Below, one piece after another: positions 1 through 64,000 of a stretch of DNA of 64,000 nucleotides. Where the stretch lies: IMG/VR virus record IMGVR_UViG_3300009068_000024, positions 62,001-126,000 of that record, one strand, 5' to 3'. Under the pieces are notes generated by a model. It made no database searches, was not told the DNA's origin, and saw only the letters and a program-made list of their open reading frames with translations. A program made the translations under genes and the position numbers. This DNA comes from a virus. The stretch's first letter is position 1; each line of letters opens with the position of its first letter.

Positions 1-2
1 AG

Positions 3-3000
3 GGAGATGGTCCTCCTGCGATTATCCTTCCAGTAGTCGACGGTGAGCAACCTATCACCGAGAGCAACGTTATTCCAGACCCTATTAACAGAATCAAGCC
101 TCCAAGCCCTAAGCAGCTAAAGAGCGTTGAAAGACGTCTTCTAGACACTAGAGGTCTAGTTTCAGCTGAAAGAGCAGCCGAGATCTGGGATCTTCTACCT
201 AACGTCAACTCCAACGAGATCGGTGATCTAGTTCGAGAGATGGATGCAGCGGAACTTGACTATGCTATTGCAAACAACTTGCCAATAGATAATTTCCGTA
301 TTCCACTTGACTACGACATGGAGAAACTTGAGGCTTACAAGGATAAGATGTATCCTGACCGCAACAAGAAAGATGGCCCTAGCCAACTACGTCAAGGTCT
401 AAACTCACAGAGCGTTTTGTCTGAGATTTCATATGCTATGACTAACTTGCAAGATGCTTTAGGTTCTACTAGTAGTCCAGCAGAAAAGCGTGTTATCAAC
501 TCTGCCATTAAAAAGCTAGAACAAGCTGCTCAAGACGAGATCAATAATCCATCTCAGAACAGAGAGCGTCCTGCAGATACCAAGGATAAGGCTGAACTGG
601 CTACAGGTAGACACGACATTGGATTCTTGGATAAGGAATACACTGCACAGCAACAAGATGCTATTGAAGCCGGTATTCGCGGTTGGTCAGTTGTTATCAA
701 GGCTCTAGCCGGTACAGGTAAGACTACCACTTTGATCGGTCTTGCAAAAGCAATACTTCACTACTTCCCTAAGAAGAGAATTCTTGCTATGGCTTTCAAC
801 AAAGCTATTGCAGATGAAAACAGACTTAAGTTCCCTGGAAATACTGAAATTAGAACTATGGACTCTGTATCTTTCAAAGCTCCTGTAAATAGCAAACTTT
901 CTAAGAAGTTTACTGCTATGAAGAAGCAGTCGGATGCAAAAAATAGACCGATCAATGGCTTTTTGGACATAGCTGATTACTTCAAGATTCCAAACGAAGT
1001 AGAGCTAAGTAATGGACAAAGAATTTCTAAGTTCTTAGCAGTAAAAATTACACTTAAGGGTCTAAACAACTGGACTATTAGTGCAGATGACATGATCGAA
1101 AGAAAACACTTCGACGATGCAATTGGAGAAAGAATAGGCGGTCCTGAGGCTTATACCCCATTCTTCCTAGAGCTAGCTCAGAAAATATGGAAAGAAAAAC
1201 TAGAGCCGCACGATGACAGCGTTCGTCAGATTCCTGTAACTTTCAACGATATGATGAAGAACTTCGCTCTTAGCCACCCTAATCTAAAAGAAGTTAACTC
1301 TAAGGGAGAAAGCGCCCACGGTCTTGGTGCAATCCCAGACATTATTCTGATTGATGAGGCTCAGGACGTTAACGGAGTATTCTTTAGACTTATGGATGAG
1401 CAAGAGACTCTACACAACAATGGCATACAACTTGTTGTTGTTGGAGATCCTCACCAATCTATCTATCAGTTCCGTGGAGCCGTCAACAGCCTAAATATGT
1501 TTAGAAGAATGGTAACCCTACCTCTAACCATGATGTTCCGTGCCGGACAAGATGTTGCTGATTTTGCTAACCAGGTTTTGGAGATTAAGGACGAGGATGA
1601 CGAACGTCTAGTCGGAAATCCAAATAAGACTTCAAGTCTTGCAACTCCTGGAAGTATGACAGATGCAGACATGATTCTTACCACAACCAACGCTGATGCT
1701 CTACTAGAAATTATGACTATGGTTGGTAGAGGTCAACGTGCTGGTGTTATTAGAGAATTTAAAGCTGAAATGAATAGTTTCTTGGCTACAGCTAAGTGGC
1801 TATTCTTCGGTGCTAACCCTAAGTACCGCCCATCAAATGCGCATGAGGACTTAGATTCCTACGACAGCTGGAAGCAAATGCTTGAACTTCACCAAGAAGA
1901 TTCTGATCCAGCAGTAGGAAGATTGCTAGGCATTATGGAGTTGACTCAAGCTCGCCTAGAGGAGCAAGAAAGAGACAGCGATGGTAAGGCAGTATTTGCT
2001 GAACTAAAGCGAACAGTCGACGGTGCAAGAATCATTGGTATTCAAGGATTCAAAAAGCCGTTGGATGGCGACTGGGGCGATGAAGGTGATCTTGGTAACT
2101 TTATAAGTTATAAGATTGAAAATGGAGTTATCCGTCTATACAATACTGGAGACGCTAAGCCTTGGACACCTGAGCTTAAGAATCCTAATAATGGAACTAA
2201 GAATAACTCTGACACCTTATCTTCAATGGGCTACACATGGGATACAGGTAAGACTTGGGACTGGACCACTCCTGTTCAAGGAAATGGATCTGAGCAACTA
2301 AGCGCTCTTGTAGACGCTCTAAGTGGTGCAGATGTCGACAGCGTAGTTCTAACTGCTCACCGAGCCAAGGGACTAGAAGCTAAACAAGTTAAACTTTCAG
2401 GAACATGGTTCAAGCCTAACCCACAAAAAGATGCTGACGCTATCGAGAAGGGCAATATGCCTAGATCTCTTACTACAGAAGCATTGAACCTTATGTATGT
2501 TGCTGCAACTAGAACTATGGATGAATTAGATCCTGGAATGTTGGATTGGCTAGATGGTAAGACAGAAGAATTCAAGTCAAAGCGTAAGGATTACCTACGC
2601 CAGCTAGAAGCTAGGTCTGATAAGAGCCCTGATCAACCTACTTCAAAGAATGTTGAAAGCTCAGGACCTGAAATTGTAGAAGTAGATCCTAATACTCTAC
2701 AAAAGGGTGACACTGTAGTTACTGCTAAGGGAAACAAGAGAATTAAGATGATAAGTCGTCACGATTCCGATGAAGTTAGTGTATTCTTTGAAGCTATTGA
2801 TGGCGGTGGCGGTATGACATATCGTAACGGTGGAATGGCTAAAAAGGTTATTGGAGGACCGTCACAGAACCGTGAAGGAGCTACTAACCCTGACACCAAG
2901 TATGACTACACTGCTGACTGGAACACCGAATACCTTGGTGGACCTAACGGCGACTCATATAAGCACACTTGGAGCTCTCCAGATGGTAAGTATGAAGCAG

Positions 3001-4823
3001 ATATCACTAACGACTCTATTGCAGTTCGTAAGAATGGTAAAACTATATTCCAAGGAGATAACGGTCTGGATGCTAAGTCAGACCCAGAGAACGTCAGAGA
3101 ATCTAGCTTAGATATAGTTGCAAAGGCTATTGAATCAGATTCAGATATTAGCCCTAATAGATCCACTCCTGAGCAACCAGTAATGTCTCAGGAAGAGATT
3201 AATGCAGCCTACGACGAAGCTATCCAAGCCGAGTACGACTACCAGATGTCTCTTGAACCTATTTCTCGTGATCCTCGGTTCCCTGGCGGAGAGCGTGGTC
3301 TTAAGGAGCTTACAGAGGCAGTTCACGCTGCTGAAAGAATGGCAGCCGAAATCGAGACCCCTGTTCTTGACCCTATCCCTAACGGATTAGACCCAGAAGA
3401 GTACGTGGCTCAACTCAGATCAGCTTTGCCAAATAAAAAAATAGAACTTTATACTGACGAAAATGGTAATAAGTTTGTAAAGGTCTCTGAAGTAGCAAAT
3501 AGATCTGGAATCTTTGGAGCATCTCAAGCAATTTTTGGTATGAAAGACCTAGAAGACAACGGTCCTTCTCAAAACCGCGAAAATAACAAACCTATAAAGA
3601 GCAATAAAGATGCTGTAGATCAGGTTATGGCTCAGATTACCGAAGCTATGGATAAGGGAATTATTCCTTGGAAGAAGCCTTGGACTGGCGGCGGATCTTG
3701 GCTACCAACATCTGGTGCTACCGGTAAGAACTACAAGGGTGGAAACCTAATCATCCTGCAAGTTCTAGGTCAGTTTAGAGGCTATGAAGGAACACGCTGG
3801 TATACAAAGAACGCTATTGCTAAGCTTGGTGGCTACGTCGACGAGAACGATGGCGTGCTTATCACCAAGGTTGTGAAGAGTAAGTACACTGTAAAGCCAG
3901 ACGAGACCAAGACTATCATTGACCCAAAGACTGGTGATCAAAAGCCGGATGATGGTTCTAGAACCAAGACTAGACTCGACATTGATGTTGTCTATAACGA
4001 AGATGTGGTTAAGGGTATTACTATTCCACCACTTCCTAGAAAAGACCCACCTCCTATGCACGAAGTAGAAGATATTATTCTAGATTCTTACACAAATGGA
4101 CCTAATATCAAATACAGCCCTGGAGACTCGGCTTTCTGGTCACCTGATACTGACACAATCAGCTTGCCTCTGAGAGAACAGTTCAATAGCACTGAAGAGC
4201 ACCTAGATACTTTGTTCCATGAACTTACCCACAGTACTGGTGCCTCGGACAGACTAGACCGTAAGGATCTTCTAGAAAACTACGGCAAGCACAAGGATGT
4301 TCGTGCTCGTGAAGAACTTATTGCAGAAATTGGAGCAGCTATTCTAGCTTCTATGTTTGGGATCAACACTAGCATCGAAAACGTAGCTGCTTATGTTCAG
4401 TCTTGGAAGAGATTCCTAGAAACAGAGCCGAACGCTCTATTCGAGGCTGCTTCTATGGCAAGCAAGGCGGTTGATTACATCCTAGCCGGCTACTATGAAG
4501 ACAATCCAGATGAAGAGTATGATCCAAATAGCCAACCTGGAGCTACTTCTATGCCAATCGAACCGATTACTGGTGAAGATGGTTCTTCAGGAGGTCTTGG
4601 AGGCGGTGTCAACTATCGAATCGAAGGTAACCGAATCTTCCTGATGGGCGATACTATGGCTGCTAAGGATCTGATCAAGAGCATCTCTCTAGTTCCTAAA
4701 GATAAGAAGATCCCATTCTCATTCTTCTGGGACAGAAAAGCGAACAACTGGAGTATTAGCCTAGGTGATCCTGAGGATAGAGTAAATATTCTTAACCAAC
4801 TTAAAGCACTCCTAGGTGGTTAA
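3..4823 (+). CDS. Polyvalent protein: UvrD/Rep-type helicase fused to ArdC-like ssDNA-binding and zincin domains (5' end outside window)
   Basis: The frame is open from the first complete codon at position 3, so the true start lies upstream; the ATG at 240 is internal. 1,606 residues are present. Superfamily 1 helicase motifs run from about residue 234 to 840: Walker A ALAGTGKTT (near nt 705), Walker B LIDEAQDV (near 1350), GDPHQSIYQFRG (near 1445), TAHRAKGLE (near 2352) and YVAATR (near 2497). From about nt 3600 an ArdC-type N-terminal domain starts (IPWKKPW), followed by a zincin with HELTH at 4218..4232 and a downstream REELIAEIGAA helix. The last 75 residues (GNRIFLMGDT, FFWDRKANNWSI) resemble a small domain found at the ends of such proteins. 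Known ArdC proteins bind ssDNA and counter restriction, and polyvalent proteins of this composition are thought to enter the cell with phage DNA. Four PSQNRE-type motifs separate its segments. Confidence 0.85.
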   Translation, partial: GDGPPAIILPVVDGEQPITESNVIPDPINRIKPPSPKQLKSVERRLLDTRGLVSAERAAEIWDLLPNVNSNEIGDLVREMDAAELDYAIANNLPIDNFRIPLDYDMEKLEAYKDKMYPDRNKKDGPSQLRQGLNSQSVLSEISYAMTNLQDALGSTSSPAEKRVINSAIKKLEQAAQDEINNPSQNRERPADTKDKAELATGRHDIGFLDKEYTAQQQDAIEAGIRGWSVVIKALAGTGKTTTLIGLAKAILHYFPKKRILAMAFNKAIADENRLKFPGNTEIRTMDSVSFKAPVNSKLSKKFTAMKKQSDAKNRPINGFLDIADYFKIPNEVELSNGQRISKFLAVKITLKGLNNWTISADDMIERKHFDDAIGERIGGPEAYTPFFLELAQKIWKEKLEPHDDSVRQIPVTFNDMMKNFALSHPNLKEVNSKGESAHGLGAIPDIILIDEAQDVNGVFFRLMDEQETLHNNGIQLVVVGDPHQSIYQFRGAVNSLNMFRRMVTLPLTMMFRAGQDVADFANQVLEIKDEDDERLVGNPNKTSSLATPGSMTDADMILTTTNADALLEIMTMVGRGQRAGVIREFKAEMNSFLATAKWLFFGANPKYRPSNAHEDLDSYDSWKQMLELHQEDSDPAVGRLLGIMELTQARLEEQERDSDGKAVFAELKRTVDGARIIGIQGFKKPLDGDWGDEGDLGNFISYKIENGVIRLYNTGDAKPWTPELKNPNNGTKNNSDTLSSMGYTWDTGKTWDWTTPVQGNGSEQLSALVDALSGADVDSVVLTAHRAKGLEAKQVKLSGTWFKPNPQKDADAIEKGNMPRSLTTEALNLMYVAATRTMDELDPGMLDWLDGKTEEFKSKRKDYLRQLEARSDKSPDQPTSKNVESSGPEIVEVDPNTLQKGDTVVTAKGNKRIKMISRHDSDEVSVFFEAIDGGGGMTYRNGGMAKKVIGGPSQNREGATNPDTKYDYTADWNTEYLGGPNGDSYKHTWSSPDGKYEADITNDSIAVRKNGKTIFQGDNGLDAKSDPENVRESSLDIVAKAIESDSDISPNRSTPEQPVMSQEEINAAYDEAIQAEYDYQMSLEPISRDPRFPGGERGLKELTEAVHAAERMAAEIETPVLDPIPNGLDPEEYVAQLRSALPNKKIELYTDENGNKFVKVSEVANRSGIFGASQAIFGMKDLEDNGPSQNRENNKPIKSNKDAVDQVMAQITEAMDKGIIPWKKPWTGGGSWLPTSGATGKNYKGGNLIILQVLGQFRGYEGTRWYTKNAIAKLGGYVDENDGVLITKVVKSKYTVKPDETKTIIDPKTGDQKPDDGSRTKTRLDIDVVYNEDVVKGITIPPLPRKDPPPMHEVEDIILDSYTNGPNIKYSPGDSAFWSPDTDTISLPLREQFNSTEEHLDTLFHELTHSTGASDRLDRKDLLENYGKHKDVRAREELIAEIGAAILASMFGINTSIENVAAYVQSWKRFLETEPNALFEAASMASKAVDYILAGYYEDNPDEEYDPNSQPGATSMPIEPITGEDGSSGGLGGGVNYRIEGNRIFLMGDTMAAKDLIKSISLVPKDKKIPFSFFWDRKANNWSISLGDPEDRVNILNQLKALLGG
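378..3581 (+). repeat. Four PSQNRE-type hexapeptide separators in the helicase/ArdC gene
   Basis: Copies lie at 378..395 (PSQLRQ), 549..566, 2859..2876 and 3564..3581 (all three PSQNRE). All are in frame. The helicase sits between copies two and three, and the ArdC/zincin module follows copy four. Codons differ between copies (CCA TCT CAG AAC AGA GAG; CCG TCA CAG AAC CGT GAA; CCT TCT CAA AAC CGC GAA), so the repeat exists at amino-acid level and is not a recent DNA duplication. Confidence 0.95.
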
Positions 4824-4845
4824 TTAAGTCTTTATTCAGATACTT

Positions 4846-4854
4846 TGGTATACT
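4846..4854 (+). promoter_or_regulatory. Candidate extended -10 promoter
   Basis: TGG followed by TATACT matches an extended -10 element, in the 68-base gap after the helicase gene. It lies about 38 bases before the small gene at 4892. No convincing -35 hexamer is seen, as is usual for extended -10 promoters. It could drive the small genes and the giant gene. Confidence 0.35.
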
Positions 4855-4891
4855 ATTTACAGACTTATTAATAACTTAGAGGAGTATTTAC

Positions 4892-5044
4892 ATGGAAAAT
4901 TATTTGAACCCTGATCACTATACTCCTGAAGATGAAGAGTATTGGACTGCTATCTCTTTCCCAAACCCCGATCCAGATTTCCTATATGATAGTGGTGAAG
5001 AGGATGTAGCAGAGCCTACTCCTAAAAACACTCCGTCAGAATAA
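4892..5044 (+). CDS. Small acidic protein, unknown function
   Basis: A 50-residue ORF starting with ATG, preceded by AGAGGAG at good spacing. The product is rich in Asp, Glu and Pro and begins MENYLNPDHYTPEDEEYW. It has no cysteine, membrane segment or recognisable domain. It lies between the two polyvalent genes and is followed 17 bases later by another small ORF, so all are probably co-transcribed. Chaperone- or packaging-partner-like acidity is only a guess. Confidence 0.6.
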   Translation: MENYLNPDHYTPEDEEYWTAISFPNPDPDFLYDSGEEDVAEPTPKNTPSE

Positions 5045-5061
5045 CTACGTAGGATATATAA

Positions 5062-5265
5062 ATGGACGAAAATAAAAAGTCTAAGGCCGAGCCTATGCTT
5101 ACCGTAGAGTCTTATAGAAATGACGAGCACATCATTAAAGAAGTGCCGTACTCATCTCTTAGCATCGAGCAATTAGTCAATCTAGCTCTAGGTGGATCTA
5201 AAGCTGCCAATGAAGAACTGCAGCGTTTGGTTGGAGTAGACATCCTTAAGGGTGGCGAAGAGTAG
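5062..5265 (+). CDS. Small hypothetical protein upstream of the giant gene
   Basis: A 67-residue charged protein starting with ATG at 5062. The middle (SLSIEQLVNLALGGSKAANE) looks like an amphipathic helical hairpin. Its stop codon shares one base with the GTG of the giant gene (TAGTG), so the two are translationally coupled. No family recognised. The tight coupling suggests expression in fixed ratio to the giant protein. Confidence 0.65.
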   Translation: MDENKKSKAEPMLTVESYRNDEHIIKEVPYSSLSIEQLVNLALGGSKAANEELQRLVGVDILKGGEE

Positions 5266-8200
5266 TGGATTTTGAATACCTAAAACCTATCGTAGCTGAC
5301 GGCTCGGGAGATGGAGACGGCGAGTACACCTCTGCCGAACGTCGTGCCGACGTTGCTACTCAGTTCCGTGACAAATACGGACGCTGGGTTGAGATGGGTC
5401 GAGGTATTAAAGGTAAGATCCGTCTAGGTAAGCGTAGAGGTTCTGATGCAGGTAGAACTGCACGTATTGTCGGTAAGTTTATCAATGCAACTCCTGACGG
5501 TAAGTATGCAAGAGTTTTGGTTGACCCTAGTGATCCTTATTTTGCTGGAAAAGTTGCTTACATTAGGTATGACAATGCTGAAGAAGTACTTGCAACACTA
5601 GACCCTGAATACCTAAAAAAGCGTGGAATTGAGCTAGGGAAAAATACTGAAGGGTATGAAGTTGGAGACGGTGGCATTCAAGATGAAGACACTCTTAGAA
5701 TAGAAGACCCGACTCCACAGGATCTTAAAGATGCCGAAGCCGATCTTCCGGACCCGGGTGATTATAGGGAAGAAGCCGCTAAAAGAACTGCAACTGCACT
5801 CACTGGTAAAGATCTAGCTGTTGGAAATATTGTTTACGATCAGGGAGCTGATCAGTACGGAAAAATTACTCAGGTTAGAACTCTAGCTGACGGTACTAAG
5901 CAGATATTTATTCAGTTCCAAAATGGACGTCGTGCCATTATGAACATTGCTGCTGATCACCCTATTCAAGCTTGGTTAGGTGAAGAAGAGGCTAAACCTA
6001 CTCCAGAAGTTACACCTTCTCAGAGTAGAGAAGGATCTTCGATTGCTGATTTAGGTATTGACCTACAGCCAGCAACTATGGATGCCAACGGTGCACGCCT
6101 ACCTACCCCTGGTGCTTTTACTGGAGTTCTACAAAGAATCCTAGGCGGAGCCAAAAACTGGGCAGACGTTGCTAAAAGGCTATTAAACCAAACAATAACA
6201 TACTTTGACTTTGAAACAACTGGTATTAGCAACTACGATGGTGACGGAATTAAGAACTCTCCTATCCAGCTTGGCGCAGTAAAAGTTAAAAATGGAAAGA
6301 TTATTGGTAGATTCAATGTCTACATTAATCCTGGTAGTAAGCTTTCTGAATGGTCTGCAGATAACCTTAAGCGTGATGTTATTGATGAAAACGGAAACGT
6401 AGTTTTAGATGAAAACGGTAAGCCAGTAACTATTCCTGTAACTGCAGAGTGGCTTTCCGAGCAGATGAGCCCTGAAGAAGCTCTTAGGCAGTTCTTAGAG
6501 TTTATAGGTCCTAACGCTATTCTTGGTGGACAAAACGTCCCGTTCGATCTAGAGATTCTACAGCGTATGGCCGATGATGCAGGTATCGAACTAAAAATTG
6601 CTGGAACTGTAGATTCTAAAGACCTAGCCTCACTGCTGCCTACGTACGATCCTGAAAAAGGTATTGACGGTCCTAAGCAAATAGCAGACAAAGAAACTGG
6701 CCGTATGCGACCTAGCTCTAGCCTTGGTCCAGTTGCCAACTTCTTAGGTTTTGAACCTGCTAACTGGCACTCAGCTGATGGCGATGCAGAAGATTCTTAC
6801 AACCTTGTTCGAGAAATTATTGCTCGTGCTGCTAGAGAAAATAATCCAGACATGCGTCTACTTGACTTCCCGGAAATGCAGAGACTATACAAAGAACGTA
6901 TGGCTGCATTTAAAAACTCGATATCTTCAAATAACCCAGTTACCGAAGCTCAGCTAAACGCTCTTAATGAACTTGCTAATTCAGACAATCAGGAGATTGC
7001 AACAGAAGCTAGAAAAGCCATCAATGAAGCAACCACTAGAGGTAAGGCTGCAGAAGTACTAGCTCGTTTGAATAATGCTAAGGATAGACCTAACAACAAC
7101 CCTAGCCAGTTTAGGATCGGTGGTGGCGGAGATGTCGGCGATGGCAACGGCATCCCAAATAAAAAAGAATTAGCTATTCTAGAAAGACTCAAGTATTTCT
7201 TAAAGAAGAAATTTACAAAGAAGCCTAAGCAATATATTCCGGTTGGATATGATCGCATTGATAACTGGGGTATGTACCCTCAGTGGTATAAAGATGTTTA
7301 TGAATCTGCTGGAAATCTAGATGACTTTGTAAAGTTATTCTGGAAAGCCCTTAGAGAGTCTTATAAAGGTACCCGTCTTGAAGATCCAGAAGGCAGAACC
7401 GATATAAATGAGACAGAGTATGCTGTAGCAGCTGCTATCTACAAGAATCTACAAGGTATCGGTGAAAAGGTCATACTTCGCTATGGCGAGTTTACAATCG
7501 AGTTTGATAAGCAATCAGATATAAATGGTCAGCTTCTAGACGAACTTAAACCTTACCTAGACACTGCAAGAAAGCTTGGACTTAAGCTTCCGGTAAGAAT
7601 AAAAATTGCTAAGCAAGGGGATCCAGCTTTCACTGAAGGCGAAGTTATTGGCTTTGACAAAAATAATCCTGACATTGGAGTTTTGACTGGAGAGGCTCAC
7701 ACCGAGCCTGATGGCACTATGCATATGATTCTTTGGGATCAGCTTCATAACATGGAAAAGCTTGATGAAAGAAGACTATTTAAAGGATTAAACGAACAGG
7801 GTCAGGAAGAGTATTACGGTCAAAACCCTGGAGGATTTATTCCTGCACTTCAGTATGTATTTTTCCACGAACTAGGTCACCTATGGAATAGAGAAAAGCA
7901 CGGTAGACAGGTAAACTCTCCTGTTTGGGGCGAACTTAAGAAGATGTTCTGGGGCACTGATGCTAAGCCATTCAAGAGATTTGATGTTACCCCAAACTCT
8001 GGCAAAGATTTTGATGAAAGAATGGCTGAACTATTTATGGCAGCCGTTGTCGCATTCCACAATAAAGAGGGTGGTGTTCTACCAAACATCGGCCAGTTCT
8101 GGAAAGTCGCCATCGAGCCTTACATCCACGGAGAGCCGATCAACTGGACTGCAAACTCTACAAGAATTAACCCACCTAAAAAAGAAGAAAAAGGTAAGGG

Positions 8201-11200
8201 TAAAAAGACTACTACTGAAGAAACTAGAACTCCACGAGGCGGAAAAGCTAGAACTCCAGATGTAAAAAAACCTGAAGATGTTAAACCTGGAGACATTCTT
8301 TACGACAAGGACGGAAACCTTCACGGTAAAGTTATAAGAATAAGTAAAGACAGAAACGGTAACTGGCATTACTGGGTAGAAGGTAAAGACTACAAACCTG
8401 GAGATGTATTTCCAACAGGTCTAGATGAGTACGTTATTCACAAAAATGGAGTTGCTTATCTTACTAAAGCGGGAGCTAACTTTGTACCTGATGAAGGCCC
8501 AGACTTTGTCTATCCTTTGCCAGAAAAACTTGACTCTTCTAATGCTGACGGTGTAAAAGCTGAAGATCTTAAACCTGGAATGGTTTACGACAGCCCAGAC
8601 GGTCCAGCCAACGTTGTTAACGTTATCGAGCACGGTATCGGTGTGCCTGATGTTAAAAAGTCTAGCGATCGAGTTGTTGTTTACGTAGGTAAAGATGGTG
8701 AAGTCAAGCACGAAGTTGTTCCAGTTGGAACCTTCAAAAAAGTACTAACTTCCTCTAAGTCAAATGTTCCTGCACCTGCACCTGCTCCTGCACCTGCTCC
8801 TGCACCTGAAAATGAGAATCAAGGTGGAGAAGGTAATGGCAATGGTAGCGACAGAGGCGGAGAAGGTAGTGGTGGCGGTGGAGGTGGACGCGGCGGTAAC
8901 GCTCCAGAACCTGTCTCTGAAGAGCCTGAAGTTAAACCAGAGGCTGCCCCTGAAACTGAATCTAAACCAGAATCAGAAGTAACAAGAGAAGATCCTGTCG
9001 GCAAGGGAAAAATTGACCCTAAGGGTTATGCAGAAAAAGGCTATGTGCCAATGGTACATCCTAAGCCAGAATTCCCTGCCGAAACCGACGAGAAAAAGCT
9101 CATTGAAAAAGGCTTTGAGATTGAAGAGCAAGACAATAGGGGAGAACCTTCTCAAAACCGTGAAGAAGAAGAAGAGGGCGAAGAAGGTGCTCTTCCTACT
9201 GAAGATACTTCAGACTTTGGTGCAGGTAAAAAAGTAGTTATTCTTTGGCACAACAAAGACTTCAGTGCTCCAGGTGCTCGTATAAAGATTACTTTCACAA
9301 GAAAAGCTGACGGATCTTTAGATAAAAGATTTACTCAAATTCAGTGGAAGAACTGGGATGGAACTATATCGGGAGATGAATACGGTCCTTCAGAAGTATT
9401 GAATATAGGAGATTCTGAATCAGAAATCTTCAGAATGGAGTTCAAGCATACTGTAGGAATTCTTGCAAGAAGAAATGAAGAATATAACGATGGAGAACTA
9501 CCTGGAACAGTTCCTCACTTCTTTAGAAAAGTTGGAGACGACTACATTTGGAGAGCTGTAAAAGATCCTAAGACTGGAAAATGGAAAGCAGCTAGAGATC
9601 AAAAAATAGATTTAGTGAAGAAGCCTCCATTTGGAGCTATTATATCTAACAAGGATGGTAAGTGGACCGCTACCATTCTAGATCCAAAGGGTAATACAGT
9701 TGCAACTTTTGAAGTTGATGGCGATGAGAATGACAAGTCAGCTCTAGAGAATCTTATAAACCAGTCTTACGTTGAACTTGCTAAGAGATATAGAAACATT
9801 AATGCTCCAGCTACTGCACCTGCTCCAGCTGCAAGACCTGCCGGTAAAGCAACAGACGAGCACAGTTTCCCTCTACCTGATGACGTAAAGATGTGGAAAA
9901 TTAGAGACGGCAGAATGACTGAATATCTTATGGGTTATGAAGAGGGTGTAGATGAGTTTGGGAAGCATTACATTAAAATCCCTAAAGATTCAAGATTTGC
10001 TGCAATACTTCAATATATTGAAAGTCTAGGCCATTGGTATGTTGGATTAGCAGATGTTAATAGTTCCTTGGATCGAGAAAGAGGTATAAAAGAAGCTTTA
10101 TCTATTTCTGACAGTTCTAAAGTCGTTAAAGGTGATATAGATGACCCTAAAGTTTGGGAAGAAGCTTTAAAAGAAGCTAGAAAACTTATATCTGATGCAA
10201 TAGCCAATCGTGATGGTAAAAATGTTCGTTATGGATATGAACATCGTTCAATAGAATCTTTAGATGATATTAGGGTAAATGACTATATAATTTTTAGAAC
10301 TAGCTACCCACCTTCCATAAACTATGCTGACACTGATCGTCCGGAAGAATATATTTCAGGCATTATAGGTAAAGTACTATCCATCGGTAAAGATAAAGAA
10401 GGCAATCGTACTTTTAAAATCCAAGGAAAAGACGGTAAAATTAAAAATCTTACCGACAAAAAACTAGATTATGTCGGCGGTGCAGTAAGATTCTCTGATG
10501 ATGACCCAAATATTAATGTATCTACAACTGAAATCGTTAAAAAACGACTTGCAAAACGTGAAATGAGAGAATTACGTTTTTCTATTGAAATGGATATAGA
10601 TAAAGATCCTAATAAGTCTGAAGATTCTTTAGAAAAAATTTATAAAGCTGTAGAAGATAAAATTGGACCTGATCTTAGTGAAGATCATATATTTGTTCAA
10701 GGGTTGCAAAAAGCTCTTTCCAAAAAAATGTATGATAAGTCAAATACTAAAGCTTACCTCACCGAAGAAGAAATCTACGAAATAGTTGATAATTTTATAA
10801 AAGAATACTCCACTGAAAAGAAGTCTAAGGCAACCCCTGTTCAGCCTGTTGAGGAAAAAGAAGCTATCCCTACAACTAGCCCAGCAGGATTAGTAGGTGA
10901 GCACAACCACCCGCTTCCAGAAGACGTACAGATGTTCCCTGCAGGTGTGGGAGAACCTTACGCTAAATATGTAATAAATGGAGAAGGATTCCAGCACGAA
11001 TCGGACTACCCTGACGTTCGTGTAAAAGATGGGCTTCGCTATGGAGTAGAGATTTATTATGAAGAAGCAATTGAGCCTAATAGCTACAACAAAAAGGGAA
11101 GAGTTGCTGGTTGGAGAATAAGTTTATTAAATAACAAATGGCGAGAAGATATGTCTAGACGTAGACTTATTGACTATAGAAATGCCGAGGTTCCAGGAGA

Positions 11201-14200
11201 TATTAATGATCCGGAAGTTTGGAAGAAAGCTGTAGAAGAAGCCAGAAAAATGTTGGCTAATGCAATAGCTGAAAACGGTGGAAATAATAACCCTTACACA
11301 TCCGAATACATTCCTTTAAAATCTTTGGATCAAATTCAAGCTGGCGACTATCTAATGTATGGTGGGCACTTCCCTCCAACTACTAGATGGAGGGGAACTA
11401 AAAGCGAAGAAACTAGTCCTAACTTCTATGCACAAGTTGTATCCGTTAAGACCGATGAAAACGGAAATAGAGTTTTTGAAATTAAAGAACCTAACCGTGC
11501 ACAGGGCGGGTATTACGATAATGTCTTTGTTAATGATGAAGAATTTTTAGATAAATTTGGTGGAATAACCGGCCTAGCTCGTTACTCTGACGAGAACTCA
11601 AACGTTAAGCCTGCTGCCGAACCTGTAGCCGAAGCTCAGGTAGAAGAAGAGCCTAAAGAACTTACCGAGGAAGAACGTCAGGCTAACCGAGATGCTTGGA
11701 CCGAGGCTGGAAAACTTTACAGAGAATATAAAGCTGCAAGCCGAGCAAAGAATAAAAAGCGTGAAGCTAAGCGCCTAAGACAAGAACTAGAGCAGTTCCC
11801 TGTTGTAGTGCTACACGAGAAACTTAGAGAACTTAGAGATATTCTAGACAACACTAGAAACTCTTCAACAGATGAAAATGAAAGAAAAGCGGCATCTAAG
11901 AGAGCCGCTGAAGTAACTGACGCTATGAAGCAGCTTAATGTACTTACTAACGAGGGTATGAAAGAGGGATCTGTAAAACCAACTGATCCTCTAAAGTTTA
12001 ACTTTGACGATCTTTTCAAAGAAGTAGAAGCACAGGATGGCATTTCTGAATCTGACGTTGAAGAAGCTGCAGAAGAGCCAGAAGTTGTAGAAGAACCAGC
12101 AGCCGAACCTACAGAAGAACCTAAGAAAAACGTCATTGAGACTGCTGGCGGAGTTCTAGATTTTGATGCTTTATCTCCAATGCAACTAGGAAAAATTAAA
12201 GCCCACCTTGACAAGAAAGTTCGCTGGAATGGCGAGGTAATGACCTACCATGAACTTTATAGCAGATTTGCTATCGGTAGACACAAGAGCCAAAACCTTA
12301 AAGATGTTGACTATGTAAAAGGTGAGTCAGTTAAGTCTTGGGGACCTATTAAGTATTTCCTTTTTGTAGATGAAAACGGTGGCATGATCGATGTTCCTAA
12401 GATGGTCTACGATGCTTTCAAGCCAAACAGCGATGATCCAAAATTGGATTCAGATGCCACTGCTCCAGTTCAAGAAGCTGAAATGGCTGAAAGACAAAGA
12501 AAGTGGGATGAGCAAGCTAAGGCAAAAGCAGAAGCTGAAGCTGCTAAACCTGCTGAAGAAAAGCCAGAGGAACCTGTTGAAGCTAAGCCGGAAGAGCCTG
12601 CTGCAGCTCCTGCAACTCCAGTAGAAACTCCTAAAGATCTTGGACCGGTTCAAATAACCAAAGATACAGCTAAGCAATATCTAGCCGAAAAGGTAGATGT
12701 TGGGTGGACTATCTATGGTCCAGATGGTTATGCTCTTGGAGTTGTAGTTAAGAAAGATACTCTAGGTAGAGTTGTTCAGCTAACCGTAAGAGGTCCTAAC
12801 GGGAAAGAAACTACATATAACTTCAACATGCTTACTAAGCTCAATGCCTTTAGTCCTAAAGACAAAAAAGATATCGAGAAAGCTAATAAGGCTAAGCCGG
12901 CTCAACCTAAGCCAGAACCTAAGCCAGAAGTTGTAGAAGAACCTACTTCAGAAGAAGCTCCAGATAAGATCTCCCGTGAAGACGGTTACAGACTGTTCAA
13001 TGCTGTTAAAGAAGTCTATGATTTCATCCACAGAATGAAAAGGACTGACGATCCCGACGCTGCAAAGAAAGATGCAAACGACAAGGTCAATCAGTTAGCA
13101 AAGATCTTAAATCCTGAAGATGTAGATGATTTTATTAGGTATGTAAATGCTATAAATAAAGAACCAGCACTTATAATGTCTAGCATAGATTATCAAAAGA
13201 ATTTTAGTGATTACTTAGACAAATATGCTTCAGGTCAGGGAGTTGCTAACAACCCTATCTACAGATCAGCTGACGGAAAAGAAATCAAAGAAGGTGATTT
13301 CTTGATGGTTGTAGGTGCAGATGGTGCTTTAAAGAAAATACAACTTAGAATCTTTAGAAGACCTAACCCTAGAGCACTCTCAGATAAGACAGACTTCATC
13401 GAGACAGGCTACTATCTTGAATTTTATAGGGATAAAGATCCTAGAATTGTAAGGATAGGTGACCCTAAAGAGTCATACTCACTAGATAAGGTATTCCACA
13501 GTCAAAATGAAGCTGAAATTAGAAATTTCATCCTCAATGGACGTAAGAGCGAGTCCACACCTGCAACTGCTGCTCCTATTGAATTCATACCTTCTTCAAA
13601 AATAAGAGGGCTTCAAGCTGGGGATCTTTTCTATATCTATGAAGCTGGCAACGGCTATGCCAAGCAATACATAGTTGGTTCTAATGGAGAGAGTGTATAT
13701 GAAGCAGTAAATGGGGAACTTCCAGGAGGGGCTGAAGAAAATGTTATAAGACCTGACGATCTAGACTCTATTGCAGAAAGAGTAGCTACCGGTAGTGGAG
13801 AAGAAGTTTACAGAGGACTTATCCCCACAGATGAAAATGGGAACCCTCTCTCAGCTAGGCAGCACAAAGCTAGACTTGAGTCGGCTGCTACTAGTGCTCC
13901 TGAGATTAAACCTGAAACTAAACCTGAGCCTGAAGCATCTAAGTCTTACAACAAAGACCTAGAAAATGATCTAGCTGTATTTAAAAATGTTCTAGAGAAT
14001 GCAATTGAAAACTTTAGAAACCAGCCTGGTGCAGACAAGAATATCTACAAAGCTGCAGCTAAAGAACTTTACAATGAACTTAAAAAGCTGAACTCACTTT
14101 ACGAAGATTCCACTACAAGTGGTGATGATCTAGAGCAAATTCGTAACGTTTATGACGATAAAATCCGTGATCTAGGCGACGTTCAATCAGCTAAAGAAAA

Positions 14201-17200
14201 GTCTAACCCTAGCCAAAACCGTGAGGGCGATCAAAGAAATATTACTCAAGATACCGATCAAGTTTCAATTGCAGCTATAGCAGATGCTTTAGCAAATGGC
14301 GATATTAATAATGTAAATTCTAATGAAGACCCGTCTGACATATTTGCATCAAAAACCAATTTCGGAGTAAGCATGTTGCTCAAGCAGGTAACAGCTATGA
14401 GACTTCTCAACTATATGCCAGATGCCAAGTTTGACGATCTACTCAAAGCTTCTATAGAAGTAGATACACATCCGTTGTTTAGACAAGGTGGCGGTCTAGC
14501 TATCTATTACATGGACTTTAATTCTGGACAAGCATCATATTCACCACTTCCAGGCCAAAGAAATCCTGTGTGGATATACAATGCCCTCAATGCAGATATG
14601 TCAGATATAAAAGAAGGAACAGAACTTCTAGTTACCGATGCTAATGGTAGCGATAGTCTTTCAAATGTATCAATAATTACTGTAAATAAAGAGCTTTTAA
14701 ATTCCGTTCTTAAAACAATGGGAGATACCAATTCAAACAGTATCGTGAGATTTATAAACGATGAGCTCTTCCTTAGAGTGCACTCAAGTTCTAGTCAAGA
14801 AGATGTTGACGATATAAAGAAGATAATGATATCTCACTTGATTCACAGCTGGGCAATATCTTCTAATGATAGAAGCCTAAAGTCTCATGCTTTGCAAAGT
14901 TTAGCTAGAGAAATATTTGCTATGGACTCTAATTCAACAGCTGGCTGGAATTTTACTTCAAATCTTGCTGATTCTGATCTTGATATGTATAGGGACAGAG
15001 GGTATATACCTTATGAAGTAAAAGATTTAGTAGATTTCAATAATTATCTAAAGGGATTTATTGATCAAGAAATTAACGATCACAGGACCGTTTATGCTCA
15101 GTTCTTACATGCAATGTACAATGCTACCCAGGATCTACTAAAGGATCAGGGAATAGATGGTTTCGTTCTATACAGAGGAACTACTTCCAAAGAACTTACT
15201 GAAACCTCTCAAAGTCTAGGATCTACTGGAATATTTAGATCTAATGTTAAGCAGAGACCGATGTCTTCATGGTCAACTGATATCTATCAGGCTGGTAGCT
15301 TTGCATCTAGAGCTTCTGGCAAAGATACAATAGTTATGGCTACAGTAATTCCGGCTGACAAAATTATTTCATTTTCCGGATCTGGATTTGGATCTTACGA
15401 CGAGCGTGAGGTTGTTGTTTTAGGTGGAGAGATTAGAGAAGCTTTTGCTATTAGTCATGGATACCCTGGAGTTGTAGATCAAAGTCTTCAAAATCTCAAG
15501 ACTGAGGTTGTGGATCAACTTGCAAATAGTAGAAAGGTTCTAGATACTGACCGAGCAAGTGGCCAGCAGGTAGTTCAGGAACAAAGCAAGCCGTCTCAAA
15601 ACAGAGAAAACACTATAAACATTGATGACAATGATGGAAACTCAGACTGGATTAAGACAGTAGGCTGGGACCTACCTATCAACGTTGATAATTTCTTAAA
15701 GATGTTTAATGACAGGGAGCATCTTTCAAACTTTATGTCTAAGCCTACTGCTGAAGGTATGCCTGAAGAAATGCTACGCAACCTATGGCCGGCTGCTGAC
15801 AAGTATTTTGACAAGATAGAGTCTGCTCCTAAAGAAGAAGAGCCTAAATACCTACCAGAGCCTTTTGATCCAAGAAACCCTCAAATCGATCTAGATGAGT
15901 ATTACAACTACGACTACACCAGAATGCCTGATGGAACTCCGTTTAACTCTGAAGATCAGCAGCAGATGGATGCGGTAGAGAGAAAATTAAAAAATATTCT
16001 TAAAGGTAGCGATGGCTATGTCAATCCATCTGCTCTAAAAAATACAAAGAACTTTAGAAGAACTATTTACCAGCAGATAATTGCTAAACCTAATGAAAAC
16101 TCTTCTACTACAAGAGAGAGCATTCTTAAGCAAATAGAGTTTAGCGATAAACCTGCTGTTGAGTACTACGATGAAACTAGCGGAGTTAACTACATTAGAT
16201 ATGTAGACACATTCACAGATAAATATGGAAGAAAATACTATCTATCAACTAATATTGATAAGAGTTCTGGTCGTCAAACTGTAATTGCTTACGATGCACA
16301 AAACTATGAAAACATGGCTCTTCCGGAAGACTACGTAAGAAATGATCAGCCTGTATCTGGAATTAGTGACGTTGGTGTGCTTAGAAGTTCTGTCTATGAA
16401 GATCCATCTAAATCTGAAATTCAAAGTGCGTTAGTCAGCTATAACTACCAAAGAAGAGGTCTAGCAACAGCTATGGTGGCTGCTCTAGAGAAGAGAATAG
16501 GTATGCCAGTAGTTCACTCGGAGCACCTGTCTACCATGGGATTTGCTTTCTCTAACAGCATCGACCCTGGCAAGCCTGAGCTACACAATAACGAGAAATC
16601 TATAAAACTACAGGAAGACAATGCTCCTTCTCAGAATCGTGAAGGATTCTTCAAGAGAAACAAAGCCAAGAAGGAACCTTTTGACCCTACAGATCCTACC
16701 GTTGATCTAGAAAAGTATTACAACTATGACTACACTAAGCTACCTGATGGCACCCCATTTAGTGTCTATCAGCAGCAGCAGATGGATATTCTTAAAGATG
16801 CAATTGACAACGAAACCGATAACTTTGAAAGAAAACTACGTATCGATGAGAGAAGACGCATCTATCAGGGATATACTGCTAAGCCAAACTTAAAGTCCGG
16901 CACTAATCTTGAAAGTATTGAAAACCAGGTGGGACTTCTAGATGAAAATACTTCTAGAATGAGCTATAGCGGTGCCGGTAAGCCTTACGCAGATCTTTCA
17001 CCAGAATACAAGCAGAGCACTCAGTATATTGATGAGTTCACTGATAAATATGGTAGACAGTATTGGGTAGTTACCAAGGTAGTAAACGGCCTCGGTATGT
17101 CAAACGTAAAGATCTACGATAAGAGTAAAAACTCAGTGCAGGATCTTCAAGATAATTCAGAGGATAGAACTCCTGTATCTATGCTAGATGTCTTTAATAA

Positions 17201-20200
17201 CAAAATTAGTATGGTTTACACCTCAGATAGATACCTAAGAAGAGGATTAGCTACTGCGGCCCTTTACCTAGCAAGAAAGCGTTCTGGAAAAGAAGTTCAG
17301 CATTCAGAAATGCTAACTAATTTTGGTAGAGCATTCTCCCTTTCAGTTGACCCTAACCCTGATCTTCACAGAAACAGTGAGTCAAAAGATGCCCTATCTA
17401 ACAACCAGCCTTCTCAGAACCGTGAAAGAGAATACCTGCCAGAACCTTTTGACCCTAGTGATCGTAAAATTGATATGGATATTATCTATAACTACGATTA
17501 CACTAAGCTACCTGATGGCACTCCATTCAACGATAAGCAACAAAAAGCAATGGATCACGAGAATAAAATTCTTGAAGAAGCTATAGCTTCCGGAGATGAA
17601 TCAAAAATACGTGCAGCTAAAATTTCTAGAAGACATACATATAATACATTTATAACTGTAGCTAACCCAGACTCCAAAACAAACACTGAAACTATAGCTG
17701 ATCAGATTACTTTAGGTAAATCTAAACCTAAAAAGTTCACCGGGTTTGTCCGTTACACAGATAATTTTACAGATAAATACGGTAGAAAATATGTGATGTT
17801 TACTGACATAAGAACCGATGATAAGGGAGATAATTCTGCAATTGTAACAGTGCATGATATGAAGAGTATGTTCCTTGAGAAAATTTTTGTTCCTGAGGGT
17901 ATGGAAAATGTTGATCAATTTGGAGGAAAAAGTCTCCACTCAGCTGCGTTAAAAGTTGTCGATGATAATAGAAAAGATCCAGATGCTGCTGCTTATATTG
18001 GTATGGTACTTACTGATGATGCGTATAGACGCCGCGGTCTTGCAACAGCAATGCTGTACTTAGCTCGTAAGCACTACAGTAAACCTGTTAACCACTCAAG
18101 CACTCTTACCATGTACGGTAAAGCTTTCTCTAACTCTGTGGATGCTGGAAAACCAGACGTGCACGATTCTTTAGAATCTAAGCAGCTACAGATTGATCTT
18201 CTTAAGGAGAAGGGTCTTCCTGTAGAAGAGTCTGAACTTGATGGCGATGAAATTGATTACGGGCCTAGCCAAAATAGAGAAGGTACTTCAGAACCATCTA
18301 TTCTTAATGAATATCGTGAAGTAATTCCTTTAAATAATTCCTATAGAGATAAGAATGACCCTAATTTAGACATTACTGAATGGACTGGCGAAGGTGTCAA
18401 AATATATGGAATAGGTAATGGCGGTAATCCACTGGGCTATGTAAAAACTGAAAAGCTTGCTACAATGAAAGGCAATCTTGCAGATATGGAGAGCAGTACA
18501 TCTTCTATAGCTCGGGATCTTGAAGACGGTACTGGCTATTTAGAGCCAGTACTAGTTTGGTACAACCCTCTTACTGGAAAAGCTTTTATTGCAGAGGGAA
18601 ATCACAGGGTTGAAGCTGCACGTATAGCTGGAAGAGAATATGTGCCTGTTGTAGTTGGCGTTAGCACTGTAAAGTTTAAAAATCCAACTAAAATGGAGAG
18701 AGCCGGGGGGGTTGGAGATGCATTTTTAAATAAGGATGGAAGTTTAGATAACTTTGAAAATGTTAAAGATGGATCTCTTATAAATCCATACCACTTATTT
18801 AATGATGAAGATCTTTTATATCCTAAAACTAATTTAGATTCAAGCAATGTTTCTGGACTTACAGATGTACTCAAAATACAATCAGATCTTTTAGATGAAC
18901 TTATGGCTGAAAAGAAAGAACCCGGACCTAATGATATTGTTTATTGGCACGATCCTGACAGTTTTAATGCCAATAGCTCGATTGGGCATATGGGACATGC
19001 TTCAGAAAAATTAAAAAGTATTACTGCTAAAAACATAAGTGAAAACATGCTGTCTTCCGCTAAAGATATGCTAGATGCGGTTCACTACGCCATAACACTT
19101 AGTGAAGCTGTACGTAATAGAATTGGTTCGATAACCTCAGATACCTCGGAAATAGCTAAAAAAGCTATGCAAACTAGAGTAGATAGTTTAAATAGAGATT
19201 CTATTGTACTAATAATAGATGACTCTTATGATTCTCCATATGAAGGATTACGTTTAGAAACTTTAGGGGAGATATTGGATAATGTGGATCCTCACGAGGA
19301 GGGGGCTTACGGAGATAAATATGATGATCAAAGTATTGATTACAAAGCTCTTTTAAATGATTATTACGACGATTGGGATAGAAAAACATTATTTTTTGAT
19401 AATCCAAAAGATATGGAAGCACTAAAAGAAAAGGTAGCTTCAATTCTTGTTTCACAGTGGGCAGAAACATCTAACGGTAATGATATGGTTTCTCACGCTC
19501 TTCAAATGGCTGCAACTGAAGTATTTAAAATGCCTAATGGATCGTGGGCGGAGTGGAGATTCCCTAAAGGTCAGTATGGGGATCAAATTAAAGAAAATGC
19601 GGAATATCATTATGGAATATACGGAACAGTACTTAAAGATTTCTTAAAAACTATGTACGACCTTACTCAGGATCGGTTTAAAAACTATGGAATAAAGTAT
19701 TTAACCCTTTACAGAGGTACTGGAGTAGATGAAGAAGCTTTAAAAATGAACATTGATGTTGAACGTTATGGTGTAGGAGATATTGAAGTATTGCAAAGAC
19801 CTATGTCATCATGGTCTTGGCTTAATGGCAGTGCTTTCCAGTTTGCTACTAGTAGAATAAAACATAGAGCAGGAATGTTTATGGGAGCTATAATTCCCGT
19901 TGATCAGGTTCTTTCTATTCCTGGAACTGGTTTTGGTTGTTTTGAAGAAGCTGAAGTAGTTCTACTAGCAGGAAAAAATAGACTAGTAAGAGCTGTAATT
20001 AGTGATGATTCTCATAAAGTACTTGACCAAAAAACTTTTATTGCTGAAAATGTGGATAAAATACTTTCTTACTTATCAGATGAACTTCCTAAAGATAAAA
20101 ATGCTTTTTACAATTTAATAGAGTTCAACAGCAGTTCTTTTAATGATTCTAAGCCTTCTCAAAACCGTGAAAACAAGTCGGTTGACATTGACAGTAGCAC

Positions 20201-23200
20201 AGAAAACTCTGACTGGATTAAACCTTTTAGATGGGATCTAACTACTAACGTAAAGAGCTTCCTAAATAAATTTAAGACCAAAAAAGATGTCAAAGACTTT
20301 ATGGAACTTCCAGCAGCCGAGGCTATTCCAGAAGATCTAAAGAAAGAGCTAGATGCCAAGGAATCAAGTCTTCCAGAAGATTCTTCAGAATCTGGTGAAA
20401 AAGATACACCGATTTCTCTACAAGAATTGCACAGAACATTTATTACTTCTATATTAATGGGAGCGGGGGATCAGAGAACTAGGCCTATCCCTGGGATTGG
20501 ACCTGAATGGCTACCGGCTAGCGTTAATGAGGATAAGTTAACTAACCTTGAAAGACTTTCCATACATATGTGGTATATGGATGTTATGACTAATGGAGGA
20601 GCTTCTAATGCAACTCTCACCTCTAAAGCAGCTGATTATCTGACTAAATATGTTATCCCTCTTATTGATAGACATAAAGAAGAGTTTATGCTTCTCCCTA
20701 ACCATGACATTTATATCAACAAAGACAATAATGCCGCTATTAAAGTTCTTAGATTTATAACTAATCCAACTAAGAAAAATGGAAAAACTAACGTAAATAC
20801 TGACTATAGGGCAGCCTCTGCTGCTGGAGTAGCTAAATTTGCAAATAAACTTTCAAAAGTTTTAGCTAAAACAAGATTTAAATTCCCTGTCAAAGAACTT
20901 CAGGTAATAATTACTCACCCTAATATTGAAGATTTCTTTAAGAGAATAGATAATGGTGATGGAACTCATAGGCAAAGATTAGCTGGAATAGCTTTCCCTA
21001 ACCTCTTTATTCATGGTCAGATTTTAAACGAAGACGATAAAGCTCCTAGTCGTAAACTTACCGAAAACCCTAGACCGGATGCTACCGATTTAGAGGCCAC
21101 CATTGCTCACGAAATAGGTCATATTCTCCACCAAAAAGGTATCATCAATACAGCTGATCCAGCTACAAAAGACACTATTCGTAGATTTATGAATGAATAC
21201 CCTCTAACCGATTATGCAAATACAGACGAAGACGAGTATTTAGCTGAGGCATATGCTGGAATGATGTTGTCTGAAGATGGCATTGGCCGATACAAAGAAG
21301 TTGCTGATTGGATTAATAACCAGATCGACACTGTTGATGAAAGAAAAGAAAAAGCTGCTATAGATCTTCTTAAGACTATGCTAGATAAACTTGGTATTCC
21401 AGGTAGCAGCAAGCCTAGCCAAAATAGGGAAGGTTCTAGAGAACAGATTATTGCGTCTGCTGCAAAAGACATTGCTTCTAGCGGAATAGGTTTTGTGCCT
21501 GGAAAAGTTAAAAATGATATAAGCATAGCAACTGACGGTCCTGTAATAAATATCGAAGGATCTCCTAAAAAAGATGCAGTAGCTCCATCTGATCAGGCTA
21601 CCGCTATTAAAAATGAAATAATCGATCTAGGACATATGATTCTAGATGATGCTAGAGCTATTTCAGATGAGCAAGCTAGATCTGAAGGTCTTATCCCTGA
21701 AGGATTTACTGCTGAAGAATATAGAAAAAAACTAAAGAATGATGCTAGAACTGCAGAACTAAATATACTTATAGCAGAAAGTAAGTTTAAGGCTATGTCT
21801 CAGGATCTTATGAGAAATGCTTTTAATAGACTTTCTTACGAAGATAAAGAAGAGGTTTTCCAAAGCTTCAAAAAAGAAAATTCTAAAAATAGCATATTGT
21901 CAGGTAAAGATAAAAATACTTTTGATGCAGAAGAAACTTTTAATATGCTTCTAGTCGAGTATGGTGATGATCTTTCTCATAAGCTTGCTTACGATTACAG
22001 TACTCGATATCCAGAGTTTACTTTTGATACCGGTAAAACTGTACTACAAAGAACTAGAAACAGGAGCGGAAAACTAACTAAAGAAGTAGAAGAAAGAAAG
22101 ACTTTAGTAGACGTTACTTGGGCACATGAGGGACCTGACACTATTCTAAGTATGCTTACCAAGTGGGCAATTCAAACAGGCAAAATTGACATGTCAGATT
22201 TTGCTCAAAAAGCAGCTGAGATAAAAGAGCTAAGAGATCAGCTCAGAACTTCTCCAAAAGCAGAAGATTTTGTAGAAAAGTATCACTCTATAATTGGTAA
22301 AAATATTAAATCTCAGATGGAAAAAGCGGGAGTTGAATTTGACTCGGTGCCTGCACATGAGTTTTTTAATCAGTATAAGGACTACAAATATGTTAATAGT
22401 AATGAAAAATTCCAGGATATTAGAATAGATAGAAATAAGAACCTTATTAAAAATCTAGAAGAAACTCTTAGTTTTATTCCTAAAGATATTATTCTAGCTG
22501 GAATGGAATATCTAGCTAATACTGGTGGAAAACTTGGGGTTCAAATTTCCGACGCACGTGCGCAATTTAAACAGCACTGGAAAAATAAAAATTTAATAAA
22601 TTCATTGAGATGGAAAAAAGAGCAGGGAGATGGAGGATTCTTCCGTGGGAGATCAACTGACGACTACCTACACGAAGTTTGGCATTTCTTCCAGATGATC
22701 AACCATGATATTGCAGCTTTAGAGCACGCTTTCTCTTATGACAGAATTAAAGCATCTGACAACACTAATATCATTCCGTCAATGGAACTTTATGGAAATT
22801 GGGTAGAAGAATCCTTCTCCGGGGCAAAGGTGGCAGATCCTTATACTGTGAAGGTATATCCTCGTTCAACCAGTAAGTTTACTACCTTCAGTCCGAACAA
22901 CCACAGTGCCGAAGTTATAACTACTACAATGCAGGATCTATTTACTTCTCCTGGTAGCTTCTCTACTCCTAAGGGAGTTACGGTTAAAACTGGAAAAGGC
23001 AAAAATACTACGTTGTTTAGCGATGCTCATATGGATATAGCTACTGGCATTTGGTATACTGATGCCACCATGACAACTAAAATTGACCCTAAGCTGATCA
23101 CTGGAATTGAAGGACTAGATCCTTCGAATGACACTGACTGGGATCTAAAAGCTTTTGGAATCGGTCTACTGATGTCGCTATTGAACTGGGAGAATAAGTA

Positions 23201-23201
23201 A
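5265..23201 (+). CDS. Giant 5,978-aa polyvalent protein with PSQNRE-separated enzymatic modules
   Basis: A single uninterrupted frame of 17.9 kb starting at GTG, roughly 660 kDa. Domain order by residue: FRDKYGRW motif (35-41), a small beta-barrel-like unit (185-232), DnaQ-like exonuclease (about 310-525), zincin with HELGH (868), Ala-Pro and Gly-rich linkers (about 1168-1215), two tandem 347-residue-period modules (about 1532-2103), a charged coiled-coil region (about 2125-2250), more beta-barrel-like units, ADP-ribosyltransferase 1 (about 3270-3400), three GNAT-like modules (about 3530-4305), ParB-like domain (about 4370-4470), ADP-ribosyltransferase 2 (about 4780-4910), zincin with HEIGH (5282) and a C-terminal part with HEVWH (5803). 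The composition matches the polyvalent protein class described in phages and conjugative elements, proposed to be delivered with DNA to counter host defences. Ten PSQNRE-type motifs divide it. It lies between the helicase/ArdC gene and the head protease, in the virion-gene block. Confidence 0.9.
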   Translation: MDFEYLKPIVADGSGDGDGEYTSAERRADVATQFRDKYGRWVEMGRGIKGKIRLGKRRGSDAGRTARIVGKFINATPDGKYARVLVDPSDPYFAGKVAYIRYDNAEEVLATLDPEYLKKRGIELGKNTEGYEVGDGGIQDEDTLRIEDPTPQDLKDAEADLPDPGDYREEAAKRTATALTGKDLAVGNIVYDQGADQYGKITQVRTLADGTKQIFIQFQNGRRAIMNIAADHPIQAWLGEEEAKPTPEVTPSQSREGSSIADLGIDLQPATMDANGARLPTPGAFTGVLQRILGGAKNWADVAKRLLNQTITYFDFETTGISNYDGDGIKNSPIQLGAVKVKNGKIIGRFNVYINPGSKLSEWSADNLKRDVIDENGNVVLDENGKPVTIPVTAEWLSEQMSPEEALRQFLEFIGPNAILGGQNVPFDLEILQRMADDAGIELKIAGTVDSKDLASLLPTYDPEKGIDGPKQIADKETGRMRPSSSLGPVANFLGFEPANWHSADGDAEDSYNLVREIIARAARENNPDMRLLDFPEMQRLYKERMAAFKNSISSNNPVTEAQLNALNELANSDNQEIATEARKAINEATTRGKAAEVLARLNNAKDRPNNNPSQFRIGGGGDVGDGNGIPNKKELAILERLKYFLKKKFTKKPKQYIPVGYDRIDNWGMYPQWYKDVYESAGNLDDFVKLFWKALRESYKGTRLEDPEGRTDINETEYAVAAAIYKNLQGIGEKVILRYGEFTIEFDKQSDINGQLLDELKPYLDTARKLGLKLPVRIKIAKQGDPAFTEGEVIGFDKNNPDIGVLTGEAHTEPDGTMHMILWDQLHNMEKLDERRLFKGLNEQGQEEYYGQNPGGFIPALQYVFFHELGHLWNREKHGRQVNSPVWGELKKMFWGTDAKPFKRFDVTPNSGKDFDERMAELFMAAVVAFHNKEGGVLPNIGQFWKVAIEPYIHGEPINWTANSTRINPPKKEEKGKGKKTTTEETRTPRGGKARTPDVKKPEDVKPGDILYDKDGNLHGKVIRISKDRNGNWHYWVEGKDYKPGDVFPTGLDEYVIHKNGVAYLTKAGANFVPDEGPDFVYPLPEKLDSSNADGVKAEDLKPGMVYDSPDGPANVVNVIEHGIGVPDVKKSSDRVVVYVGKDGEVKHEVVPVGTFKKVLTSSKSNVPAPAPAPAPAPAPENENQGGEGNGNGSDRGGEGSGGGGGGRGGNAPEPVSEEPEVKPEAAPETESKPESEVTREDPVGKGKIDPKGYAEKGYVPMVHPKPEFPAETDEKKLIEKGFEIEEQDNRGEPSQNREEEEEGEEGALPTEDTSDFGAGKKVVILWHNKDFSAPGARIKITFTRKADGSLDKRFTQIQWKNWDGTISGDEYGPSEVLNIGDSESEIFRMEFKHTVGILARRNEEYNDGELPGTVPHFFRKVGDDYIWRAVKDPKTGKWKAARDQKIDLVKKPPFGAIISNKDGKWTATILDPKGNTVATFEVDGDENDKSALENLINQSYVELAKRYRNINAPATAPAPAARPAGKATDEHSFPLPDDVKMWKIRDGRMTEYLMGYEEGVDEFGKHYIKIPKDSRFAAILQYIESLGHWYVGLADVNSSLDRERGIKEALSISDSSKVVKGDIDDPKVWEEALKEARKLISDAIANRDGKNVRYGYEHRSIESLDDIRVNDYIIFRTSYPPSINYADTDRPEEYISGIIGKVLSIGKDKEGNRTFKIQGKDGKIKNLTDKKLDYVGGAVRFSDDDPNINVSTTEIVKKRLAKREMRELRFSIEMDIDKDPNKSEDSLEKIYKAVEDKIGPDLSEDHIFVQGLQKALSKKMYDKSNTKAYLTEEEIYEIVDNFIKEYSTEKKSKATPVQPVEEKEAIPTTSPAGLVGEHNHPLPEDVQMFPAGVGEPYAKYVINGEGFQHESDYPDVRVKDGLRYGVEIYYEEAIEPNSYNKKGRVAGWRISLLNNKWREDMSRRRLIDYRNAEVPGDINDPEVWKKAVEEARKMLANAIAENGGNNNPYTSEYIPLKSLDQIQAGDYLMYGGHFPPTTRWRGTKSEETSPNFYAQVVSVKTDENGNRVFEIKEPNRAQGGYYDNVFVNDEEFLDKFGGITGLARYSDENSNVKPAAEPVAEAQVEEEPKELTEEERQANRDAWTEAGKLYREYKAASRAKNKKREAKRLRQELEQFPVVVLHEKLRELRDILDNTRNSSTDENERKAASKRAAEVTDAMKQLNVLTNEGMKEGSVKPTDPLKFNFDDLFKEVEAQDGISESDVEEAAEEPEVVEEPAAEPTEEPKKNVIETAGGVLDFDALSPMQLGKIKAHLDKKVRWNGEVMTYHELYSRFAIGRHKSQNLKDVDYVKGESVKSWGPIKYFLFVDENGGMIDVPKMVYDAFKPNSDDPKLDSDATAPVQEAEMAERQRKWDEQAKAKAEAEAAKPAEEKPEEPVEAKPEEPAAAPATPVETPKDLGPVQITKDTAKQYLAEKVDVGWTIYGPDGYALGVVVKKDTLGRVVQLTVRGPNGKETTYNFNMLTKLNAFSPKDKKDIEKANKAKPAQPKPEPKPEVVEEPTSEEAPDKISREDGYRLFNAVKEVYDFIHRMKRTDDPDAAKKDANDKVNQLAKILNPEDVDDFIRYVNAINKEPALIMSSIDYQKNFSDYLDKYASGQGVANNPIYRSADGKEIKEGDFLMVVGADGALKKIQLRIFRRPNPRALSDKTDFIETGYYLEFYRDKDPRIVRIGDPKESYSLDKVFHSQNEAEIRNFILNGRKSESTPATAAPIEFIPSSKIRGLQAGDLFYIYEAGNGYAKQYIVGSNGESVYEAVNGELPGGAEENVIRPDDLDSIAERVATGSGEEVYRGLIPTDENGNPLSARQHKARLESAATSAPEIKPETKPEPEASKSYNKDLENDLAVFKNVLENAIENFRNQPGADKNIYKAAAKELYNELKKLNSLYEDSTTSGDDLEQIRNVYDDKIRDLGDVQSAKEKSNPSQNREGDQRNITQDTDQVSIAAIADALANGDINNVNSNEDPSDIFASKTNFGVSMLLKQVTAMRLLNYMPDAKFDDLLKASIEVDTHPLFRQGGGLAIYYMDFNSGQASYSPLPGQRNPVWIYNALNADMSDIKEGTELLVTDANGSDSLSNVSIITVNKELLNSVLKTMGDTNSNSIVRFINDELFLRVHSSSSQEDVDDIKKIMISHLIHSWAISSNDRSLKSHALQSLAREIFAMDSNSTAGWNFTSNLADSDLDMYRDRGYIPYEVKDLVDFNNYLKGFIDQEINDHRTVYAQFLHAMYNATQDLLKDQGIDGFVLYRGTTSKELTETSQSLGSTGIFRSNVKQRPMSSWSTDIYQAGSFASRASGKDTIVMATVIPADKIISFSGSGFGSYDEREVVVLGGEIREAFAISHGYPGVVDQSLQNLKTEVVDQLANSRKVLDTDRASGQQVVQEQSKPSQNRENTINIDDNDGNSDWIKTVGWDLPINVDNFLKMFNDREHLSNFMSKPTAEGMPEEMLRNLWPAADKYFDKIESAPKEEEPKYLPEPFDPRNPQIDLDEYYNYDYTRMPDGTPFNSEDQQQMDAVERKLKNILKGSDGYVNPSALKNTKNFRRTIYQQIIAKPNENSSTTRESILKQIEFSDKPAVEYYDETSGVNYIRYVDTFTDKYGRKYYLSTNIDKSSGRQTVIAYDAQNYENMALPEDYVRNDQPVSGISDVGVLRSSVYEDPSKSEIQSALVSYNYQRRGLATAMVAALEKRIGMPVVHSEHLSTMGFAFSNSIDPGKPELHNNEKSIKLQEDNAPSQNREGFFKRNKAKKEPFDPTDPTVDLEKYYNYDYTKLPDGTPFSVYQQQQMDILKDAIDNETDNFERKLRIDERRRIYQGYTAKPNLKSGTNLESIENQVGLLDENTSRMSYSGAGKPYADLSPEYKQSTQYIDEFTDKYGRQYWVVTKVVNGLGMSNVKIYDKSKNSVQDLQDNSEDRTPVSMLDVFNNKISMVYTSDRYLRRGLATAALYLARKRSGKEVQHSEMLTNFGRAFSLSVDPNPDLHRNSESKDALSNNQPSQNREREYLPEPFDPSDRKIDMDIIYNYDYTKLPDGTPFNDKQQKAMDHENKILEEAIASGDESKIRAAKISRRHTYNTFITVANPDSKTNTETIADQITLGKSKPKKFTGFVRYTDNFTDKYGRKYVMFTDIRTDDKGDNSAIVTVHDMKSMFLEKIFVPEGMENVDQFGGKSLHSAALKVVDDNRKDPDAAAYIGMVLTDDAYRRRGLATAMLYLARKHYSKPVNHSSTLTMYGKAFSNSVDAGKPDVHDSLESKQLQIDLLKEKGLPVEESELDGDEIDYGPSQNREGTSEPSILNEYREVIPLNNSYRDKNDPNLDITEWTGEGVKIYGIGNGGNPLGYVKTEKLATMKGNLADMESSTSSIARDLEDGTGYLEPVLVWYNPLTGKAFIAEGNHRVEAARIAGREYVPVVVGVSTVKFKNPTKMERAGGVGDAFLNKDGSLDNFENVKDGSLINPYHLFNDEDLLYPKTNLDSSNVSGLTDVLKIQSDLLDELMAEKKEPGPNDIVYWHDPDSFNANSSIGHMGHASEKLKSITAKNISENMLSSAKDMLDAVHYAITLSEAVRNRIGSITSDTSEIAKKAMQTRVDSLNRDSIVLIIDDSYDSPYEGLRLETLGEILDNVDPHEEGAYGDKYDDQSIDYKALLNDYYDDWDRKTLFFDNPKDMEALKEKVASILVSQWAETSNGNDMVSHALQMAATEVFKMPNGSWAEWRFPKGQYGDQIKENAEYHYGIYGTVLKDFLKTMYDLTQDRFKNYGIKYLTLYRGTGVDEEALKMNIDVERYGVGDIEVLQRPMSSWSWLNGSAFQFATSRIKHRAGMFMGAIIPVDQVLSIPGTGFGCFEEAEVVLLAGKNRLVRAVISDDSHKVLDQKTFIAENVDKILSYLSDELPKDKNAFYNLIEFNSSSFNDSKPSQNRENKSVDIDSSTENSDWIKPFRWDLTTNVKSFLNKFKTKKDVKDFMELPAAEAIPEDLKKELDAKESSLPEDSSESGEKDTPISLQELHRTFITSILMGAGDQRTRPIPGIGPEWLPASVNEDKLTNLERLSIHMWYMDVMTNGGASNATLTSKAADYLTKYVIPLIDRHKEEFMLLPNHDIYINKDNNAAIKVLRFITNPTKKNGKTNVNTDYRAASAAGVAKFANKLSKVLAKTRFKFPVKELQVIITHPNIEDFFKRIDNGDGTHRQRLAGIAFPNLFIHGQILNEDDKAPSRKLTENPRPDATDLEATIAHEIGHILHQKGIINTADPATKDTIRRFMNEYPLTDYANTDEDEYLAEAYAGMMLSEDGIGRYKEVADWINNQIDTVDERKEKAAIDLLKTMLDKLGIPGSSKPSQNREGSREQIIASAAKDIASSGIGFVPGKVKNDISIATDGPVINIEGSPKKDAVAPSDQATAIKNEIIDLGHMILDDARAISDEQARSEGLIPEGFTAEEYRKKLKNDARTAELNILIAESKFKAMSQDLMRNAFNRLSYEDKEEVFQSFKKENSKNSILSGKDKNTFDAEETFNMLLVEYGDDLSHKLAYDYSTRYPEFTFDTGKTVLQRTRNRSGKLTKEVEERKTLVDVTWAHEGPDTILSMLTKWAIQTGKIDMSDFAQKAAEIKELRDQLRTSPKAEDFVEKYHSIIGKNIKSQMEKAGVEFDSVPAHEFFNQYKDYKYVNSNEKFQDIRIDRNKNLIKNLEETLSFIPKDIILAGMEYLANTGGKLGVQISDARAQFKQHWKNKNLINSLRWKKEQGDGGFFRGRSTDDYLHEVWHFFQMINHDIAALEHAFSYDRIKASDNTNIIPSMELYGNWVEESFSGAKVADPYTVKVYPRSTSKFTTFSPNNHSAEVITTTMQDLFTSPGSFSTPKGVTVKTGKGKNTTLFSDAHMDIATGIWYTDATMTTKIDPKLITGIEGLDPSNDTDWDLKAFGIGLLMSLLNWENK
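6195..6830 (+). other. DnaQ-like DEDDh 3'-5' exonuclease domain of the giant protein
   Basis: Exo I is visible as YFDFETTG near 6204, with the metal-binding Asp and Glu. NVPFDLEIL near 6535 corresponds to Exo II, and HSADGDAEDSYN near 6770 to Exo III, with the His and final Asp of the DEDDh class. The family removes nucleotides from DNA or RNA 3' ends. The domain fills most of the interval between the motifs at 6015 and 7101. All catalytic positions appear intact. Confidence 0.8.
7650..8160 (+). other. Zincin metallopeptidase domain 1 (HELGH)
   Basis: HELGH at 7866..7880 gives the two zinc-binding His residues and the catalytic Glu. A downstream FDERMAELFMAA helix near 8010 may provide the third ligand, as in related phage zincins. 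The domain lies alone between the separators at 7101 and 9147. The substrate is unknown. Confidence 0.7.
9858..11570 (+). repeat. Tandem duplication of a ~200-residue module (347-residue period)
   Basis: Unit A (9858..10480) and unit B (10899..11570) share the same order of blocks: H-x-x-PLP-[DE]-DV-[KQ]-M at the start, then DPxVW with a conserved EAxKxLxxAIA helix, then a basic/aromatic segment leading to a G/N-DYxx strand and a final V-[LV]-S-[IV]-K strand. Proline/glutamate linkers flank them. Function is not recognised; the ends resemble small beta-barrels. Confidence 0.7.
15080..15480 (+). other. ADP-ribosyltransferase domain 1
   Basis: LYRGT near 15168 supplies the conserved Arg of the R-S-E class, PMSSWSTD near 15258 the central Ser motif, and YDEREVVVL near 15396 the E-x-E catalytic turn. 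This pattern fits arginine-directed mono-ADP-ribosyltransferases such as the phage T4 Alt/Mod group, which modify host proteins early in infection. The domain lies between the separators at 14208 and 15591. All key residues are present. Confidence 0.75.
15633..15785 (+). repeat. DWIK module, copy 1
   Basis: About 50 residues starting NSDWIKTVGWDL directly after the separator that follows ADP-ribosyltransferase 1, ending in a PEEMLRNLWP helix. A close copy (NSDWIKPFRWDL, ending PEDLKKELD) follows ADP-ribosyltransferase 2 at 20205..20350. The pairing suggests the transferase and this module were duplicated together. Function unknown. Confidence 0.7.
15853..18180 (+). repeat. Three tandem GNAT-like acetyltransferase modules
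   Basis: Modules at about 15853..16610, 16672..17395 and 17445..18180 share EPFDP near the start, YNYDYT-[RK]-[ML]-PDGTPF, F-T-DKYGR, a [QR]RRGLATA segment and a final H-S-x-x-L-x-x-x-G-x-AFS block. RRGLATA matches the R/Q-x-x-G-x-G/A acetyl-CoA loop of GNAT enzymes. The separators at 15591, 16626, 17409 and 18264 bracket each module. The modules have diverged strongly, so the triplication is not recent. Assignment to GNAT rests on this loop and its context only. Confidence 0.65.
18370..18680 (+). other. ParB-like nuclease-fold domain
   Basis: EPVLVWYNPLTGKAFIAEG near 18546 leads into GNHRVEAARIAGR near 18600, the ParB/sulfiredoxin-fold signature (G-x-HR-x-x-AA). Phage members of this fold occur in polyvalent proteins, where nuclease or nucleotide-binding roles are proposed. 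It shares an inter-separator segment with ADP-ribosyltransferase 2. Confidence 0.65.
19600..19990 (+). other. ADP-ribosyltransferase domain 2
   Basis: LYRGTG near 19706, PMSSWSW near 19800 and FEEAEVVLLAG near 19940 repeat the R-S-E pattern of the first transferase, with E-A-E as the catalytic turn. The two domains are only moderately similar, so they may have different targets. Followed by the separator at 20154 and the second DWIK module. Confidence 0.7.
20205..20350 (+). repeat. DWIK module, copy 2
   Basis: Second copy of the NSDWIK module, placed directly after the separator that follows ADP-ribosyltransferase 2, as copy 1 is placed after transferase 1. Confidence 0.7.
20990..21390 (+). 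other. Zincin metallopeptidase domain 2 (HEIGH)
   Basis: AHEIGHILHQKG has the zincin motif at 21108..21122, and EYLAEAYAGM near 21237 offers the third ligand Glu. This arrangement matches the phage zincins found with ADP-ribosyltransferase and MuF modules. It lies between the separators at 20154 and 21414. Confidence 0.7.
22600..23190 (+). other. C-terminal module with HEVWH, possible third zincin
   Basis: LHEVWHFFQ places an H-E-x-x-H at 22671..22685, within the final segment after the last separator. No glycine or obvious third ligand follows in the usual pattern, so metallopeptidase activity is only possible. The tail of the domain is Thr/Ser-rich and ends with a hydrophobic FGIGLLMSLLNW helix. 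Confidence 0.35.
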
Positions 23202-23203
23202 TC

Positions 23204-23575
23204 GTGGATGAAGAACTAGAATACCCGTATGATGAATGGTCTGAAATTTGGAACTTCATTATAGAAGGAGTAGAGATAACCTGGACTCCTCGTCCCCCAT
23301 ACCTTATAGGGAATGGATCAGATGATGGCGATCACATAATTTTTCAGATAGAGCAATTTATAGATTCCATAAGATCCAAATCAGACGGCACTTTTCTTAT
23401 CCCACCGTCTGGTCCAGAGTTGCTTAAAAGCATAAGTTCAGCCTATACGGTTCTTTTTGCTATAGCTTCTATATATGGACTAGATCCAGAGATAGTATCT
23501 TTTTCCGATAATGCTCCAAAGTGGTCAGACCTAGACCCAAAAGATGACGATGAAGAAGACTATTCAGTCAACTAA
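23204..23575 (+). CDS. Hypothetical acidic protein
   Basis: A 123-residue protein starting at GTG two bases after the giant gene's stop, so probably read by the same ribosomes. The product is acidic at both ends and contains a hydrophobic helix (AYTVLFAIASIYGLD) near residue 85, probably a buried helix and not a membrane span. No family recognised. It sits in the same operon as the polyvalent genes and before the head protease. Confidence 0.65.
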   Translation: MDEELEYPYDEWSEIWNFIIEGVEITWTPRPPYLIGNGSDDGDHIIFQIEQFIDSIRSKSDGTFLIPPSGPELLKSISSAYTVLFAIASIYGLDPEIVSFSDNAPKWSDLDPKDDDEEDYSVN

Positions 23576-23593
23576 TAGATTGTAAATAGACTA

Positions 23594-23599
23594 TATAAT
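23594..23599 (+). promoter_or_regulatory. Candidate -10 box (TATAAT)
   Basis: A consensus TATAAT in the 48-base gap before the gene at 23624. No -35 match is seen 16 to 18 bases upstream. It could re-initiate transcription for the head-protease genes. Confidence 0.3.
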
Positions 23600-23623
23600 A
23601 ATAGTTAGAATAGAAGGTATTTA

Positions 23624-23818
23624 ATGAGCATTGATAATATTGTGCAAATAGTAACGGACACATTTGATCCTGAGCAGAAGCCAGAAACTATCTATATCAA
23701 TTTAAAAACTGCAACTTTGGAAGAGCTTAAACCATACATTGGTTTAAACGACAAAATCCGAGATGCTTACGGTAGAAAATTCATTGAAGAAATGAACCGT
23801 AAAAAAGACACTAAATAA
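23624..23818 (+). CDS. Small hypothetical protein with an RDxYGRxF motif
   Basis: A 64-residue protein with ATG preceded by AGAAGG. Its C-terminal half contains RDAYGRKF at 23759..23782, similar to motifs in the giant protein (RDKYGRW) and twice in the head protease (RDYGGKF, RDYTGRF). No family recognised. Its place directly before the protease suggests a head-assembly partner. Confidence 0.6.
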   Translation: MSIDNIVQIVTDTFDPEQKPETIYINLKTATLEELKPYIGLNDKIRDAYGRKFIEEMNRKKDTK

Positions 23819-23901
23819 TAGTACTGATAGAATAGAACTGCGTACAAGCGTTATATTTGCCTACGCTGACGTTACCATCCATTATGGAGGATTTTACTTA
23901 G

Positions 23902-26900
23902 ATGTTTGAATCGGAAAACGCCCCCACATTTTCTGGTAGGGATGGGTCATTGGCTCTATTTACCTACGAAAACCGCGGTGTTGTAATTGATACAGATGTC
24001 AATCTTGTAGTTCAGATTGGACTCTCTGAAGCCCTTTCCTCCTCTAAAGACTGGGAACTTTCTGAAGAAGAGTTCTCTTCTAACGTTCTAGAATTAGTGT
24101 CCGGAGCTCTATCAGATCTTGACATGAAGATCCTTGCCTCAGCTAATAGACTTTACACTATCCCAAAGGGTGCCCAGGCAGAGGCCAAAAAAGCACTTGA
24201 GTGGCATAAAGAACACCACCGTGGCGGTACACCTGTTGGCATGAACACTGCTCGTATCCTTGCTAAGGGTGGACAGATCGGACTGCAAAAGGTTCGCCAC
24301 ATTGCTAAATACTTCCCTCGTCACGAAGTTGACAAAAAGGGTAAGGGTTGGAAGCCTGGAGAAGACGGCTTCCCAAGCAACGGACGAATCGCGTGGGCCT
24401 TGTGGGGTGGAGACACCGCATGGCGTTGGGCTCAAGCTATCGTTGAACGTGAGAATAAAGCTCTGACTGCTGACGCATATGCCGAATCCGAGTTGACTTC
24501 TTATCTTCCAGAACGTAATTATGATTCCGATCTAGAAGACTTCACTAAGTCTATGTATTTAGATCCTCTCTCAGCTCCAGACTTTATTGCCAGAGTAAGA
24601 ATGGATGGCTCTGGTATTGATCGCCTATATAAAGTAGTACAAACTGGCGACGTCTACGTTTGGGATGACGGTCAGTGGGACAACATTGGTAATATGAATG
24701 GGACTATTTGGGATTATGACCGTGAGCTTGATGCTGACTATGACAATGTAGATAAGACTCACATATCTATCGATCCAGACTCTGCAATTATTATATCAGC
24801 TAGACTTCAACAAAACCCATACAAATGCGTATCAATTTCTGACATTGATTTTGATGAAGCTATGCTTGCAGCAGAGGCCTACCGGGAATTAGACCTGGTT
24901 GCTATAGATAGATCTCTTATTGCTGCTGGAGAAGATCCAATTGGATCTGACGGATATACTCCAGAAGAACGCGCTCAGAATGCACAACGCCAGTCTAGAG
25001 ACTACGGAGGCAAGTTCGCTCCTCAGGGTGGTAGCGCTCCAAGTGGTGCAACCGAGGAACAAAAAGCTATTGCCGAAAGAACTAAGTATAAAACTCCACC
25101 TCTAGGAGATTATTCTCATCCTCTAGACACATCAGGTATTCTTGGACGTCCGCGCTCACCGATTGATAAGCCTCAGGCTCACATCAAGGGTGATCTTCCT
25201 GCAATGACTTCTAACGATCTACACAACCTTCTTTACGATTGGGCCGGTTGGGTAGACTCTCAGCGTGCTGCAGCCGGAGAAGGTCCTGCTCACGGTATCC
25301 AGAGTTCAGCGGCTAATGAATCTGAAGTACAAGAAAGTAGCGATGTTTTAGCGTACGACCACCCGCTTCTACAAAAATGGATTAAGTCTGTAAACGAACC
25401 TAAAAAGACTCAGTCAGAAAATGAAGATGATTCTTGGGCCAAGCCTGTAGTTGCTGCTACTGAAGCTGCACCTAAGGAAAAAGGCGTAGAGATGACTCCA
25501 AAGACATCTGACGTCAAGCCTATCTACCTCGCTGTAGTTGCTCAGGATGATCCTCGTGCAGTTTTAAACCTAGTAGCTATTGTTCCAGAAAGTTCTACAT
25601 CACCTAAGCCTATGACTTACGTTCGCAAAGAAGGTAAGTGGGTCCGCGATCCTAGCGTTTTAAATGATTTTAAGTCGGCTACTCCACCGCCAGTAGTTCC
25701 TCTAGATAAAGCAACTTTAAATGACGTTCTTCTTCAAGTTGATGAATCTTCTAAGCCTGTTACTGCTTCAGTTCTTATGGATATTGATCATTTGCTAACT
25801 GTTTTGTGGGGGCCTGATCCTCTAATTTCTGCCGGTGGGCTTGATCGTAACAAGGGTAAGGCAGAAGAACTTCGTCACTATTGGACAGTCGGTAAGGGCG
25901 GTCTAAAGATTAGATGGGGTACTGGAGGAGATTGGACTCGTTGTGTACGTCACCTAGGTAAGTACCTTGGGCCACGTGCCAAGGGTTACTGTGCCCTACG
26001 TCACAAAGAAGTTACTGGCATGTGGACCGGTGACAAAAAGCACCGTCAGATCTATGGCCACAAGCGTGGTGGAAGAAATGTCTTTAGCACAGAGTTAATC
26101 GAATCCACAGACAATATTATTGTTAAATCTGAAGTACTAGCTAGAGCAGCTGATGCAAAACTTAGAGTTGGGCTTACAGCTGCTTCCGGACTTGTTACCG
26201 AAGGTTTTAAGTTTAAAATTCCTTTAGTTATTCCTGAAGAAATGGAATCTGGAGATGGACGTTCGTTTATTCGTGGTGCTTTATCTATTCGTGAACTTCC
26301 ACTGCCGCTGCTGTGGCAGATGAAAACTGCAGAAGGTCATATGGGATCTGTAGTCGTTGGACGTATTGACCACATGGAACGCACTTCTCAGGGTATTGGA
26401 AATGCTTATGGAGTATTTGATACTAGCCCGTATGGTAAAGAAGCGCAAAGACTTATTCAACATGGATTTATAAAAGGTGTGTCAGCTGATTTAGATCAGT
26501 TTGAGGCAAAAGAGATCAAGCCAGAAGCTTCTGGAGATAGCGAAGATCCAGGAAAGAGCAAACTTTCTATAAATAAAGCACGCGTAATGGCTGTTACAAT
26601 TGTACCTAAGCCAGCATTTCAAGAATGCAAAATATTAATTGAAAACCCAACAAACATCCAACAGGAGGATACTATGATTGCCGATGGCATCTACCAAGAT
26701 GACTCGGACGCAGCCAATGTTCAAGCACTAATTGCTTGTGGCATTATTGCCGGTGCGATCCCAGTCGTTCCGCCTACTGAATGGTTTGACAACCCGAATC
26801 TAACTAAGGCTACTCCTATTACTGTTGATGACAATGGTAGAGTGTTTGGTCATATTGCGGCTTGGAATGTAGACCACATCGGTTTGGCATTTGGAACAAA

Positions 26901-28446
26901 ACCACCACGTAGTAAGAGTGGATACGCTTACTTCCACACTGGAGTAGTTAGAACCGAAAACGGTAAAGACGTTCCAGTAGGTCAGCTAACTCTTGCTGGT
27001 GGACATGCTTCATTGGAAGCTAGTGCTGCCGAAGCAGTTAAGCACTATGACGATACTGCATCTGCCATCGCAGACGTTCACGCAGGTGAAGATTCCTATG
27101 GCATCTGGGTAGCTGGAGCTTTACGCCCGAGCGCTCAGCCGGAGCAGATTCGTGCACTTCGTGCTTCAGCTCCTTCTGGTGACTGGAGACCTATCCGTGG
27201 TGGACTAGAACTTGTTGCTGTATGTCAGGTAAACGTTCCAGGATTCCCTATTGCTCGTGCTCGTGTTGCTTCAGGTGCTGTTATGGCTCTAGTAGCTGCT
27301 GGTGCTCTACCTCTAGCTAGAATGAAAGCAGACCCAACTGCAGAGCTCAATGCTCACATTGAAAGACTTCAAAACCTAAACTTTATCGAGTCTGGTAAGT
27401 CTACAAAGGCTTCCACTGATGAGTATGCAGCAAAGATTGCAGAACTTTCAGCTAGAGTTCGTGATGGTGAGCTAACCTATATTCCTCGTGATGAACGTCA
27501 AAAATTAGCTAAAGAAGGTAAAGCTCTTCCAGACGGATCATTCCCTATTCAAAACGTAGAAGATCTTCGTGCTGCTATTCATGCTTATGGACGTGCAAAA
27601 GAAAGTCACAAGTCAAATGTTCGTAAGCACATCATTAAGATGGCCGGTAAGTTGAACGTTCGTCACCTCGTCCCAGAGGAATGGAAGGCTCATTCCGAAG
27701 ATGCAGTAACTGCAAGTGCAGAAGATCTTCGTTCTAGAATTACTGTTAAGGCTCTACTAGCTAGTGCAGACGAAGCTAAGGCTCGTGTACTTTCTATTAA
27801 GGATAGCCTGGGAAAAGCATTAGCGGCTGATGGATCCGTTCCGGAGGAAGCTCCGGCTCCAGTAAGTGAGGATAACGTTCCTGTACCGACAGATGGTGCA
27901 AAAGAAGTTATAGGAAACCCTGAAGAAGAGGGCTTCAAATTTACTCCTGGAATCAATCAGCCGCGTGACTACACCGGACGTTTTCAAGACGTTTTAGCTC
28001 GACTAAAGCAGGATCTTGGGACATCAGGCCTACAAGATGTAGTCGATGAAGTAAATAACGTTGAGAAGGTATATAAGACTGGTAGCTATGCTGATGCAGC
28101 TAAAGCTGGTCAGTCATTGATAGAGCTACTTGATAGAATCGACAGCAAATCTTTGACCGGACCTTCTCTAGAGAATGTTCGTGCAGCATCTAAAGAACTG
28201 GGAAAGGTTATTGGAAACCTACCTCTACCTTTCGGAGATGAGAATGCAAAACTTAGGTTTAGCGATCTACCGCCTGCCTTGAAAAACCTTATGACAAATA
28301 TGGTTGACAGGGTAGGTAAAAGACTAGGTGAGAAAGATGGCAGCCAGGCCACCTCCGATATTGCAGAATTTATGCGTGGTGGAGACCTATTTAGTCAAGC
28401 AGATATATCGTCTGCCATGACTAAAATGCTTAGACTTCTAACTTAA
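23902..28446 (+). CDS. Capsid maturation (prohead) protease, 1,514-aa multidomain
   Basis: ATG at 23902 follows TGGAGG at good spacing. Order by residue: a GWKPGEDGFPSNGRIAWALW module (about 75-185) often seen near actinophage head proteins; RDYGGKF (366); a Cys/His module around GDWTRCVRHL and GYCALRHKEVTGMW (about 640-720); the protease core (about 753-871), where GHMGSVVVGRI gives the likely catalytic His and KGVSADL the likely Ser; the domain with GRVFGHIAAW, PPRSKSGYAYFHTG and GGHASLEA (about 976-1137) that commonly accompanies actinophage proteases; an ALPDGSFPI module (about 1210-1262); RDYTGRF (1355); and a helical C-terminus. The prohead protease trims scaffold and capsid proteins during head maturation. 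It is followed directly by the capsid gene. It is also the best candidate enzyme for cutting the polyvalent proteins. Confidence 0.8.
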   Translation: MFESENAPTFSGRDGSLALFTYENRGVVIDTDVNLVVQIGLSEALSSSKDWELSEEEFSSNVLELVSGALSDLDMKILASANRLYTIPKGAQAEAKKALEWHKEHHRGGTPVGMNTARILAKGGQIGLQKVRHIAKYFPRHEVDKKGKGWKPGEDGFPSNGRIAWALWGGDTAWRWAQAIVERENKALTADAYAESELTSYLPERNYDSDLEDFTKSMYLDPLSAPDFIARVRMDGSGIDRLYKVVQTGDVYVWDDGQWDNIGNMNGTIWDYDRELDADYDNVDKTHISIDPDSAIIISARLQQNPYKCVSISDIDFDEAMLAAEAYRELDLVAIDRSLIAAGEDPIGSDGYTPEERAQNAQRQSRDYGGKFAPQGGSAPSGATEEQKAIAERTKYKTPPLGDYSHPLDTSGILGRPRSPIDKPQAHIKGDLPAMTSNDLHNLLYDWAGWVDSQRAAAGEGPAHGIQSSAANESEVQESSDVLAYDHPLLQKWIKSVNEPKKTQSENEDDSWAKPVVAATEAAPKEKGVEMTPKTSDVKPIYLAVVAQDDPRAVLNLVAIVPESSTSPKPMTYVRKEGKWVRDPSVLNDFKSATPPPVVPLDKATLNDVLLQVDESSKPVTASVLMDIDHLLTVLWGPDPLISAGGLDRNKGKAEELRHYWTVGKGGLKIRWGTGGDWTRCVRHLGKYLGPRAKGYCALRHKEVTGMWTGDKKHRQIYGHKRGGRNVFSTELIESTDNIIVKSEVLARAADAKLRVGLTAASGLVTEGFKFKIPLVIPEEMESGDGRSFIRGALSIRELPLPLLWQMKTAEGHMGSVVVGRIDHMERTSQGIGNAYGVFDTSPYGKEAQRLIQHGFIKGVSADLDQFEAKEIKPEASGDSEDPGKSKLSINKARVMAVTIVPKPAFQECKILIENPTNIQQEDTMIADGIYQDDSDAANVQALIACGIIAGAIPVVPPTEWFDNPNLTKATPITVDDNGRVFGHIAAWNVDHIGLAFGTKPPRSKSGYAYFHTGVVRTENGKDVPVGQLTLAGGHASLEASAAEAVKHYDDTASAIADVHAGEDSYGIWVAGALRPSAQPEQIRALRASAPSGDWRPIRGGLELVAVCQVNVPGFPIARARVASGAVMALVAAGALPLARMKADPTAELNAHIERLQNLNFIESGKSTKASTDEYAAKIAELSARVRDGELTYIPRDERQKLAKEGKALPDGSFPIQNVEDLRAAIHAYGRAKESHKSNVRKHIIKMAGKLNVRHLVPEEWKAHSEDAVTASAEDLRSRITVKALLASADEAKARVLSIKDSLGKALAADGSVPEEAPAPVSEDNVPVPTDGAKEVIGNPEEEGFKFTPGINQPRDYTGRFQDVLARLKQDLGTSGLQDVVDEVNNVEKVYKTGSYADAAKAGQSLIELLDRIDSKSLTGPSLENVRAASKELGKVIGNLPLPFGDENAKLRFSDLPPALKNLMTNMVDRVGKRLGEKDGSQATSDIAEFMRGGDLFSQADISSAMTKMLRLLT

Positions 28447-28589
28447 ATAATAAACAAATAAAAACTAATGTAAAATAATAACTAGGTGGAGTGCCTTCAC
28501 GTTTCTATGCGTGATAGTCCCTTTACCTTGAACCGATTAGCATGATGCTCAAAATATGACATCATCAACTGTCCTATTAAGGAGGAACA
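28447..28589 (+). promoter_or_regulatory. Leader region of the capsid gene with two small hairpins
   Basis: The 143-base gap starts A+T-rich, with a possible -10 (TAAAAT near 28470). Downstream are the short inverted repeat CACG-N8-CGTG near 28500 and ATGATG at 28542..28547 pairing with CATCAT at 28560..28565. AAGGAGG then lies at good spacing before the GTG at 28590. A structured leader with a strong ribosome site suits the most highly expressed virion gene. Confidence 0.4.
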
Positions 28590-30638
28590 GTGGACCACAT
28601 TAAATCACAGGTAGATCGCCTGTCAGAGCTAGATAATGAACAACTATCAGCTCTTCAGGATCAGATCATTGGTGAATTTGAGACGGTCGAAGGCCAAGAG
28701 CCTACCGCTGAATCAGTTGACGCTATGACGTCACTTGCCGATATGCTTGACGCCTGCAGAGGCGAATCTAAGCGTCGCGAGATGGCCGCCCAGGAGCTTG
28801 CACAGCAAGCTGCCGAGGCTGCTATGCGCGTTAAGGGTAGTGACGAGGAGAATATGGATGGTGCAATGCCAGCTGAGGATATGCCTGTAGAGGATATGCC
28901 AGTTGAGGAAGTTCCTGCAGAGGAAGTTCCAGCAACTCCAGAAGAAGCCCCAGTAGAGGGAGAACCTGTTGAAGGTACTCCTGAAGAAGAAATGGGCGAG
29001 ACTCCTGAGGAAGAGGATGACGAGAAGAAGAAGAAGGCAACTGAATCTACTTACTCCACCGAATCTGTCGATGCGTCTGCTACTGCGGTAGAGGGTTCTG
29101 AACTTTCAACCGATGAAAATCCAACCGTTGAGGTCGTCGAAGACGTCCCAGCACAAGAACCAGAAGAGGCTCCAGTTGAGGTCGTCGAAGACGTCCCAGC
29201 AGAAGTCCCAGCAGAAGACACAGCGTTTTCTACTGAAGAACCAGCACAAACAACTATTGCTCCAGAAGAGCAGGAAGGGCAGGCCCCAGTGACCGCCACA
29301 GCAGAACAGCCTTTCGAGGCTCCAGCTGACCGTCAGCCTGTAGTTCAGGTTTCAGAGCCAGCACCGGTAGCAATTACCGCTGGTGCTGACATTCCTGGCT
29401 ACACAGCCGGCAGCGAAATTAAAGACATGAGCGAGGTAGCAGTAGCTATGGAGAAGCGTCTCCACTCACTTCGCCGTGTTAACGGAGGAGACGGAGAGCA
29501 GCACATCGTTGCATCTTTCTCAACCTCTTACCCAGAGTCACGTACTCTATCATCAAATGCAGAAGAGAACACACTTAAGATTGCAGCTGTTGCAGGCCCA
29601 CAGGCCCTTGTTGCTTCCGGTGGTCACGCTGCTCCATTTGAAGTAAAGTATGACATCTACTCAATCGGTTCAACCAACGTTCGTCCAGTTCGCGATGCTT
29701 TGCCTCGCTTCCAGGCTGATCGCGGTGGTATCCGATACATCACTCCACCGAGCCTAGCTCTAGGTTTTAGCAACAACACCACGATTGCTACATCTAGACT
29801 AGCCTACGACAATGCTGTAGGACAGTGGACTGCTTCTACCGATCTAACTCCTAGCACCTCAACAAAGACCAGCTTGACAATCACTTCATCATATGAGAAC
29901 ACAGTGGCTACCTATGCTATGACTCTACAGTTGAAGTTTGGTAACTTGATGACTCGTGCTTACCCAGAGTTGATTGCTCGTCACAACGAACTTGCTCTAG
30001 TACAGCACGCTCGTGAAGCTGAGCAGAACCTTGTCTCTAGAATCGCAACAGAGTCTACCTCTGTAAGCACTTCTAGCTTGCTTGGTTTTGGTCGCGACTT
30101 CTTGGTACAGGTTCGTCGTGCTGCAACTGCATATCGTCAGCGCCACCGCATTGCTCCAGACACCCAGCTACAGGCAGTAATTCCTGTTTGGTTCTACGAT
30201 GCAATGGCAGCTGACTTGACTCTGTCTATGCCAGGCGACGGTACTCTAGATCTATCAAAAGCTGAAATTAATGGCTATCTAGAGCACGTCAACGTAACAG
30301 TTGTCCCTTACATGGACTCAGACACAAGCTCAAACACAATGATCACAACTCAGAGTGCTAACGCTTTACTAAATGGTTTCCCGAACACTCTAGTTTGGTA
30401 CCTATTCGCTGAAGGTACATTTATCTTCCTTGATGGCGGTACTCTAGACCTAGGTATCGTTCGTGACAGCACCCTTGTTGGCACCAACGACTACATTATG
30501 TTCCTAGAAACATTTGAAAACGTAGCGAAGGTTGGTATCGAGTCTCTCGCGATCACCTCAACCATCAACGTCAACGGTGCTGCTGCAGCTCTACGTGACG
30601 TCCTTGGTGGCGTTACTGCTGCAACAATCGAGTACTAA
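28590..30638 (+). CDS. Major capsid protein with fused acidic scaffold-like N-terminus
   Basis: GTG start behind AAGGAGG. Of 682 residues, roughly the first 300 are helical then very rich in Glu, Pro and Val (PVEDMPVEEVPAEEVPA and similar), ending in a short lysine run and further acidic repeats. From about residue 330 the sequence (AVAGPQALVASGGHAAPFEV) matches the start of HK97-fold capsid domains of actinophages, with a globular C-terminal half. Such N-terminal parts usually act as the scaffold and are removed by the adjacent head protease. A 16-residue unit containing VEVVEDVPA is duplicated in tandem (nt 29127..29153 and 29175..29201 are identical). The cleavage point cannot be placed from sequence alone. 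Confidence 0.8.
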   Translation: MDHIKSQVDRLSELDNEQLSALQDQIIGEFETVEGQEPTAESVDAMTSLADMLDACRGESKRREMAAQELAQQAAEAAMRVKGSDEENMDGAMPAEDMPVEDMPVEEVPAEEVPATPEEAPVEGEPVEGTPEEEMGETPEEEDDEKKKKATESTYSTESVDASATAVEGSELSTDENPTVEVVEDVPAQEPEEAPVEVVEDVPAEVPAEDTAFSTEEPAQTTIAPEEQEGQAPVTATAEQPFEAPADRQPVVQVSEPAPVAITAGADIPGYTAGSEIKDMSEVAVAMEKRLHSLRRVNGGDGEQHIVASFSTSYPESRTLSSNAEENTLKIAAVAGPQALVASGGHAAPFEVKYDIYSIGSTNVRPVRDALPRFQADRGGIRYITPPSLALGFSNNTTIATSRLAYDNAVGQWTASTDLTPSTSTKTSLTITSSYENTVATYAMTLQLKFGNLMTRAYPELIARHNELALVQHAREAEQNLVSRIATESTSVSTSSLLGFGRDFLVQVRRAATAYRQRHRIAPDTQLQAVIPVWFYDAMAADLTLSMPGDGTLDLSKAEINGYLEHVNVTVVPYMDSDTSSNTMITTQSANALLNGFPNTLVWYLFAEGTFIFLDGGTLDLGIVRDSTLVGTNDYIMFLETFENVAKVGIESLAITSTINVNGAAAALRDVLGGVTAATIEY

Positions 30639-30651
30639 AAATCCTGGTGTG

Positions 30652-30671
30652 CCCGGGGCTTCGGCCCCGGG
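30652..30671 (+). terminator. Strong GC hairpin with TTCG tetraloop after the capsid gene
   Basis: CCCGGGGC and GCCCCGGG form an 8-bp perfect stem closed by a TTCG loop, 14 bases after the capsid stop. No T-run follows, so it may act as a partial terminator or an mRNA-stabilising end for the capsid transcript. Confidence 0.55.
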
Positions 30672-30709
30672 TACTCCAACTAAAAACTTATAGACTTTAA
30701 GGAAAATAA

Positions 30710-31861
30710 ATGGCTTTTGATGGAGCTTTTAAGGCCCCCGCTATCGTACCCTCTGCGTTCGGCCTATTTTCTATATTCCCTCCAACTAATCCTACTTCAG
30801 GAGAAAAATGGGTTAGAGGATTTGATCAGTGGTGGGACACTACCCCTAGCTACGTTAGAGTATTAGACGCTAACTACACATCATATACAGTTGCTACAGT
30901 AGACTCTAACCCTACTGTACCTCTATATAGTCGCCACATCCCATTCTTTATTGAAGTTCAAGATGACAGATCTACTCTAGGTCTCCTTGGTGAAGAACGT
31001 ATGGCTCGAGTTCTACGTCAGCTAGAAGGTGTATCACAGAAAGCCTGTGAACTTGAGCTTTGGGACGGTGCCGTTGCTTTGCAAGGATCTTCAACAGATC
31101 TTGTAAACCCGTACCTATCTAAAGGTACTACCCTAACTATTCTTCCTGGACGTAAGTCTGACGGATCGGTTGCAGATTCAACTTCTGATGGAGCTGCTAT
31201 TTCTGTTAAACACGGTATTGCTGTTCTAGAGCAGAATATCGGACTCTACTCTTCTGCCGGTGAGCAAGGCTGGATTCACCTTACTCGCGACTCTGCCGCT
31301 GTTCTTAGCTCTTATAATCAAATGGTAGTTGACTATTATGACCCTAATAAAGGTTCTCGCCAACACCTACAAACTTTTGGCGGAACTCCGCTAGTACTCG
31401 GCTCTGGCTATTCAGGTAACGGTCCCGTTGTAAACGTAACTAACAAAGCTGCTGATGGAACTAACGCAACACTAACTACAGCTAATAACCATGGTCTTGC
31501 TGTTGGTGACACTGTAACTGTTACTGGCGTTGACGCTACTTTCAATGGTACTTACACCACAATAACTGGTACCACTGCAACTACTATTAAGTATGCAAAA
31601 GCGGCAACTGTGTCGACTGTTGCTACTACAGGCGGAACTGCACAAATGCAGGCTAACAGCCGCTACAAATGGATTTACGCGTCAGGTGAAGTACGAGTCT
31701 ATCTCGGTGACTCTGATCTTGTAAATGATAGTTTAGGTCAAGGCCTTTCTGTCAGCTCAAACCAAAATGACATGAGAATCAAGGCTACCCGCCCTGCTGC
31801 GGTCTACTTTGATACATCCATCCACCTAGGTGTCAAGGTTGACTTGACTCTAACTAACTAA
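30710..31861 (+). CDS. Virion structural protein, possibly a second capsid-type subunit, with one inserted beta module
   Basis: ATG preceded by AAGGAAA; 383 residues. The N-terminal 240 residues (RHIPFFIEVQDDRSTLG, RVLRQLEGVSQKACELELWD) and the closing RPAAVYFDTSIHLGVKVDL resemble the start and end of a capsid-type beta/alpha fold, so a minor or pentameric capsid protein is possible. Between them, at about residues 245-310, sits an HGLAVGDTVTVTG...FNGTYTT module also present in other structural proteins here. Position between capsid and major tail genes supports a head or neck role. The assignment to capsid is inference. Confidence 0.55.
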   Translation: MAFDGAFKAPAIVPSAFGLFSIFPPTNPTSGEKWVRGFDQWWDTTPSYVRVLDANYTSYTVATVDSNPTVPLYSRHIPFFIEVQDDRSTLGLLGEERMARVLRQLEGVSQKACELELWDGAVALQGSSTDLVNPYLSKGTTLTILPGRKSDGSVADSTSDGAAISVKHGIAVLEQNIGLYSSAGEQGWIHLTRDSAAVLSSYNQMVVDYYDPNKGSRQHLQTFGGTPLVLGSGYSGNGPVVNVTNKAADGTNATLTTANNHGLAVGDTVTVTGVDATFNGTYTTITGTTATTIKYAKAATVSTVATTGGTAQMQANSRYKWIYASGEVRVYLGDSDLVNDSLGQGLSVSSNQNDMRIKATRPAAVYFDTSIHLGVKVDLTLTN

Positions 31862-31876
31862 TAAGGAGAATAGGTA

Positions 31877-33421
31877 ATGCCTACTCAAGAATATGCAGCC
31901 AGCATCCAAGGTGTGTCGATCCGTGTCACCCGCCTAGACGCAGCTGGCAACCTACAAACAGGTCCGGGTGATAGCTACACTACATCAGCTTTCATGCGTC
32001 TGTCATTCACCCCAGAGTACGAAGAAGGCGATGAAATCACCGAGAAGGGTGCCAATGGTGCCGTTTGTGTGACTTTCAAGTCTCCTGACACTCTAAAAAG
32101 AATCACAATGGAACTTGCTATCTGTGAGCCAGACCCTGAGCTTTCTGCACTTCTTTCAGGTGGTCTATTGCTTCGCAAGAACGTGGGAACCTTTGCTTCA
32201 GCTAACAACCTATCAGTAGGTTGGGCTTCACCTGCAGTTGGCGATGACCCAGCTGGTTTCGGTGTTGCTATCGAAGCTTGGTCATGGGCTGTCAAGGATG
32301 GTAAGCGTGCTGGTACACGTCCATACTTCCACTGGGTATTCCCATTCGTTAAGCTACGTCAGTCTGGTGACCGTGTAATTGAGAATGGTGTTCTTGCTAA
32401 CACATTCCAGGGTTATGGTCTAGGAAATTCCAACTTCTCATCAGGTATTGATGGTCGTTGGGAGTTCCCAACTGCTTCTGAGCGTCCATATGCATACTCA
32501 CGTGCTACATGGGCTCCAGTTGGTCTAAATGGTTTCTACACCTGGAACTACGCTGGTGAAGGCACTACTGAGCTTGGTACTCCAAACTACTCAGCTGTTA
32601 CTTCTCTTGAGGGTATTAACTACAGCCTATCTACTGAAGCAATCACAACTGCTGGTGCGATCACTCTAGTTACTTCAGCTAGCCACACTTACAGCGTTGG
32701 TGACAGCATTACAGTCGGTAACGCAGATACTACTTACCTAGTAACTAACAAGGCTGCTACTACTTCTACTGTAACTTTGACACTTGCGTCTGGTCACGGT
32801 GTTGTAGTTGGTGACAAGATCATCGTAGCAATTGGTGACAGTGCATTTGATGGTACTTATGGTGTAGCTACAGTGTCGACTAACGACATTACCTACGCTA
32901 AGACCAATGCGGTTGCTGTGACTAGCGTTGCTGTAAACAGTTCTTCTGCTGTTGTTACCCGTAACATCTTCAACGGTACATTCACTGCTCTTGCAGGTAC
33001 AACTGGAACTAGCATTTCTGTTGCTCGTCGTGTTGCAATTTCAGCATGTACAGGCGCTACAACTACGGGTACATACACTGCTACAGCTCACGGTCTAGTT
33101 ACTGGTCAGCTTGTTACTGTTACTGGATTCTCAACTAACGCAGCATTCAACGTTACCGCTGCTGCTATTACAGTAACTGGTGTAAACACCTTCACTGCAA
33201 CTATCTCAAGCACAACCGCTACAGAAACTATTGCGGCCGTTGCTCAGGTAACTCGTGGTACTGCAATCACAACTACTACAGTTCCTTACGGTGCTAGCGT
33301 ATCGTCAGCTGTTGCAGGTACTTCATCTACAACTGGATACAACGTTCCTGGAAGCCTGCTCTACAACGCTGATCAGCCAGTTGACCGCGTAATCAAGTCA
33401 AACGAGGACCCAACCTCTTAA
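31877..33421 (+). CDS. Major tail protein with C-terminal beta-rich repeats
   Basis: ATG at 31877 after AAGGAG; 514 residues. The first 240 residues (IQGVSIRVTRLDAAGN, ITMELAICEPDPELSALLSG, WEFPTASERPYAYSRATWAP) look like actinophage tail-tube proteins. The C-terminal half is rich in Thr, Ala and Val and holds three to four copies of the HG-x-x-x-GD-x-[IV]-x-V module that would decorate the outside of the tail tube. The final short segment (NVPGSLLYNADQPVDRVIKS) returns to tube-like sequence, suggesting the modules are inserted. Expected to be among the most abundant proteins of the particle. Confidence 0.7.
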   Translation: MPTQEYAASIQGVSIRVTRLDAAGNLQTGPGDSYTTSAFMRLSFTPEYEEGDEITEKGANGAVCVTFKSPDTLKRITMELAICEPDPELSALLSGGLLLRKNVGTFASANNLSVGWASPAVGDDPAGFGVAIEAWSWAVKDGKRAGTRPYFHWVFPFVKLRQSGDRVIENGVLANTFQGYGLGNSNFSSGIDGRWEFPTASERPYAYSRATWAPVGLNGFYTWNYAGEGTTELGTPNYSAVTSLEGINYSLSTEAITTAGAITLVTSASHTYSVGDSITVGNADTTYLVTNKAATTSTVTLTLASGHGVVVGDKIIVAIGDSAFDGTYGVATVSTNDITYAKTNAVAVTSVAVNSSSAVVTRNIFNGTFTALAGTTGTSISVARRVAISACTGATTTGTYTATAHGLVTGQLVTVTGFSTNAAFNVTAAAITVTGVNTFTATISSTTATETIAAVAQVTRGTAITTTTVPYGASVSSAVAGTSSTTGYNVPGSLLYNADQPVDRVIKSNEDPTS

Positions 33422-33440
33422 TAACCACTAAATGATGAAG

Positions 33441-33479
33441 GCGGCGTGCCTTGGTGTGCGAGACATGCCAGCACGCCGC
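33441..33479 (+). terminator. Long hairpin after the major tail protein
   Basis: GCGGCGTGC at 33441..33449 pairs perfectly with GCACGCCGC at 33471..33479. Inside it TGGTGTG and CATGCCA (33452..33458, 33464..33470) extend the stem with two wobble pairs, leaving a 5-base CGAGA loop. TTAATT follows. Probably a terminator or processing site that lowers expression of the genes downstream. Confidence 0.6.
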
Positions 33480-33504
33480 TTAATTCATATCTAGGAGATA
33501 TACT

Positions 33505-34617
33505 ATGGGAACTTCACTATGGGTCCAACCAGAAGAGCTTGGATCATATGCAAACACTGAGTTCGCTCAGGAGGCTTGCCAGACTGCATCATATTTGATG
33601 TGGACTATGTCTGGCCGTAAGTTTACTGGTGAAACAACTGTAACTGAGCGTTACGTTTGTGCTAAACGAGCTTATCGCCTTGGACCATCTTCTAGAAACT
33701 ATTATGGAACTTTAATTACTGGTCAGCTCTACAATATTCCTGTAGCTGACTTTAATGAATACACAGAACTTGTGTCCGACGGTCTTTCTCCCGAATCAAG
33801 AATCAAACTGCGCGGACGTCCTGTAACTAAGATTCACACCGTTAGAAATATGAACGGTGAGATCATTAGCCCAGATCTTTACTACCTTGTAGATCACTCT
33901 ACCATTCAAGCTTCCGCTGGTATTCCATGGACTCCTTGCAACGTTGAAGTTACCTACACCTACGGGTCTCCGATCCCTATGGCTGGAAAAATGGCTGCTC
34001 GTACTCTTGCTATGGAGTTTGCTAAACTATGGGCTGGCGACGATGACTGTATGCTTCCGCAGCGTATTACATCTATCTCTCGTCAAGGTGTCTCTTACAC
34101 ACTTCTAGATTCTCAAGACTTTATTGACGATCTTCGCACCGGCGTGTATGTCATTGATTTATTTTTAAAATCTGTTAATCCAGACAAAGCCCGCGCTCGT
34201 GCTCGTGTATTTAGTCCGGATGCTCCGAGAGCTAGACGCTATACTCCAAAGACAGCCGTCTTAACTGAAAATTCTAATTTTGATATATCCGTAGTTCAAA
34301 ATACTTCAGCTACTTGGACATCTGTTGGAAAAACTGGAGCAGATGTTTCTGTCTTCTTTACCGAAGCAGGTTGGACTCCAGTAGTCACTATACGTAGTGC
34401 CGGTGGAAGTAAAAGTTTAGATATTGCATCTAGCAATATAGTTGTAAATAACACAAATAGTTCTGTGTCATTTACAGTTACATACAATGATGCAAGATCA
34501 GTGTTGGGCTTTATTGACCCAGGCACGTGGACTCTGTACGCAACTAAGACCGTAGCCGGTATTACGACCGTATCTGAGCTTGAGACTGGAAACCTCCAGA
34601 TCAAGTTAAATAACTAG
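33505..34617 (+). CDS. Head-to-tail adaptor/connector protein with an Ig-like C-terminal domain
   Basis: ATG at 33505 after TAGGAGA; 370 residues. The N-terminal part (QEACQTASYLMWTMSGRKF, RPVTKIHTVRNMNGEII, MAARTLAMEFAKLW) has the helical and turn pattern of actinophage head-tail connectors. The part from about residue 255 is a beta-rich sandwich-like extension (ATWTSVGKTGADVSVFFTEAG). Its location after the major tail protein gene is unusual, since connector genes normally precede it. Family assignment is from pattern memory and moderately sure. Confidence 0.55.
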   Translation: MGTSLWVQPEELGSYANTEFAQEACQTASYLMWTMSGRKFTGETTVTERYVCAKRAYRLGPSSRNYYGTLITGQLYNIPVADFNEYTELVSDGLSPESRIKLRGRPVTKIHTVRNMNGEIISPDLYYLVDHSTIQASAGIPWTPCNVEVTYTYGSPIPMAGKMAARTLAMEFAKLWAGDDDCMLPQRITSISRQGVSYTLLDSQDFIDDLRTGVYVIDLFLKSVNPDKARARARVFSPDAPRARRYTPKTAVLTENSNFDISVVQNTSATWTSVGKTGADVSVFFTEAGWTPVVTIRSAGGSKSLDIASSNIVVNNTNSSVSFTVTYNDARSVLGFIDPGTWTLYATKTVAGITTVSELETGNLQIKLNN

Positions 34618-34631
34618 GAAAGAAGATAAAA

Positions 34632-34850
34632 ATGTCAGCTCAAACAAATTTCACTGCTGCCGATATGGTTGTAGTTGATGAAAATGGTATTGTAGCTACA
34701 GTTTCTGCTGCCAAAGTGGTGGAGGAAAGTAAAGTTACTGCAAAACCAGTCGTAAAAAAGGTAGAAGCCAAGGTTGAAGAAGTTAAACCTGAAGTTACTG
34801 TAGAACCTGAGGCTGAAGTTGCTGCAGAAGAAACTCCAGAAGTTAAGTAG
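34632..34850 (+). CDS. Small Glu/Val/Pro-rich protein
   Basis: A 72-residue ORF starting at ATG 34632, 14 bases after the connector. The second half is almost entirely Val, Glu, Lys, Pro and Ala (VKKVEAKVEEVKPEVTVEP) and is probably disordered. No domain recognised. Stop and the next ATG are two bases apart, so it is co-translated with the tail-terminator-like gene. Confidence 0.55.
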   Translation: MSAQTNFTAADMVVVDENGIVATVSAAKVVEESKVTAKPVVKKVEAKVEEVKPEVTVEPEAEVAAEETPEVK

Positions 34851-34852
34851 GT

Positions 34853-35356
34853 ATGTCTGTGGCAGTGAACATTGGTGATTTTTCTGAGGATGCATTAAAC
34901 CTCAAGGATATGATGGACGGAATTCTTGAAAAAGTTGAAACCGTCTTTCAGTCATACAATGTTCCTCTGCCTCAGCGTAGGTACTGGACAATGGGTAATC
35001 CAGCTATTGATTGCGATCAGGTAGTGGTTTCTTTTAGTCAAATGTATTTAGGATCTCCTGGAGATCAAGTAAGCACCCCTCAACGTTGTAACGTCCCTCG
35101 TACAGCTATTGTAAATATTAGTATTGCCCGTGAAGTTCCCACTGTTGGCATGAATGGACGTCCGCCTACAGGTGAAAAAATTCAACAAGGTGCTGCCTTG
35201 TCAGCGGTTGATGCTTGGGTATTAATGGCTTCTATGAAGTCATTCGATATGTGGGATGGTATCTTTGGGCTAGGTGTTATGGCTACCGTAGAAGCTGGCG
35301 ACATAGAAGGCGGTTTTCAAGTTGTAACTATGGAGCTAACTCTGGCGGTTCCATAA
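34853..35356 (+). CDS. Tail terminator-like protein
   Basis: A 167-residue protein with ATG at 34853. The helical N-terminus (DMMDGILEKVETVFQSYNV) followed by beta strands (QVVVSFSQMYLG, TAIVNISIAREV, VVTMELTLAVP) matches the size and pattern of tail terminator or minor tail proteins of siphoviruses, which cap the tail tube and join it to the head. The next gene overlaps its stop by one base (ATAATG). Assignment from position and fold pattern. Confidence 0.5.
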   Translation: MSVAVNIGDFSEDALNLKDMMDGILEKVETVFQSYNVPLPQRRYWTMGNPAIDCDQVVVSFSQMYLGSPGDQVSTPQRCNVPRTAIVNISIAREVPTVGMNGRPPTGEKIQQGAALSAVDAWVLMASMKSFDMWDGIFGLGVMATVEAGDIEGGFQVVTMELTLAVP

Positions 35357-35754
35357 TGGCTAAAACCATAAAAGTGACTTTAGATCACAATAAAATAAAT
35401 AATCTTTTAAACTCCCCTAGAGAAGATGTGGGGAGAGAACTTTCAAGAAGAGCTAAAAGAGTTCAAGTTGCAGCTAAAAGACAGGTTGGAGTTAGAACCG
35501 GAAGACTTAGAAACTCCATACGAGTTTATGGTCACAGTAGAACTGCTAACGGACAACATATGTATATCGGATCTGCCGTTCCGTATGCTCGTCTACATCA
35601 TGATGGCACAAAAAGACATGTAATAGAACCGAAGAGAAAGTCTTATCTTAAGTTTAGAAAGGGTGCGGTCTTTGTTTATAGAAAGAGAGTTAACCATCCT
35701 GGTACCAAGGCAAATAGGTATTTAACAGATAATTTATACTTATTCTATAGCTAA
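35356..35754 (+). CDS. HK97 gp10-like neck/tail-completion protein
   Basis: ATG at 35356 overlaps the previous stop. An upstream in-frame start at 35215 would lie deep within the preceding gene and is not supported. The 132-residue basic protein contains VGVRTGRLRNSIRV and VPYARLHHDGTKRH, the hallmark segments of HK97 gp10-like tail-completion proteins. It ends with a basic strand-rich region. It belongs to the connector set that closes the head-tail junction. Confidence 0.75.
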   Translation: MAKTIKVTLDHNKINNLLNSPREDVGRELSRRAKRVQVAAKRQVGVRTGRLRNSIRVYGHSRTANGQHMYIGSAVPYARLHHDGTKRHVIEPKRKSYLKFRKGAVFVYRKRVNHPGTKANRYLTDNLYLFYS

Positions 35755-35799
35755 ATAGCTATAAATACGCAAGTATTCAATACAAACTAAGGATAACAA

Positions 35800-36138
35800 A
35801 TGACTCGATTTAAAGACTTTGGTACTGGTGATCAGGACCCAAATGCTGAACCAATTTCGTTCAAACTACACGGCCAAGAATTCAAATGCGTAAAGCAGAT
35901 TCAAGGCAAAACCATGCTGGAACTTATTTCAGCTAGCTCATCTGATGACCCTAGCAGAAATGCTGATGCAGTAAATATGTTCTTCTCTAAGGTTCTTTTG
36001 AAGGACAGCTACGAACAGTTCCAGGCTCTTCAGGAAGATCCAGAAAAAATTGTTTCGGTTGAAACTCTATCAGAGATCACTTCGTGGCTCATCGAGGAGT
36101 ATTCAAGCCGCCCTACAGAGCGGCCATCAGTCTCCTAA
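35800..36138 (+). CDS. Tail assembly chaperone, upstream frame (gpG-like)
   Basis: ATG at 35800 follows AAGGATAACAA; 112 residues. Sequence such as KLHGQEFKCVKQIQGKTML and SFYEQF-type helices (DSYEQFQALQEDPEKIVSV) matches the first tail-assembly chaperone of actinophages. It lies directly before an overlapping ORF in the -1 frame and then the tape measure, the standard layout for G/GT pairs. These proteins chaperone the tape measure during tail assembly. Confidence 0.75.
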   Translation: MTRFKDFGTGDQDPNAEPISFKLHGQEFKCVKQIQGKTMLELISASSSDDPSRNADAVNMFFSKVLLKDSYEQFQALQEDPEKIVSVETLSEITSWLIEEYSSRPTERPSVS

Positions 36139-36542
36139 GTTGGGGGATTGATCTCTGGCCGTACGTCAACGGAAAGGCATTAGTGAGCGGTCTACAACTT
36201 GCAAGTATGGAAGCATGTGACATGCTTGACGTCCTTCACTATTTCCTCGAAGAAGACTTCAGATACTCTGGCGAATATGAGCCAATTTACAAGGATAACT
36301 TTAGAAAGAATATTTATGATTCTTTGTATGGATCTGACTACAAGTATCTAAGTCAAGATGAAATTAGTCCTGAATTCGATGACATAAGTACACTAGAGGC
36401 TCCAGAGGAAGCTCTCGAGCCCGAAGAGATTATCGAGCCTTTCAATCCGAGAAAAGCTTCGGTAAAACCATATATTGAACCTACCCCGGTATTTGACGGA
36501 GAACTTCCTTTTGGAAGGCTTCTTGATGAGCCGATGGGTTAA
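36063..36542 (+). CDS. Tail assembly chaperone, -1 frame extension (gpT-like)
   Basis: The -1 frame is open from 36063, just after an in-frame TGA at 36060, to TAA at 36542, and overlaps the upstream chaperone by 76 bases. The only start in the overlap is a GTG at 36084 without a ribosome site, so production as a frameshift fusion is more likely. The product (AAISLLSWGIDLWPYVNGKAL, MEACDMLDVLHYFLEED) is typical of the second chaperone part, with an acidic tail. No textbook slippery heptamer is present; CCGCCCT at 36108..36114, allowing the Pro codon to slip from CCT to CCC, is the best candidate. Confidence 0.65.
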   Translation, partial: NSIRDHFVAHRGVFKPPYRAAISLLSWGIDLWPYVNGKALVSGLQLASMEACDMLDVLHYFLEEDFRYSGEYEPIYKDNFRKNIYDSLYGSDYKYLSQDEISPEFDDISTLEAPEEALEPEEIIEPFNPRKASVKPYIEPTPVFDGELPFGRLLDEPMG

Positions 36543-36568
36543 TTGTAAGAAGGAGGTGAGTCATAGCC

Positions 36569-39500
36569 ATGGTTGGTGTAAATAAAATCGGTGAAGCCGA
36601 AATTGAAGTAGGAGCCAATACTAAAAAAGCTGATATGCAGCTTGAAGCATTTAGAAGAAGGTTGCAACAAACTGGTCGTGGTTATGACAAACTTTTTAAA
36701 GAAGACATAACTAGGAAATTTTCTGAAAACTTTAGAAAAGGTTTTGAAGTTGGTGTTCTTCGCGGTGTAGAAAAAGGTGAAAATCAATTTTTTCAACTTA
36801 ATCGAGGCATAAACGTTGCTGCTTCATCTTTAAATAAGATTAAAGGTCCTGCTGAAATGGCAGCCGATCGTTTTATGAAACTCCAACGTACCGCACTTAA
36901 AATGCAAGCAGCTTTTGGAACTATAGCCGGAACCATTGGAGATCTAGCTGGAGGTCTTTTATCTGTTGTAGGAGTACTTGGAGCCGCAGCTCCTGCAGCA
37001 GTAGCACTTGGTGGTGCTATGGCATCCGTAGGAGTTGGATTTGTTGGCGTCAAAGTTGCTATGGCAGGTGTCTCGGAGGCCATAACTACGGTTTGGAAAT
37101 CTCAAACTGCCTTAAATGATACTTTCCGTGCTGCTGCCCAAGAATATATTGGGTTAAAGTTTGCCGCTGAAGAAGCTGCACTTTCCCAGGAAGACGCGGC
37201 TTTAAAACTTGAGTCTGCACGTGAAGCGTTAGCTCGTGTTCAAGATCTTCCTCCAGATAACCGACTACGTCGTCAGACAGAACTTGCTTTTAAGCAAGCA
37301 GATTTGCAACTTCGAGAAGCTAAACATAAGAGCGAAGAAGCTTTCAGGGCTGTTAAAAAGGGTATTACAGCTACAAATGCATACCAACCTTTGGCAGCTC
37401 TATCCGATGTACAACTAGAATTTGTAAAGTTTGTAGTTGCTCTTAGACCGCAAATGCAGCAACTTAAAAAAGAAGTTGCTGAAGGGTTTATTCCTAAACT
37501 TACAGAATCTATAAATACTGTTATGAAGTATGGATTCCCTATATTTAAAGAAGGACTTAAAGAAGTTGCATCTGCAATGGGAGATGCAACTAAGACTTTT
37601 GCAAGTGCATTTAAAAATCCTCAAAATCTACAGCAGCTAGCTGGTTTCTTTAAAAGTTCTACTGGAATTATTAAAAGTTTTGGTGGAGCTTTAAAGTCAT
37701 CTTTTGGTATTCTTATTACTCTTCTTCATGCTTCAGAACCTATAACTAAACGTTTCGCTGATTGGGTAGATAAATATCTTGCAAATCTTGATAAAAAAGT
37801 TAAAGTGGGCAGTTTTACTGGCAGCCTTCAGAGAATGTTTGACCTTGCCGGAGATGTTTCTGCAAGGCTTGGAAAAGCATTTAGCACGGTATTTGATGGA
37901 ATAAAAAATATTATTAAAGCAACTTTTCCTAGCGGTCCTAAGAGTGGTGCTGGTGGAGTTTTACTTGATTTTATTGACAGGGTGACTCAGGGATTTGAAA
38001 AATTTACTGGAAGTAAATCATTTGGTACTTGGCTTGAAAGATCTACTAAGGGTGCTGTATCCGCTTTAGAAACTATCGGTAAGTTTTTAGGTATTTTTGT
38101 TGACTTAGCTGGTAGTAAAGATACTAAAGCTTTCTGGGACACTCTACAACTTGCTATTCCTTATGTAAAAACTATACTTGAAAATGGTCAAGCGGTCGGT
38201 GTGCAGATTGCAGGTATTTTAGTTGACATAACAAAGATTTTAGCTGCTTTTGGTGATCAAGGTACGCTTGTCACATTTTTTAACTCTCTTAGAGTAATTT
38301 TTGATGCATTTGCTACTTTTGTAGATTCGCCTATTGTAAAAACAGTAATAGGCTTTCTTGGTCAAATGCATGGACCTCTTCTTGCTATTGCTGGAGTATT
38401 AATTTTAGCTAAAAAAGGTTTTGAGATACTTTTAGGCTATTTAGCTAAATTTGCAAACATAATGGGCTCTGCCACTATGAAAGTTAGGGCTGCTCAGCAG
38501 GCTCATCAGGCTTGGAACCGAGAAATGAAACTTGGCGGACAAGCAGGAGAAACTTTCTGGCAAAAAATTAAGAGAGCTTCTGCAACAGCTAATAACCAAA
38601 AACTTTTGGCAATGGGTAGAGAAGCTGGTTTTGCTAAAGATCGTCTAGCTCAGCTAGAACTTCAAATGATTTCCAACTCTAGAACTGCTACTTTGTTCAA
38701 TGAGCAAACTCAAGAGAGTACTCATTTAATGCAGTTGGATGCTGCTCAAGCTCAGCAATTGGCCGATAGAATCACCGTTCTTGCTCAAAGGCAGGGTATG
38801 GGAGAGGAAGAGCTAAAGCAGTTAAATGCGCAGCTTAAGGCAAATATTGAAGCTACTAAAGGTGCAAGCATATCTAATCAAGCACTGCTTGCTGGAACTG
38901 GATTTGAAAATGGTAAGTACAAAGCCCCATATGTAAATATGAATAGTGCTGGTGCTTATGGTCAACCTATGTATGCTGGTGGAGCTAACCCTAATCTAGT
39001 TCTTACAGGTGGTAAAGCTGGATTCAGAGCTGCTGGATCCGCTGTAAAAGGACTATTTAAAGGCATTGGTGGGGGTGGTATCGCTGGTGGTATAGGTATG
39101 GGTCTTACAGCAGCTAGCGGATTATTTGGTCTTGGTACAGGTCAAATGGGCCCTGTTGGTGCAACCACTCAGGCTCTTGCCGGTGTTGCTTCTATGTTTG
39201 GTCCCGGTGGTATGGTTGTCGGTGGTCTTTTATCAGTTGGTGGAACTATTGTTGATGGAATTATAGCTGCAGAAGCTAAACGTCAACAGAATATTAAAGA
39301 ATTTAAAATTATAACTGCAAACATGTCAGTTGAAAATTTGAATAGTATCAAGTCATTTGGTGCAAAAGCTGCAGCTGCCGGATTTGCTGGAACTACAGCA
39401 CTAGGAACCTTAAGAGCCGGAAGCTTCTCTGAGGCAGCTAGCCAGATGGTTATAGATAATCCAGATATAGGATTAACTAAATCTAAACTACAGCAATCTT

Positions 39501-40762
39501 TGCAAGATTTTGCTATAAGTAATAAGAGGGCTTATCAATTATCTGGAGTTGAGGCTAACCGAACTGCTCTTTTGACTGCAGTTGGAGACCTTAAGAAGAG
39601 TTCTAGTTTAAATGTTCAAGAAATTTCAGGAGCCTTAGGATCTTTATCTTCTATAACTGCTAAGACTCAAAAGGGTGTTTTAGAAGGATTAGTAGGAACC
39701 GGTTTAGTTGGAAAATTAGATATTCCAACTTTAACAAAAGATCTTGCATACAATGAAAAAGGTTTATTAACCTCTGCATCTTTCCAAAAACTTTTAACGG
39801 ACATTTCTAAAATATCCGCCGGTCAACAAATAGAAGTTCCAACTGACAACCCTCCTCTTGGAACTCCTGGACTAAATGATGTGAGAACTAATAAATTTAC
39901 TCCAATATCTGCTACTCAAATTAATCCAAACATATATGACTCTTCAGATTTTAGAGGATATAGCAATGTACAGCTAGCTGCTGCTGGCAAGTTTAAATTA
40001 GCACCTGGTTCGAGAGATATTGCAAAAGAAGCTATTGGAGATTTATTTACTAATAAAAAAGATCTTTTTACAATAAAAGATGGAAAAGTAATCTTTAAAA
40101 ACTTAACTACTCAGAACCAAAGCGCTACTGCTGTTGCTAACTTAGCTGGAGCTCTTACTGGAACTCGTGGAAGCATAACTGCAGAAAATAGAGCATATAA
40201 ACAATACAACAATGTTATTTATTCTCCGGATGATTTAAAAAAACTTCAAAGAACTAATACGGCTCTGTATAACGCAGTAGTACAGAGCCGAACTCAGGTT
40301 GAAACCGGGTATAACGTGGCTGGACAATTCTTCAGTGATGTGTTGCTTCAAAAAGCTCTTAGTAAAATTACGGTTAAAACTGCAGATGGATCTACTGTAA
40401 ATGCTTTTGAAGCTTTAGGATCTGGAGGTTTAAAAACTCTTGGTAAAATTGGAGCTGCGACAACTGCTGGAACAACTGGAAACCCTATTCTCGATGCGGC
40501 AAATGCTAGTGACGCCAAGCAATTAGATACTTTTAAAACAGCCGGTGCTGACATGAAAAGTGGTGCCGCTGAGATAGGTAAAGCTGCCGCTAAATTTGAA
40601 GGCTATGGCGATCTTATTAAAGACAATACAAATAGAGCTATTGCTTTTGCTGTAGTAGCCAGCTCTACTCAAGGAAAGTCAGCTTTAAACTCTGGAAATG
40701 TGGATAAAATTAATAACTTGATAAATATGGAATTGAAGAAACTAGGATTGAGTACCGAATAA
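36569..40762 (+). CDS. Tape measure protein
   Basis: ATG at 36569 behind an excellent ribosome site (AGGAGGTGAG at 36551..36560); 1,397 residues. It is predicted alpha-helical, with strongly hydrophobic Ala/Gly/Val stretches at about residues 115-175, 600-625 and 830-905, as expected for tape measures that span the tail lumen and interact with the membrane. The N-terminus is basic and helical. It follows the tail-chaperone pair and precedes the Dit-like gene, the canonical order. It sets tail length, roughly 200 nm at the usual ratio. Confidence 0.9.
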   Translation: MVGVNKIGEAEIEVGANTKKADMQLEAFRRRLQQTGRGYDKLFKEDITRKFSENFRKGFEVGVLRGVEKGENQFFQLNRGINVAASSLNKIKGPAEMAADRFMKLQRTALKMQAAFGTIAGTIGDLAGGLLSVVGVLGAAAPAAVALGGAMASVGVGFVGVKVAMAGVSEAITTVWKSQTALNDTFRAAAQEYIGLKFAAEEAALSQEDAALKLESAREALARVQDLPPDNRLRRQTELAFKQADLQLREAKHKSEEAFRAVKKGITATNAYQPLAALSDVQLEFVKFVVALRPQMQQLKKEVAEGFIPKLTESINTVMKYGFPIFKEGLKEVASAMGDATKTFASAFKNPQNLQQLAGFFKSSTGIIKSFGGALKSSFGILITLLHASEPITKRFADWVDKYLANLDKKVKVGSFTGSLQRMFDLAGDVSARLGKAFSTVFDGIKNIIKATFPSGPKSGAGGVLLDFIDRVTQGFEKFTGSKSFGTWLERSTKGAVSALETIGKFLGIFVDLAGSKDTKAFWDTLQLAIPYVKTILENGQAVGVQIAGILVDITKILAAFGDQGTLVTFFNSLRVIFDAFATFVDSPIVKTVIGFLGQMHGPLLAIAGVLILAKKGFEILLGYLAKFANIMGSATMKVRAAQQAHQAWNREMKLGGQAGETFWQKIKRASATANNQKLLAMGREAGFAKDRLAQLELQMISNSRTATLFNEQTQESTHLMQLDAAQAQQLADRITVLAQRQGMGEEELKQLNAQLKANIEATKGASISNQALLAGTGFENGKYKAPYVNMNSAGAYGQPMYAGGANPNLVLTGGKAGFRAAGSAVKGLFKGIGGGGIAGGIGMGLTAASGLFGLGTGQMGPVGATTQALAGVASMFGPGGMVVGGLLSVGGTIVDGIIAAEAKRQQNIKEFKIITANMSVENLNSIKSFGAKAAAAGFAGTTALGTLRAGSFSEAASQMVIDNPDIGLTKSKLQQSLQDFAISNKRAYQLSGVEANRTALLTAVGDLKKSSSLNVQEISGALGSLSSITAKTQKGVLEGLVGTGLVGKLDIPTLTKDLAYNEKGLLTSASFQKLLTDISKISAGQQIEVPTDNPPLGTPGLNDVRTNKFTPISATQINPNIYDSSDFRGYSNVQLAAAGKFKLAPGSRDIAKEAIGDLFTNKKDLFTIKDGKVIFKNLTTQNQSATAVANLAGALTGTRGSITAENRAYKQYNNVIYSPDDLKKLQRTNTALYNAVVQSRTQVETGYNVAGQFFSDVLLQKALSKITVKTADGSTVNAFEALGSGGLKTLGKIGAATTAGTTGNPILDAANASDAKQLDTFKTAGADMKSGAAEIGKAAAKFEGYGDLIKDNTNRAIAFAVVASSTQGKSALNSGNVDKINNLINMELKKLGLSTE

Positions 40763-42720
40763 TGGCACGTACAAACTTAATCACTAATGCTTCATTTAGA
40801 ACGGCTTCTACCGGAACTACCGGCTGGTCAGCCTTATCTACTGCATCTATCGTAAGAGCCACTACCGGTGGGTTTATTGGGGAATCTTGCTTACAGGTTT
40901 ACAGCGTAACGTCTACGTCAACTGGTGTAGTTCTTACCGACTACATAACTATAGATGAGTCGAAAGATTACTCTATATCTGCATATTTGAAAATAGCTTC
41001 TACAGCTGTAGCCGGATCTATAACAATGACTATTACTTGGTACAACTCTAGTAGCTCGTCTGTCTTATCTTCAACCGCGACTTTAGCTGTTCCAGCTGAC
41101 GGTGCTTGGTATAGAATCGGTGAAACAGTTCTTGCTGCAACTATCCCCGCTACTGCTGTAAAAGCTAAAGTTCAGTTTACCCCTACAACGTCTAGCACAA
41201 TAACTAGCTTTAGCCTAGATGCTATTCTTTTTGAGCAAGATTCATATATTGAAGAATTTTATGAAGACTTTGATCAAGTTCCAAGCACCATTCAAAGTCA
41301 GGTAGAAACTAAAGATTCTACAATTCTTGCTGCATCTAAACAAGCACTTGAAAATAATATTGTCAATGCAGCTCTACGTAAGATGCCTACTCCGTATATT
41401 AGCGGACTTAAGCTGAATGCGGACATCAACATCAACGGGCTTGTGCTTAACACGATAGATGAAAATAACGTTGTTTGGGTTTGCACCGATATTAAAGGTT
41501 GGTGGACTCTTCCTGATACTGACGTTCCAGATATTGCACGTGGTTTAGACGATGGTTCATATGACGTTCGTGGACGTTGGAAAGCTAGGGTTATAACTCT
41601 TGAAGGATCTATTCTTCCCCCGCATCCAAACTATATAGCTGCTGCAAGATCTAAACTAATTTCTGCTCTTTCTTCCTTGGTTTACTTAGGAGGTACCTTG
41701 TCTGTAGATGAAGGACCTGTAAAAGTAGCCAAAGTATTTATGATCGGCCAGCCAACAATGGATGTTAAAAATGCTCGTGGACGTATAGATTTCAGTGTTC
41801 AACTTCGTGCTGGTGATCCTGTTAAATATGAATGGAACTATGAGGCGACTGATGGTTACTACTCAGCTACACCTTTTCCATATAAAGTTTCTGGGTCTAT
41901 ATCAAACGTCTCCCAGGGAGCTGGAATTCGTAGGTATTACGCAACTAATACTTTTGTTGTGGGTGAGTACGTAACTATTTCAGGAGTGAGTCCATCAGGA
42001 TATAATACAACTTCCACTTCTCCAGTAGCTATTACTAACGTAGATCCAAGTGGTGCTTGGTTTGAAACAGCCGGTACTTCAGCTGGAGCATTTTCAAGCT
42101 CTGCCGGAACTGCAAAGCTAGCTTATTCATCTACATCTATTACCAACAGTGGAAATACGTCTGTTCCGACTATTGTAACTATTACTGGACCGATGTCTAG
42201 TGGAAGTTATATAAACAATCTTACTAATTCAACTTCTATAAAATTAGTTAAACAGTTAAGACCGGCAGGTTATTCTGTGCCTATTGGCTATGTATCTAGA
42301 TTTAGCAATGTGGCAACTTTAACTACCTCAAACTCAACTGGTCACGGGTTATTTGTAGGAGATACTGTCACCATTTCTATTAGCGGTTACGGATCTTTTA
42401 ATGATAATCCAGCAACTGTTACTTCAGTTACTACAAATACTTTTACATACGCATCGTCCGGTGCTGATTTGTCGGCTACCAGTGTGTCTAGCTCTACGGC
42501 TACTCTATTAAATGCTGATACTGCTGTAATTGATACTTACAATCAAACTGTAAAATATCGCGGAATAGCTGACGCTGGACGTTCTATTTTAGATGCAAAT
42601 ATAGATTGGTTAAGGCTAGTTCCAGGAACTAATACAATTCGAGTTCAAACGCAGGATACTTCGGTATCAGATACGACTACAAAAGTGGTTGTCCAATACC
42701 GTTCCGGCTGGATCGGTTAG
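40762..42720 (+). CDS. Distal tail (Dit-like) protein with N-terminal carbohydrate-binding-like domain
   Basis: ATG overlaps the tape measure stop (TAATG); 652 residues. The first 170 residues (NLITNASFRTASTGTTGW, GESCLQVYS, WYNSSSSSVL) form a jelly-roll carbohydrate-binding-type domain. Residues about 215-350 (LNADININGLVLNTID, GRWKARVITLEGSILPP, GRIDFSVQLRAGDP) match distal tail proteins. The last 300 residues contain two modules of the type shared with other tail proteins here (VVGEYVTISGV; GHGLFVGDTVTIS). It would form the hub at the tail tip and may assist binding to the cell surface. Confidence 0.7.
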   Translation: MARTNLITNASFRTASTGTTGWSALSTASIVRATTGGFIGESCLQVYSVTSTSTGVVLTDYITIDESKDYSISAYLKIASTAVAGSITMTITWYNSSSSSVLSSTATLAVPADGAWYRIGETVLAATIPATAVKAKVQFTPTTSSTITSFSLDAILFEQDSYIEEFYEDFDQVPSTIQSQVETKDSTILAASKQALENNIVNAALRKMPTPYISGLKLNADININGLVLNTIDENNVVWVCTDIKGWWTLPDTDVPDIARGLDDGSYDVRGRWKARVITLEGSILPPHPNYIAAARSKLISALSSLVYLGGTLSVDEGPVKVAKVFMIGQPTMDVKNARGRIDFSVQLRAGDPVKYEWNYEATDGYYSATPFPYKVSGSISNVSQGAGIRRYYATNTFVVGEYVTISGVSPSGYNTTSTSPVAITNVDPSGAWFETAGTSAGAFSSSAGTAKLAYSSTSITNSGNTSVPTIVTITGPMSSGSYINNLTNSTSIKLVKQLRPAGYSVPIGYVSRFSNVATLTTSNSTGHGLFVGDTVTISISGYGSFNDNPATVTSVTTNTFTYASSGADLSATSVSSSTATLLNADTAVIDTYNQTVKYRGIADAGRSILDANIDWLRLVPGTNTIRVQTQDTSVSDTTTKVVVQYRSGWIG

Positions 42721-42752
42721 AATAGATACAACGACAATTACGTGAGGTCTAG

Positions 42753-45700
42753 ATGACAGAAGCATATCCAATAGGTACGTCTGCTACAGCAGCTAAGTAC
42801 ACCTACTATGCCGTTGATATTGTGTCTAATAAAATTCTTGCTCAGATCCCTTTTGAAGACGTTATTTATGAAAGAACTTTAAAAGGTTCAGGAAGTTTTG
42901 ATGGAAAGATTTCTATCAATAAACAGACTAAAGATCTTGATCTATACAACTCTTTGCTTCCAGGAAAATCTGCTCTTTACGTTGTTCGTAATGGCGTTTG
43001 TATGTGGGGCGGTATTATTTGGGGTAGAACCTATGATCTTTTTGGAAGGTCTCTAAACGTCACTGCTTCGGAGTTTACTAGCTATTTAAAGCATCGTATT
43101 ATATGGAAAACATATTCTTATCAATTTACGGCTAATGTATTTAAACAAACAAAAGATCTTCCAGCTATAGTTTCTTTGCAAAATACTAGCAATATAAACT
43201 TAAAAATTCCTATTAAAGTTTTAGATGACTATGGAAATTTAAACACCGTTTACGTTAGCTTTACTAGATCTGATTTGATTCAATACAACGGATACTATCC
43301 GCTGTCTTCTTCTACTACCCCAACAACAACTAAATTTGCCATAACTATTCCAAATATTCCGTCTGGAACTTATACAGACGTGAGTATTTCTGTACGAGTT
43401 GATACCTACGAATATCTAAAAGAGTTGATGAAGGAGGCTGCTCAAGACTTTATTGACACTCAATTTGCTAATGAGATTATTACTCCAGGAGTTAAGATTC
43501 CATATGAAATTACTAATAAAGTTGCTAGTGGGGGGGTTGTAACCCTAACTACGTCTACTAACCATGATTTGGTGCCGGGTCAAAACGTAGAGATACGAAA
43601 TGTAGACGAGAGCGTAGATGGTAATCGTTTAATTTTTGATACTCCTAGCAGTAATACTTTTAGTGTAACTGTTCCTGCCTACAATATAACTAAAGTATCT
43701 GCTAGTGCAACTACTGCAACTGTAGTTGTTGACGTAGTAGACACAAATGACTTATTTAAATTAAGATCTGGCAGTAAAGTGACTATCACCGGTGTTCCAA
43801 CTTTTAATGGATATAATTATTTTAATTTTTCAAATGTTAAAATACTTAGCGTAACTAACAATAATACATTTACTTATGCAATAACTAATCCTCGTGGATC
43901 TGTTACTATCACAAATGCCACATCAACTTCTTCTTTAATCACATACACTGGAACAAATACTTTTTCTGTAGGAGATTATGTAACTGTAAAAAATGCAAAT
44001 AAGGATAAATTAAACGTAATAAATAGCATTGTAACGTTTGCAAACGGAACTACATTTAAAGTGGCTAATCCTTATGGATCGGTTATTGCCGGTGGGTATA
44101 AATCAAACTCAGCTACTGCTTACGCGGGAGTGAACACTGCTTCAGGATCTCCAGGAGTTGTTTCTCAGGTAGCTATTCCATCTACTAATATATACACCAA
44201 TAAATATGAAGTAGCTACTAGGGCTTTAAAAACTACTAAACCATATGGCGTGACTTCGGCTAAGAGATCTTATAATGCTGATAAAAGTCTTTTCATAGTC
44301 ACTCTTCAATTATCTTTAAGTAAGAGTAGAACTTTTCCTTTTGTTAAAGGAGATACTATAACCACTAGCCTTGCCGGTGACACTAAAAAAGATGTTAATG
44401 ATAATTATATGTACACTGCTTTAACAAATGGAGATGGAGGAGGAGTTGTTCTCACATCCGTGGATGCCGCTAAAAAAACTGTTTCATATGAGCTTACTGG
44501 GGTGTCTACTACAAAAGAAGATGGTACCACTTATCTAGCAGAGCAAACGACTTTTACTACGCTAGCTGGTACAAATACCATAAATTATGCAAATGCAATA
44601 ACTGAAGTAGAACTAGGTATCTCGGAGGAAACTCCTCTTAGAACTGATATGTATGTGTATGTTACTGGTGTAGACGGAGCTGGTTGGAGCCAACCACTTT
44701 ATAACGGATTCCATAAAGTAAGTGCTGTCTCTAATACCGATCCTGATACCAACGTAGTTAGTACAAAAATTACTCACTACTCTACACTTGCCGGAATAGC
44801 TACTTTATACACTAGTAAAAACAACAGCTTTGTCAATGACAATATGCTTACTGTAGCCGGATTCACTGGCTCACTTACTTTTTTAAATGGTTCATTTAAA
44901 ATAATTGATTCAATACAAGGACCTTTAGATCGTTCAAGTTATGTTACTTACTCCATAGATGACAATATTACTAGGGCTAAAACAGCAACAGCCGCTGGTG
45001 TAACGGGTAGGGTTAAGGGTCAAAATATATTTAGATATGATCTTCCAGAATACGGACCCATGGGTGAGCCAGATGGGGCATACACTGTAACGGAGTACAA
45101 AGTGTATGGTTATGCTGACGATGCAACTGATAAAAGATCTACAGTAAGAATAAAAACCCAGGTTCCGGTTAAATTTAACGTTGGAGATTCTGTATATGTA
45201 GCTATTGGAGTTGCTGCTGCTGATGGTACTCACAAGGTTGCAACTATTTCTCCAACAAGAGACTCGTTTACCTATAGAGCTTTAGCAATTAATTCAGCTA
45301 AGTATGCAGCTGGAGATGAAAAATATAAAACTACTAGTGGAACGGTTACAAGAACTAGTGCTCAGTTAGATCAACAAAGTTTAAAATACATGATAACTAT
45401 TTCTGGCGTAAGCTGTGAAAACAATGTGGTTACAGTTAGAAAAGATAATCATCAATTCAGTGTTGAAGACTCTATTGATTTAGTGTTTCCTACAGCTTTT
45501 CAAGATTACGACAACAATGGATATAAAGCCACTATTCAATCTGTAGACAATAATAGTTTTACTTATACTCTTACTAATTTTAGAACTGGAGTAACTACTG
45601 CACCAACATCAGGAGTTGCTCAGATATCTAAATATCAGTTTACAAAAAATACTTCAAATAAAAAATCTGGAACTATAAGATTTACAACAGTTGCTGAGCA

Positions 45701-47645
45701 TTACTATATGGTTGGGTCTAAAGTTACTGTTACAAAAATTAACAGACTTGATGCCGGTAATGTTTTTGCTAAAAGTCTTGCGTGGAGCAATGTTTACACT
45801 ATTACTGAAGTTAGCAATCCAGGTTCAACTGTTAAATGGTTTGAAGTTTATGTTGAAGGTCTAACTAATGCATCAACCATAGAGGTGCAAACTTTGAGCA
45901 GCCCGAACTATGGTAAGGCAGTTTCTACTGCAATGCTGGTTTCAGATGCTAAAGCTCTTACTTCTGGATCTGCAACTACGACTCAACTAACTTACAATGG
46001 AACTAGCTTACCTTTTTCTACAGGACAAATGCTTACCGTTGTTGGATTTACCGGGGGAAACGCTGCTAGATTAAATGACAAAGGTAAAATAAGTGTTGCA
46101 TCAAATAGTCAAGTAAAAGTTGATATAGACGGGGCAACCGCATCCAGCACTTCAACCGGGGCTCCATTTGCTTACGTTAGATTGTATGCATCTGCTTATC
46201 TAGACTATTCTCAATCAATTACCGCTCAGACTGTTTACGGTATTTCTGCTGTTTCTGGTACAAAAACTATCACTCTATACTCTCCAGGGCATGGTTTTTC
46301 TAATCAAGATTTAATAAAACTTGTACTTCCAGGTACAGCATACTCCAAATATTATCCAACTGACAGTTCCCCCGTTTTAATTACAAAAATAGATGCTGAT
46401 ACTTTTAGTTATACAGTAGCTAACGCTATCTCTAGCATTCCTACATCTGGAACTATTACAAATATTACTTTTCCAACTTCCGGAACTGTAAGATTTACGG
46501 CTACCAATAGTTTTTCTACAAATGATAGAATAACTATAAAAGGTGTACTCCCTGCAGTTTATAATTTAAATGCTGCAACTGTAACTGCTAGAACTAATAG
46601 TTATTTTGAGATCTCAAGTGCAGAAACTTCTGCTTACGTAGCTTCAAGCGGTATTGCTATGCAAGCTTTGAGTCCTAACGGTACAGCAATAAATGCTCCT
46701 TATGTATCTATAACCCCAGTTGTATTTTCTAGAAGCTATGGAGAGTTTCCCAACAATGCAAATATTGGTGGATTAGATTTTGATGGCACTACTTATACCG
46801 GTAATTTCTACCCAAACACCATTGTTCGTGGTAGCGATATGGTCACTCTTGATGCTCATATGGAGCAGTACAGCAACTCAGTAAATGGCTTTAATTATCG
46901 AATAGATTGTACTTTAGATGCTTCAAGCGGTGTAAGTACTTTTAAACGTAAATTTGTTTTAATACCTATAACTCCTGTAACACTTAAAGAGTATTTAGCT
47001 ACAAAAGCAAACGGCGTTCTTCCTAGAGGTGAAGTTGCTCCTCCTTATGCTTTTGGTGCGGACAAGATCACATTTGAGCATCCTGGCAACGTAAAAAATG
47101 TTAGCTTCAGTGAGAGTGCTGAAAACGCTGCTACAAGAATGTTTGTTTCCGGTAATAATGGTGCCGGAGATCCAAACTCTATGGCGCGATTTTCTGGAGC
47201 CGCGGATGGTGGTCTTCTTGAGGCTGGCTGGCCTATCCTAGATAGAGCTGAAAAAATTGACTGGCCTACTCAATATAATCCTTTAGTTATAACTGTTAAT
47301 AAAGATAACTGGGGTAACTACGATGCTGAGGCAGATTTCTATTTAACAGCTAAAAGATTCTTATATCAATCTAGACCTCCTCAGGGTGACTTTATAATTA
47401 GAGTTAATGGATCTTTGCCTCCAGTTATTGGTACATATAATCCCGGAGACTGGTGTCAATTAATAGTTGATGATGAGGCTGGATTCATTAATAGTAGATT
47501 AGCTAGCGTACTAGAACCTAGAAAAGATGTCATTCTTAGAAGGATTGACAACATCAAGGTTTCAGTTCCAAATAGCCCTGCATTCCCAGAAGAAATTGAT
47601 TTGACCCTAGTTACAGACTGGGAGGTGGATAAAGTTGGCATATAG
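42753..47645 (+). CDS. Tail-associated baseplate hub protein (Gp37-like) with ~10 inserted beta modules
   Basis: ATG at 42753 after GTGAGG; 1,630 residues. The N-terminal 230 residues (KILAQIPFEDVIYERTLKG, GGIIWGRTYDLFGRSLNV) and the C-terminal 300 residues (NVSFSESAENAATRMFVSG, FIIRVNGSLPPVIGTYNPGD) belong together as an ordinary Gp37-like minor tail protein. Between about residues 255 and 1,330 are around ten degenerate copies of a 60-100-residue unit with the pattern [FH]-x-[VS]-GD-x-[VI]-x-[VI]...F-[TS]-Y. The result is a hub with a long beta-rich loop that probably extends from the tail tip. The next gene overlaps its end by 11 bases. Confidence 0.7.
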   Translation: MTEAYPIGTSATAAKYTYYAVDIVSNKILAQIPFEDVIYERTLKGSGSFDGKISINKQTKDLDLYNSLLPGKSALYVVRNGVCMWGGIIWGRTYDLFGRSLNVTASEFTSYLKHRIIWKTYSYQFTANVFKQTKDLPAIVSLQNTSNINLKIPIKVLDDYGNLNTVYVSFTRSDLIQYNGYYPLSSSTTPTTTKFAITIPNIPSGTYTDVSISVRVDTYEYLKELMKEAAQDFIDTQFANEIITPGVKIPYEITNKVASGGVVTLTTSTNHDLVPGQNVEIRNVDESVDGNRLIFDTPSSNTFSVTVPAYNITKVSASATTATVVVDVVDTNDLFKLRSGSKVTITGVPTFNGYNYFNFSNVKILSVTNNNTFTYAITNPRGSVTITNATSTSSLITYTGTNTFSVGDYVTVKNANKDKLNVINSIVTFANGTTFKVANPYGSVIAGGYKSNSATAYAGVNTASGSPGVVSQVAIPSTNIYTNKYEVATRALKTTKPYGVTSAKRSYNADKSLFIVTLQLSLSKSRTFPFVKGDTITTSLAGDTKKDVNDNYMYTALTNGDGGGVVLTSVDAAKKTVSYELTGVSTTKEDGTTYLAEQTTFTTLAGTNTINYANAITEVELGISEETPLRTDMYVYVTGVDGAGWSQPLYNGFHKVSAVSNTDPDTNVVSTKITHYSTLAGIATLYTSKNNSFVNDNMLTVAGFTGSLTFLNGSFKIIDSIQGPLDRSSYVTYSIDDNITRAKTATAAGVTGRVKGQNIFRYDLPEYGPMGEPDGAYTVTEYKVYGYADDATDKRSTVRIKTQVPVKFNVGDSVYVAIGVAAADGTHKVATISPTRDSFTYRALAINSAKYAAGDEKYKTTSGTVTRTSAQLDQQSLKYMITISGVSCENNVVTVRKDNHQFSVEDSIDLVFPTAFQDYDNNGYKATIQSVDNNSFTYTLTNFRTGVTTAPTSGVAQISKYQFTKNTSNKKSGTIRFTTVAEHYYMVGSKVTVTKINRLDAGNVFAKSLAWSNVYTITEVSNPGSTVKWFEVYVEGLTNASTIEVQTLSSPNYGKAVSTAMLVSDAKALTSGSATTTQLTYNGTSLPFSTGQMLTVVGFTGGNAARLNDKGKISVASNSQVKVDIDGATASSTSTGAPFAYVRLYASAYLDYSQSITAQTVYGISAVSGTKTITLYSPGHGFSNQDLIKLVLPGTAYSKYYPTDSSPVLITKIDADTFSYTVANAISSIPTSGTITNITFPTSGTVRFTATNSFSTNDRITIKGVLPAVYNLNAATVTARTNSYFEISSAETSAYVASSGIAMQALSPNGTAINAPYVSITPVVFSRSYGEFPNNANIGGLDFDGTTYTGNFYPNTIVRGSDMVTLDAHMEQYSNSVNGFNYRIDCTLDASSGVSTFKRKFVLIPITPVTLKEYLATKANGVLPRGEVAPPYAFGADKITFEHPGNVKNVSFSESAENAATRMFVSGNNGAGDPNSMARFSGAADGGLLEAGWPILDRAEKIDWPTQYNPLVITVNKDNWGNYDAEADFYLTAKRFLYQSRPPQGDFIIRVNGSLPPVIGTYNPGDWCQLIVDDEAGFINSRLASVLEPRKDVILRRIDNIKVSVPNSPAFPEEIDLTLVTDWEVDKVGI

Positions 47646-50600
47646 ACGCATACAAAGGAGTAAAGAGCTTTCTGATTATTTAAGAGCTATGAATGAAGAT
47701 GTTACTAAATTAAATAATAGGAACTACGTCACTTCTATTGCCGCAAATGCTATTGGATCTAGTGAAATTGGTGAAGATGTAATTTTAGATAATAAATCTA
47801 TTTCCAGTTTAAATTATCTTCCAGGAGTATCTGGTTGGAGAATTGATGGTTACGGAAACTCTGAGTTTGCTAACGTCTACGTTCGTGGGGATATTAATGC
47901 TTACTCTGGCACTATTGGTTATTGGAATATTAGCCAACCTTTAGTCAAAAGAACTTTTGGAGATTATGTAATTTATGGAACTCTTCTTGAAAGTTCTGAT
48001 CTAGGATTGACAGACGACGGAGTTACCTCCGGTACTTACGTCGGTCTTTTTAAATCTTATATAGATGAACAAATTAGCGTACTGTCTGCATCTAGAGATT
48101 CTGAAATTGCAACAATAACTGTTGCGGCGCACAATTATTCTGTAGGGGATTACATTAAAGTTAGGGTTGTTGAAGATTCTAGTTTTAACACCAACTCTTC
48201 AATAATTGTAGACGTAAGTGATACAACTTATAAATATTATAATGCCGGATCTGACGTAACGGTTGATCAAATCTCTGGCTATTCTATTCTTGCTATAAAA
48301 GATATTGCCGGTCTTTATCTTCGAGATTACTCAAGGTCTGAATTTGATTATGGATATTTTTCTAATACTGGTATAAAGTATGTTTCAGCTGAAGATATCA
48401 ACATAATTGAAAATCCTAGCTTTGAATATAAGGATGACAGCGGATCAACGGTATCATCTTTGGTGTCCTGGTCGGCCGGATCTGGACTTACTTTAGCAAC
48501 TTTAGATATCAGCTCTGTATATTCTAGCGATAGTGCTTACGGTGGAAAACTTACATGGTCTGGCACTGGGCTATCTACCTATTTATCTTCAAAAATTGAC
48601 TATTCTTCCGGAAGTAGTTATGGCGTATTTAATTCAGGAAAGAGTCTTTACCTTGATCTGACAGTTTTTCCTTACTATGTTCCTGTAGCCAAAACTATAA
48701 GCTCTATAGCAAGTTGGTCAGTGGGAAGTACTTGGTATCTAAAAGTATACTCCACAGCTCACGGATTTTCTGCAGGAGATACTGTATTTTTAGACGTTAA
48801 TGCTACTTTTACTAAAGATGGTGTAACAACAACCCACTGTCCGCATACAATTGCTGATGGTACACTTGGATACACCTTCACCGTCCTATCTAGCCCTGCC
48901 CCGGCTAGTAATTATTTTTATGTAAATGCAAATCCAAGTGGAAGTTTTAACGCTCCTGAGCAGACTTTAACAACAGCTTCTGCCACCAGCGTATCTATAT
49001 CTGCTTATAAAGCATATGAAGTTGCTTTGGATTTAACTGCAATACAGTTTAGGTATGAAAACGGTACTACAACCCCAATAACTGATGTTGTATCTATTGC
49101 AACAAAAACTTTATGGGATGATGGAAAAAATAAATACTTATTTAGTAATTCAAATGATTACATTTTTTCTTATATTAAGCATCAAAATGACCCAACTTTC
49201 GTGGTTGAGCCAATGTATAAAACTGATCCTATCATTATTGATGCTGAAAGTCTTGAAACTAGTTACAGAAGCTCTGACATTGATAGTTTAAATGATCAGT
49301 TAGATTTTTATTTAGATATTCCTGGCTGGTTGCTTAAGCACGATGGTAATTACGTAGTTTCTGGTACAAAAGTGACTAATTCTTCTGGAATAGGTTACAT
49401 TGTAGATAATGTTTTATTGTCAACTGCATCTAATTTTTTCTATGGTTCTTATCTAGACACAAATCGTTGGGCTGATGGTAATAATAATCCTGCTCAAGCG
49501 TCTATTGAAAGCAGTAAAACTTGGTTAAATGTAGACTTAGCGGGTCAATCTGCTAGCCTAGATTATTTTGATTACGTTAAATTTAGAAATAATACTTTTA
49601 CTAAAACTATGATTCAGCGGCCATCTTTAAGTATGAGTGATTCTTTAGAATTATATGTACCTTTTTCTGGAAATAATTATGATACACTTACTCTTAGTTC
49701 TGGAGAATATCAGTATTTAGCTGCTTCATCTATTTATAAAAATATTAACTCTAATTTAAAACTTATAACTGGAGACAATAATTCTCAGTTTGAGCTTTCT
49801 ACTAGCAGTAGGTATATAGATACTACTACTGGGATTCTAGATTATAGAGTTGCAGCTGTTATATCTGGAAACGTAGAGTCATCATACGGTTCTGAAACTT
49901 CTACTATTCGAATTGCTAGCGATAAACTTGTTTGGACTTATGTACCAGATGAAATGACAACTGATGAAAAAGTTGTTTTTGATCAAGATCATATACTTTT
50001 ATCTGCTCCTCAAACTACTATAGATGGTGATTTATTAGTTACTGGAGCTGCAGTCTATACTGGTGGAGCTAGCTATTCTGGAGATACTTCTTATCAAAGA
50101 ATAAGAATTACATCCGTTGATGGTGTTGGAAGCGGTACCCAAGGTTTTCAGTTGGGAGCTACTTCTGGCTTAAATCTTCAAATGGATAGAAATAGTATTC
50201 AGGTATATAGCAATAGCGTTGCATCAGATATAGATATAAATGGTTCAGGTGGATCAGTTAGTATTGGAAGTACCTCATCTGATGTGGCGATTAAAAAACT
50301 AACTGTTGCAGGATACGTCACTAATACTTCTGGTGGAGTACTAGGCACTGTTGCTACAATACCTAATTCTGGTTTAACGAACTCTGCAATAACAATTAAT
50401 GGATCATCAGTGTCATTGGGCGGTTCAATAACAGTAACAGTTGCAAACTTTAGTGGTTCTGGAACATCAATCACTGGTTTGCAATCTGCTGCTGGTATTG
50501 CACTACCTATATCAACTGCAAATAACACTACTGCATCTGGTGCTATCACTATTGCAACTGGTACATCGTCTAACTCTGGTACCACAACTGGAACTCTATC

Positions 50601-52209
50601 TATAAGCACGGGAAATAGTGCAAGTGCTGGAACTTCTGCTTCTGGATCTATTACGATCAAAACAGGCGATGGCCTTGGTGGAGCTGGTAGTACTGGTGGA
50701 GTAACTATTGATGTTGGCTCTAGCGCTGGAACTGGTCTTGCTGGAACTATTAATATTGGTGCTAATAATTCACCTACTATAAACATTGGTAAAACTTCTT
50801 CATCTGTATCTATAAAACCTTTAACTGCTGCAGGATACGTCACTAATACTTCTGACGGAACCCTAGGAACTACTACAACCATCCCTAAGTCTGTAGTTGG
50901 CCTTGGTAACGTAGACAATACTTCAGATGTTAATAAGCCAGTATCGACCGCTCAGCAGACTGCGTTGGATTTAAAACTTACTTCTAGTGTTGCAGCATCA
51001 ACTTATGCTCCTATAGCATCGCCTACATTTACAGGAACTGTTTCTGGTATTACAAAGACAATGGTTGGGCTTGGTAACGTAGACAATACTTCAGATGTTA
51101 ATAAGCCAGTATCGACCGCTCAGCAGACTGCGTTAGATCTAAAGGCAAATAAAAATAATGCTGTATTTACTGGAACTATGCCATCAGTCACTAGCTCTAC
51201 TTCTTCAAGTGTTAAGTCTAGTACTGATTTAGTAAACAGAGCATACATAGATTCTGTTGTTAATCCAACAACTTGGAAAGTTTCAGTCGTATGCGCGACT
51301 ACAGCAGCTTTAGGTACTTCTGGAAACCTAGTTGGTGGAACTATCACTACTACCTATAATAATGGAACTTCAGGTGTAGGGGCAACTTTAACTATTGCTA
51401 CTTCATCAAACTGGACAGCTATTACTATCGATGGATATAGTTTTAACACAAGTGATCGTGTACTTATTAAGAATCAAGCATCAGCTTTTCAAAATGGTAT
51501 TTATACAGTTACAACTAAAGGAACTGTTGGAACAACTACTTCATTTGTTTTTACTAGAGCAACTGACGCAGACACTTCTACAGAAAATTTTGAAAAACAC
51601 TCCCTGTATGTTGAGTACGGAACTAATTATGCTGACAATGCTTTTGTAAATATTATAAATGGTGATATTGTAATGGGGACTACCGATATAGTATACAGCC
51701 TTGGTGTTTTTAATTCAACTGTCCCACTTTCAGGATTAGGTAGAATTCCTTACACAAATTCTGATAGAGGGATTACCTATACTGCTCCATATACAAAGAC
51801 TGGTCAGGTTTTAAAAAGTGGATTTGCTGCACCTGGTGCAGATTTAGGTTGGTATGATCCAGTCCCATTTGATATGAAAACTGGAAAAATTGCTTCCACT
51901 GACTGGGATAATGTTGCTAGTCCAGTTGGTGAAGTGATCGTTACTTTTGATGCTGCTTTTCAAACAGGAGCTGTTCCTAATATAACATTTAGTCCGATAT
52001 CTACATCTACAACTACAATTTTTACAGTTACCTTAAAATCAGCCCCTACGGAAACTGGTTTTACTGCCATTATTAGAACTTGGAATGGTACAGCTTTTTC
52101 AGTTACTACGGCTCCTACTGTATATTGGACTGCAGTGCAAGGAGCAAGAATAGTAGGTACTGCATCCAGCACTAATGATGGCAGAACAGACTATGGAACT
52201 GTTGGTTAG
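47635..52209 (+). CDS. Tail fibre / receptor-binding protein
   Basis: TTG start at 47635, inside the end of the previous gene, chosen because GGGAGGTGG lies just upstream and the frame then reads MAYRRIQRSKELSDYLRAM. The 1,524-residue protein has an N-terminal attachment region, two shared beta modules (near residues 160 and 370), a jelly-roll-like middle, then a Ser/Thr/Gly-rich shaft with duplicated fibre motifs (VGLGNVDNTSDVNKPVSTAQ twice, AAGYVTNTS and VAGYVTNTS), and a distinct C-terminal head from about residue 1,220. These are classic features of trimeric tail fibres that bind the host surface. Confidence 0.8.
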   Translation: MAYRRIQRSKELSDYLRAMNEDVTKLNNRNYVTSIAANAIGSSEIGEDVILDNKSISSLNYLPGVSGWRIDGYGNSEFANVYVRGDINAYSGTIGYWNISQPLVKRTFGDYVIYGTLLESSDLGLTDDGVTSGTYVGLFKSYIDEQISVLSASRDSEIATITVAAHNYSVGDYIKVRVVEDSSFNTNSSIIVDVSDTTYKYYNAGSDVTVDQISGYSILAIKDIAGLYLRDYSRSEFDYGYFSNTGIKYVSAEDINIIENPSFEYKDDSGSTVSSLVSWSAGSGLTLATLDISSVYSSDSAYGGKLTWSGTGLSTYLSSKIDYSSGSSYGVFNSGKSLYLDLTVFPYYVPVAKTISSIASWSVGSTWYLKVYSTAHGFSAGDTVFLDVNATFTKDGVTTTHCPHTIADGTLGYTFTVLSSPAPASNYFYVNANPSGSFNAPEQTLTTASATSVSISAYKAYEVALDLTAIQFRYENGTTTPITDVVSIATKTLWDDGKNKYLFSNSNDYIFSYIKHQNDPTFVVEPMYKTDPIIIDAESLETSYRSSDIDSLNDQLDFYLDIPGWLLKHDGNYVVSGTKVTNSSGIGYIVDNVLLSTASNFFYGSYLDTNRWADGNNNPAQASIESSKTWLNVDLAGQSASLDYFDYVKFRNNTFTKTMIQRPSLSMSDSLELYVPFSGNNYDTLTLSSGEYQYLAASSIYKNINSNLKLITGDNNSQFELSTSSRYIDTTTGILDYRVAAVISGNVESSYGSETSTIRIASDKLVWTYVPDEMTTDEKVVFDQDHILLSAPQTTIDGDLLVTGAAVYTGGASYSGDTSYQRIRITSVDGVGSGTQGFQLGATSGLNLQMDRNSIQVYSNSVASDIDINGSGGSVSIGSTSSDVAIKKLTVAGYVTNTSGGVLGTVATIPNSGLTNSAITINGSSVSLGGSITVTVANFSGSGTSITGLQSAAGIALPISTANNTTASGAITIATGTSSNSGTTTGTLSISTGNSASAGTSASGSITIKTGDGLGGAGSTGGVTIDVGSSAGTGLAGTINIGANNSPTINIGKTSSSVSIKPLTAAGYVTNTSDGTLGTTTTIPKSVVGLGNVDNTSDVNKPVSTAQQTALDLKLTSSVAASTYAPIASPTFTGTVSGITKTMVGLGNVDNTSDVNKPVSTAQQTALDLKANKNNAVFTGTMPSVTSSTSSSVKSSTDLVNRAYIDSVVNPTTWKVSVVCATTAALGTSGNLVGGTITTTYNNGTSGVGATLTIATSSNWTAITIDGYSFNTSDRVLIKNQASAFQNGIYTVTTKGTVGTTTSFVFTRATDADTSTENFEKHSLYVEYGTNYADNAFVNIINGDIVMGTTDIVYSLGVFNSTVPLSGLGRIPYTNSDRGITYTAPYTKTGQVLKSGFAAPGADLGWYDPVPFDMKTGKIASTDWDNVASPVGEVIVTFDAAFQTGAVPNITFSPISTSTTTIFTVTLKSAPTETGFTAIIRTWNGTAFSVTTAPTVYWTAVQGARIVGTASSTNDGRTDYGTVG
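50902..51134 (+). repeat. Direct 65-bp repeats in the fibre shaft
   Basis: 50902..50966 and 51070..51134 are identical over 65 bases at a 168-base (56-codon) offset and encode LGNVDNTSDVNKPVSTAQQTA. A shorter 25-base repeat (50308..50332 and 50830..50854) encodes GYVTNTS. Near-perfect DNA identity indicates recent duplication or gene conversion, which can change shaft length. Confidence 0.85.
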
Positions 52210-52246
52210 TGATGATAAAATTAAGTAAAGTTTTGGAGGATAAGTA

Positions 52247-52375
52247 ATGTACACGATTCTAAAAATAACTACTGATGAAGTAGACGAATTTATTGTATAT
52301 AATAAACTAACTAATTTAGAGGTTGCTCGCTATTCTACATATAGTGAAGCATTTCAAGATTTATTATCTAGATAA
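52247..52375 (+). CDS. Very small hypothetical protein downstream of the fibre gene
   Basis: A 42-residue ORF with ATG at 52247 preceded by TTGGAGGATAAGTA, a strong ribosome site. Sequence begins MYTILKITTDEVDEFIVYNK and resembles one beta hairpin plus a helix. No family recognised. Its stop lies three bases from that of the opposing zinc-finger gene, so it closes the rightward structural operon. Confidence 0.6.
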   Translation: MYTILKITTDEVDEFIVYNKLTNLEVARYSTYSEAFQDLLSR

Positions 52376-52377
52376 AT

Positions 52378-52527
52378 TTAATTTTTAGGTCTAGGTTCTT
52401 GCCTGGGATCTCTAATAAATACAATACCTTGATGTTTTAATTCACAACATCTAGCCAATTTCATCACAACAAATACTTTTTTACATTCATTGCATTGATA
52501 TGGATCTTGCCTATTATTCTGTTTCAC
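52378..52527 (-). CDS. Small zinc-finger-like protein
   Basis: A minus-strand ORF of 49 residues with GTG start at 52525..52527 and AAGG seven bases upstream. The product contains YQCNECKKVF followed by ARCCELKH, a C-x-x-C...C-C arrangement typical of small zinc ribbons, with a basic C-terminus. Such peptides usually bind nucleic acid. It would be read toward the fibre gene from the intergenic region 52528..52635. Confidence 0.55.
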   Translation of the reverse strand: MKQNNRQDPYQCNECKKVFVVMKLARCCELKHQGIVFIRDPRQEPRPKN

Positions 52528-52635
52528 TCGGGGCCTTACGGTCTACGATTACTATCAATTTATTATCTCACGTGTGTTATATCTCGTTATGCTAGTATTT
52601 ATGTATAAAGTTACTATATAACCATAGGAGACAAA
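52528..52635. promoter_or_regulatory. Divergent intergenic region between the zinc-finger and dNMP kinase genes
   Basis: 108 A+T-rich bases separate divergently read genes, so promoters in both directions are expected here. CACGTG (near 52570) is a 6-base palindrome. TATGCTAGTATTT near 52590 could hold a rightward -10. ATAGGAG lies before the ATG at 52636. No firm -35/-10 pair is seen. Confidence 0.35.
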
Positions 52636-53196
52636 ATGACCGAATTTATCGGAATATCTGGATTTGCTAGATCTGGAAAAGATACTGCTGCTGATTATTT
52701 AGTAAAAAACCATGGATTTACAAGAATATCTTTTGCCGACCCGATGAGAGAAGCACTACTTGCATTAGACCCTAGTGTATCTTTTGGAATCTCTTCTATA
52801 AAAATATCTACTCTAGTTAGGCTAGGTGGGTGGGATACGGTAAAAGAAGATTATCCAGAAGTTAGAGAACTTTTACAACGGATGGGTACAGAAGTTGGTC
52901 GTAATCTTTTTGGAAAAGATTTTTGGGTAGACCAGGCTTTTAAAAAAGCTGAGCAATATGACAAAGTTGTATTTTCAGATTGTAGGTTTATCAATGAAGC
53001 CGATGCCGTGACAGCTCATGGCGGGTCTGTGTGGCGTATCAACAGAGCCGGACTTCTTGCTCCAAATAATCACGTGTCTGAAAAAGAACTGAATGATTAC
53101 AACTTCAATGTGATCTTTAACAATGACGGTACCCTAGAAGATTTTTATAATAATATTGAAAGACACTTGGAGATTAAATGTCTGATCAAGGAATAG
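52636..53196 (+). CDS. Deoxynucleoside monophosphate kinase
   Basis: ATG after ATAGGAG; 186 residues. GISGFARSGKDTAADYL is a P-loop with the form used by T4 gp1-type dNMP kinases, followed by FADPMREALLALD, LLQRMGTEVGR and VFSDCRFINEADA, the usual order for the family. The enzyme phosphorylates dNMPs to dNDPs for DNA synthesis in the host cytoplasm. Length agrees with the family. Its 3' end overlaps the recombinase gene by 19 bases. Confidence 0.85.
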   Translation: MTEFIGISGFARSGKDTAADYLVKNHGFTRISFADPMREALLALDPSVSFGISSIKISTLVRLGGWDTVKEDYPEVRELLQRMGTEVGRNLFGKDFWVDQAFKKAEQYDKVVFSDCRFINEADAVTAHGGSVWRINRAGLLAPNNHVSEKELNDYNFNVIFNNDGTLEDFYNNIERHLEIKCLIKE

Positions 53197-53834
53197 CTCT
53201 TTTGTATGCTCGTGTATCTACTCAACTGCAGGTAAGTGACGGAGTTTCATTAGATGTTCAGGAACGTCAACTACGTCAAGCAGCTGAGTTGGCTGGGTAT
53301 ACAGAGTTTGAACTTATCCGTGAAGAGGGTCGCTCAGGTAAGTCAATTACGGGCCGTCCGGCTCTTACAGCCGCTTTGAAGCGTTTAGATACTGGCACTG
53401 CTTCAGCCCTGTTTGTGACGCGTATCGACCGCCTAGCCCGCTCTACGAAGGACTTTTTGAGCATAATAGACCGGGCAAATGCCAATAAATGGCGTCTAGT
53501 TATGCTAGATCTAAACCTGGACACAGCCAGCTATCAGGGCCGTTTTGTGGTTACGATTATGTCTGCTCTGGCTGAGATGGAACGTGGCATTATCGCTGAG
53601 CGTCAAAAAGATGTGCATAAAGATCGTCGAGCTCGTGGAATTAAGTGGGGGGTTGATATGGGCCCTAAAAATAAAACTTCTGATGAAGTAAAGGATCTCG
53701 TTAGAAAGCAGAAAGATTCCGGTCTTTCATTCCACGAAATAGCTAGAAGATTAAACAATAATGGCGTACCAACCCAGAATGGAGGGAGATGGTACGCCAC
53801 TACAGTTAAAAATATTTACGATTCTTTAGATTAA
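53178..53834 (+). CDS. Serine recombinase, resolvase type with short C-terminal helix-turn-helix domain
   Basis: ATG at 53178 within the kinase gene; 218 residues. YARVSTQ carries the nucleophilic Ser, followed by FVTRIDRLAR and the MSALAEMERGIIAERQ helix that forms the dimer arm. The C-terminal 70 residues end with the short LSFHEIARRLNNNGVPT and GRWYATTVKNI segments of recombinase DNA-binding domains, without the Zn ribbon and coiled coil of large serine integrases. It therefore suits resolution or inversion better than integration. By eye its codons are more G+C-rich than its neighbours, a hint of recent transfer. No crossover site is obvious nearby. Confidence 0.85.
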   Translation: MSDQGIALLYARVSTQLQVSDGVSLDVQERQLRQAAELAGYTEFELIREEGRSGKSITGRPALTAALKRLDTGTASALFVTRIDRLARSTKDFLSIIDRANANKWRLVMLDLNLDTASYQGRFVVTIMSALAEMERGIIAERQKDVHKDRRARGIKWGVDMGPKNKTSDEVKDLVRKQKDSGLSFHEIARRLNNNGVPTQNGGRWYATTVKNIYDSLD

Positions 53835-54559
53835 TCTCTCTTCATAATCGTTTGAGCAAAACTTCCCGAGAATCCGTAAGTTCCATAATGAGTAGTGTCT
53901 ACCCATGGGGCAGCATAAATCTTACCGCCTATAGACTTCCATCTTTCGCAGAAGTAGTAATCTTCTCCTAGTAACTGATTGTTGTCATCAAATTGCATAT
54001 CAAAAAATTGAGTAAGCTCTCTTTCAATTTGAACACCGTTGCGGCTACTGACATCTGTATATGTTCTACAACTTGGAGCCAACTCTTCAAAAACTTTTCG
54101 ACTTATATATACAAGCCCAGTTCCGACTCTTTCAACTTCCATAGGTTCCGTAATTTTTATTTCTTTACTTGTTGGAACTACTCCGGTAAAAAATCCTGTA
54201 TATTTTTCAAGATCTTCTTCGCCATTTAATGCAGCTTGTCTTACTTGCTCCCAGTTAATGGCTTTTTTAGGGTAGATAGCTCCAATAAAATCTTTACCGG
54301 AGTGGACCATTTCCGCAACTGCAATAGGATCAAAACCAGTATCTGCATCGATAAATAAGATACCGTCGGCTTCTTTGTTTTGAAGCATGTCGTGTACTAA
54401 AGCATCCCTACCTCTACTTATGATACTTTCATTAATTATTACCGGATAGAACATAGAATCGCCTTTTCCCGCAAGTGTAAAAGACAGTGGTAAAACACTA
54501 TGCATGTATCCACCGTGGCACATACCGCCAAACATTGGGGTTGCAATTGCAATTAACAT
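53831..54559 (-). CDS. GT-A family glycosyltransferase
   Basis: ATG at 54559 behind AAGGAG; 242 residues. ILFIDADTGF provides the DxD metal-binding motif, and LGEDYYFCERWKSIGGKIY is the conserved acidic/basic C-terminal segment of GT2-like enzymes. It has no membrane segment or signal peptide and is cytoplasmic, so DNA, a virion protein or a host target are possible acceptors. Its stop overlaps that of the convergent recombinase gene within a shared TTAA. Confidence 0.7.
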   Translation of the reverse strand: MLIAIATPMFGGMCHGGYMHSVLPLSFTLAGKGDSMFYPVIINESIISRGRDALVHDMLQNKEADGILFIDADTGFDPIAVAEMVHSGKDFIGAIYPKKAINWEQVRQAALNGEEDLEKYTGFFTGVVPTSKEIKITEPMEVERVGTGLVYISRKVFEELAPSCRTYTDVSSRNGVQIERELTQFFDMQFDDNNQLLGEDYYFCERWKSIGGKIYAAPWVDTTHYGTYGFSGSFAQTIMKRD

Positions 54560-54579
54560 AAAACTCCTTGATTGTTAGA

Positions 54580-54605
54580 GGAAGGGGTCTTTTTAGACCC
54601 CTTCC
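54580..54605. terminator. Symmetrical hairpin between glycosyltransferase and helicase genes
   Basis: GGAAGGGGTCT and AGACCCCTTCC form an 11-bp perfect stem closed by a TTTT loop. It lies 50 bases after the helicase stop and upstream of the glycosyltransferase ribosome site on the minus strand. No long T-run follows either arm, so it may attenuate or protect the transcript instead of terminating it. Confidence 0.6.
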
Positions 54606-54655
54606 ATGTCTTTCTCCCGAATAGATCCCAAGACACAATTACATCCTATACCACA

Positions 54656-56278
54656 TTAATGGGCTAGGCGAACTGCGACATTCCAATCAATTTCTTTGGA
54701 TTCTACAGCTCTTGGAGCAAGAGTTCTATTTTTAATTTCAGCTTTAGAGCCTTGACCTAGAATTTGTAACCCTCTATCTGAAAGTTTTCTGTGAAACGCA
54801 ATTTGAGTTAGTGGACGTTCACCACGTTCATCCGACCACATTCTATAAATTGAATACATCTGCTTGACTAAAACTGAAGCTCCCTCATTTTCACGAGTCT
54901 CTTCATTCAAGAACATCCCAATTCGGTCTTCATTCTTACGATAGATCTCAGCTGCCTCAGAAACGGCTGTACACCACCCTAGAGGGTCTCTAGCAGACGA
55001 TCCTAGGTATTTTATGGCTCCCTCTACTGCCCAAGCCAAAACAGCCGGTAAACCGCCCTCAGGGTCGAATAGATAAGCTTTTAGATCTGGATCTGGCATT
55101 TCAGGAACATTGCTCCATGGAATAGGTCTAATACGACGCCACATAGCATCGTCATTAATCATAGGACGGTGGTTAGTTGTAATCCATAATTTGGCTTGAG
55201 CCTTAAATGTAAATGGCTTTTCACCTGGAGAACGAGCAGAAATTTCAGATGAACCAGTTAACTTTTTAACAGCATTTTCTTTTAGACGTTCTGATTCTGG
55301 AAGCTCGTCTACCCAGACCATTCGACGACCTCTAAGTTCAGCCCAGTGGTACATATCTGTACTACTTGAGCTAGCACCAGTATCAGCAAGAATGCTGGAG
55401 TCAAGTGGCCAGGCATATTGCTGAGTACCTAGAGCCTTAACGATTGCTTCAACAAACGTGTTTTTACCCGATCCCGGGGGACCATAAACAAGGAACATTA
55501 AATCTTGATTGTTCAAACCAGTCAGTGTATAGCCAACTGCACGTTGAATCCAGTCTTGTAGTTCTCTATCCCCGCCAGTAGCAAAGTCGATAAACTGCTC
55601 CCAACGCATATTACGCATTCCTGGGGTGTAAGACAAGGGGATACGCTTTGTGATATGTAGATCTGGTCTACCTTTCATAAGCTCTCCGGTTTTAAGATTG
55701 ATTACACCATTAAGCACACCAAGAAGATATTCATCTCCATCCCAAGATTCAACTGCAGTAATTACTCGACTATCTGAATTAGCACTTTCAATAGCTGCAT
55801 TTAATCTGCTATTTGATCTAACCTGATTGGCCCACTTGATAACTTCGCTACGCTTATCTTCATCTGGATAATTGACTACTTCAGTGGTAATAATTGTTGG
55901 TAAGTGCTTTGCCAGTTCTTTCATTCCAAGATCTTCAGCATCTGGTTTCCAATACTGACCATCCCAAATAAACCAACCAATGCCGGGAGTGTATCTAACT
56001 GACGATCCAAATGAATCTACTAATCGACGTCCATTACCGATGTCAGATAGAGATCGGTTTCCTGGCTTTCCACCCTCGGCTTCCGAAATAGCGTCGACGT
56101 TTTTAGGGACATCAACGTTTCCACTACTAAATGCATCCGAAATTGATACACCATTATGAGCTGCCTCTGAGATAGAATGACCTACAGTTCCAACCTGAGA
56201 CTGTGCTGTTGGGCTAGGGTCTGATTCAGTTTTAGGTTTAGCTGATCTAGATTCTTCTTGAGACCTGTTTGCCCAGTC
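54656..56278 (-). CDS. D5-type primase-helicase C-terminal half, without a recognisable start codon
   Basis: The frame is open for 541 codons from the TAA at 56279..56281. SF3 helicase signatures are clear: Walker A YGPPGSGKNT, Walker B VWVDELPESERL, sensor LWITTNHRP and the basic DDAMWRRIRPIPW. The N-terminal part before the first ATG at 55924 (GNGRRLVDSFGSSVRYTP and GWFIWDGQYWKPDA) is a well-formed D5 N-terminal domain, so it is coding. There is no ATG, GTG or TTG in those 118 codons. The protein is therefore made either by reading through the TAA from the prim-pol gene, or from 55924 without that domain, or the TAA is an error or mutation. It unwinds DNA at the replication fork. Confidence 0.75.
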   Translation of the reverse strand, partial: DWANRSQEESRSAKPKTESDPSPTAQSQVGTVGHSISEAAHNGVSISDAFSSGNVDVPKNVDAISEAEGGKPGNRSLSDIGNGRRLVDSFGSSVRYTPGIGWFIWDGQYWKPDAEDLGMKELAKHLPTIITTEVVNYPDEDKRSEVIKWANQVRSNSRLNAAIESANSDSRVITAVESWDGDEYLLGVLNGVINLKTGELMKGRPDLHITKRIPLSYTPGMRNMRWEQFIDFATGGDRELQDWIQRAVGYTLTGLNNQDLMFLVYGPPGSGKNTFVEAIVKALGTQQYAWPLDSSILADTGASSSSTDMYHWAELRGRRMVWVDELPESERLKENAVKKLTGSSEISARSPGEKPFTFKAQAKLWITTNHRPMINDDAMWRRIRPIPWSNVPEMPDPDLKAYLFDPEGGLPAVLAWAVEGAIKYLGSSARDPLGWCTAVSEAAEIYRKNEDRIGMFLNEETRENEGASVLVKQMYSIYRMWSDERGERPLTQIAFHRKLSDRGLQILGQGSKAEIKNRTLAPRAVESKEIDWNVAVRLAH

Positions 56279-56281
56279 TTA
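56279..56281 (-). other. In-frame TAA stop between prim-pol and helicase domains
   Basis: The prim-pol gene ends KLWPGL-TAA and the same frame continues DWANRSQEESRSA into the helicase. In many actinophages the two halves form one chain of about 850 residues, the same length as here (866 codons plus stop). Confidence 0.85.
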
Positions 56282-57256
56282 TAGTCCAGGCCAAAGTTTT
56301 TCTGTAATTGGATTTTCAGCAACAAAGTCCATGGCACGGCGGACGTGCATAAGAAGAGAGTTAACACCCTCCAATTCCATTGGCGGACGTACTTTTTCGT
56401 AGTTGAATCGGATCATCAAAGTCTCGATCATCAAACGCTTTTCAGGAGTCTCTACTCCATACTTGTTTGATAGTGCACATGCAAGCTTGTAGATATCTAC
56501 AGCACGTGATCCTTCATCAATTCCTTCTTCAAGAATTTTTGCAATATCAACCCGATCACCTTTATAGTCAAGGTCACCCATCCAACTCCAGTCACCATCA
56601 GCGTGGGACGATCCAGACTTGCGATTCTTTTTACGAATAACCTCTAGTAAAGCTTCCGGGGCATCTGCCATTTCAATTTCCCATGGGGCATGTCCTGGCT
56701 TCCATTCATAGTTGACTCCAGATCCATGGCGGCTAGGTGCAAGCATCACATACCCATTGTGCTTGATGTCAATACCATTTAAACCGCTAGCTTTTAAATT
56801 ACCTACAAACTGTTCTGAATTATCTACTTTAAAAAATAAGTGACGTCCACGTTCAGCTTTACCGTTATATGTATATCTTCCAGTAAGTGCTTCTACAGTG
56901 TTTGGTAATGCACCATCTAAAAGTTCATCTAGTTTTTCAAATGATTCAATACCACCGGATCTAGGGTCAATATCAATGACTATAAATCCAGATGGTTGGC
57001 AAAACACACCAATGTTGTTGATAGGGGAAGTGCTCCACCAGTTATGAATAACTAGCTGATCATCGGTAGCACGTGCGTTCCACTCACCGATGGCTGGGTG
57101 CTTACCTACATCTTTAGGTTCACCGTGAATACCGTTGCAAGTACAGCGACCTCCGTCATCAATACCGTGGCAAGGTAGGATCTTCCAGCCTTGTTGGGCA
57201 TACCAGACGGATGCTTTAGATAATTTCTCAATGTGAGTAGATTCAGGTTGAGTCAT
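56279..57256 (-). CDS. Prim-pol (bifunctional primase-polymerase domain) protein
   Basis: ATG at 57256; 325 residues. GFIVIDIDPRSGG contains the catalytic D-x-D and GRHLFFKV the conserved His of archaeal/eukaryal-type prim-pol domains. A Cys-rich stretch near residue 35 (GGRCTCNGIHG) precedes it. The C-terminal 90 residues are helical and match the linker before D5 helicases. It primes DNA synthesis and functions with the helicase encoded in the same frame downstream. Transcription starts in the divergent region 57257..57468. Confidence 0.85.
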   Translation of the reverse strand: MTQPESTHIEKLSKASVWYAQQGWKILPCHGIDDGGRCTCNGIHGEPKDVGKHPAIGEWNARATDDQLVIHNWWSTSPINNIGVFCQPSGFIVIDIDPRSGGIESFEKLDELLDGALPNTVEALTGRYTYNGKAERGRHLFFKVDNSEQFVGNLKASGLNGIDIKHNGYVMLAPSRHGSGVNYEWKPGHAPWEIEMADAPEALLEVIRKKNRKSGSSHADGDWSWMGDLDYKGDRVDIAKILEEGIDEGSRAVDIYKLACALSNKYGVETPEKRLMIETLMIRFNYEKVRPPMELEGVNSLLMHVRRAMDFVAENPITEKLWPGL

Positions 57257-57468
57257 AGTTAGTTACCTGCCGTAAATTGTCGTTGCATAAAAAGCCTCTC
57301 AATAGGAGCTGTATCAAAAACGATACAGCAAAGACGTGAAAAATTCAAGTTGAAATGTAATTTTAATTACTTTTAGAGAAGAAAGCGTAGCACGTCTAGG
57401 GCTAGTCGCCAATCAGAGGATAGGGTACAATTATACACAAGATATCCATCATCAATTAAGGCATTATT
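57257..57468. promoter_or_regulatory. Divergent control region with palindromes
   Basis: 212 A+T-rich bases between the leftward replication operon and the rightward membrane-protein gene. Visible elements: GCTGTATC at 57308..57315 pairing with GATACAGC at 57322..57329 (8-bp hairpin, 6-base loop); the palindrome GTAATT-TT-AATTAC at 57357..57370; and a rightward -10-like TACAAT at 57426..57431, 38 bases before the TTG start at 57469. Good candidates for operators controlling both directions. The rest shows nothing recognisable. Confidence 0.5.
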
Positions 57469-57798
57469 TTGATCATCGACCAAATTTTTACGACTTCAGC
57501 AGTCATCACTGCAATCGGCATAATCGTCGGCGGAATCCTTGCTGTATACAGATTAGCACATAAAATTCAAAAATCTATTGGATTGGACTCTCAGGGTAGG
57601 ACAATATCTGAAAGATTAGATAAAGTTGAGCACCAACTTTGGGAAAATGGCGGTAGTTCGTTGGCTGATAGGGTAAATACTATTGAACTTCATGTTGTAA
57701 AAACCCAGGCTGAAGTTGAATTAATTAAGAATTTTGTTATTGGCGTGTCGCCAGCTCCTGCCCCGGCTAAAAAAACTAGACTAAAAAAAGTTAGTTAA
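57469..57798 (+). CDS. Small membrane-anchored coiled-coil protein, possible holin-like
   Basis: TTG start at 57469 after TTAAGG; 109 residues. One hydrophobic segment (SAVITAIGIIVGGILAVY, about residues 10-27) is followed by a charged helical region (RTISERLDKVEHQLWE, TIELHVVKTQAEVELI) and a basic Pro/Lys tail. Single-span proteins with a cytoplasmic coiled coil are common in phages as holins or inner-membrane accessory proteins. No lysin gene is adjacent, so lysis is not established. Confidence 0.6.
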   Translation: MIIDQIFTTSAVITAIGIIVGGILAVYRLAHKIQKSIGLDSQGRTISERLDKVEHQLWENGGSSLADRVNTIELHVVKTQAEVELIKNFVIGVSPAPAPAKKTRLKKVS

Positions 57799-57864
57799 TA
57801 CATATAAAAGTACAAAAATGTACTAGTATTAAAAAGACATAAATGACACACTAAGGAGTACGCT

Positions 57865-58128
57865 ATGTCTCTATCGGATAAATTAGCCGAAGCTTCAAAA
57901 AAATCTGGATCTAAATGTAAATTAGGCGCTTTGCTTGCTGGCACGGTATTGCCTGAAAAAGATTGTAATTATTTAATTGATGTTTTATCTGTACCTGAAG
58001 GAGATCCGCGTAGAATATCTAATGTAGATATTGCTAGAGTTCTTCGGGATGAAGGATTTGATATTTCAGATAGTTCCGTTGATCGTCATCGCCGCAGAGA
58101 TTGCGGTTGCTACAGGAAGGTAGCCTAA
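57865..58128 (+). CDS. Small DNA-binding-like protein
   Basis: ATG after AAGGAGT; 87 residues. The middle (ISNVDIARVLRDEGFDISDSS) has the character of a helix-turn-helix, followed by VDRHRRRDCGCYRK, a basic Cys-containing tail. Its N-terminus (MSLSDKLAEAS) resembles that of the following gene (MGISDKLETLAS), suggesting a shared interaction peptide. Stop and next start overlap (TAATG), so the two are co-translated. A role in regulating or guiding the phosphoesterase is a guess. Confidence 0.6.
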   Translation: MSLSDKLAEASKKSGSKCKLGALLAGTVLPEKDCNYLIDVLSVPEGDPRRISNVDIARVLRDEGFDISDSSVDRHRRRDCGCYRKVA

Positions 58129-59345
58129 TGGGAATTTCAGATAAATTAGAAACTCTAGCAAGTCCTGGAGTTAGTGGTTCAGATATTAAAACACTTAACA
58201 CTCCAGAAGATTGGCGACCACGTTTGGATCTTGACGACTCCAAGGGTGGTTTTGTTGTATCTAAGCCGCATCCGGTCGGTGAGATTCCTGACGCAGCAGA
58301 CGTGCTCAAGGACTTTGATCTTGACCCAAACTCTTGGACAGTAACCTCTTTACGTCGTTCTCGTTGGCAAACGTATCATGGTGAATGGTTGGAATCGGTT
58401 CGTGTAAACGTTACTCCAGCTGGATTAGCTATTGCTGATGCTCTAGACGCCGAAGCTCTTATTGATGAAATTAAAAAATGGCGTCCAGAACGCGGTATCA
58501 AAGTTGCTACCGGTGAGGGTGCTTTTATTGTAGCCCCTAGCGATCAGCAGATTGGTAAAAAAGCTAATGGTCAAGGTACCCAGCAGTCAATCGATCGTAT
58601 TTTGTATTTAACTGAAGCATCGGTAAGTAGGTTTAAAGATCTTAAAAAGATTGGACTAAACTTAGGGACAATAGTTCTAGCACTTCCGGGAGATCACGTT
58701 GAAGGTCTTACAAGTCAAAATGGACGTTTGCAAGGTCAAGCAGCATCTGACCTAGGTCTTACTGAACAAGTTCGTGTTGCACGTCGTTTGCTTATGGCGC
58801 AAATTAAAGCTTTAGCTCCCTATGCGGAGCGTATAGTTGTTCCAGTCATCAACGGAAACCACGATGAAGTAACTCGTCAGGTTGCTGCCGATCCCGCTGA
58901 TGGCTGGAACGTTGAGATTGCTTCGGCAGTGCAAGATGCATGTGCAGAAAATCCAGCGCTACAACACGTTGAGTTTAGATACCCATCTTCAGGTCATCAG
59001 ACTCTTACCCTTAATATCAACGGGACCATGCTTGGATTATTTCATGGTCACCAGGTTGGTAGAGATGTAATGAAATACTTATCTGGTCAAGCAGCAGGTC
59101 AAACTGCGCTGGGTCTTGCTGATGTTTGGATTTCTGGACATTTCCACAACTTTAAAAGCATGGATATCGGTCAACGTTTATGGCTTCAGTGTCCAACTAC
59201 CGATCCAGGTTCAGAATGGTTCCGTGATCGTGCAGGTCTAGAGTCAAAGCCAGGTCTATTGACACTAGTTATGGGTGGAGATTACGAACCTCGCGAACAC
59301 ATAAGCGTTCTAGCTGTTAATCCAGATCTTCTTCCATCTCGTTAA
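58128..59345 (+). CDS. Calcineurin-like metallophosphoesterase (Mre11/SbcD-type)
   Basis: ATG at 58128 overlaps the previous stop, with AGGAAGG upstream; 405 residues. Motifs in order: PSDQQIGKKA (family D-x-H, here with Gln for His), LPGDHVEG, INGNHDE, GLFHGHQVG and SGHFHNF. Known family members cut DNA ends, hairpins or nucleotides with two metals. The first His ligand appears replaced by Gln, which may change metal use. Its 3' end overlaps the convergent WhiB-like gene by 29 bases. Confidence 0.75.
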   Translation: MGISDKLETLASPGVSGSDIKTLNTPEDWRPRLDLDDSKGGFVVSKPHPVGEIPDAADVLKDFDLDPNSWTVTSLRRSRWQTYHGEWLESVRVNVTPAGLAIADALDAEALIDEIKKWRPERGIKVATGEGAFIVAPSDQQIGKKANGQGTQQSIDRILYLTEASVSRFKDLKKIGLNLGTIVLALPGDHVEGLTSQNGRLQGQAASDLGLTEQVRVARRLLMAQIKALAPYAERIVVPVINGNHDEVTRQVAADPADGWNVEIASAVQDACAENPALQHVEFRYPSSGHQTLTLNINGTMLGLFHGHQVGRDVMKYLSGQAAGQTALGLADVWISGHFHNFKSMDIGQRLWLQCPTTDPGSEWFRDRAGLESKPGLLTLVMGGDYEPREHISVLAVNPDLLPSR

Positions 59346-59862
59346 GATCAACCCCAGCTGCTTCAAGTTCTTCATTAACTTCTTCTTGAGCATCAAACTC
59401 TTCTTGTTTGTCTGCTGTAAGTTTTAAATATGCATTTACTGCATTCACGCTTGTTCTACTTCTCCATGTAAAATCGCACATTATGCAATTTACTAGACGA
59501 ACAGTTGCCCATCTACCGCTGTCTGGATTATCTGCAATTAATGGTCTTAAAAATTTGGTTTTAGCCCCGCAATATAGACATTTAGGAAATCGATCATATC
59601 TGGTCTCGGCTTTATCTATGTTTACAGATAAAGTTCGTCTAATTTCATATTCATCATGTCCTCCCCAGATCCCCCAGATCTCCATATTCTCTAAAGCTGA
59701 TTTAATGCATTCTTTTCTCACCGGGCAAACAAAACAAAGATTTTTAGCCTTCATTTTATCTTCACTCTTGTGCGAGAAAAAATCTACTTCTCTATTTTCT
59801 CTCTTGGCACATTCAGCATTTTCTTGCCAATCAAAGCCATTACTTGGTTTCCAATTTGTCAT
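59317..59862 (-). CDS. WhiB-like transcription factor with C-terminal zinc ribbon
   Basis: ATG at 59862 with GGTGGAG upstream is preferred over the TTG at 59877, which would contain that ribosome site. Of 181 residues, the first 80 form a WhiB domain: Cys in AECAKRE, then CFVCPVRKEC, giving the four Fe-S cysteines, plus GIWGGHDE, the G[IV]WGG turn. Residues about 90-135 add CLYCGAK and CIMCDF, a four-cysteine ribbon absent in ordinary WhiB proteins. A Glu-rich tail follows. WhiB proteins bind the primary sigma factor in actinobacteria, and phage versions redirect or shut down host transcription. Start overlaps the upstream gene's stop (ATGA). Confidence 0.85.
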   Translation of the reverse strand: MTNWKPSNGFDWQENAECAKRENREVDFFSHKSEDKMKAKNLCFVCPVRKECIKSALENMEIWGIWGGHDEYEIRRTLSVNIDKAETRYDRFPKCLYCGAKTKFLRPLIADNPDSGRWATVRLVNCIMCDFTWRSRTSVNAVNAYLKLTADKQEEFDAQEEVNEELEAAGVDLNEMEEDLD

Positions 59863-60197
59863 ATTATCTCCACCCAAGTTACGGCTTTAGGAGTTTTAAC
59901 TATCTCTCCGTACTCGGTATTTCCATGATTGTTACATACAGTAGGGTATATCTCTTCGTCTATTTCTCCGGCATAGCCGTAAGAAATATGAGCCCTTTCA
60001 ACAGCTTTATAACCTTCTCCTAAAGAAACGACTATTCCGTCTCTTTGAAGTGCTGAAGCTAAAGCTCTTCTGATCAGATCTATATCAAGATCTACGTGGT
60101 CATACGTATAGAAGATAATAGAAGAAGGCCTGGAGACGGCAAAGCCAGCTCCAGACCATTCAAACCATAGGCATTCGCCTGTACGTTTATCTCGCAT
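59859..60197 (-). CDS. Hypothetical protein in the WhiB operon
   Basis: A 112-residue protein with ATG at 60197 behind GTGGAG. Strand-rich sequence (CLWFEWSGAGFAVSRPSS, VVSLGEGYKAVERAHISYG) without a recognised family. Stop overlaps the WhiB start, so the two are made together. It is the first gene after the promoter and SOS-like box near 60235 and may be the regulated gene. Confidence 0.6.
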   Translation of the reverse strand: MRDKRTGECLWFEWSGAGFAVSRPSSIIFYTYDHVDLDIDLIRRALASALQRDGIVVSLGEGYKAVERAHISYGYAGEIDEEIYPTVCNNHGNTEYGEIVKTPKAVTWVEII

Positions 60198-60219
60198 TAG
60201 TAATCAACTCCACAAATTA

Positions 60220-60251
60220 ATTGTACAGTTTTTTTCGAAAAAATGTTCGAA
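60220..60251 (-). promoter_or_regulatory. Promoter with an SOS (LexA) box-like operator
   Basis: TCGAAAAAATGTTCGA at 60235..60250 matches the actinobacterial LexA box TCGAAC-N4-GTTCGA at 11 of 12 fixed bases, only the sixth base differing. Flanking T and A extend it to TTCGAA...TTCGAA. A minus-strand -10-like TACAAT lies at 60220..60225, so a repressor on the box would cover the -35/spacer. The rest of the 76-base gap is A+T-rich without other features. Confidence 0.5.
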
Positions 60252-60273
60252 AACGCGGTTTATTTTTAATTAT

Positions 60274-60492
60274 TTAAATTGAATTTAGAGATATTCCAGT
60301 CTTTACCTGAATATGAGCTGTAACTTTAAACTTATCTGTAGATTCAGAATTTTTGACTTTTAATTCTACAGATAGTTTCTCTGACACTTCAGTTACATCT
60401 AGTTTTAAATAGTTAGCAACATAATTTAAAGCTATGGCCTGTGATTCATAAAAATCAGATGCTTCAAACTCTAGTTCAAATGATGTACGCAT
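60274..60492 (-). CDS. Small hypothetical protein
   Basis: A 72-residue protein starting with ATG that overlaps the previous stop by one base. Alternating strands and an amphipathic helix (FELEFEASDFYESQAIALNY, SVELKVKNSESTDKFKV), like a small RNA- or dimer-binding sheet. Family not recognised. Last gene of its leftward operon before the SOS-like promoter. Confidence 0.6.
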   Translation of the reverse strand: MRTSFELEFEASDFYESQAIALNYVANYLKLDVTEVSEKLSVELKVKNSESTDKFKVTAHIQVKTGISLNSI

Positions 60493-60911
60493 TATTGGAC
60501 TCTCTTCAGTAGGTTTTCAGGTTGATAGTGGGCAGATTTAACCGGAGGGTTTTCTAGATCAGTTAGGTCAACAATAATGTCACCAGATCTGATAGCTACA
60601 ATAACTCCTGGACGTCCATTATGGATCATTCCAAGCTCTCCTGCAAAGGCATCGTTCTTTACTCTAACGATATCTCTAACTTTTAGAGCTCCTCTTTCTG
60701 CTTGAACGTAGACCTCATCTTTAGGGGGTGGTACCAGTGAATGCTCTAGAGCAAGGTGCATGAATATATTGGCGATCTGCTCTGCATCTTCACGTTTGAA
60801 TTCTGGAAGTTCTTTCCAAGCATTTAATAGGTGAATTACAGCATTACCGTTACCCATTCGAACATTTAAATTTCCTAACTGGTATTTAACCCAGTCCATA
60901 TTTACCTTCAT
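60492..60911 (-). CDS. Hypothetical protein with SH3-like C-terminal domain
   Basis: ATG at 60911 after AAGGATAA is preferred over the one 12 bases on. 139 residues: a helical N-terminal 70 (NAVIHLLNAWKELPEF, QIANIFMHLALEHSLV), then ALKVRDIVRVKNDAFAGE and GRPGVIVAIRSGDIIVDL, a small barrel similar to KOW/SH3-type folds. The family is unknown; barrels of this type often bind nucleic acid or other proteins. Coupled by overlap to the next gene. Confidence 0.55.
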   Translation of the reverse strand: MKVNMDWVKYQLGNLNVRMGNGNAVIHLLNAWKELPEFKREDAEQIANIFMHLALEHSLVPPPKDEVYVQAERGALKVRDIVRVKNDAFAGELGMIHNGRPGVIVAIRSGDIIVDLTDLENPPVKSAHYQPENLLKRVQ

Positions 60912-60919
60912 ATTTATCC

Positions 60920-61936
60920 TTAATCTACTAGTTTTAATGCTTTTTCAAGCATCTTTATTGACTGTTTTTTGTTTGGTATCTTAGCTATATAACTCTCTCT
61001 TTGAGCTATAGCTATTAATACTCGTTTTTCTTCAGACATTGAATCTATAGTTGAAGCAAGTAAATTCCACTCGATTCCAATAGATCCTGACTCTTCCCAG
61101 AAAGTTGCTACTGGAGTGAGACTATTTATTGATTGAATGTATCTATATGACCACCAGGTGCCTTCGTTTTTATACGGAGCTAGTAATATTCCTACAGATC
61201 TAGATATTTGATGTAGCACATCCTTATCCGTAGCTCCTTTATTAAGTTTTGCAGGAGACACAGGTAGTCCGATAGTTTTTGAAATCTTTTTAGTCCACAT
61301 TGACTCGGGCTGATCAGCAGTCCATTTATAGATTCTATCTAGCTGCTCTACTGGATCTTGGATTAGGTAAGAGTCTAAGTTTAGATAGATTATTGATTTT
61401 TTAGCTAGCTCTGGGAGATTCAGTTCTTTATCTGAATAGCTTTGTTTCCAGGGTAGAACTGGCACTAACGTAGTTGGCCAATCTTGATCCAATAAATTAT
61501 CTATGGATTTTAGAATATTTGATTTTAAGTTCTGATCTGAAACTACAGAAGAGTAGCCTTTTTTATTTGAAAAAAATTGTTTAGTTAGAGTCTCTGGATT
61601 GTTTTTTACAGATCTTAAAGTGGTGGCTATTTGAGAGACATTTGGAGCATCTATAAGCAAGCTAAGCTTTTCTGACCCCCAAAGAGAGTTAATTATGTTT
61701 AAAGCACCATAAATTTTATTTGCACTAAGGCTAGTAATAGGTGCAATTCCTACAATTACAGAATCATAGGAATCAAGTTCTTCTTTTGTTATGTCAATTT
61801 TGGGATCTTCCCAGACTACGGTATGTCCAGAATTTTGTAATGCTGAATTGATAGCTGAAGAAAAAGTTAGATTTTTTGTATTAGCGTTTAAGGAAGACTG
61901 AGGCGCGGTCATACCAGTTAATAAAATTTTTGACAT
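60920..61936 (-). CDS. Putative GT-B-fold glycosyltransferase-like protein
   Basis: ATG at 61936; 338 residues. The first 120 residues form a Rossmann-like half (MSKILLTGMTAPQSSLN, YDSVIVGIAPITSLSANK, KLSLLIDAPNVSQIA). The second half has SVGILLAPYKNEGTWWSYRY near residue 250, reminiscent of the nucleotide-sugar binding region of GT-B enzymes such as T4 DNA glucosyltransferase. It is A+T-rich. The resemblance is in layout, not in exact motifs, so the call is tentative. With the GT-A gene at 53831 it could indicate DNA or protein glycosylation. Confidence 0.4.
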   Translation of the reverse strand: MSKILLTGMTAPQSSLNANTKNLTFSSAINSALQNSGHTVVWEDPKIDITKEELDSYDSVIVGIAPITSLSANKIYGALNIINSLWGSEKLSLLIDAPNVSQIATTLRSVKNNPETLTKQFFSNKKGYSSVVSDQNLKSNILKSIDNLLDQDWPTTLVPVLPWKQSYSDKELNLPELAKKSIIYLNLDSYLIQDPVEQLDRIYKWTADQPESMWTKKISKTIGLPVSPAKLNKGATDKDVLHQISRSVGILLAPYKNEGTWWSYRYIQSINSLTPVATFWEESGSIGIEWNLLASTIDSMSEEKRVLIAIAQRESYIAKIPNKKQSIKMLEKALKLVD

Positions 61937-61953
61937 ATAAACCTTTAATTAGA

Positions 61954-61983
61954 GGGGGGCACTAGTTTTACCTAATGCCCCCC
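61954..61983. terminator. GC-rich hairpin after the ssDNA-binding-like gene
   Basis: GGGGGGCA at 61954..61961 pairs with TGCCCCCC at 61976..61983; three further pairs are possible inside. On the minus strand it lies 14 bases after the stop of the gene at 61998 and before the ribosome site of the next. TCTAATTAAAGG follows, so termination is probably partial. Confidence 0.6.
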
Positions 61984-61997
61984 GCAATTACTGCAGA

Positions 61998-62537
61998 TTA
62001 GAACGGAGCTGCAGGTGGGGCCGGTGGAACTGCTACTCCAGCAGTGCTTGGAGCAGGTGGAGCGGGTGGAGCAGGTGGGGCAGGTGGAGTACTTGCCTGA
62101 GCAGGAATGGTTCCAGCAGTCTGCTGAACATAGTAACGCTTTAGTTCATTGCGCTTGCTACCGTTCCAGGTGCGTGATCCAATCTGAGCACGGAATGAGC
62201 GACCAATAAGCATTGACTCAATCTGTGCGTTAGTTGGGTTGTTGTTCGTGAAAAACTCACGAGGGAGTCCAAGTGCGGTCATCTTCGAGAAGAAGATATC
62301 TAGAGCATTTGAGCTCCCTGGACTGACTACCAAGTTATCCCAGACGCGGCGCTTGTTGTGTGCGCCACCCTGAACTTCAGTAGTGATCTTGAACATGGTT
62401 TTGCCACTTTGTGAAGTGGTTGCGGAAGCTTCAATGACCTTTAGGTCATAGTCGCCATCTGGAAGTGGTTCGTAATTACCGCCACTTGCAGTTTCGCCAG
62501 CATCTTTGACTAGGTCGCCCCAGTTGAGAGTACTCAT
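61998..62537 (-). CDS. DUF669-like phage ssDNA-binding/recombination protein
   Basis: ATG at 62537 is preferred over the ATG two codons earlier because AGGAG then has correct spacing. 179 residues: LPDGDYDLKVIEASATT and SGKTMFKITTEVQGGAHNKR match DUF669-type proteins, compact OB-fold-like ssDNA binders of phage recombination sets. The last 45 residues are (PPA)n repeats ending PPAAPF, a flexible tail like that of SSB. It lies with the Sak4-like ATPase and Cas4-like nuclease, a usual recombination trio. Confidence 0.7.
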   Translation of the reverse strand: MSTLNWGDLVKDAGETASGGNYEPLPDGDYDLKVIEASATTSQSGKTMFKITTEVQGGAHNKRRVWDNLVVSPGSSNALDIFFSKMTALGLPREFFTNNNPTNAQIESMLIGRSFRAQIGSRTWNGSKRNELKRYYVQQTAGTIPAQASTPPAPPAPPAPPAPSTAGVAVPPAPPAAPF

Positions 62538-62584
62538 ATGCATAACTCCTATAGTTATTATTTAGGGTTTAATCGGCTAGGGAT

Positions 62585-63343
62585 CTAAGCCGACTTTTTT
62601 TTCTCGGTCTGTGGACCGAAAATCATGTCGAGCATACGCTCAATACCAAGATCCTGTTGTTCTACAACAGAACCTAAACGGCCTTGAACACGCTCACCGG
62701 CATCATACTTGTCCGTACGTTCCACGTACATACGGCGTGCCTTGTAAGGCAGCTGAGTAGGATCCGGATTTGGAATATTTTCAATTGCAATAGCACCTAA
62801 TACATCATAGAAGTATGGAGCTTGAACTGCAAGTTGACCCTGCAAGTAAGGCTTCATGTGACCATTCTGATCAGCACGTGCCATTGCAGTTAGGACTACG
62901 GCCTCTAGAGGCTGAGTTGGGTGCATTGTAAGGTCACGCAGGTCACGAAGTAGTGCACCCATGTGGCGAAGTAGTTCGCCCCACTGTTGCATCTTCATTT
63001 GCTCGGTACCAGCAATGTTGTCCATGCACTTAACCTGCAACTCAGAAATTGAGTCAATGATCAGAGACTTGAACTGGTGCTTACCGGCTTGTAGCCATTG
63101 GAAAGCTTTTAGAACTACGTCATAGTCACGCACTGTAACTACTACTGTATCCCAGGTGCCGTCAGCCACAGGTGGCTCCTCACGCATTGGGTCCCAATAC
63201 TTTACGTTGATTGGTAGGAATCTGTGTCCACCCTCAACGTCTAGCATAAGGCGAGGGTATGGTGCTGTGACAGCAAAAGTTGACTTACCAACCTTTGATT
63301 CGCCATAGACCATGATAGTTAGTGAACGCTGTACATCTGACAT
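62585..63343 (-). CDS. Sak4-like RecA-family ATPase
   Basis: ATG at 63343; 252 residues. VYGESKVGKSTFAV is the Walker A loop, LMLDVEGGH the next strand, SLIIDSISELQ the Walker B and VVLTAMARADQNGHM a following strand. This is the reduced RecA core of phage Sak4/AAA_24 proteins, which anneal strands together with phage ssDNA-binding proteins. Length is typical. Two bases separate its start from the stop of the upstream nuclease gene. Confidence 0.8.
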   Translation of the reverse strand: MSDVQRSLTIMVYGESKVGKSTFAVTAPYPRLMLDVEGGHRFLPINVKYWDPMREEPPVADGTWDTVVVTVRDYDVVLKAFQWLQAGKHQFKSLIIDSISELQVKCMDNIAGTEQMKMQQWGELLRHMGALLRDLRDLTMHPTQPLEAVVLTAMARADQNGHMKPYLQGQLAVQAPYFYDVLGAIAIENIPNPDPTQLPYKARRMYVERTDKYDAGERVQGRLGSVVEQQDLGIERMLDMIFGPQTEKKKSA

Positions 63344-63345
63344 GC

Positions 63346-64000
63346 TTAGTCACTACCTTTCTTTTCGTCTTGTGATTTGTAATATCCGTATGGGTCGGAG
63401 ACCTCATACATATCTTCAATAGCTGCTTCTGCTGATGAACCATCATCAATCATTGGGCAGATAGTGTAGAACTGGCACTTCCACTTGCAATCCTTGGTAG
63501 GACGTGGGTAAGCGACAAAATTAGGATCCTGACCTGCATCAAGAGCTTTCTTGACACCCATCAGATCTGCAACTGTACCATGAATACGTTGCCAAAAAGA
63601 ACGCATTGTAAATACATTGTGTCGAACTTCGATTTGCTCGTAGAACGGAGGTTTAGCGTTTGCAGTACGCTTTACCTTTTTTAGCATAGTAAATATACCA
63701 CCCTCGGAACGTTCTTCCGGTGATTTGTTCTGGGCGTGTTCCAACATCATGTAAGTAAGAATTTGCTCGTTCATCTGTGCTTGATTAGCAAAGTCTGCAA
63801 ACGAGCCACCGACAGTTTTGAAGTCTCGGAACATACGAACGCCATCAATCTTACGACGAACACGCATATCAAGTTTTCCTTGAAGAATAACTTCTCCGTC
63901 AAACATTGGCATTTCAATAATCTCTTCAGTAGAGATCATTTCAAGCTCGGCATCAATACCTTCGTCGTCCATCCACTGTAGGTAGCCTTCAAGCATAATT
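63346..64000 (-). CDS. Cas4-like PD-(D/E)XK nuclease (start probably outside the window)
   Basis: At least 216 residues are present after an ATG at 63996, but the frame is still open to the window edge and the usual N-terminal Cys/Tyr region is missing, so the gene probably begins outside. GKLDMRVRR and RMFRDFKTVGG supply the D...D/E-x-K active-site strand, MNEQILTYMML the Q-x-x-x-Y helix, and DCKWKCQFYTICPM the Cys cluster of the Fe-S type. Such enzymes resect DNA 5' ends for recombination. Confidence 0.75.
   Translation of the reverse strand, partial: IMLEGYLQWMDDEGIDAELEMISTEEIIEMPMFDGEVILQGKLDMRVRRKIDGVRMFRDFKTVGGSFADFANQAQMNEQILTYMMLEHAQNKSPEERSEGGIFTMLKKVKRTANAKPPFYEQIEVRHNVFTMRSFWQRIHGTVADLMGVKKALDAGQDPNFVAYPRPTKDCKWKCQFYTICPMIDDGSSAEAAIEDMYEVSDPYGYYKSQDEKKGSD

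What the first reader, a model, noticed from the sequence alone, without database searches (positions are those of the whole stretch)
56279..56281. TAA stop in the middle of a primase-helicase with no restart codon
Seen: prim-pol and D5 helicase lie in one frame, interrupted only by TAA. The 118 codons after it, including a clearly coding D5 N-terminal domain, have no ATG, GTG or TTG. Other genes here end normally on TAA, so whole-genome recoding is excluded. Possibilities: programmed readthrough giving two products in ratio, a host suppressor, initiation at 55924 with loss of a domain, a recent mutation, or a sequencing error.
Basis: seen in the sequence. Interest (0 to 1): 0.7.

Follow-up and report, generated by a model that had tools for sequence, protein, structure and literature searches.

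The report
One-off stop in phage primase-helicase gene
The stop codon in the middle of this freshwater phage's primase-helicase gene is a single-letter change seen only in this one record, while relatives have an unbroken gene, so it is an ordinary recent mutation or a sequencing error and not a regulatory device.

Summary
On the minus strand, 57256..54656 is one frame (Prim-Pol, linker, D5-type helicase) broken only by TAA at 56281..56279; the next ATG/GTG/TTG is at 55924, 118 codons on. Relatives settle what it is. None of 45 related contigs that cover the place has a stop there, nor has one further contig found by pattern, the metagenome-assembled phage DSL-LC01 or the isolated Microbacterium phage A3Wally. 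All nine contigs sharing the local DNA have a glutamine codon, so the TAA is one C-to-T transition, one of only three bases private to this record in the gene. Six of the eight closest intact relatives have the same start-free stretch, so it is unrelated to the stop. Codons after the stop still show strong purifying selection (24 synonymous, 3 nonsynonymous differences to the nearest full-length relative). Nothing supports recoding, suppression or programmed readthrough: TAA ends 64 of 103 longer ORFs, the record has no suppressor tRNA, the RNA after the stop folds no better than shuffles, and no other conserved gene is interrupted. Verdict: an isolated nonsense substitution, either recent or an error in the metagenome consensus; reads would be needed to tell which. 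Interest is low.

The parts
56279..57256 (-). Prim-Pol half of the primase-helicase gene (325 codons), ending on the in-frame TAA
   Evidence: ORF; PF09250 E 2.1e-33; phrog_1156 DNA primase
56279..56281 (-). TAA where the closest relatives have a glutamine codon; the position is a variable linker residue (Q, E, S, T, A, N or G) across the family
55925..56278 (-). 118 codons of linker and first 35 residues of the D5_N match, in frame, without ATG, GTG or TTG; same in most close intact relatives
54656..56278 (-). D5-type helicase half of the same gene (D5_N, DUF5906 with Walker A GPPGSGKN, Pox_D5-like C-terminus)
54656..55924 (-). Mechanical ORF from the first ATG after the stop (422 aa); not likely to be a gene of its own

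Best explanation
The gene is an ordinary one-ORF Prim-Pol/D5 primase-helicase (866 codons in its close relatives) of a freshwater actinobacteriophage group. In this one metagenome-assembled record a single C-to-T transition turns a glutamine codon in the variable linker into TAA. It is either a recent nonsense mutation in the sampled phage or population, which would leave the helicase half unexpressed in that genome, or an error in the consensus (read, PCR or assembly). Shown: no other record found has the stop; it is one base, recent, and the only interruption of a conserved gene. Inferred: that it has no function. Not decidable here: mutation or error; I put them at roughly even odds.
For: None of 45 related viral contigs covering the place has a stop there, and those with both gene ends present keep one open frame of 844-926 codons; the one exception, L040, has a separate upstream deletion. 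All nine contigs with the same local DNA have CAA. Six relatives searched as whole records have the full 868-912 codon frame with no stop inside, and a seventh truncated contig has none in the part it holds. Phage DSL-LC01 and the isolate A3Wally have it annotated as one CDS. Only three private bases in 2,601; syn:nonsyn codon differences after the stop are 24:3 against L002 and 38:3 against L003. No other conserved gene of the record is broken in comparison with five related records, apart from differences that come from piece ends, start choice or divergent tail genes.
Against: Nothing directly. No reads were available, so the base itself is not verified. The tools warn that records very near the window's own may be left out of the scans, so another record with the same TAA could exist unseen.
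Confidence: 0.95

Rival explanations
1. Programmed readthrough of TAA makes a short Prim-Pol and a long primase-helicase in a set ratio.
For: The frame stays open and conserved after the stop, but this is equally expected of a fresh mutation.
Against: No relative has the stop, including one at 97.9% DNA identity. No structured RNA follows it (z-score 0.24; no Rfam match). From general knowledge, TAA is usually the least leaky bacterial stop.
Confidence: 0.015
2. The stop is read as glutamine through a suppressor tRNA or a recoded genetic code.
For: The codon stands where relatives have glutamine, as in phages that recode TAG (PMC9523058, PMC10607447).
Against: The whole 137.5-kb record has one tRNA-Met and a tmRNA and no suppressor. 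TAA is the commonest terminator, 64 of 103 ORFs. Only one gene is affected, whereas a recoded phage has many (41 ORFs in phAss-1, PMC10607447 abstract).
Confidence: 0.01
3. The gene is truly split in this lineage: Prim-Pol alone, and a shortened helicase starting at the ATG at 55924 or at a non-standard start.
For: The ATG at codon 445 exists and the Walker A motif lies after it.
Against: That start removes 35 residues of the D5_N match. No relative is split. The codons between stop and ATG are still conserved against L002 and L003.
Confidence: 0.02

Closest known systems
Prim-Pol/D5 primase-helicase of phages (phrog_1156 DNA primase; Pfam PF09250 + PF08706)
   Same: Domain order, length of the joined frame and sequence; relatives carry it as one intact gene
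   Different: This record has a TAA in the linker
Microbacterium phage A3Wally gene 104 (MZ150783) and Actinomycetia phage DSL-LC01 primase/helicase (OQ999401)
   Same: About 61-65% identical helicase half, same gene
   Different: Single annotated CDS without interruption
Stop-codon-recoding phages (crAss-like, code 15; PMC9523058, PMC10607447)
   Same: A stop where relatives have glutamine
   Different: One gene only, TAA and not TAG, no suppressor tRNA, and TAA is used as normal terminator

Membership tests
Prim-Pol/D5 primase-helicase (phrog_1156) | Prim-Pol domain followed by D5_N and helicase domain | tested here: met
   when both halves of the frame are taken
Prim-Pol/D5 primase-helicase (phrog_1156) | Uninterrupted single ORF | tested here: not met
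   TAA at 56281..56279 in this record; intact in all relatives examined that hold the whole gene, except L040. A broken copy of the family's gene.
Programmed stop-codon readthrough | Stop conserved among relatives | tested here: not met
   none of 45 covering loci, nor the other records looked at
Programmed stop-codon readthrough | Stimulating RNA structure after the stop | tested here: not met
   z-score 0.24 over 102 nt
Programmed stop-codon readthrough | Extended protein detected | not testable with these tools
   no proteomics
Stop-recoded phage | Suppressor tRNA in the genome | tested here: not met
   (ARAGORN on the 137.5-kb record, in pieces)
Stop-recoded phage | In-frame stops of one kind in many conserved genes, and that codon avoided as terminator | tested here: not met

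The most novel reading that the evidence does not exclude
A low level of TAA readthrough, or a host ochre suppressor, keeps the helicase half expressed in this one lineage, so the stop is tolerated as a new two-product arrangement.
Probability: 0.02. Interest if true: 0.45.

Novelty: not a real feature. Interest (0 to 1): 0.05.

Why it matters
It matters only as a caution: single in-frame stops in metagenome-assembled phage records should be checked against relatives before readthrough or recoding is proposed. If the TAA were real and fixed, it would mark a population of helicase-defective phages living by complementation, but nothing points to that.

Tried and rejected
Whole-genome recoding: rejected by stop usage and by the lack of other interrupted genes. 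Phage-encoded suppressor tRNA: none. RNA signal after the stop: no structure beyond chance and no Rfam match. A naturally split gene in the family: none found; the only other interrupted copy, L040, has a roughly 200-bp out-of-frame deletion in the Prim-Pol half where L037 is otherwise identical in the stretch compared, a different and equally isolated event. The tblastn list of interrupted ORFs also holds many short or antisense ORFs; I judged these spurious because the longest-ORF comparison leaves only this gene unexplained by piece ends, start choice or tail-gene divergence.

Full report
What is there. The window is bases 62001-126000 of a 137,503-base virus record. On the minus strand, 57256..54656 is a single frame of 866 codons before its final stop, interrupted once by TAA at 56281..56279. 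The first 325 codons are a Prim-Pol protein (PF09250, E 2.1e-33). The 540 after the stop are the D5-type helicase part (D5_N PF08706, E 9.7e-26; DUF5906; Pox_D5). Both halves hit the same PHROG, phrog_1156 DNA primase.

Relatives. A scan of IMG/VR with the helicase half gave 51 loci. In 45 of them the corresponding place could be read, and none has a stop there. Those whose contig holds the whole gene have a continuous frame of 844-926 codons, except L040. L040 is open at this place but has a roughly 200-bp out-of-frame deletion in the Prim-Pol half relative to L037, with which it is otherwise identical over the stretch compared. An exact-pattern scan allowing either base at the first codon position, plus two silent variants, found nine contigs (eight of them already among the 45), all with CAA. 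Whole-record searches confirm complete open frames in six relatives and no stop in the part held by a truncated seventh. The metagenome-assembled phage DSL-LC01 from Dishui Lake (PMC10611076) and the isolate Microbacterium phage A3Wally have the gene as one CDS. Across the family the residue at this place varies (Q, E, S, T, A, N, G), as expected of a linker.

Age of the change. Against eight close relatives (84-98% DNA identity) the gene of this record has only three private bases: the stop, one silent and one Lys/Arg change. Codon differences after the stop are 24 silent to 3 replacing against L002 and 38 to 3 against L003. The helicase half has thus been under selection as protein until very recently, as expected of a fresh mutation or an error.

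The missing restart codon. Six of eight close intact relatives have the same start-free stretch and two have one start each, while more distant relatives often have several. The intact gene needs no internal start, so the stretch is chance plus shared descent. The estimate of 0.012 from codon frequency is not evidence for a device.

Other mechanisms. The 137.5-kb record encodes one tRNA-Met and a tmRNA and no suppressor. Of 103 non-overlapping ORFs of 90 aa or more, 64 end on TAA, 26 on TAG and 13 on TGA. Comparison with five related records shows no other conserved gene interrupted, after setting aside piece ends (the gene crossing the window's right edge and the one crossing two fetched stretches), start choice and divergent tail genes. 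The 102 nt from the stop fold no better than shuffles (z 0.24). Recoded phages show many interrupted genes and the cited ones use TAG (PMC10607447, PMC9523058; abstracts), which is not the picture here.

Verdict. An isolated C-to-T nonsense substitution in an ordinary phage primase-helicase gene, recent or artefactual. If real, the genome would make the Prim-Pol half only and would depend on complementation, leak or reversion for its helicase (inference). Without reads, mutation and error cannot be separated. The scans may leave out records very near the window's own, so a second TAA-bearing record from the same water cannot be excluded.

Noticed in passing
L062:7811-8349 (record bases 7811-8349, outside the window): The phage carries a tRNA-Met (cat) and a tmRNA gene (tag ANTSAYALAA). 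The relative G001 (135,096 bases) has the same pair with the same tag, and G008 (135,069 bases) a tmRNA with tag AESRSAFALAA. A phage-borne tmRNA kept in this group.
   Followed up: partly
window 5265..23201 (+): One ORF of 5,978 codons (6,251 in relative G001); only an RNase_T exonuclease piece and a GNAT acetyltransferase piece match Pfam. A giant phage protein of unclear role.
   Followed up: partly
window 53178..53834 (+): A gene that reads by eye as a serine recombinase family protein (YARVST motif) lies close to the primase-helicase; DSL-LC01 also has a recombinase gene next to its primase-helicase.
   Followed up: no
L040 upstream of 4315: A roughly 200-bp out-of-frame deletion in the Prim-Pol half, with a 2-base overlap at the join, in a contig otherwise identical to L037 over the stretch compared; another isolated defect or assembly error in the same gene.
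   Followed up: partly
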